This document shows, piece after piece, positions 1 through 23,627 of a DNA stretch of 23,627 nucleotides. The position numbers and the translations under genes are program-made. Below the pieces are notes generated by a model. The model saw nothing but the letters and a program-made list of their open reading frames with translations. It was not told the origin of the DNA and did no database searches. Each line of letters starts with the position of its first letter. The stretch's first letter is position 1. The stretch comes from Victivallales bacterium. GTDB lineage: Bacteria; Verrucomicrobiota; Lentisphaeria; Oligosphaerales; Oligosphaeraceae. The stretch covers positions 1 through 23,627 of the forward strand of contig JAFRLP010000369.1 of assembly GCA_017431185.1 (NCBI GenBank), read 5' to 3'.

Positions 1-1162
1 CCAGCGGATTGGCGCCATCGCCACCTTCACCAGAGGCATTGAACCCAGGAGTGCCAGGTCCGCCAGAGGTTGCAGCGGCGGTTGGACGCGCACCGTTCAG
101 TTTCTCCAATTGGAGGACAAAGTTCACGCCTTCGTTTTCAGGGTCAAATTCCACGCTGTAACGGCGCAGTTTGTCAAACACCTCCGTCAGCGGCTGGTCG
201 CGGAATTTGACTTCAGGAATGATGATGGACTCCATCTTGTTCTGGAGACCTGTGGTCATCTCGGTCTTCTTGATTGCCTTGACGGCAGACTCATTGCCGG
301 GGCCGGCGAGAAGCGGAGTGACGGGTTCCGCCCAAGTCCAGCGAACCTCCGCCATGCGCTCATCCAGGATGGCCTTGAATTTCTCGTCCGCCGCACGGTG
401 CAACTGCTGGGAGATACGGGCCAGATAACGGGTGGCGACGGCATTGTAGGCGTCCCGGAGCAGCACCTGCTCAAACGTGTCACGGGCATCGGCATAGCGT
501 CCATTCTGAAGATAGACGCGGCCACGTTCCAGCATAATGGCGATTTCCATATCGTCATCCGCCTTGTCCTGAATGATGGTATCGACCTTGGTCTGCTCGT
601 GGAATTCAATCTCCTTCTTCTCATGCTGGACATCGTTGATTCGATTGTCGATATGGTCACGCTCCTCCTTGGAAAGCGTGTCAAATGATTTGGCCTTGCT
701 CAAATGCTCCAGGGCATCGTCTATTTTCTCGGCGGTGGTGAGTTCCTTCGCCTCACGGACCAGTTGCTCGCTCCACATCTTATGCAGTTCAATCTGCTTC
801 TTGTTGATCACCTCGCGCAGTTCCTGCGCCTTCTCGGACAAGGGTCCCGTCGCATCCGCACGTTTGAGAGCCTCCTCCAATTTAGCCTGGGCATCCTCGA
901 ATCGGTTGCTGGCATTCTTCAAGTCCTTCAACTCCATCAGACCGCAGCCTTCACCGAAAAGGGCCTGTGCGACTTCAAAGGCCTCCTGGCGGAGCACGTC
1001 TTCCCGTTCACTGATTTCGGTCGCCTTAATCATTGGATCGGCTTTGCCCTCCACGGCCTTTTGAGCCTTGGCCTCAAAACCGGTCAAAAATGAGAAAGCG
1101 GCGCAAAGCACTGCGCAACTGCCCAAGTGCGTCCACTTGGAGCAAAGTTCTTTTTCTCTCAT
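1..1162 (-). CDS. Amuc_1098-like type IV pilus-type secretin (PilQ-like), N-terminal part only
   Basis: The reading frame is open from an ATG at 1162 to the left window edge, giving 387 residues with no stop; the C-terminal secretin pore domain must lie outside. A good Shine-Dalgarno AGGAGA lies at 1169-1174. Residues 1-34 are a signal peptide ending in AKAQ. Residues about 50-190 are helical, charged and TPR/coiled-coil-like, and 205-250 look like a TPR unit (LERGRVYLQNGRYADARDTF). Residues 310-350 (SIIIPEVKFRDQPLTEVFDKL) have the pattern of a secretin N0/STN domain. A Gly/Ala-rich stretch starts near 362. A TPR region, an STN-like domain and then a secretin is the layout of the Amuc_1098 family. 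The gene is last in a five-gene block in Akkermansia order, but a 175-bp gap and a possible promoter precede it. The outer-membrane channel role is inferred, since the pore domain is not visible. Ordinary PilQ is the alternative. Confidence 0.8.
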   Translation of the reverse strand, partial: MREKELCSKWTHLGSCAVLCAAFSFLTGFEAKAQKAVEGKADPMIKATEISEREDVLRQEAFEVAQALFGEGCGLMELKDLKNASNRFEDAQAKLEEALKRADATGPLSEKAQELREVINKKQIELHKMWSEQLVREAKELTTAEKIDDALEHLSKAKSFDTLSKEERDHIDNRINDVQHEKKEIEFHEQTKVDTIIQDKADDDMEIAIMLERGRVYLQNGRYADARDTFEQVLLRDAYNAVATRYLARISQQLHRAADEKFKAILDERMAEVRWTWAEPVTPLLAGPGNESAVKAIKKTEMTTGLQNKMESIIIPEVKFRDQPLTEVFDKLRRYSVEFDPENEGVNFVLQLEKLNGARPTAAATSGGPGTPGFNASGEGGDGANPL

Positions 1163-1260
1163 TGTCTTTCTCCTGCCAAGGCAAGGAAATCTCCTTCCTT
1201 GAGCGTTTGAGGATTCTATCATCTATCTCAATTTCTTAATTTTGCAAAGCGTGTCGGGAT

Positions 1261-1288
1261 AATTTACACTGGAATATGAGAAAAGCAA
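1261..1288 (-). promoter_or_regulatory. Possible sigma70-type promoter for the secretin gene
   Basis: On the minus strand TTGCTT (1288-1283) is followed after 16 bp by TAAATT (1266-1261). Both spacing and hexamers resemble the TTGCAT-16-TATATT promoters elsewhere in this window. It would give a leader of about 90 nt before the ATG at 1162. The rest of the 1163-1337 gap is AT-rich, with a T-rich stretch just after the stop of the upstream gene but no clear terminator hairpin. The call rests on pattern only. Confidence 0.35.
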
Positions 1289-1337
1289 ACCCACAAACCA
1301 AGATAAACATCCCTTTCCGCCGAAAAAAACGAAAAAT

Positions 1338-2600
1338 CTAGCGGCGCGGACGTCCGGGCGGCGGCATTCCGCGGCGCCTCGGGCCGCCAGGGCCAAGGCC
1401 AGAGCCGTCCATCATCTCATCGGGATTTCCGCCGAAGCCCTCATCCTTTCGGGCCTCGAACATGAAATCCTTTTCACGGTTGAAAGGCGGAACATCAATG
1501 ACCGCCGTCTCCTTTCCATCCTGAAGAAGGGCCAATTTCGCGACATTGGTTTTCTCACTGACCTCCTTCAGGCGGTACACTTCAAAGTACTGCGGGGCAT
1601 TCGGCAGTTTTGAGATGCGGAAATCCTCTCCCACGGTACGCCGCTGGACATATCTGGCGGTAAGCACCCGTGCATCCGCCGCACGACGGCTGGCCAGGTA
1701 GAGAATCGCCACAGTGAGATTTTTGTTCTGGACATCCTGTCCCTGGACAAAATGATAGACATCCTTGGCATTCTTTTCGGGGTGCGCGTCAATCCAGGCA
1801 TTGGCGCCGTCAAACCCCGCCCTGGTGATGGTGTATCCACCGACAGTGGAACCCACAGTTGTGGCGGTACGGCGCATTTTGCGCATTTTCGGATTCCAGC
1901 ACATCACGGCGATGTCCCATTTGCTCTGGTCATCCGTGCGATTCCGGTCTATCTCAATGAGTTTGAAGGGGAGGTTTTGACGGAAGACCCGCAGTGTGCG
2001 GCAAAGCATGGCCAGGGGCGGGAAGGACTCGGCGTCACCCGGATCGGTTCCAGCCTGGATTTCCTCAATGTTGAGGAATCCATCGTTGTCATTGTCCTCA
2101 CGGGCATCGTTGGGGTTGCGGAAATTCAGGAACGAATATTTCTGTTCCACAAGGTCGGGAATGCCATCCTCGTCGGTGTCCTGCTCTTCACCGGTGTTTT
2201 TGGCCAGTTCAGGCTGTTCGGCCTTGCAGAACGGGCATTTGTCAGCGCGCAAATCAATCAGTTTGCGGCACTCCTGATTGGTGCAGACAATAAATTGAGC
2301 GGAGGAAAGCAGAGACGCCTTGTCATCCTTCACCTGTTTGGGGTCTTGCGGCAATTCCGGGCCGAGAACGTTCACCACCTTGCGCGTGTCGTTCAGGTAA
2401 ATCTCCAGCCCCAGGCCATCTGACTTGACGGGCTGGACAAGTTCACCTCCCTTGACATCATTGGACGCCTTCTGAACGCCGGCCTGCAAGTCACTCCTGG
2501 TTTTATTGAATGAGGCCGCCACCATCAGCACGCCCAGACAAAGGCAGAGCAGACAAATGGTCAAAACCAGCTTCTCGTAATGTTTATACAGAAAATCCAA
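1338..2600 (-). CDS. Amuc_1099-like pilus-like system membrane protein with zinc ribbon and Ca-binding loops
   Basis: This is a 420-residue protein with a TTG start, supported by a strong AAGGAGG six bases upstream; no better ATG exists. Residues 11-30 form a single membrane span after a short cytoplasmic N-terminus, so the rest is probably periplasmic. Cys106, Cys111, Cys122 and Cys125 form a zinc-ribbon or rubredoxin-knuckle pattern (CTNQEC and CPFC). Two Asp-rich loops follow, DTDEDGIPD (141-149) and DNDNDGFLNIEE (169-180), typical of thrombospondin type 3 or dockerin-like calcium binding. The C-terminus (about 388-420) is Gly, Pro and Arg rich. It starts 11 nt after the Amuc_1100-like gene and precedes the secretin gene, the position of Amuc_1099 in Akkermansia. 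It may link the inner-membrane part to the secretin (PilP-like), but that is inference; family function is not established. Confidence 0.72.
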   Translation of the reverse strand: MDFLYKHYEKLVLTICLLCLCLGVLMVAASFNKTRSDLQAGVQKASNDVKGGELVQPVKSDGLGLEIYLNDTRKVVNVLGPELPQDPKQVKDDKASLLSSAQFIVCTNQECRKLIDLRADKCPFCKAEQPELAKNTGEEQDTDEDGIPDLVEQKYSFLNFRNPNDAREDNDNDGFLNIEEIQAGTDPGDAESFPPLAMLCRTLRVFRQNLPFKLIEIDRNRTDDQSKWDIAVMCWNPKMRKMRRTATTVGSTVGGYTITRAGFDGANAWIDAHPEKNAKDVYHFVQGQDVQNKNLTVAILYLASRRAADARVLTARYVQRRTVGEDFRISKLPNAPQYFEVYRLKEVSEKTNVAKLALLQDGKETAVIDVPPFNREKDFMFEARKDEGFGGNPDEMMDGSGLGPGGPRRRGMPPPGRPRR

Positions 2601-2611
2601 AATGAACCTCC

Positions 2612-3721
2612 TTATTCTTGAGCTGATTTGTCCGTTGCCGCCTTGGCCTGCTCCTCCGCCTGCTTCATCTTCTCCGTCTTCGCGAATTCGATGAAGTCAA
2701 AACGCAGTGACCAGGTGGTGAGTTTCGGTTCAAACAGCAGGAAATCCTGACGTTTGGGTGGGACTTCCACCAGGAAATCCTCCTCTTTCTTCTCCTGGGT
2801 CTGCACTTCGGACGCCGCAGCCGCGGGATTCCTGGCCAATTCCGCCAGTTCGCGACGACGCGCCTCGCGCGCCTCGCGACGGCTCTTGACGGCAGCGCCC
2901 TCCCCCCTGCGTCCCATGCCATTGTCGGAAAGAGACTCAAGGCGGCGCGAAGTCCCGCCGCCAGGCCCCATGCCAGGGTCATCACGCCTTGAGTCCCCCC
3001 CTCCCCGAAGCGCGGGATTAAACTCATCCTCGGCCTTGATGGAGATGTCACGCAGGACAAAGAAGCAGCTGGGGTCCTGCGTCATCAGGTTCGTGAGTTT
3101 CTGGGCGTTTTCAGGGGTGGCGGTTATCGTCAGTTCAATCGGCGTGAAAACGTAGAAGCTGTCCTCCTTGGGCAAGAGACCGTATGGGCGTTTCAAATCG
3201 TCCAACGAATAGACGTCGGCGTCAATGACATGCTGGACAACCTTCTTGATGATGGCCAGGTTATGGAAAATGGGCCCCAAATCGTCCGCACTTGGCAAAA
3301 CAGTGGAGGAAGCCACAGCGTCAAAGGTGAAGGAGGCGACTTTGGCGTCACAGTCAATGTCCTTGTTCTGCAGATTGCTGCGCAGTTCGGCAATCTCCTC
3401 CCGCAAGATGCGCAGGGCGTCAACAGCGGTGGGCGGGACGGTGTATTTCAGTTCAAACCGCTTGGCCAGGGTAGAGCGCAGTTCCTCCAGTTCATTCTCG
3501 GATTTCTGGACATTGGCTTCGGCGACCTCCTTGTTTTCCTCAGTCAACTGCATCCTTTTCTTCTTGACGTTGGAAAGATAGTCCTGCGCCTTCGTCACCT
3601 CGGCCATGCGTTCCTTCAGCGTGTCAACGGCGCCAACAAGCATCATCAGCAGTACAGCGGAGCCAACCACTATGCCGATGACAATGAAGAGGAACCCCCA
3701 GTTCTTTTTCAGGAAATCCAT
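2612..3721 (-). CDS. Amuc_1100-like pilus-like protein (PilO-position membrane protein)
   Basis: This 369-residue protein has one membrane span at about 10-31 (MDFLKKNWGF then a hydrophobic stretch), a coiled coil at about 35-115, and an alpha/beta region at 120-230 (including FYVFTPIELTITATPENAQKLTNL split over the 190-212 area) that fits a PilO-like ferredoxin fold. Residues about 236-310 are a Gly/Arg-rich then Arg/Ala/Glu-rich low-complexity insert. A final beta-rich segment (LTTWSLRFDFIEF) and a charged tail follow. A short TM, coiled coil and two ferredoxin-like regions is the Amuc_1100 family layout, and the gene sits between the PilM-like and Amuc_1099-like genes as in Akkermansia. 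The Akkermansia protein is known as a cell-envelope protein that stimulates host TLR2; nothing in this sequence shows that the homologue does so. The ATG has no obvious Shine-Dalgarno sequence. Confidence 0.72.
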   Translation of the reverse strand: MDFLKKNWGFLFIVIGIVVGSAVLLMMLVGAVDTLKERMAEVTKAQDYLSNVKKKRMQLTEENKEVAEANVQKSENELEELRSTLAKRFELKYTVPPTAVDALRILREEIAELRSNLQNKDIDCDAKVASFTFDAVASSTVLPSADDLGPIFHNLAIIKKVVQHVIDADVYSLDDLKRPYGLLPKEDSFYVFTPIELTITATPENAQKLTNLMTQDPSCFFVLRDISIKAEDEFNPALRGGGDSRRDDPGMGPGGGTSRRLESLSDNGMGRRGEGAAVKSRREAREARRRELAELARNPAAAASEVQTQEKKEEDFLVEVPPKRQDFLLFEPKLTTWSLRFDFIEFAKTEKMKQAEEQAKAATDKSAQE

Positions 3722-3793
3722 TTTGGGCGATGTATTATCAGGTTAAAAGGTATATCGTGACATTCGTGACAACGCAAACACGGAGAGCCAGGT

Positions 3794-5758
3794 TCACTTC
3801 TTGGCGGTGGAGGCGCCGACCTTGAAATACTCCAGGTTGAAGTCGAACTTCACCTGCATCCGGAAAACAGCGTAGTTGCTGAACTTCTCGCTGGCCTTGT
3901 AGAAGGTGATGGCAGTGAGTTTTTCCTCCGAAGAGAACAGAGGACTGGCGCGCAAGGCGGTGAGGAAGGCCTGTTCCGGCGTCGTGGCATTGGCCTCGCG
4001 AATCTTCTGGAGCATCAGTTCATTGGGGGAGAGCTGCGGCGCACCCTCTTTCTGCGGGGGCATCTGCACCTCAAAGGGGAAGGCGATGACGGGACCGAGA
4101 TGCACGGGGATGGCGCTCTCGGTGGGCTGAACGGCGCACCCCTCCAATTCGAGACCGGCGATTTTCACCATGGAGCCGCTGGCAGTCGCCTCGGACGCAC
4201 CGCCTCCAAAGCCGCCGCCGAACATCCTGTCATCCGCGCTGAAGGCAAACATCCCGTCCTCGTCGGCGCCCATGGGGATATCCTTGACCTCGGCCATCTT
4301 CTGGGTCTCGAAAGGCTTGACTTCATTCTCGATGATTTTGAAGGAGGTCAGCCAGAGGCCATCCGGCTTAATGCGGTAGATCTCATTGAGGATGGAGGGC
4401 CACACGGCTGACTGATGGAGGAACGAGGTCACCGTCTTGGCCTGATCGCGCGCCGCATTGGTCTTCGCATTGGCGCTCTCAATGGCGTCCACGTATGGTT
4501 TTGCCTTCCGCACAAAATGCTCGTCGATGTAATGATAGTTCCGGTCATAGCTGTCCGTCCTGGTGACGACCCCGAACCAGACCAATCCCAGCAGCGCCAT
4601 GATGCTCACGCCCGCCAAAGCCAGCCAGGGCTTTTTGCGGTCGAAATCCTGCTGCCTGCGAATGGTGGCGGGAATCAGGGAAAGTTCCACCGGGCACTGG
4701 TCTGCATACCGCAGGCCAATCCCGATGCACTCGCTGAACATGTGACCGACCTCCATCAGGCGCTGACGGTCAACCGAGGGCTGCAGCTGCACACACTGGA
4801 AGGGGTTGAAATACTCCACGGGAATGCCCAGTTTCTCATTGAAGAAGGTATCCGTATAGGTGAAGATGGAGGAACCGCCCGTAATGTACAGTTTGGATGG
4901 CTTGGAGCCTTTCTGCTGGGCGCGATAGACGTTGATGGTACGGGTAATCTCACCATGCAGACGCGCCATGACATTCCGGACGATCTTGGAGACGTTGGCG
5001 GCCGTCTCCGAGTCCGGCTCGGCGTATGCCCCGCCCAGCGCGACAAAGCCATGCTGACGCTTGAGTTCCTCGGCCTCGGGCAGGCTGATGCCGAATTCCT
5101 TGGCAATCTGCTGGGTGATGGAGTAGCCCGCAATGGGAATGGTACGGGCATAGAACCGGTCGCCCTCGCAGAAGACCAGGTTCGTGACCCGTCCGCCAAT
5201 GTTCAGGATGATGTCGCATTCCTCATTCCCCAGTCCGCAGGCGCGCGCCGCATTATAGCAGGCGGCAGGGGCGACGTCAATCAGAATCGGGATGCCGCCC
5301 ACCTGCGAAATGGCGGCCGTGAACTGCTCCACAATGTCATTTTTGATGACCACCGACATGATGTCCGCCGTATTCTCGGTGGAGGACGCAATGAGCTGGT
5401 AGTCCATGATGACCTCATTGGCGGCGAAGGGGATATTCTGCGTTGCGTCAAACTCCGCCATCTGCCGGATCTGCTTCTTGTCATAATTGCCGGTCGGCAG
5501 TCGGGTGAAGCGCATCAGCGAGGATTGGCCGGACATGCAGACCATCGCCCGCCTGGCGGTGAAGCCGCCCTCCGCCAGCATCTGGCGAAGCAGTCCCGCG
5601 ACCACGCCCATGCGGGTTCCCTCGGAGAGTTCCTCCTCGTATTCGCGGTGAGCAAACCGATTCAGGAATATTTCACCCTTGGAACCATACGCAAACTCAC
5701 AGAGTTTGATGGAGGTTGCACCGATGTCGATGGCGAGTACAAGTTCTTCTTTGGCCAT
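3794..5758 (-). CDS. pilM: PilM-PilN fusion protein (Amuc_1101-like actin-fold ATPase with periplasmic domain)
   Basis: This protein has 654 residues, about twice the length of an ordinary PilM. Residues 1-365 are an actin/FtsA-fold domain: LAIDIGATSIKL (8-19) is the first phosphate loop, DVAPAACYNA (161-170) the hinge region, NIGGRVTNLVF (186-196) the second phosphate loop, PEAEELKRQHG (227-237) the helical PilM signature, and LYITGGSSI (290-298) the adenosine motif. A membrane span follows at about 377-398. Residues 405-654 are periplasmic and PilN-like: a helix at 405-445, then WPSILNEIYRIKPDGLWLTS (453-472). A Gly-rich loop (about 498-528, with FGGGFGGG) interrupts this part. In type IV pili PilM binds the PilN N-terminal tail in the cytoplasm; here one chain carries both. 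The start has AGGA six bases upstream. It is second in the operon, 75 nt after the Amuc_1102-like gene. Confidence 0.88.
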   Translation of the reverse strand: MAKEELVLAIDIGATSIKLCEFAYGSKGEIFLNRFAHREYEEELSEGTRMGVVAGLLRQMLAEGGFTARRAMVCMSGQSSLMRFTRLPTGNYDKKQIRQMAEFDATQNIPFAANEVIMDYQLIASSTENTADIMSVVIKNDIVEQFTAAISQVGGIPILIDVAPAACYNAARACGLGNEECDIILNIGGRVTNLVFCEGDRFYARTIPIAGYSITQQIAKEFGISLPEAEELKRQHGFVALGGAYAEPDSETAANVSKIVRNVMARLHGEITRTINVYRAQQKGSKPSKLYITGGSSIFTYTDTFFNEKLGIPVEYFNPFQCVQLQPSVDRQRLMEVGHMFSECIGIGLRYADQCPVELSLIPATIRRQQDFDRKKPWLALAGVSIMALLGLVWFGVVTRTDSYDRNYHYIDEHFVRKAKPYVDAIESANAKTNAARDQAKTVTSFLHQSAVWPSILNEIYRIKPDGLWLTSFKIIENEVKPFETQKMAEVKDIPMGADEDGMFAFSADDRMFGGGFGGGASEATASGSMVKIAGLELEGCAVQPTESAIPVHLGPVIAFPFEVQMPPQKEGAPQLSPNELMLQKIREANATTPEQAFLTALRASPLFSSEEKLTAITFYKASEKFSNYAVFRMQVKFDFNLEYFKVGASTAKK

Positions 5759-5833
5759 TATGTTCCTCGCAGGGAAAATGAATGCAGATGGTATCAGGAG
5801 TGTTTAAGAATCCCCCAGTCTCAGACCATACGC

Positions 5834-6430
5834 CTAATCCTCGATGGTGATTTTCTCGTCCTCGTAGTAGTCGCAGTCCACAGGGGCGAACGGGGTGAGG
5901 CTTTTCGGCAGCAAGGCGTTCTCCATCTTTCTCATCTGGTCAGTCAGTTTCTGCCAGCCAGAGGGAATGCCATTGGCGCGCTTGTCCTGGCTGGCCACAC
6001 GCTGTCCCTTGACGTATGCTTCCACGTACACGGAAATCTTGGAGGCGTCGCACTTGCCGGACTTCATGTACCGTTCAAAGAACCGGGGGCGGATATAGAC
6101 GCTGGCGTAGTGGTTTCCCTGCTTGACGTACTCGTAGGTGACATTGCGGAACAGCCCCAGGGGGCGCTTCGAGTTGTCCGCGCTGACCAGCACCAGCCAG
6201 CGGAGTTCCACCTCGTCCAGCCAATCCTCGGATGTGGCGAACTTCACCTCCACACGACACCATTTGCTCTTGGAGCCCTTGCCGCCCTTGTCGGCCGCCC
6301 CGCCATAGTCAGGGGTCTTCACGTCGTGGATCTTGAAGTCGTCGATTTTGACGACGGAGCGTTTCTGGGCAAAGGCGGACTCCGCCCAGCAGAGCAGGCA
6401 GGCCAGCACGGCGATATAGGTGATTTTCAT
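5834..6430 (-). CDS. Amuc_1102-like secreted protein of the pilus-like locus
   Basis: This 198-residue protein has a clear signal peptide (MKITYIAVLACLLCWAESAFA, cleavage near 21-22) and no other membrane span, so it is periplasmic or surface exposed. The mature part is beta-rich with regular aromatic and charged strands (WCRVEVKFAT, ELRWLVLVSA, YASVYIRPRFFERY, ISVYVEAYVKGQRV) and two Cys residues after the signal peptide that could pair. The acidic tail ends in EDEKITIED. It is the first gene after the promoter at 6496-6524. Assignment rests mainly on size, signal peptide, fold character and gene order next to the PilM fusion. The alternative is an unrelated secreted protein at the same position. 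Biochemical function is unknown. Confidence 0.65.
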   Translation of the reverse strand: MKITYIAVLACLLCWAESAFAQKRSVVKIDDFKIHDVKTPDYGGAADKGGKGSKSKWCRVEVKFATSEDWLDEVELRWLVLVSADNSKRPLGLFRNVTYEYVKQGNHYASVYIRPRFFERYMKSGKCDASKISVYVEAYVKGQRVASQDKRANGIPSGWQKLTDQMRKMENALLPKSLTPFAPVDCDYYEDEKITIED

Positions 6431-6495
6431 CTGTCAGCCTCAAAAAGAAGACGTTTTCATGACCAGTCCACAAGACAAGACAACAGTAAAGGCAT

Positions 6496-6524
6496 ACCAT
6501 ATTCCCGACTTGTCACTATTTCAA
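6496..6524 (-). promoter_or_regulatory. Sigma70-type promoter of the pilus-like operon
   Basis: On the minus strand TTGAAA (6524-6519), 17 bp and TATGGT (6501-6496) lie about 65 bp upstream of the first gene of the operon. Spacing is ideal and the hexamers are close to consensus. The same -35 and spacing occur before the UPF0210 gene (18799-18771). The surrounding 6431-6632 gap holds no gene that can be supported. Confidence 0.55.
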
Positions 6525-6533
6525 GCGGACAAG
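6509..6533. promoter_or_regulatory. Inverted repeat over the -35 box, possible operator
   Basis: CTTGTC at 6509-6514 and GACAAG at 6528-6533 are a perfect 6-bp inverted repeat with a 13-bp centre that contains the -35 box of the pilus-like operon promoter. A further GACAAG copy is at 6474-6479, inside the transcribed leader. The position would suit a repressor or activator site. Short repeats of this size occur by chance, so the call is weak. Confidence 0.25.
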
Positions 6534-6581
6534 AAGATTTTTTTTGGGAAAAAGACATTTTTTTGCGTTTGTCATGGTTGT

Positions 6582-6626
6582 CATCCCCCTGACGGAAGGC
6601 CGGAGCGCGCCCGCCAAGGGGGGATG
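6582..6626 (-). terminator. Stem-loop downstream of guaB
   Basis: Arms CATCCCCC (6582-6589) and GGGGGATG (6619-6626) pair perfectly over 8 bp around a GC-rich 29-nt loop, starting seven bases past the guaB stop. There is no T-run directly after it on the minus strand, so it is not a canonical Rho-independent terminator. It may stabilise the 3' end or end transcription before the pilus-like operon promoter. Confidence 0.35.
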
Positions 6627-6632
6627 CTGCCA

Positions 6633-8129
6633 TCAGGTCGCGCTGTAGTTCGGGGCATCCTTGGAGAGGATGATGTTATGGGGATGGGCCTCCTGCAATC
6701 CGGCGGAGGAGATGCGCCAGAAGCGCGCATTCTGCTGCAATTCGCGGATGTTGTGCGCACCGCAGTACCCCAGGGCAAACCGCAGTCCGCCCGTGTACTG
6801 GTTCAGGACATCGGCCAGCGCACCGCGATAGGGAATCATTCCCTCAATGCCCTGGGGCACCAGTTTGGCGGTCACCGTATCGGCGGCGACCCCGTAGCGT
6901 TCGCGGGAGCCCTTGCCCTTCTTCATCGCGTCAAGGCTGCCCATGCCGCGATACACCACGTATGTGCGCCCCTGATGGAGCAGACGCTCACCAGGGCTTT
7001 CCTCCGTGCCAGCCAAGGCGGACCCCATCATCACGCAGGAGGCCCCCACCGCCAGCGCCTTGGCCACATCACCGGAGTGGACGATTCCGCCGTCCGCGAT
7101 AATGGGGATTTGGTCGCCGACGGCCTTGGCCGCCTGATAGACGGCGGTGAGTTGCGGAATGCCCACGCCCGCCACCACCCGCGTGGTGCAGATGGAGCCT
7201 GGGCCGATGCCGACCTTCACCCCGTCCGCCCCTGCCTCCAGCAACGCCTTGGCACCTTCGTAGGTGCAGACGTTTCCGGCGACGACATCGACCTGGGGGA
7301 AACGCCTCTTGAGTTCGCGCAGCGTCTCGATGACCCCTTTGGTATGGCCGTGGGCGGTGTCCAGGACAAGGGCGTCCACCTCGGCGTTGACGAGAGCCTC
7401 GATGCGTTCCCAGTCATACGGCCCGACGGCGGCGGCGACGCGGAGGCGATGCTTGGGGTCGCGGTTGAAGTCAGGCTCCATATTGTCGATGAGGGTGCGC
7501 ACATCGTGGTAGCTGTAGAGCCCGCAGAGGTTGCCGTCCTGATCGACAATGGGGAGTTTTCCCACCTTGTTCTTGCGCATGATGGCGTAAGCCTGCTCCA
7601 TCCCCGTATCGGCTGGCGCGGTAAGGGGGCTTTTGGTCATGGCCTCCTCGACCTTCAGGTCGCCGCTGGCCAGATACTTGAAATCACGCGAGGTGAGAAT
7701 GCCGACCAGATGCCCCTGCTCATCAAGAATGGGGAAACCGTTGAAATTGTATTTTTTCTCCTCCTTGATGCGAATGATGTCGGAGACCTTCATGCCAGTG
7801 CGGAAAGTGACGGGCTTCCGAATCAGTCCGTGCAGATACTGCTTGACGCGGGACACCTGGTCGGCCTGCACCTGGGGAAGCAGGTTCTTGTGAATGACCC
7901 CGATGCCGCCGAGTTTGGCCATGCCAATGGCCATGCTCTCCTCCGTCACAGTGTCCATCGCCGCGCTGATGAAGGGAGCGTTCAAGGTGATGTTTCGGGA
8001 GAAGCGGGTATTGATTTGCGTATCTCCAGGCAGGAAATCCGCATAGACGGTTTCCATTGAGACATCATTGAAGGTCAAGGCGGTATGGCCCTGCTCCTTC
8101 ATAAACTCATCGATTTGCTGATTGACCAT
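6633..8129 (-). CDS. guaB: Inosine-5'-monophosphate dehydrogenase
   Basis: GuaB oxidises IMP to XMP with NAD+, the first committed step of GMP synthesis, in the cytoplasm. At 498 residues it has the normal family length. The TIM-barrel is split by two CBS domains (about 107-160 and 168-220), which in the family bind purine nucleotides and control activity. The catalytic loop [11 protein letters not shown] (308-317 area) contains the nucleophile Cys314. The IMP-binding stretch IIADGGI (343-349), VVYRGMGS (391-398) and the mobile flap [13 protein letters not shown] (424-436) are intact. The ATG at 8129 has AGGAG upstream. It follows khpB by 100 bp that hold three inverted repeats and no obvious -10/-35 pair, so it may be read from the upstream cluster or controlled through those repeats. 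Confidence 0.98.
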
Positions 8130-8151
8130 AGTTGCTCTCCTGATTCAAATC

Positions 8152-8168
8152 GACTAGGATTCCTAGTC
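8152..8168. repeat. Perfect inverted repeat in the guaB leader
   Basis: GACTAGGA and TCCTAGTC are perfect 8-bp arms around a single base, ending 22 bp before the guaB ATG and just upstream of its Shine-Dalgarno sequence. It could be a dimeric regulator site or a leader hairpin that affects ribosome access. It is one of three such elements in the 8130-8229 gap. Confidence 0.4.
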
Positions 8169-8179
8169 ATGCACGGAAC

Positions 8180-8201
8180 ATGCGGTCTGGCAGGACCGCA
8201 T
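8180..8201. repeat. Hairpin in the khpB-guaB gap
   Basis: ATGCGGTC (8180-8187) and GACCGCAT (8194-8201) pair perfectly over 8 bp around the 6-nt loop TGGCAG. It lies between the other two inverted repeats of this gap. There is no T-run after it on the minus strand. It could be part of a structured leader of the guaB mRNA. Confidence 0.4.
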
Positions 8202-8208
8202 CTTGGCA

Positions 8209-8225
8209 AGGAGCCGCCGGCTCCT
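8209..8225 (-). terminator. Strong GC-rich hairpin just after khpB
   Basis: AGGAGCCG and CGGCTCCT form an 8-bp perfect stem around one base, starting four bases past the khpB stop codon. The position suits a terminator or 3'-end stabiliser of the rpmH-khpB transcript, but the bases after it on the minus strand are TTGCC and not a T-run. Intrinsic termination is therefore uncertain. Confidence 0.4.
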
Positions 8226-8229
8226 GATG

Positions 8230-8763
8230 CTACGGTTGGCCGTCGCGAAGACGAATGGTGATTCTCTTGCCGCGCCTGGCGTCGGGTTCGGGGTCGCTGA
8301 CCGTCTCCACCATCGGGTCATTCTCCAGCGTCAAGTGGATGATGCGCCGTTCAGCAGGGGGAAGGGGGCCGATGACCTTGGCGGTCTTCAGCATCCGCAC
8401 CTCCCGTGCCAGGTCCTTGGCCATGGCCTGGAGGCGCTCGATTTCCACCTGGGGCAATTTGCCATGCCTCAGTCCGGGCTCGCTGACGGGAGTCTCGACC
8501 TGGTAGCCATCCACGTCCAGGGAAATCCATGGGGGATTTCCGCCTTCGGCGGCCTGGTGCTTCAGCACCCTGTTCAGGAGCAGTTCCATCGCCTCCAGAT
8601 TCTGTCCCTTGCGCCCGATGACATGGGCGGCGTCGTCAGCCGCCACCAGGAGTTTGTTCATCGACTCGTCCTCGGGGATGGTGACATTGGCCTCCGTGCC
8701 CAGAAGACTCATCATTTTCCGCAAAGTCTCCCTGGCCTGTTCTCTGATGTTAGTCTCCGTCAT
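8230..8763 (-). CDS. khpB: KhpB/Jag RNA-binding protein (KH and R3H domains)
   Basis: This protein has 177 residues. A KH domain with the loop HVIGRKGQNLEAMELLLNRV (about 47-66) is followed by an R3H domain at about 105-172, with the PAERRIIHLTL segment carrying Arg140 and His143 of the R-x3-H motif. The family (Jag, EloR, SpoIIIJ-associated protein) binds single-stranded nucleic acid and in Firmicutes affects cell elongation; the role in PVC bacteria is not established. The separate Jag_N domain found in many Firmicutes is absent. The start overlaps the yidC stop by 4 bp (ATGA), so translation is coupled, as in the common yidC-jag pair. Confidence 0.93.
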   Translation of the reverse strand: MTETNIREQARETLRKMMSLLGTEANVTIPEDESMNKLLVAADDAAHVIGRKGQNLEAMELLLNRVLKHQAAEGGNPPWISLDVDGYQVETPVSEPGLRHGKLPQVEIERLQAMAKDLAREVRMLKTAKVIGPLPPAERRIIHLTLENDPMVETVSDPEPDARRGKRITIRLRDGQP

Positions 8764-10634
8764 TGCCGTAATCCGTTCGTCGTGGTTTTCGCAGTGGTCT
8801 GAAGGGCCGCGTCCATCGGCACCATCTTGTTGGTGATGTAAGTCTGGAGGATGCCCAGCAGATAACTCACCGTCAGGTAAAGGGTAAGCGCGGAGGGCAT
8901 TCCATAGAAGAGGAACATGAAGAAGATGGTCATGAATGACATCATCTTCGACGAATTGGGGTCAGGGTTGGGGGTCATTTTCTGTTGCACGAACATCGTC
9001 GCCGCCATCAGGATGGCAAAGGGGCGAATCGGCAGCGACTCGGGGGAAAACGACAGGGTGTCGGGCATCGACAGGTCGTATGCCCACAGGAAACTGGCAT
9101 GGCGCAGCTCAATGGCGTTGCGGAACGTGTTGAACAGCGCGAAGAACACCGGTATCTGGAGGAGCATCGGAAGGCAGCCGCCCAACTGGCTGACGTTGTT
9201 CTCCTTGAACAGTTCCCGCTGCTTGCGGTACAAGGTCTGCGGGTCGTCCTTGTACTTGGCCTTCAGTTCATCCAACTGCGGCTTCAGTGCCTGCATCCGC
9301 CGCATGGAGACCGTGCTTTTATGGGAGAGCGGCCAGAAAAGGATACGCACCAGGACCGTCAACAGAATCACCCCCATGCCAAAGCCGATTGAGGCGGGGA
9401 AGAATCCGCGGATCCACAGCATCCCACCCAGCAAAGCCCGGCTAATCCATGCCATCCAGACGGGACGCCACATGAAGAACCAGTCAATCCCCATGACCGA
9501 GGCGATGCCGTTGCCGATGGCGTACAGCCTTTCGCATTTCTTGGGTCCTGCGTATGCCGTCATGCTCCATTCTCCCGTCGCACCAGCCGCCACATTGGCG
9601 GCAGGCAGAATCACCCGCAGGCAGTAGCGCCCCTCCGGCTCCGTGGCCACCCCCTCCTGATGGATGGATGGCACGGCGGCCGCCTCCGCCCCTGGGAAAC
9701 TGGCTCCTGGCTCGCTCATCCAAAGCCCCAGCAGGAAGTACTTGGAGTGGACAGCCGCCCAGTTGGCGGGCGTTGAGGCAAGTTTGGCGCGGTCCTGCCC
9801 GTCCATCTTGACCAGTTTCTTCATGGCGAGGTCCGTGGGCTTGGAACCCGCTCCGCGCCCCAGCGAGGCGCCGCCCGCGTTCTCCCCTCGGGAGGCCTTG
9901 CGGTCAGGCGTGATGGATGGCGGCATCGCGCCCGCCGACACCATCCAATCCTGCAAAACCAATGGCTGTGCCGTCAGATTGCGGACTTTCACGGAATAAA
10001 GGATTTCATACGAATTGGCAGTGGAGGCGTCCCAGGTCTCGGTCACCTCGGCCGCTCCGTCCGCCAGAGTGCGCACCAGCCGCGCCACTTTGGGATTGGC
10101 CTCATCCACGGTCACTCTGCCGCCGGTCAGTCCGGGAGCCACCAGGCGCAGGAACGGATAGTCATGGTTTCCCAGAGAGACCCTGGGGGACGACGTGCCG
10201 TCCTTGGCGTTCTTGCTGACCAGATAGTCCTGAAGAACCACGCTGTCGCACCCGCCCCATTCGGGATTCAGCGCAATGACCGCCTCCCCCGTGCGCTCCA
10301 AAGAGACAGGGGCAAGCGCCGACGGCGGGAATGGCGTACTCACCGAGGAGACGGAGGCAATCTCCTTCCCCGCATTCGGCTGGGCCGAAGAGGCCGCCGC
10401 GTCCCCCGTGCCATCCGGCGCGGACGACGGGGAAACGGCGTCCGTCGCCCCCACCTCCGCCGTCTGCGAAGTGGCGGCGGGGACGTTTGCCGCAGGCTGC
10501 GACACATCGACGCCAGGCGCCGGTTGAGGCGGCGGAGCCATTTTCCTCATGACAAAAGGCATGCCGAGCAACATCAGAAGACAGGCGGTCACGCCAAAAA
10601 TGGTAACTGGATCGTATTTGCTCTTGTCAGCCAT
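8760..10634 (-). CDS. yidC: Membrane protein insertase YidC (Gram-negative type)
   Basis: YidC inserts and folds inner-membrane proteins, alone or with SecYEG. At 624 residues it has the long Gram-negative form. The first membrane span is at about 11-30, then an Ala/Pro-rich linker (33-110) and a large beta-rich periplasmic domain (about 110-365). The conserved C-terminal core follows (about 410-610): SIGFGMGVILLTVLVRILFW (415-434) carries the groove Arg430, then the cytoplasmic helical loop with MRRMQALKPQLDELKAKYKDD (444-464, read as two segments), SQLGGCLPMLLQIPVFFALF (482-501) and the last spans to about 600. The ATG at 10634 has no Shine-Dalgarno sequence. The 61-bp gap to yidD holds no further feature. 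The gene is in the usual rpmH-rnpA-yidD-yidC-khpB order. Confidence 0.97.
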   Translation of the reverse strand: MADKSKYDPVTIFGVTACLLMLLGMPFVMRKMAPPPQPAPGVDVSQPAANVPAATSQTAEVGATDAVSPSSAPDGTGDAAASSAQPNAGKEIASVSSVSTPFPPSALAPVSLERTGEAVIALNPEWGGCDSVVLQDYLVSKNAKDGTSSPRVSLGNHDYPFLRLVAPGLTGGRVTVDEANPKVARLVRTLADGAAEVTETWDASTANSYEILYSVKVRNLTAQPLVLQDWMVSAGAMPPSITPDRKASRGENAGGASLGRGAGSKPTDLAMKKLVKMDGQDRAKLASTPANWAAVHSKYFLLGLWMSEPGASFPGAEAAAVPSIHQEGVATEPEGRYCLRVILPAANVAAGATGEWSMTAYAGPKKCERLYAIGNGIASVMGIDWFFMWRPVWMAWISRALLGGMLWIRGFFPASIGFGMGVILLTVLVRILFWPLSHKSTVSMRRMQALKPQLDELKAKYKDDPQTLYRKQRELFKENNVSQLGGCLPMLLQIPVFFALFNTFRNAIELRHASFLWAYDLSMPDTLSFSPESLPIRPFAILMAATMFVQQKMTPNPDPNSSKMMSFMTIFFMFLFYGMPSALTLYLTVSYLLGILQTYITNKMVPMDAALQTTAKTTTNGLRQ

Positions 10635-10695
10635 TGTTCAATTCAAATTGTATTTTCGTATAGATGAAACTTTTCACAAGAGGCGAAGAGAACAT

Positions 10696-10959
10696 CTAGC
10701 ACCCTTGCCTCTTTGGAGGCGGAACAGGATCGTAGATGTCGCCATGGTAGAATGGCTGGCAACGCAGCAGCCGCCAGACGGTGAGAAGGGTACCTTGCCA
10801 GAAGCCATGGGTCAGATACGCCTGCTTCGCATACTCCGAACAGGTCGGCACAAAACGGCAGCAACGAGGTTTCCAAGGAGATACCACCATCTGGTAGAAG
10901 CGAATGAGACAGGCGCAGAACCGCGCGGGCCAATCAGCCACCATGGATAACATCCTCAT
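10696..10959 (-). CDS. yidD: Membrane protein insertion efficiency factor YidD
   Basis: This is an 87-residue protein of the usual YidD length. It carries the family signature: FYQMVVSPWKPRCCRFVPTC (21-40), then SEYAKQAYLTHGFWQG (41-56), and RLLRCQPFYHGDIYDPVP (63-80), with the conserved Cys, Pro and Tyr positions. YidD is a small amphipathic, inner-membrane-associated protein that helps YidC/Sec-dependent insertion. The ATG overlaps the rnpA stop by 4 bp (ATGA), giving translational coupling. Confidence 0.95.
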   Translation of the reverse strand: MRMLSMVADWPARFCACLIRFYQMVVSPWKPRCCRFVPTCSEYAKQAYLTHGFWQGTLLTVWRLLRCQPFYHGDIYDPVPPPKRQGC

Positions 10960-11345
10960 CTCTCAGCCTCCCGTTGCCATCGTACCCCGCAACGCTCCAG
11001 ATTGCCGCGGGCGTCCCCCAGCACATCCGCCATTTTGGCCGTCTTTATGTGCTTTCTGGGGATGAACAACACCCAGGAAGGCGGCAACTCAGGCTGAAGA
11101 ACCGCGTAAACCTCCCGAAACAGACGCCTGGCGCGGTTGCGCTCCACCGCCAATGGCGAAAACTTTCTGGAGATGCAAAATGCCGCCCTCCTGCTTTGAT
11201 CAGGGGACGGCATTAGAATGTTGACCACACAGTATCGCCCCGCGCTGGAAACCCCACTGTCACGCACTAGAGAGAACTGGCTTTGGCAGTGAAGCCTGGC
11301 CGCACGTCCAAAAGATTTCTGGCTGGCCTGTCCGTCCTGGGTCAT
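10956..11345 (-). CDS. rnpA: Ribonuclease P protein component
   Basis: RnpA is the protein cofactor of RNase P, which with the RNA subunit removes the 5' leader from pre-tRNAs. The 129-residue length is normal. The signature AVERNRARRLFREVY (about 66-80) is the conserved RNR motif that contacts the RNA, followed by WVLFIPRKHIKTA, the typical central strand. The N-terminal SFGRAARLHCQSQFSLVRDSG matches the family pattern for binding the leader. It starts 22 bp after rpmH and its stop overlaps yidD. No strong Shine-Dalgarno sequence is visible, so expression may depend on coupling to rpmH. Confidence 0.95.
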   Translation of the reverse strand: MTQDGQASQKSFGRAARLHCQSQFSLVRDSGVSSAGRYCVVNILMPSPDQSRRAAFCISRKFSPLAVERNRARRLFREVYAVLQPELPPSWVLFIPRKHIKTAKMADVLGDARGNLERCGVRWQREAER

Positions 11346-11367
11346 CTATGACCAGTGGAACAAGGAA

Positions 11368-11502
11368 TTAAAGGGCGAGGCGCTTGCGTCCAACCCGACG
11401 GCGATTGGCCAGGACGCGACGCCCGCCGTGAGTCTGCATCCGGGCACGGAAGCCCAGGCTGCGCTTGCGCGAAAGGGTATGTGGCTGGAAAGTACGTTTC
11501 AT
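11368..11502 (-). CDS. rpmH: 50S ribosomal protein L34
   Basis: This 44-residue, Arg/Lys-rich protein was read directly from the minus strand. It starts [20 protein letters not shown], continues [20 protein letters not shown] and ends RLAL. This is the full L34 family pattern (MKRTfQP, RKR..GFRaRM.T..GR.vl..RR.kGR..L). It is a structural protein of the large ribosomal subunit and the first gene of the rpmH-rnpA-yidD-yidC-khpB cluster. The ATG at 11502 is followed by a complete frame to a TAA at 11370-11368. A dnaA gene, which often lies upstream in other bacteria, is not found; a solute-binding protein gene lies there instead. Confidence 0.97.
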
Positions 11503-11568
11503 GTTGGTGTCCTCTGTTTATCGCCCAACGGGCGGGGTGAATGGATTTCACAGTTATGTAAAAGCCCT

Positions 11569-11596
11569 AATATAACGCAATTTCGCAATTTTTCCA
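11569..11596 (-). promoter_or_regulatory. Probable promoter of the rpmH cluster
   Basis: A good -10 box TATATT (11574-11569) lies about 67 bp upstream of the rpmH ATG. The -35 is weaker: TGGAAA at 16 bp (11596-11591). The 11503-11641 gap also contains a short ATGGC/GCCAT hairpin (11628-11641) next to the stop of the upstream gene, but no T-run follows. The -10 is the main evidence. Confidence 0.45.
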
Positions 11597-11641
11597 CCGC
11601 TCTGGCGATTTTTTCGTTTTTTCGCCCATGGCGCCTGCCAT

Positions 11642-13411
11642 TCACTCCTCCTGGAGCTGGTCGTAATCGATGAGACGCGGCTGCGGCGGCAGGGGTGTGC
11701 CGGCGGACATCGCGTCCTTGAGTTCAGCCTCCAAATCAGGGTCAAGCCACCAGTAATAGGCGCTTTCCCGACTGTATTTGCCCAGAACGGCGGGCGGAGT
11801 GCCGAATTTATTCCAGTACAGCAGCCGCGTCTCGTTGATGTTCCAGAGCAGGACATAGGGGACCTGCGCCGTCAGGATGGCGTCAATTCGACGGCAGATG
11901 CGATGACGTTCCTTCACATCGAAAATGGCTTTCTGCTGTTCGATGAGGGCATCGACCTCCGCATTCTTGAAGCCCGTGATGTTGTTGGAGCCCTTCTGGT
12001 CGGCCTCGGTGGAGAGCCACTGGCTTTCCGGGTCCTTGTGCAGTCCGGCGCCCCAGGCAGCCCAGGTCATGTCGAAACTGAAGGAGTCCATGTCCTTCAT
12101 CCAGGCGGACCAGTCCTTGACCTGGATATTCATCTGAATGCCCACTTCACGGAGGGCTTGCTGATAGATTGCCAGGAATTTGGCCGTGGTGGAGTCTCGG
12201 TTCAGGAAAGTGAAGACAAAGGGGCGTCCCCCTTTTTCAAGCAGACCTGTCTCGGGATTGGCCCGCCACCCCGCTTCCGCCAGCAGTTCGCGCGCCTTCT
12301 CCTTGTCGTACTCAAAGAGTTCATTGGCGCAGGGATTCCTGGAGTCATACAAGTCCTCATAATAGGTACGGTGCAGAAAATACTGGTCGTACATCAGCGT
12401 ATGGTTCATGGTGCGCCGGTCCAGCAGGAAAGCCATCGCCCGCCGGACCCGCAAATCATCAAAGGGAGGACGGCGCATGTTCATTGCAAACCCCTGAAAA
12501 CCGACTGGCGCATGATTGCGGACAGACTGCTTGACTATCCAGTTGTTCTGTATGGCCTTGACGCGGTTCTCAATCTGATGCCACTTGCTGGCGGTATAGA
12601 CGGGAAACATGTCAATCTCCCCTTTCAGAAAGGCGTCAAAGGCATTGTCACGGTCCCCATAGAAGCGATAGACCATTTTGGTGAAGTTGTTGCCGCCCTG
12701 GACAGAGGGCAGGCCTGCGCGCCACCAGTCCTTTCGGCGCGTCAAAGTCAAACTGAACCCCTCCTTGAATTCGGCAAGGGCGCAAGGCCCCGAAACCACG
12801 GGAAACTCAAAATTGACCTTGTTGAAGTTCTGTCCGTCAAAGACATGGGCGGGCAACACGGGAAACGTCCCCGCCGAACTCAGATTCTGCCAATGGACGC
12901 GCTTGGCGGTGAAACGCACCGCCTTGCCATCCTCCACCTCCACGGGGGGATTGAGACGCCCCATCATCAGCTTGAAGGGGCCTGTCAGGTTTTCAGGGGA
13001 CATCACCGTCTTCCATGTCCAGATGACGTCCCTGGCGGTGACTGGCCTCCCGTCACTCCAGCGGGCGGCGGGGTCAAGCCAGAACGTGAAGGTCAGTTTG
13101 TCCTCCGAAATCGTCCATTTCTCCGCCAGGCACCGGTCATACTCCAGGGTGGTGCTGTCCATGGCGATGAGCGGCTCGTAGAGCGAGTCAAACACCTTGG
13201 AGGCCATCATGCTGTTCTCCAGATAATAGTTGAGGCTTTTCGGGGAGGGGCCGAGATACTCGACAATGGTCCCGCCCGCCAGCGCGTCAGGACTGGCCGC
13301 AGGGTCAGGAATGCCTATTCGGCTATGCACGGGATGGAACTGCTGGGCACAGGCGACTCCTGCCACCAGGCATAAGATGGAGAACAGCGGTTTTTTCATG
13401 GGGGCACTCAT
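11642..13411 (-). CDS. Extracellular solute-binding protein, family 5 (peptide-type ABC transporter)
   Basis: This is a 589-residue secreted protein. The frame extends further upstream, but the chosen ATG at 13411 forms a TGATG junction with the sppA stop and starts a signal peptide (MSAPMKKPLFSILCLVAGVA, cleavage near ACA-QQ); an ATG at 13399 (MKKPL) is also possible. The family 5 pattern is clear: VFDSLYEPL near the N-terminus, LAEKWTIS..KLTFTFWLDPAARWSDGRPVTARDVIWTW as the SBP_bac_5 signature (split here), and PPFDDLRVRRAMAFLLDR, the usual second signature, followed by YDKEKARELLAEAGW. Length and style resemble YejA-type oligopeptide binders. No permease or ATPase gene is nearby, so it is an orphan binding protein. 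Its place directly after the SppA protease gene suggests a link to peptide turnover, which is inference. Confidence 0.9.
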   Translation of the reverse strand: MSAPMKKPLFSILCLVAGVACAQQFHPVHSRIGIPDPAASPDALAGGTIVEYLGPSPKSLNYYLENSMMASKVFDSLYEPLIAMDSTTLEYDRCLAEKWTISEDKLTFTFWLDPAARWSDGRPVTARDVIWTWKTVMSPENLTGPFKLMMGRLNPPVEVEDGKAVRFTAKRVHWQNLSSAGTFPVLPAHVFDGQNFNKVNFEFPVVSGPCALAEFKEGFSLTLTRRKDWWRAGLPSVQGGNNFTKMVYRFYGDRDNAFDAFLKGEIDMFPVYTASKWHQIENRVKAIQNNWIVKQSVRNHAPVGFQGFAMNMRRPPFDDLRVRRAMAFLLDRRTMNHTLMYDQYFLHRTYYEDLYDSRNPCANELFEYDKEKARELLAEAGWRANPETGLLEKGGRPFVFTFLNRDSTTAKFLAIYQQALREVGIQMNIQVKDWSAWMKDMDSFSFDMTWAAWGAGLHKDPESQWLSTEADQKGSNNITGFKNAEVDALIEQQKAIFDVKERHRICRRIDAILTAQVPYVLLWNINETRLLYWNKFGTPPAVLGKYSRESAYYWWLDPDLEAELKDAMSAGTPLPPQPRLIDYDQLQEE

Positions 13412-14574
13412 CACGGGGTTACGACGGCGGGAGCGAGAAAATAGAGTTGGCCGGCCTTCAGGGAGACTCCATTGACCGGCAGATAGTCCCGTGCGCCCAA
13501 GGGACGCACCGGCGACTGCGCAGAAAGCAGGATGTCCATCCAGGACAGCGCGCATGAGTAGTGGACTAGGCTTGGATTCTCCGTTTGCGTCGCGTCGCAG
13601 ATGTATTTGACCGCAGTGTCCCTGTCACCCAATTCATCCACCAGCCCCAGTTCCTGGGCACGTGCGCCGGAAAGCACACGCCCGTCGGCGAACTCCGCCG
13701 CCTTGACCGACGCCGCATCAGGATAACGTTCCTTGCGGCCATCCGAGACAATCCTGGCGAACTCCTCGAAGGTCTCCTGAATCAAGGCATCAACGTAGGC
13801 GCGCTCCTTCTCCGTGCGCGGACGCGACATGCTGAGCATGTCCTTCATTTCGCCAGAGCAATAGGTCTCCTGCTCCACACCGACCTTATCCATGAGTTTG
13901 GAGATGTTCAGCGTCCCCATGATGACCCCGATGCTGCCAGTGAAGGTCAGGCGGTTGGCGATGATATGGTCCGTGGCGGCCGCGATATAGTACCCGCCCG
14001 AGGCGCCCATGGAATGCATGCAGGTGACGATGGGGATGCCGCTCTCCTTTTTGATGAGCCGAATGGCGTGGTGTATTTCATCCGCCGCCGTGACTTCCCC
14101 GCCAGGGGTGTCCATATCCAGAAGAATGCCGATGACCTCGGAATCGTCGGCGGCTGCCTTCAACTCCCGCACAATGCGCTTGGAGTCGGCCATGTTGGTG
14201 GCAGATGTGCGCGAGATAATCCCGTACACGCTGATGACGGCAATCTTGACATGGGCATTGCCTTTGGACAAATAGGTCTGCTTGACCGCTGGCGGACTCT
14301 TCGGTTTCCTGGAGTCCACAATGGAATTCTCGGTAAAGTCCGCTTGGAGCAATGGAACGAACGCCATCGCACCCAGGTAGGAGACAAAACCAAAGAAAGC
14401 AACCAGCAGCACCACTGAAATCAGGCATCCTATCGCAATGCCTTTGCCTGTTCCTGAACTTTTCGGGGGGGGCACAGGCTGAAGTCTCGGCGGCGTCTGC
14501 GGCGGGGGAGGCGGCGGAAACTGCTGCCCCAGGGGGGGCGGGGCAATCGGCAAATGCTCTTGGTCGTTTTCCAT
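13411..14574 (-). CDS. sppA: Signal peptide peptidase SppA, S49 family (short form)
   Basis: SppA cuts leftover signal peptides in the membrane after secretion. This 387-residue protein is the short form with one S49 domain. Residues 1-42 are a Pro-rich cytoplasmic tail (PPPPPQTPP and similar), 45-70 a membrane span, and 108-320 the protease domain. Motifs seen: DMDTPGGEVTAADEI (153-167), HSMGASGGYYIA (187-198) with nucleophile Ser192, FTGSIGVI (211-218), and SGEMKDMLS (240-248) with general base Lys244. The Ser-Lys dyad is intact. The segment after about 325 is not recognised. The gene starts 18 bp after the upstream secreted-protein gene and its stop overlaps the next start by one base (TGATG). 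Confidence 0.93.
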   Translation of the reverse strand: MENDQEHLPIAPPPLGQQFPPPPPPQTPPRLQPVPPPKSSGTGKGIAIGCLISVVLLVAFFGFVSYLGAMAFVPLLQADFTENSIVDSRKPKSPPAVKQTYLSKGNAHVKIAVISVYGIISRTSATNMADSKRIVRELKAAADDSEVIGILLDMDTPGGEVTAADEIHHAIRLIKKESGIPIVTCMHSMGASGGYYIAAATDHIIANRLTFTGSIGVIMGTLNISKLMDKVGVEQETYCSGEMKDMLSMSRPRTEKERAYVDALIQETFEEFARIVSDGRKERYPDAASVKAAEFADGRVLSGARAQELGLVDELGDRDTAVKYICDATQTENPSLVHYSCALSWMDILLSAQSPVRPLGARDYLPVNGVSLKAGQLYFLAPAVVTP

Positions 14575-14592
14575 GATGAAGAAAAGAGTGAA

Positions 14593-15468
14593 TTATGGCT
14601 GCGAATACCTCGGTTTCCAGTTTTCCTCCTGGAACCGGAAATCAACACCCTCATTCGCCTGTCGGGCATAGAGGATTTTCAGATAGCCAGTCGCCCGGCT
14701 AAGTTGCGGAACACCGTTCTCGGGCACATAATAACGGCGCTGCCGCTGTTTGGCCTCACCGTCAATGACCGAATAGACCGTGTAGCAATAGAGGCGCGGA
14801 CGCACCTGGACAAGGACATGGATGGCGCTGCTGCCGTCCGCATCCAATTGTGGTTTGCTGCCATGGATGTACGGGCCGACGCGGAAGGTGCCATAGACAT
14901 TCTCCGCGTCCTCGATGCGCAGGCAGTAGAGTTCGCCGTGCCCGTCCGTAAAACGCATGAGGCTGGCGGTGATGCTGCGGATGAGGTCATTGTCCCGGGG
15001 GGTCGGCAACCCGACGGTTTTGCTGGTCAGAATGGTGCCCTCACGCACCTCCAGGGTCACGGAATTGGAGACAAATGCCTGTGGCAGGCGCTTGTGCTCA
15101 ATGTATGCGGTGACAGTGTAGGTGTCGTCCCGCTGCAAATCATAAAGAGTGTTCAGGGTGAGATTCAGCTCCTTGGAGTCGCCAGGGGCAAAGACCAGCC
15201 CCCCCATGGGATTCGCCCTGGGGTCGATTTGGGAGATCAGCCGCCCCCCCGTGCCGGTGATTTTGAACACCAGCCGCCCCTGCGACAGGTCATCCGCGCT
15301 GAACAGCAGTGTGTTGCCGGAGTAGTTTCGCAGCACAAGTTTCAAGTGGATTGGCTCATAGCGCAGAAAACAGTCGTGTTCGGCGGAAAGTTGCATCCCG
15401 ATTTGCGCCCATCCCGACAGGGCGCACAGGATCAGGATTCCCAGCGGCAGCAAAAGGTTGTTCTTCAT
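14593..15468 (-). CDS. Secreted beta-rich protein of unknown function
   Basis: This 291-residue protein starts at the ATG that overlaps the glycosyltransferase stop (ATGA), with GGAGAA seven bases upstream; a longer frame upstream lies inside the glycosyltransferase gene and is not used. A signal peptide covers residues 1-22 (MKNNLLLPLGILILCALSGWAQ). Residues about 25-145 look like an Ig-type beta-sandwich: FLRYEPIHLKLVLRNYSGNT, GGLVFAPGDSKELNLTLNTLYDL and DTYTVTAYIEHKRLP are the kind of strands seen in A2M-like and BsuPI-like extracellular domains. The remainder is less clear, with several Tyr-rich strands near the C-terminus. No catalytic motif was recognised. It sits in an operon with SppA and a GT9 enzyme, so an envelope role is likely but unproven. 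Confidence 0.8.
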   Translation of the reverse strand: MKNNLLLPLGILILCALSGWAQIGMQLSAEHDCFLRYEPIHLKLVLRNYSGNTLLFSADDLSQGRLVFKITGTGGRLISQIDPRANPMGGLVFAPGDSKELNLTLNTLYDLQRDDTYTVTAYIEHKRLPQAFVSNSVTLEVREGTILTSKTVGLPTPRDNDLIRSITASLMRFTDGHGELYCLRIEDAENVYGTFRVGPYIHGSKPQLDADGSSAIHVLVQVRPRLYCYTVYSVIDGEAKQRQRRYYVPENGVPQLSRATGYLKILYARQANEGVDFRFQEENWKPRYSQP

Positions 15469-16496
15469 GGGCAGTTCTCCGTTGTCAAGTGATTGGCCAT
15501 TTGCCTGGCAAGGGCCGCGGCGTCCATTCCCTCGCTGCAATCCGCCTGACGTGGGCAGTGCCGCTCAAAGCAGGGGGACTGCGGACAATGCGACACCATC
15601 AGGAGATGCTGTGAACCATAGGGGCCGGTCAGCACGGGGTCCGTCGAGCCAAAAAGCGCAAAGCAACGCACTCCCAGGGCGGCTGCCAGGTGCATCGGGC
15701 CGCTATCGACGGTCAGCATGGCGTTGGAACGGCGCAGCAGGGCGGCCAGCGCCTCCAAGGTGGTCCGCCCCGCCAGATTCGCTGGTTTTGCGCGCGAGGC
15801 CAGGGAGGCCAACTGTTCGCCAGCCGTCCTGTCCCCCGCCGTCCCCAACAGCCAGCAACGCACCTTTGGCAATTGGTCAGCCAGGGCGTTGAGCACGTCC
15901 GCCAAAAAGCCCAGGGGCCAGTTTTTGCTGGGCCAGCGTGAGGAGAAGCAGACCGCCACCAAGGGGCCGTCCCCGGGCAACTCGGCCAGAAGCCGCTGCG
16001 CCTCCCGCTCGGCCTCGGCGGGGATGAGCAACCCCGTGTCCGGCGGTTCCAGCGGGGCGCCCACGTCAAACGCCCGGCGAACCAGAGCCAGATTCTTGTC
16101 GGCGGCGTGGCAGTGCATCTCCGCCAATTTCACCAGCCGATTATAGAACCAGACAGCCCCCTCGCGGGCATGGGCAAAGCCATAACGCAGCGGAGCGCCA
16201 CTCGCACGGGCAATGAAGCCACTGCGGAACAGTCCCTGAAAGTCGAGCGCCACGTCGTACTTCTCCGAACGCAAATCTCGCAGAAAACGCCACAGCACCA
16301 CGGGATTGGCGGCACGGCGACGCGGAAACGGCACAATGCGGTCTATGCCAGGACACAGGCGCACCACGCCAGCCAACTCCTCGTTGACCACCCAACTGAT
16401 TGTCGCTCCCTTCAATGCGGCCCGCAGCCATGCCACAGCGGGAAACGTGTGAAGCACGTCTCCAATGCTGCTTGGCTTGACAATCAGGACATGCAC
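15465..16496 (-). CDS. Glycosyltransferase family 9 (heptosyltransferase-like)
   Basis: This 343-residue protein has a GTG start backed by AGGAGG eight bases upstream; a nearby ATG is out of frame. It has the two-lobed GT-B form of LPS heptosyltransferases. HVLIVKPSSIGDVLHTFPAV (2-21) is the N-terminal acceptor-side signature, FSSRWPSKNWPLGFLADV lies in the linker to the C-lobe, and LTVDSGPMHLAAALGVRCFALFGSTDP (split near 250-280) is the donor ADP-sugar site with the conserved Asp and His. DVALDFQGLFRSG also fits the family. The closest named types are WaaC and WaaF, which add heptose to LPS inner core; the exact sugar cannot be told from sequence. Several Cys residues near the C-terminus (HCPQSPCFERHCPRQADC) are common in one subgroup. 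It acts on the cytoplasmic face of the inner membrane. Confidence 0.9.
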   Translation of the reverse strand: MHVLIVKPSSIGDVLHTFPAVAWLRAALKGATISWVVNEELAGVVRLCPGIDRIVPFPRRRAANPVVLWRFLRDLRSEKYDVALDFQGLFRSGFIARASGAPLRYGFAHAREGAVWFYNRLVKLAEMHCHAADKNLALVRRAFDVGAPLEPPDTGLLIPAEAEREAQRLLAELPGDGPLVAVCFSSRWPSKNWPLGFLADVLNALADQLPKVRCWLLGTAGDRTAGEQLASLASRAKPANLAGRTTLEALAALLRRSNAMLTVDSGPMHLAAALGVRCFALFGSTDPVLTGPYGSQHLLMVSHCPQSPCFERHCPRQADCSEGMDAAALARQMANHLTTENCP

Positions 16497-16514
16497 TCCA
16501 GCCCCCTCCTCTGG

Positions 16515-17276
16515 TCAATGGCCTATCGCCAGACGGTCCGCAAGGCGGTCGGGCAGTTTCGCATCCCTGATTTTTTTCTGGGTGGTCGCCAGGTCGTATT
16601 CCAGACGAAAAAGTTCGACAGTCGCCTCATCTGGCCTGTAGATGGCAAAGGCGGCACGGGGGTCTCCGTCTCTGGGCTGCCCCACGCTGCCGACATTGAA
16701 CAGGTATTTGCAGTTGGGCTGAATCTTCACGGGCTCTCCATCCTGGTACATGCATGTCGTGGTGTCACGGGCATCCTTGATGAAATACATCGGCATGTGG
16801 GTGTGTCCGCAGAAGCAGATGTCGTTGTGCTGGAACTGCATCGAGGCCATTGCGCTGAGGCGGTTGAAGATGTACCCCCACATGCCAGGACTGTCCAGAG
16901 TTCCATGGACAATGCTGAAGGGAGCCATGCCAAAACGGAAAATCTGCTTTTCGTATGGAAGTTCCGCCAGCCATCGGCGATCGTCTTTGGTGAGTTGGTC
17001 GCGCGTCCATTTCACCGCCAACGCCGCTGCGGGGTTGAAGCCGAGCAAATCACGTTCATTGCCGACATATTCGTCATGGTTGCCGCGCACCACGCCCAAT
17101 GGCTTGAGCTCCCGCAGCATGTCCAGGCACTCCTTCGGGTTGGCGTTGTAGCCCACAATGTCCCCTATGCAGACATACTGCGTCACCTCTAGTTCACGGG
17201 TCTTGGCCAGAACCGTCTGAAAAGCCTCCAGGTTGCCATGAATGTCACCCAGAATCGCAAAAACTTCTTTTCCCAT
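16515..17276 (-). CDS. Calcineurin-like metallophosphoesterase (YfcE/PF12850 type)
   Basis: This 253-residue cytoplasmic protein has all dinuclear metal ligands of the family: GDIHGN with Asp11 and His13, GDIVGY with Asp39, GNHDEY with Asn66 and His67, VHGT with His124, and GHTH with His158 and His160. NVGSVGQPRDGDPRAAFAI is the usual C-terminal strand pair of this subgroup. Such enzymes hydrolyse phosphodiesters or phosphomonoesters, but natural substrates are mostly unknown. It is the first gene of a run of five on the same strand, 18 bp before the GT9 gene, with a possible promoter upstream. A role in lipid or nucleotide-sugar turnover would fit the neighbours but cannot be shown here. Confidence 0.93.
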   Translation of the reverse strand: MGKEVFAILGDIHGNLEAFQTVLAKTRELEVTQYVCIGDIVGYNANPKECLDMLRELKPLGVVRGNHDEYVGNERDLLGFNPAAALAVKWTRDQLTKDDRRWLAELPYEKQIFRFGMAPFSIVHGTLDSPGMWGYIFNRLSAMASMQFQHNDICFCGHTHMPMYFIKDARDTTTCMYQDGEPVKIQPNCKYLFNVGSVGQPRDGDPRAAFAIYRPDEATVELFRLEYDLATTQKKIRDAKLPDRLADRLAIGH

Positions 17277-17318
17277 GTGAAAAACAATCCTTTTACTGCC
17301 GTTCTCTCCAAAACAATT

Positions 17319-17346
17319 AAGATAACCACTATGCGAAAAAATGCAA
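17319..17346 (-). promoter_or_regulatory. Possible promoter of the metallophosphoesterase-SppA operon
   Basis: TTGCAT (17346-17341), 16 bp, then TATCTT (17324-17319) on the minus strand, about 43 bp before the ATG. Hexamers and spacing are the same type as the pair in the 20445-20663 gap. The 17277-17351 gap holds no other clear feature. Confidence 0.42.
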
Positions 17347-17351
17347 ATGTC

Positions 17352-18731
17352 CTAATTGTTCAGGGAGTGAATCGGGGCGGGAATGCGACCGCCGAATTGG
17401 ATGAAACGGGCGGATTTGCCAGGGTTGCGCACCTCCATCACCGTTCCGCCGCCAAACAGACCGCCGAACTCCACACGCTCTCCAGGCCCTTTGCCTGGCA
17501 CGGGAATCAGACGCACCGCCGTGGTCTTCTTGTTGATCATGCCGATGGCCATCTCATCCGCAATGATGGCGGAAATGGTCTCCGCTGGCGTGTCGCCTGG
17601 AATGGCGATCATATCCAAGCCGACCGAGCAGACGCAGGTCATGGCCTCAAGTTTCTCCAGGCTGAGCTCCCCTTTGGTGGCCGCCTCCGCCAACGCCGAA
17701 TCCTCGCAGACAGGGATGAACGCCCCAGAAAGCCCTCCAACCGCCTGGGAGGCAAAGGCCCCGCCCTTTTTCACGGCGTCGTTCAGCAACGCAATGCACG
17801 CAGTCGAGCCTGGAGCGCCAATGGCGTCCAGTCCCAGGCATTGCAGAATCTCGCCGATGGAATCGCCGATTTTCGGCGTTGGAGCCAAAGAGAGATCGAC
17901 AATGCCGAACTGGGTGTTGAGACGCCTCGCCACTTCACGCCCAATCAACTCTCCGCAACGAGTCACGCGACAACTGGTCTGCTTGATCTCCTCCGCCAAA
18001 TCATCCAGTCCCAGTTTTTCAGGTCCCAGTTTGGCAATCAGCCGCTCCAGCGCCCGCTTGACGACGCCAGGGCCAGAGACACCGACGTTGATCACCGTGT
18101 CTGGCTCGCCATGCCCCAGATACGCTCCTGCCATAAAGGGATTGTCCTCTGGCTGGTTGGTGAACACCACCAGTTTGGCGCAGTCGAAGCCGTCACGCTC
18201 GCGGCTGTTCTCCGCCATCTCCAGCATAATCTGCCCAATGCGGCGCACTGCGGTCATGTTGATGCCAGCACGGCTGCTGCCCACGTTGATGGACGCGCAG
18301 ACCTTCTGCGTCTCGTGCAGCGCCTGCGGAAGCGACTCGATGAGCGTGTCATCCCCACGGCTGGCGCCCTTCTGAACCTGAGCGGTGTAGCCGCCCACAA
18401 TATCGACCCCGACCGAACGCGCCGCCTGGTCAAGAGCCTTGGCGAACAGGACAAAGGAATCCTGGTCAAAGCCCGCCACAACGTCCGCCGCAGGACTGAC
18501 CGCCAGGCGCTTGTTCACGATGGGAATGCCGTACTTGGCGACCATCGCCTCGCACGTCTCGACCAGATTACCTGCGCAACGCTCGATTTTCGCCACCACC
18601 TTGCGGCACAGCACATCTATGTCCGTGTCACGGCAATCCATCAAATTAACGCCCATGGTCACAGTGCGAACATCCAGATTCTGCTTCTGGACCATATCAA
18701 CCGTATTCAAAATCTGCTCGGTGCTGATCAT
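17352..18731 (-). CDS. UPF0210 / DUF711 ('PFL family') protein of unknown function
   Basis: This 459-residue cytoplasmic protein starts at the ATG at 18731, which has AAGGAG nine bases upstream; the frame continues to a TTG further up, but family members begin at this point (MISTEQILNTVDMV). Recognised segments are NLDVRTVTMGVNLMDCRDTD near the N-terminus, AVSPAADVVAGFDQDS, the stretch INVGSSRAGINMTAVRRIG, NVGVSGPGVVKRALE, LAPTPKIGDSIGEIL, APGSTACIALLNDAVKKGGA and GLSGAFIPVCEDSAL. Very high conservation over its whole length marks the UPF0210 family, which shares a fold with pyruvate-formate-lyase-like enzymes but has no C-terminal glycyl-radical loop. The ACT-domain partner (UPF0237) that often sits beside it in Firmicutes is not present here. 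Function is unknown. Confidence 0.93.
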   Translation of the reverse strand: MISTEQILNTVDMVQKQNLDVRTVTMGVNLMDCRDTDIDVLCRKVVAKIERCAGNLVETCEAMVAKYGIPIVNKRLAVSPAADVVAGFDQDSFVLFAKALDQAARSVGVDIVGGYTAQVQKGASRGDDTLIESLPQALHETQKVCASINVGSSRAGINMTAVRRIGQIMLEMAENSRERDGFDCAKLVVFTNQPEDNPFMAGAYLGHGEPDTVINVGVSGPGVVKRALERLIAKLGPEKLGLDDLAEEIKQTSCRVTRCGELIGREVARRLNTQFGIVDLSLAPTPKIGDSIGEILQCLGLDAIGAPGSTACIALLNDAVKKGGAFASQAVGGLSGAFIPVCEDSALAEAATKGELSLEKLEAMTCVCSVGLDMIAIPGDTPAETISAIIADEMAIGMINKKTTAVRLIPVPGKGPGERVEFGGLFGGGTVMEVRNPGKSARFIQFGGRIPAPIHSLNN

Positions 18732-18770
18732 CGCTGAAAACTCCTTGGAAATGATATTTGACAACCCTTA

Positions 18771-18799
18771 ACTATAATGCCGACACCCACAACTTTCAA
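18771..18799 (-). promoter_or_regulatory. Sigma70-type promoter of the UPF0210 gene
   Basis: TTGAAA (18799-18794), 17 bp, TATAGT (18776-18771) on the minus strand. This is near consensus, 40 bp upstream of the start codon, and leaves a short leader that contains the AAGGAG site. It is the strongest promoter match in the window. The rest of 18732-18842 shows nothing else clear. Confidence 0.6.
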
Positions 18800-18842
18800 A
18801 CAGGATACCAGCAGAGAATATACCAAAATCACCCGTCTCTTG

Positions 18843-20444
18843 TCAGTTTTTTAGGATAATCCAATGCCCATATCGTTTTCCGCCTTCACGTCTTATCTTC
18901 CCCAAAAGTTTCAATTGCCGGAAGATTCGTTCCGCTGTGCGCGTCGTGATGTGCAGTTTTGTTGCCAATTCCTTTGCCGTTGCTTGAGGATTCTCTTGAA
19001 TAAGCCTCAGGATAACGGTCTTGTTTTTTACCAAACCGACATCGACGTGCTCCAAACCGACATCGACGTGCTCCAAACCGACATCGACGTGCTCCAAACC
19101 GACATCGACGTGCTCCAAACCGACATCGCCGTGCTCCAAACCGACATTGCCGTGCTCCAAACCGACATCGCCAGTCACAACACCGACATCGCCAGCATTT
19201 ACTGGGTCGGTTACACCGACATTTTTGGATTCTACACCGACATTCTCGTCAGTAGCCAATGGGTTGAAATTCAAATTGCGATAAATCACGAACTTGACGA
19301 AGAAGTCGCCGCCGCTGATTTCCATTTCCTTTAGCCCCACCTCTTTCAGCAGCGAATTGACTTTTGGGATGCCGCTTCCCCAGGCCTCGATAAGTCCCAT
19401 ATAGGCGAATGCCTTGGCAATGGCCTCGTTGCGGATTTTGGAGAAGCCTGTCTTCATGTTCTCAATCGTCTGGTCGATGGGAAGTTTCCCTGGCGTCATG
19501 ACCTCTAGGCGGTCGTCATAAAGCGCGACTTGTATGTTTCCTGTCGCCAGATAACTACGATGAACGACGGAGTCAACCAAAATCTCACGGATGGCGTCGG
19601 GTGGAATCTCGTAAACATCCTGCCTGTAAAGCCCTCTGATTCTCGCTCCGAGCCTGATATTGCGCAAGACAAACTGAAAGGCCTCCTCCTGCTGCTCCTG
19701 TATGGGGCCCTCATACTCGCGTTTGTCTATGAAGTTTCCCTTCGTCGTGCCCTTGAAGACGGCGCATTGCGTCATCGTGGGAAGCAGGTAATGCCCAGTC
19801 AATAGCGCAAAGGCGTTGGTCGGGACAATCTCGTTGTCCTTTCTCGTCAGGATTCCCCAGGAGAGCAGTTGATTGCGGGTGACATCGCGCATCCGCTGTT
19901 TTCCCTCACCCAACTGACGATAGCGCATGGCAGTTTTCTGAAGCGAGTGGCAGAGAGCGCTGATGTCGTCTTCGGAAGCCTCCAGGCCAAGGCATACGGT
20001 CTTGTCGAAGAAGCGATGCGCCCCCTCGAACATCAACTCCTTGACCATGTACTCTTCCGCCTTCCGAGTCTCCGCCGCCACGCGGATGAACGTACCGTCC
20101 ATCATTCCCAGGGACTTCACATAGTAGGGACGCTGCCGCCCGATGTCAATTTCCACTACAATCAGGCTCTTCCCCCCCAACGTCAAAGGATAGACATTGG
20201 GCATGATGGCAGGTTCGCAGTTGTCGGAGATGATGTTCGTGATGGTGTCCATGTCCTGAAACAACGTCTCGTCGTTCATCCCGATGACGGCGTGGTCCTC
20301 GTTTCTGATGCCAAAGATAAAGCAACCTCCCTGACAGTTGGCGAAGGCCACCGCCGTCTTTAGAAACGTGACATCCTTCTGCGGCAGTTCCAGTTTAAAC
20401 TCCACATTCTTACCTTCAGTCTTGATGATGTCTCCAATATCCAT
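18843..20444 (-). CDS. AlbA_2 / HATPase_c_4 / winged-helix putative regulator (RecG-like 'ATP-binding protein')
   Basis: This 533-residue protein starts at the ATG at 20444 with AGGAGG just upstream (spacing 3); a longer frame reaching 20630 is less likely. Domains in order: AlbA_2 (Schlafen-like, formerly AAA_4) at about 8-125, with EFKLELP and NCQGGCFIFGIRNEDHAVIG; a middle region at 135-270; a GHKL-type HATPase at about 275-390, with PPDAIREILVDSVVHRSY, DDRLEVMTPGKLP and EAWGSGIPKV; a repeat linker of the form xDVGLEH (about 400-474); and a winged helix-turn-helix at 475-533 (KELATKLHITTRTAERIFRQ). This layout is common in bacterial proteins annotated as transcriptional regulators or RecG-like, but no helicase motifs are present. 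Function is unproven. It is divergent from the TRAP operon, with back-to-back promoters. Confidence 0.88.
   Translation of the reverse strand: MDIGDIIKTEGKNVEFKLELPQKDVTFLKTAVAFANCQGGCFIFGIRNEDHAVIGMNDETLFQDMDTITNIISDNCEPAIMPNVYPLTLGGKSLIVVEIDIGRQRPYYVKSLGMMDGTFIRVAAETRKAEEYMVKELMFEGAHRFFDKTVCLGLEASEDDISALCHSLQKTAMRYRQLGEGKQRMRDVTRNQLLSWGILTRKDNEIVPTNAFALLTGHYLLPTMTQCAVFKGTTKGNFIDKREYEGPIQEQQEEAFQFVLRNIRLGARIRGLYRQDVYEIPPDAIREILVDSVVHRSYLATGNIQVALYDDRLEVMTPGKLPIDQTIENMKTGFSKIRNEAIAKAFAYMGLIEAWGSGIPKVNSLLKEVGLKEMEISGGDFFVKFVIYRNLNFNPLATDENVGVESKNVGVTDPVNAGDVGVVTGDVGLEHGNVGLEHGDVGLEHVDVGLEHVDVGLEHVDVGLEHVDVGLVKNKTVILRLIQENPQATAKELATKLHITTRTAERIFRQLKLLGKIRREGGKRYGHWIILKN
19031..19198. repeat. 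21-bp tandem repeat coding for a heptapeptide repeat
   Basis: Eight adjacent 21-bp units lie inside the AlbA_2 gene. Units 1-4 (19031-19114) are identical and unit 7 and unit 8 are the most worn. On the coding strand they read as heptads of the type VDVGLEH or GDVGLEH, between the HATPase and the winged helix. The unit is a multiple of three, so copy number can change without a frameshift. The identical units suggest recent expansion by slippage or unequal recombination. Confidence 0.95.
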
Positions 20445-20477
20445 AGTCCTCCTATACACTATACGGATGATGTACAA

Positions 20478-20505
20478 AATATACCACTTGCCTGAGGATA
20501 TGCAA
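20478..20505 (-). promoter_or_regulatory. Probable promoter of the AlbA_2 gene
   Basis: TTGCAT (20505-20500), 16 bp, TATATT (20483-20478) on the minus strand, about 34 bp before the start codon. It is identical in hexamers and spacing to the divergent promoter of the TRAP operon at 20552-20579. The two share the 219-bp gap 20445-20663, which otherwise holds an A-run (20531-20539) and no supportable gene. Confidence 0.55.
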
Positions 20506-20551
20506 GCAAATGCCGTGAAATCACACACGCAAAAAAAAACGCTTTCCCGAT

Positions 20552-20579
20552 TTGCATCCCCGAAAAACAGTGTTATATT
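20552..20579 (+). promoter_or_regulatory. Probable promoter of the TRAP transporter operon
   Basis: TTGCAT (20552-20557), 16 bp, TATATT (20574-20579), about 85 bp upstream of the dctP start. It has the same form as the divergent AlbA_2 promoter, whose start region is only about 50 bp away, so a regulator bound between them could act on both. Confidence 0.55.
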
Positions 20580-20663
20580 AAAGCGATGTTTCGATACAGA
20601 GAAACATTTTTTCAGTGCAAAGTGTCCCAATCGTCCTCACACAAAAATAAAGGAGAAAGCAAA

Positions 20664-21671
20664 ATGAGAGCGTTTATGGTAGTAATGTTCAGCGCGGTGC
20701 TGGCCGTGCTGCTTGCCAGTTGCGGCAAGGAGAGTTCAGAGGTCATTGTGTTGAGTTACGCGAATTTTCCGCCGCCAGAGACCTTCCCCTGCGTGCAGAT
20801 GGAACGGTGGAAGGAGGAGGTGGAGAAACGCAGTGGCGGTCGCATCAGAATCAAGACCTATCCAGGCGGAACCTTGCTTGGCGCCAAGGAGATATATGAT
20901 GGCGTAGTCTCAGGAACGGCCGCCATCGGCAATTTCGCGATGAGTTACCAGCCAGGCCGATTCCCCGTCTCGGAGGCCGTTGACCTGCCGCATTTCTTCC
21001 CCGATTCCAAAACCGCAAGCCGTCGTCTCGCGGAGATGCTCAAGCAGGAGAATCCAGCGGAGTTCTCCGAGGTCAAGATACTGACCGCCTTCACCTGCCC
21101 GCCTGGAGTAATCATGAGCGCCAAACCCGTCGAATCGGTGACCGACCTGCAACGTTCGCCTCTGCGCAGTTCCGGCACCAGTCTGGAGGCGCTGAAACTG
21201 CTGGGGGCGGCTCCCGTCGCCATGCCGCAGTCCGATGTGCCCGATGCTCTGCACAAGGGTGTCATCAGCGGCATCGTCTCCTCTGGCGAGGTCATGAAGG
21301 ACATGAACTACGCCGCCTACTGCAAGAATGTCGTCGAGGCCAGGCTGCCTGTCATCAGTTTTGCCGTCGTGATGAACAGGAAACGCTGGGATGCACTCCC
21401 CGACGACCTCAAGAAAATCCTGGATGACCTTTATCTGGAGCAGGCCGACTGGACTGGAGCCTACGTTGACCAGCACGTGCAGGATGCCTTCCAGTGGTCC
21501 AAGGACACCCATCAGGTCCAAATCAGGCAAATCACCGACACCGAATTGGCCGACATCCGCACACGCCTTGCCCCGATCATGGAATCCTATGTCAAGCGCG
21601 TCGCCGCCAAAGGAATTGACGGGCAGAAACTCATCCAGTTCCTCCAATCTGACCAGGAGACCGCGAAATGA
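20664..21671 (+). CDS. dctP: TRAP transporter substrate-binding lipoprotein, DctP family
   Basis: This 335-residue protein starts at the ATG at 20664 with AAGGAG eight bases upstream; the frame runs further up without a good site. Residues 1-20 are a lipoprotein signal peptide with lipobox LLASC (Cys20), so it is anchored to a membrane instead of free in the periplasm. The DctP fold is visible: VIVLSYANFPPPETFPCVQMERWKEEVEKRSGGRIRIKTYPGGTLLG (split) at the N-terminus, IYDGVVSGTAAIGNF, and AAPVAMPQSDVPDALHKGVISG in the ligand-binding part. The family binds organic acids, often through an Arg; the usual LKGLKIR element here reads LQRSPLRSSG, so the ligand cannot be predicted. It is first of three coupled genes. 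Confidence 0.93.
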   Translation: MRAFMVVMFSAVLAVLLASCGKESSEVIVLSYANFPPPETFPCVQMERWKEEVEKRSGGRIRIKTYPGGTLLGAKEIYDGVVSGTAAIGNFAMSYQPGRFPVSEAVDLPHFFPDSKTASRRLAEMLKQENPAEFSEVKILTAFTCPPGVIMSAKPVESVTDLQRSPLRSSGTSLEALKLLGAAPVAMPQSDVPDALHKGVISGIVSSGEVMKDMNYAAYCKNVVEARLPVISFAVVMNRKRWDALPDDLKKILDDLYLEQADWTGAYVDQHVQDAFQWSKDTHQVQIRQITDTELADIRTRLAPIMESYVKRVAAKGIDGQKLIQFLQSDQETAK

Positions 21672-22246
21672 GGCGGCTGGTCAGACTGGAACGCTGGCTC
21701 TGCCTGACGGGCTTGGCTGTCGCGGGAACCTTGCTGTCCGTTCTTGTTCTGCTCTCTGGAATGAATGTGCTGGGACGGCTCGGCGGACATCCCATCAGCG
21801 GGAGTTACGAACTTTCAGGCTTTCTTGGAGCACTCATCGCAGCGCTCGCCCTGGCCGACACCCAGCGCAAACGCGGTCACGTGGAACTGGACATGTTCAC
21901 CCGCCATTACCCTCCTCTGGCCAAACGGCTGGTCGGTTCATTCAACATGTTCTGTGGCTTCCTCCTCCTGCTGGTTCTGGCCATACAGCAAATCAACCGC
22001 GCCAGACGCCTGCTGGCGGCGGGCGAACTCTCGGAAACGCTGCGGCTCTCCTACCCATGGCTCATCTTTGTCTGCGCAGGCGGACTTCTGCTGCTGGCAT
22101 GCGCCTATCTGACCGACTCCTGCTATCTACTGACTCGACGCGACCCCGACACCGAGGCTCTGACCAATGAGCATCGCAAAGGCGTGGTGACCGTCATCAA
22201 CGACGAAATCACCCTTCCCACGTCAAGGAAAGAACATGAACATTGA
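21668..22246 (+). CDS. dctQ: TRAP transporter small permease, DctQ family
   Basis: This 192-residue inner-membrane protein has four predicted spans, near 10-36, 46-66, 90-112 and 129-155. The DctQ pattern is present: LSGMNVLGRLGGHPISGSYEL (split) and DTQRKRGHVELDMF after the second span, which is the family motif (..R.G.HV.vD.l). The C-terminal tail beyond about 157 is hydrophilic and cytoplasmic. DctQ pairs with DctM to form the Na+-driven permease fed by DctP. The start overlaps the dctP stop by 4 bp and its end overlaps dctM by 11 bp. Confidence 0.93.
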   Translation: MRRLVRLERWLCLTGLAVAGTLLSVLVLLSGMNVLGRLGGHPISGSYELSGFLGALIAALALADTQRKRGHVELDMFTRHYPPLAKRLVGSFNMFCGFLLLLVLAIQQINRARRLLAAGELSETLRLSYPWLIFVCAGGLLLLACAYLTDSCYLLTRRDPDTEALTNEHRKGVVTVINDEITLPTSRKEHEH

Positions 22247-23558
22247 AATGCTCCTGGGTATATGCGGCATACTCGCCATGCTGCTGCTCATCCTGTTCGC
22301 TGGCATGTCACCAGGCCTCGCCATGCTCCTCGTCGGAACCATCGGATGCCTGGCGCTGGCACCTGAATTCTCCATGAGCGCACTGTTCGCAGGTCCCACA
22401 GGCGCAGAGGTCTGGAGCGTGTTCAGCAACTACGGCTTCACCGTCATTCCGCTGTTTGTCCTGCTGGGCGAGGCGATGTTCCACGCAGGCTACAGCGAAA
22501 GGCTCTTCCAGGCCGCCCAGACCTGGTTCGGGCAGAAGCGCGGCGGCCTGGCCATCACCACGCTGATGGCCTCGGCTGGCTTTTCCGCCATCTGCGGCTC
22601 CAACACAGCCACCGCTGCAACAATGGCCTGCGTCGCCCTCCCCCCCATGACCGAACGGAATTACCATCACGCCCTGAAATGCGGCAGCATCGCCGTCGGC
22701 TCCACGCTGGGCGTGGTCATTCCGCCATCCATTGTCCTGGTGGTCTATGGCCTGTACACTGGAGTAAGCATTGCCAAACTATTCGCGGGCAGCATCCTGC
22801 CTGGCGGAATGCTGACCCTGGGCTTTGTCGCCACCGTGCTGGTGCTCTGCGCCTTCCATCGTGACTGGGCGCCAGGCGGACAGCCGCATACGATGGCAGA
22901 GAGAATCCGCAGTCTTGGCGGTGTGCTGGAGGTCACGGTGCTCTTTGTCCTCATCATGGGGGCGATGTTCACAGGCATCGTCACGCCCACCGAGGCGGCG
23001 GGATTCGGCACGTTCTGCGGCATCGCCTGGTGTCTCCTGCGCCGTCACCTGAATTGGCAGGGACTGGTCAAATCACTGACCGACACTCTGCACATATCGG
23101 GGATGGTTTTCCTCATTCTGGCAGGGGCGACAGTGTTCGGAAAATTCCTGGTGATGACTCGTCTTCCCTTCATGCTGGCCGATGCCGTGGCGCGGCTCTC
23201 CCTCCCTCCTTTCCTGGTACTGCTCTCCATCGCACTCTGCTATCTGGTTGGCGGTTGCCTGATGGACTCCCTGGCGTTCCTGATGATTTCCCTGCCTTTG
23301 TTCCAGCCACTGGTCCTACAGCTGGGATATGACCCCGTGTGGTTCGGTCAGGTGGTCTGCCTGGTGACGACACTCGGCGCCGTCACGCCTCCCGTCGGCG
23401 TCTCCAGTTTCATTGTCGCCGGCATGAGCAAGGACACCAGCGCCGCCGAGGTCTTCAAAGGGAGCATGTTCTTTCTGCCTGCCTACGCCTGCGCATTCCT
23501 CGCGCTGGTGCTATTTCCCAACGGCATGGTGGCCTGGCTCGCCAATATGGTGAAATAG
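22236..23558 (+). CDS. dctM: TRAP transporter large permease, DctM family
   Basis: This 440-residue inner-membrane protein has many hydrophobic spans over its whole length, the normal size for DctM. Family motifs seen: GGLAITTLMASAGFSAICGS followed by NTATAATMA (near 101-130), the Na+/substrate site region; GSTLGVVIPPSIVLVVYG (about 153-170); TPTEAAGFGTFCGI (near 250); and TLGAVTPPVGVSSFIVAG in the C-terminal repeat. The two inverted repeats of the elevator-type fold are intact. The ATG at 22236 has AAGGAAAG upstream and lies within the end of dctQ. It is the last gene of the operon, followed by an inverted repeat. Confidence 0.96.
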   Translation: MNIEMLLGICGILAMLLLILFAGMSPGLAMLLVGTIGCLALAPEFSMSALFAGPTGAEVWSVFSNYGFTVIPLFVLLGEAMFHAGYSERLFQAAQTWFGQKRGGLAITTLMASAGFSAICGSNTATAATMACVALPPMTERNYHHALKCGSIAVGSTLGVVIPPSIVLVVYGLYTGVSIAKLFAGSILPGGMLTLGFVATVLVLCAFHRDWAPGGQPHTMAERIRSLGGVLEVTVLFVLIMGAMFTGIVTPTEAAGFGTFCGIAWCLLRRHLNWQGLVKSLTDTLHISGMVFLILAGATVFGKFLVMTRLPFMLADAVARLSLPPFLVLLSIALCYLVGGCLMDSLAFLMISLPLFQPLVLQLGYDPVWFGQVVCLVTTLGAVTPPVGVSSFIVAGMSKDTSAAEVFKGSMFFLPAYACAFLALVLFPNGMVAWLANMVK

Positions 23559-23590
23559 TCCTGCCCAACCTGACAGACATGAGGTTGACC

Positions 23591-23627
23591 GGCGTGGTTC
23601 AATACAGGGAACATCCTGAACCACGCC
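23591..23627 (+). terminator. Perfect inverted repeat after dctM, probable terminator
   Basis: GGCGTGGTTCA (23591-23601) and TGAACCACGCC (23617-23627) are perfect 11-bp arms with a 15-nt loop, 32 bp past the dctM stop. The right arm ends exactly at the window edge, so a following T-run cannot be checked. It would suit the end of the TRAP operon. Confidence 0.6.

Follow-up and report, generated by a model that had tools for sequence, protein, structure and literature searches.

The window, that is, the whole stretch of 23,627 nucleotides analyzed here, carries five consecutive open frames on the minus strand (5834-6430, 3794-5758, 2612-3721, 1338-2600, and 2-1222). A profile scan with NCBIfam matched them, in this order, to the expected models Amuc_1102, 1101, 1100, 1099, and 1098. 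The 1102-like protein alone passed its curated cut-off (Amuc_1102_rel, NF042424, E 3.4e-18, 65.9 bits, cut-off 55), and the other 4 of the 5 proteins scored below those of their equivalog models: Amuc_1101 (NF045709, E 6.3e-121, 405.1 bits, cut-off 650), Amuc_1100 (NF038287, E 2.1e-14, 53.7 bits, cut-off 180), Amuc_1099 (NF042425, E 9.6e-10, 38.5 bits, cut-off 50, with a best stretch covering residues 158-199 only), and Amuc_1098 (NF042912, E 1e-22, 80.1 bits, cut-off 750, profile positions 18-308 of 805). The 1098-like gene is cut short by the contig end, which may account for its low score. Considering E-values and gene order together, a chance match is excluded, and the profile matches confirm the five genes as a diverged, gene-for-gene relative of the Akkermansia Amuc_1098-1102 cluster. 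By its score, the 1101-like protein is a homolog of Amuc_1101 yet falls outside the NF045709 equivalog. The sequence-only reading had proposed the same five genes in the same order, and the NCBIfam search that it had suggested returned all five families rather than none. Its outline of the proteins (a signal-peptide protein, a PilM-PilN fusion, a coiled-coil single-span protein, a second single-span protein, and a PilQ-type protein whose TPR-bearing start is in view) was also right.

Successive genes, from the 1102-like to the 1098-like, are separated by 75, 72, 11, and about 175 bases, the last value taking the ATG at 1162 as the start of the 1098-like gene. Promoter-like sites were found 5' of the 1102-like gene (6524-6496 and 6584-6557) and 5' of the 1100-like gene (3763-3734), among 7 such sites across the stretch against 2.6 expected, and a scan of the stretch found no terminator-like site on the minus strand. 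A single operon is plausible and still unproved, because the site at 3763-3734 lies just before the 1100-like gene.

The 1102-like protein (5834..6430, minus strand, 198 aa) has an ordinary Sec-type signal peptide ending, as read by eye, near ...AFA/QK, and a hydropathy scan placed a hydrophobic segment at residues 3-21. Residues 56-189 match PDB 7dsz (Amuc_1102) with an E-value of 0.00099. No class III prepilin signal was found in it, either by eye or by a scan with the prepilin pattern. In the accessible part of one study, the 1102 protein is compared with a pilin of archaea (PMC13174399). We rejected the 1102-like protein as a type IV pilin, considering its ordinary signal peptide and the lack of a prepilin site; with such a signal peptide, it would be an accessory subunit and not a classical type IV pilin.

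The second gene (3794..5758, minus strand) encodes a PilM-PilN fusion of 654 aa, in which PilM occupies residues ~1-352 and is followed by a PilN-type N-terminal motif at ~357-377 (VELSLIPATIRRQQ...KKP), a membrane span at 380-398, and a PilN-like part from ~456. The NF045709 model spans the PilM-PilN junction (residues 1-490). The protein contains a PilM actin-like domain: TIGR01175 (pilM) gave 125.7 bits, just under its cut-off of 133, Pfam PF11104 gave 109.5 bits, the PDB matches included the PilM structures 3jc8 (E 2.7e-35), 2ych, and 5eou, and the conserved PilM positions are retained. The PilN match is weaker, with a sub-threshold 18.3 bits for PF05137 at 456-480. We aligned 19 of the 120 listed 1101-like sequences (query included; 994 found), picked to cover the spread and to include entries that are named or come from long contigs. 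Pfam PilN matched 5 of these 19 at E up to 1, and all 19 have the E-x-x-[LIV]-[LIV]-P motif with a span after it, as do 108 of the 120 listed proteins; in the remaining 12 this combination was not found. We take this motif to be the PilM-binding motif of free PilN. When single Hof and Gsp proteins of E. coli K-12 were used in a profile comparison, the best probability reached was 31% (PilN part versus HofN), in a setting where the positive control, PilM versus HofM, failed at 0.5%. This gene also contains, at 5280-5252 on the minus strand, a strong sigma-70-like match (11/12, with TG before the second hexamer) that may be due to chance.

In the PilO slot lies the 1100-like protein (2612..3721, minus strand, 369 aa), with a membrane span at residues 11-29, a long helix reaching ~88, and then a ferredoxin-like core carrying a low-confidence Gly/Arg-rich insert at ~231-331. 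Its predicted model is of middling confidence (66.8) and was built on 7 sequences. Fold comparison showed that the model is closest to the crystal structures of Amuc_1100, with an identity of 15-19% over the aligned part, and that PilO scores above T2SS chains, which are also among the matches. As modeled, the protein thus has the Amuc_1100 fold and a PilO-type fold; the sequence-profile link to Amuc_1100 in PDB had an E-value of 0.1 only. With such an identity, the immune activity of Amuc_1100 cannot be carried over to this protein.

The 1099-like protein (1338..2600, minus strand, TTG start, 420 aa) occupies the PilP slot. It has a span at residues 11-29, four zinc-ribbon-like cysteines (106, 111, 122, and 125), calcium-type motifs resembling TSP3 or EF-hand at ~141-180 (PF18884 TSP3_bac, 26.1 bits, cut-off 25), and C-terminal beta domains at ~200-370. 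Its AlphaFold model has a mean pLDDT of 80.7 and found no good fold match. We aligned the window protein with 61 of 65 listed relatives, 22-94% identical to it. The invariant columns among these 62 sequences include Cys106, Cys111, Cys122, Asp141, Asp143, Asp169, Asp171, Asp173, Phe175, Asn177, and Glu180, and Cys125 is kept in 61 of the 62, figures to be read considering that the word-based search behind these relatives could favor sequences sharing the motifs. Scored without the alignment, the four-cysteine spacing pattern occurs in 55 of the 62; among the seven others, six have a C-x2-C first pair and so resemble zinc ribbons of the classical C-x2-C/C-x2-C kind, and in P0186 the fourth cysteine is missing. 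Four relatives had been left out of the alignment, P0151, P0154, and P0162 as short and P0189 for no consistent reason (the coverage of the included P0193 and P0195 is equal or lower); three of the four carry the pattern, and P0162, whose N-terminus is apparently missing, does not.

The Amuc_1099 model NF042425 matches 62/62 of the aligned sequences at E up to 0.01, and among 10 relatives scanned singly, P0185, P0193, and P0195 exceed its cut-off of 50; P0193, which has the cysteines, matches it over positions 4-313 of 321. Pfam assigned the acidic part, at E up to 1, to TSP3_bac in 39 of the 62 and to EF-hand in 34, with weak zinc-ribbon matches scattered among them. Judging from these motifs, the 1099-like protein may bind zinc and calcium. 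Neither PilP nor T2SSC was among the 25 Pfam families listed, of 75, for the set, and no PilP or GspC name appeared among the 50 listed fold matches of the model in either of two comparisons. The profile comparison with the E. coli proteins HofP and GspC had no power. As no PilP, T2SSC, or GspC match was listed, it is the gene position and the single-span topology that point to a putative PilP-like role.

The last gene is partial: positions 2..1162 on the minus strand encode the N-terminal part of an Amuc_1098 (PilQ)-like protein, whose residues 60-376 match NF042912. The frame opens at 1222, and the probable start, by eye, is the ATG at 1162, which has AGGAGA as its ribosome site. A signal peptide was read by eye, the hydropathy scan giving no segment over threshold in this protein, and a TPR region lies at ~220-280 (Pfam TPR_2, 27.8 bits, cut-off 27). 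After the TPR region, the first residues of the following region are present. The gene leaves the contig before any secretin domain, and the matched residues correspond to the early part of the Amuc_1098 model.

We also looked at the distribution of the relatives. Eighteen of the 120 listed 1101-like proteins (994 found) are named, and by eye 17 of these belong to Lentisphaerota (Lentisphaeria, Lentisphaerae, Victivallales, Oligosphaeraceae) and 1 to Kiritimatiellaeota; the nearest two listed are 94% and 73% identical. Judging from these protein relatives, the window most likely comes from a metagenome contig of Lentisphaerota. One relative, P0128, already goes by the name "Amuc_1100 family pilus-like protein [Victivallales bacterium]." Contigs of matching size recur between the searches, 9 of the 65 for the listed 1099-like relatives among the 120 for 1101-like proteins, and 2 of the 7 for 1100-like proteins among those for the listed 1099-like ones, which suggests that the genes of the locus travel together. 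Gly-rich inserts (at least 10 Gly per 40 residues) occur in 106/119 1101-like and 5/6 1100-like relatives. Such an insert was rejected as a hallmark of the whole locus, considering that it is found in only 15/65 1099-like relatives and that 2/13 unrelated proteins of the window also attain this Gly density.

The same five families, identically ordered, make up the Akkermansia muciniphila cluster Amuc_1098-Amuc_1102 (MUL2 plus PilQ), from which the locus described here differs by the Gly/Arg-rich insert and low identity of its 1100-like protein. The neighbors also differ, being guaB, khpB, and yidC here and dephospho-CoA kinase, rho, and 3-dehydroquinate dehydratase in a figure legend of a 2026 ISME J article. 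As far as the accessible text of these articles goes, the Akkermansia cluster and the TLR2 activity of Amuc_1100 have been described (PMC5332112), and the gene order is conserved in Akkermansia, with no Amuc_1100 homolog in A. glycaniphila (PMC6828834). Versions outside Akkermansia are already published in the portions available of two articles: a locus with conserved synteny in Akkermansiaceae from water and from the gut, for which attachment to fucose-rich glycans is proposed (PMC13174399), and homologs of Amuc_1098, there called PilQ, with 25-40% identity in V. spinosum, Haloferula, and Lentisphaera araneosa (PMC4960237). The word Lentisphaer- is absent from the accessible text of PMC12418764, and the listings of the open literature searched showed no description of the complete locus in Lentisphaerota. 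The sequence-only reading had valued the locus as an out-of-genus version of one with host-signaling activity; a diverged version is indeed present, and this interest is reduced by the published non-Akkermansia versions and by the 15-19% identity of the 1100-like protein.

The locus resembles the type IVa PilMNOPQ set of Thermus, Myxococcus, and Pseudomonas in its PilM domain, its PilN-type motif with a weak PilN match, its PilO fold, and its gene order. It departs from that set in that PilM and PilN are fused, the protein in the PilP slot spans the membrane once, bears motifs of zinc-ribbon-like and calcium type, and gave no PilP match, a TPR region forms part of the PilQ-like protein itself, and an extra 1102-type gene leads the set. 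We also searched the window for the remaining parts of such a machine. No pilin, PilB, PilC, PilT, or PilD family was found in Pfam scans of the five proteins (E up to 1), nor any pilin, assembly ATPase, PilC, or prepilin peptidase in those of 20 further window frames (E up to 0.001), in agreement with the earlier remark that no pilin, PilB, PilC, or PilT was in view. A strict prepilin pattern run over all six frames of the window gave two matches, neither of them a plausible pilin by eye. The neighbors encode guaB (IMPDH), khpB, yidC, yidD, rnpA, rpmH, an SBP5-type binding protein, an S49 peptidase, a glycosyltransferase of family 9, a calcineurin-like phosphoesterase, a DUF711 protein, a Schlafen/AlbA protein, and a TRAP transporter.

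Taken together, the locus is homologous to Amuc_1098-1102 (MUL2 plus PilQ) and probably codes for the section of a type IV pilus-type machine that spans the envelope, with its alignment and secretin components. In this machine, a single inner-membrane protein combines PilM with PilN, next to a predicted PilO-fold protein of the Amuc_1100 type, and the two may pair via ferredoxin-like domains. The single-span 1099-like protein, in the position of PilP or GspC, would link this inner-membrane platform to the secretin, presumably held in shape by bound zinc and calcium, and the set ends with the TPR-bearing Amuc_1098 (PilQ) family protein, of which the start is seen. The secreted 1102-like protein may serve as an accessory subunit. 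A filament, if one is produced, would need motor ATPases, PilC, prepilin peptidase, and pilins encoded elsewhere, and the earlier caution that the product (pilus, pseudopilus, or secretion complex) is not established was judged right.

The same platform could in principle serve a type II secretion-like machine, building a pseudopilus or exporting proteins instead of a surface pilus. The domains of the PilM-PilN fusion are laid out as in GspL, and the protein in the PilP slot spans the membrane once, like GspC, PilP being usually a lipoprotein. The locus shares these layouts with the GspL-GspM-GspC-GspD platform, and T2SS chains are also among the fold matches of the 1100-like model. We nonetheless consider this reading unlikely, as the sequence of the cytoplasmic domain matches PilM (125.7 bits) and no GspL model in the NCBIfam and Pfam scans, PilO ranks above T2SS chains for the 1100-like model, and no pseudopilin, GspE, or GspF family was found in Pfam scans of the window frames. 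An even less likely reading, which we regard as very improbable, is that of a decayed or non-functional remnant: the 1098-like gene is incomplete in the window, but its truncation is an assembly edge, since the window is apparently the entire contig, and the four complete frames are open with the conserved PilM and metal-type positions kept.

A glycan capture machine of the MUL2 type, used for polysaccharide attachment or uptake with or without a filament, overlaps with the alignment and secretin machine as its possible biological purpose. It can draw on the glycan attachment proposed for the syntenic Akkermansiaceae locus in the accessible text of PMC13174399. Against it, Pfam scans of this contig revealed no polysaccharide-degrading family, the neighbors are guaB and housekeeping genes, and the published function comes from a different phylum. 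Davey 2023 is reportedly the genetic study behind that function. We hold glycan capture to be possible, though on balance not the expected purpose. More tentatively still, and with some doubt, the type IV pilus-type machine might represent a distinct class of type IV filament machine within the superphylum, defined by a compact, GspL-like PilM+PilN platform, a TPR-bearing secretin, and a metal-bound periplasmic connector of zinc-ribbon and calcium type in the PilP position, in which case secretin assembly or opening might depend on calcium or redox state.

The find is real and largely expected. What is most original in it is, first, that the fold of a Lentisphaerota 1100-like protein matches at the level of PilO and, second, that the zinc-ribbon-like and calcium-type motifs in the 1099-like protein are nearly invariant. 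The pilus-like locus of Akkermansia, whose influence on host metabolism and immunity is under study, thus also occurs in diverged form in Lentisphaerota, which points to an old envelope machine of the superphylum and not to a gut-specific invention. From the PilO-type fold predicted for the 1100-like protein, it can be argued that proteins of the Amuc_1100 type belong to the structure of the machine base, and such a role bears on how the reported surface signal is read. The metal-type motifs, in turn, offer a direct handle on the role of the uncharacterized 1099-like component.

Other features of the window were also recorded. On the minus strand, 8230-11502 holds rpmH (11368-11502), rnpA, yidD (10696-10959), yidC, and khpB in a row, with rpmH and yidD assigned by eye; this cluster is often found near the chromosome origin. 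A frame at 14593-15540 (minus strand), flanked by the genes for the S49 peptidase and the family 9 glycosyltransferase, had no Pfam match and has a likely signal peptide by eye. At 18843-20630 lies a Schlafen AlbA_2 protein with a RecG-C-terminal-type domain, and between its domains (19031-19193) about seven near-identical 21-base repeats code for a DVGLEHV-type peptide repeat. The plus strand carries a DctP-DctQ-DctM TRAP transporter set at 20586-23558.
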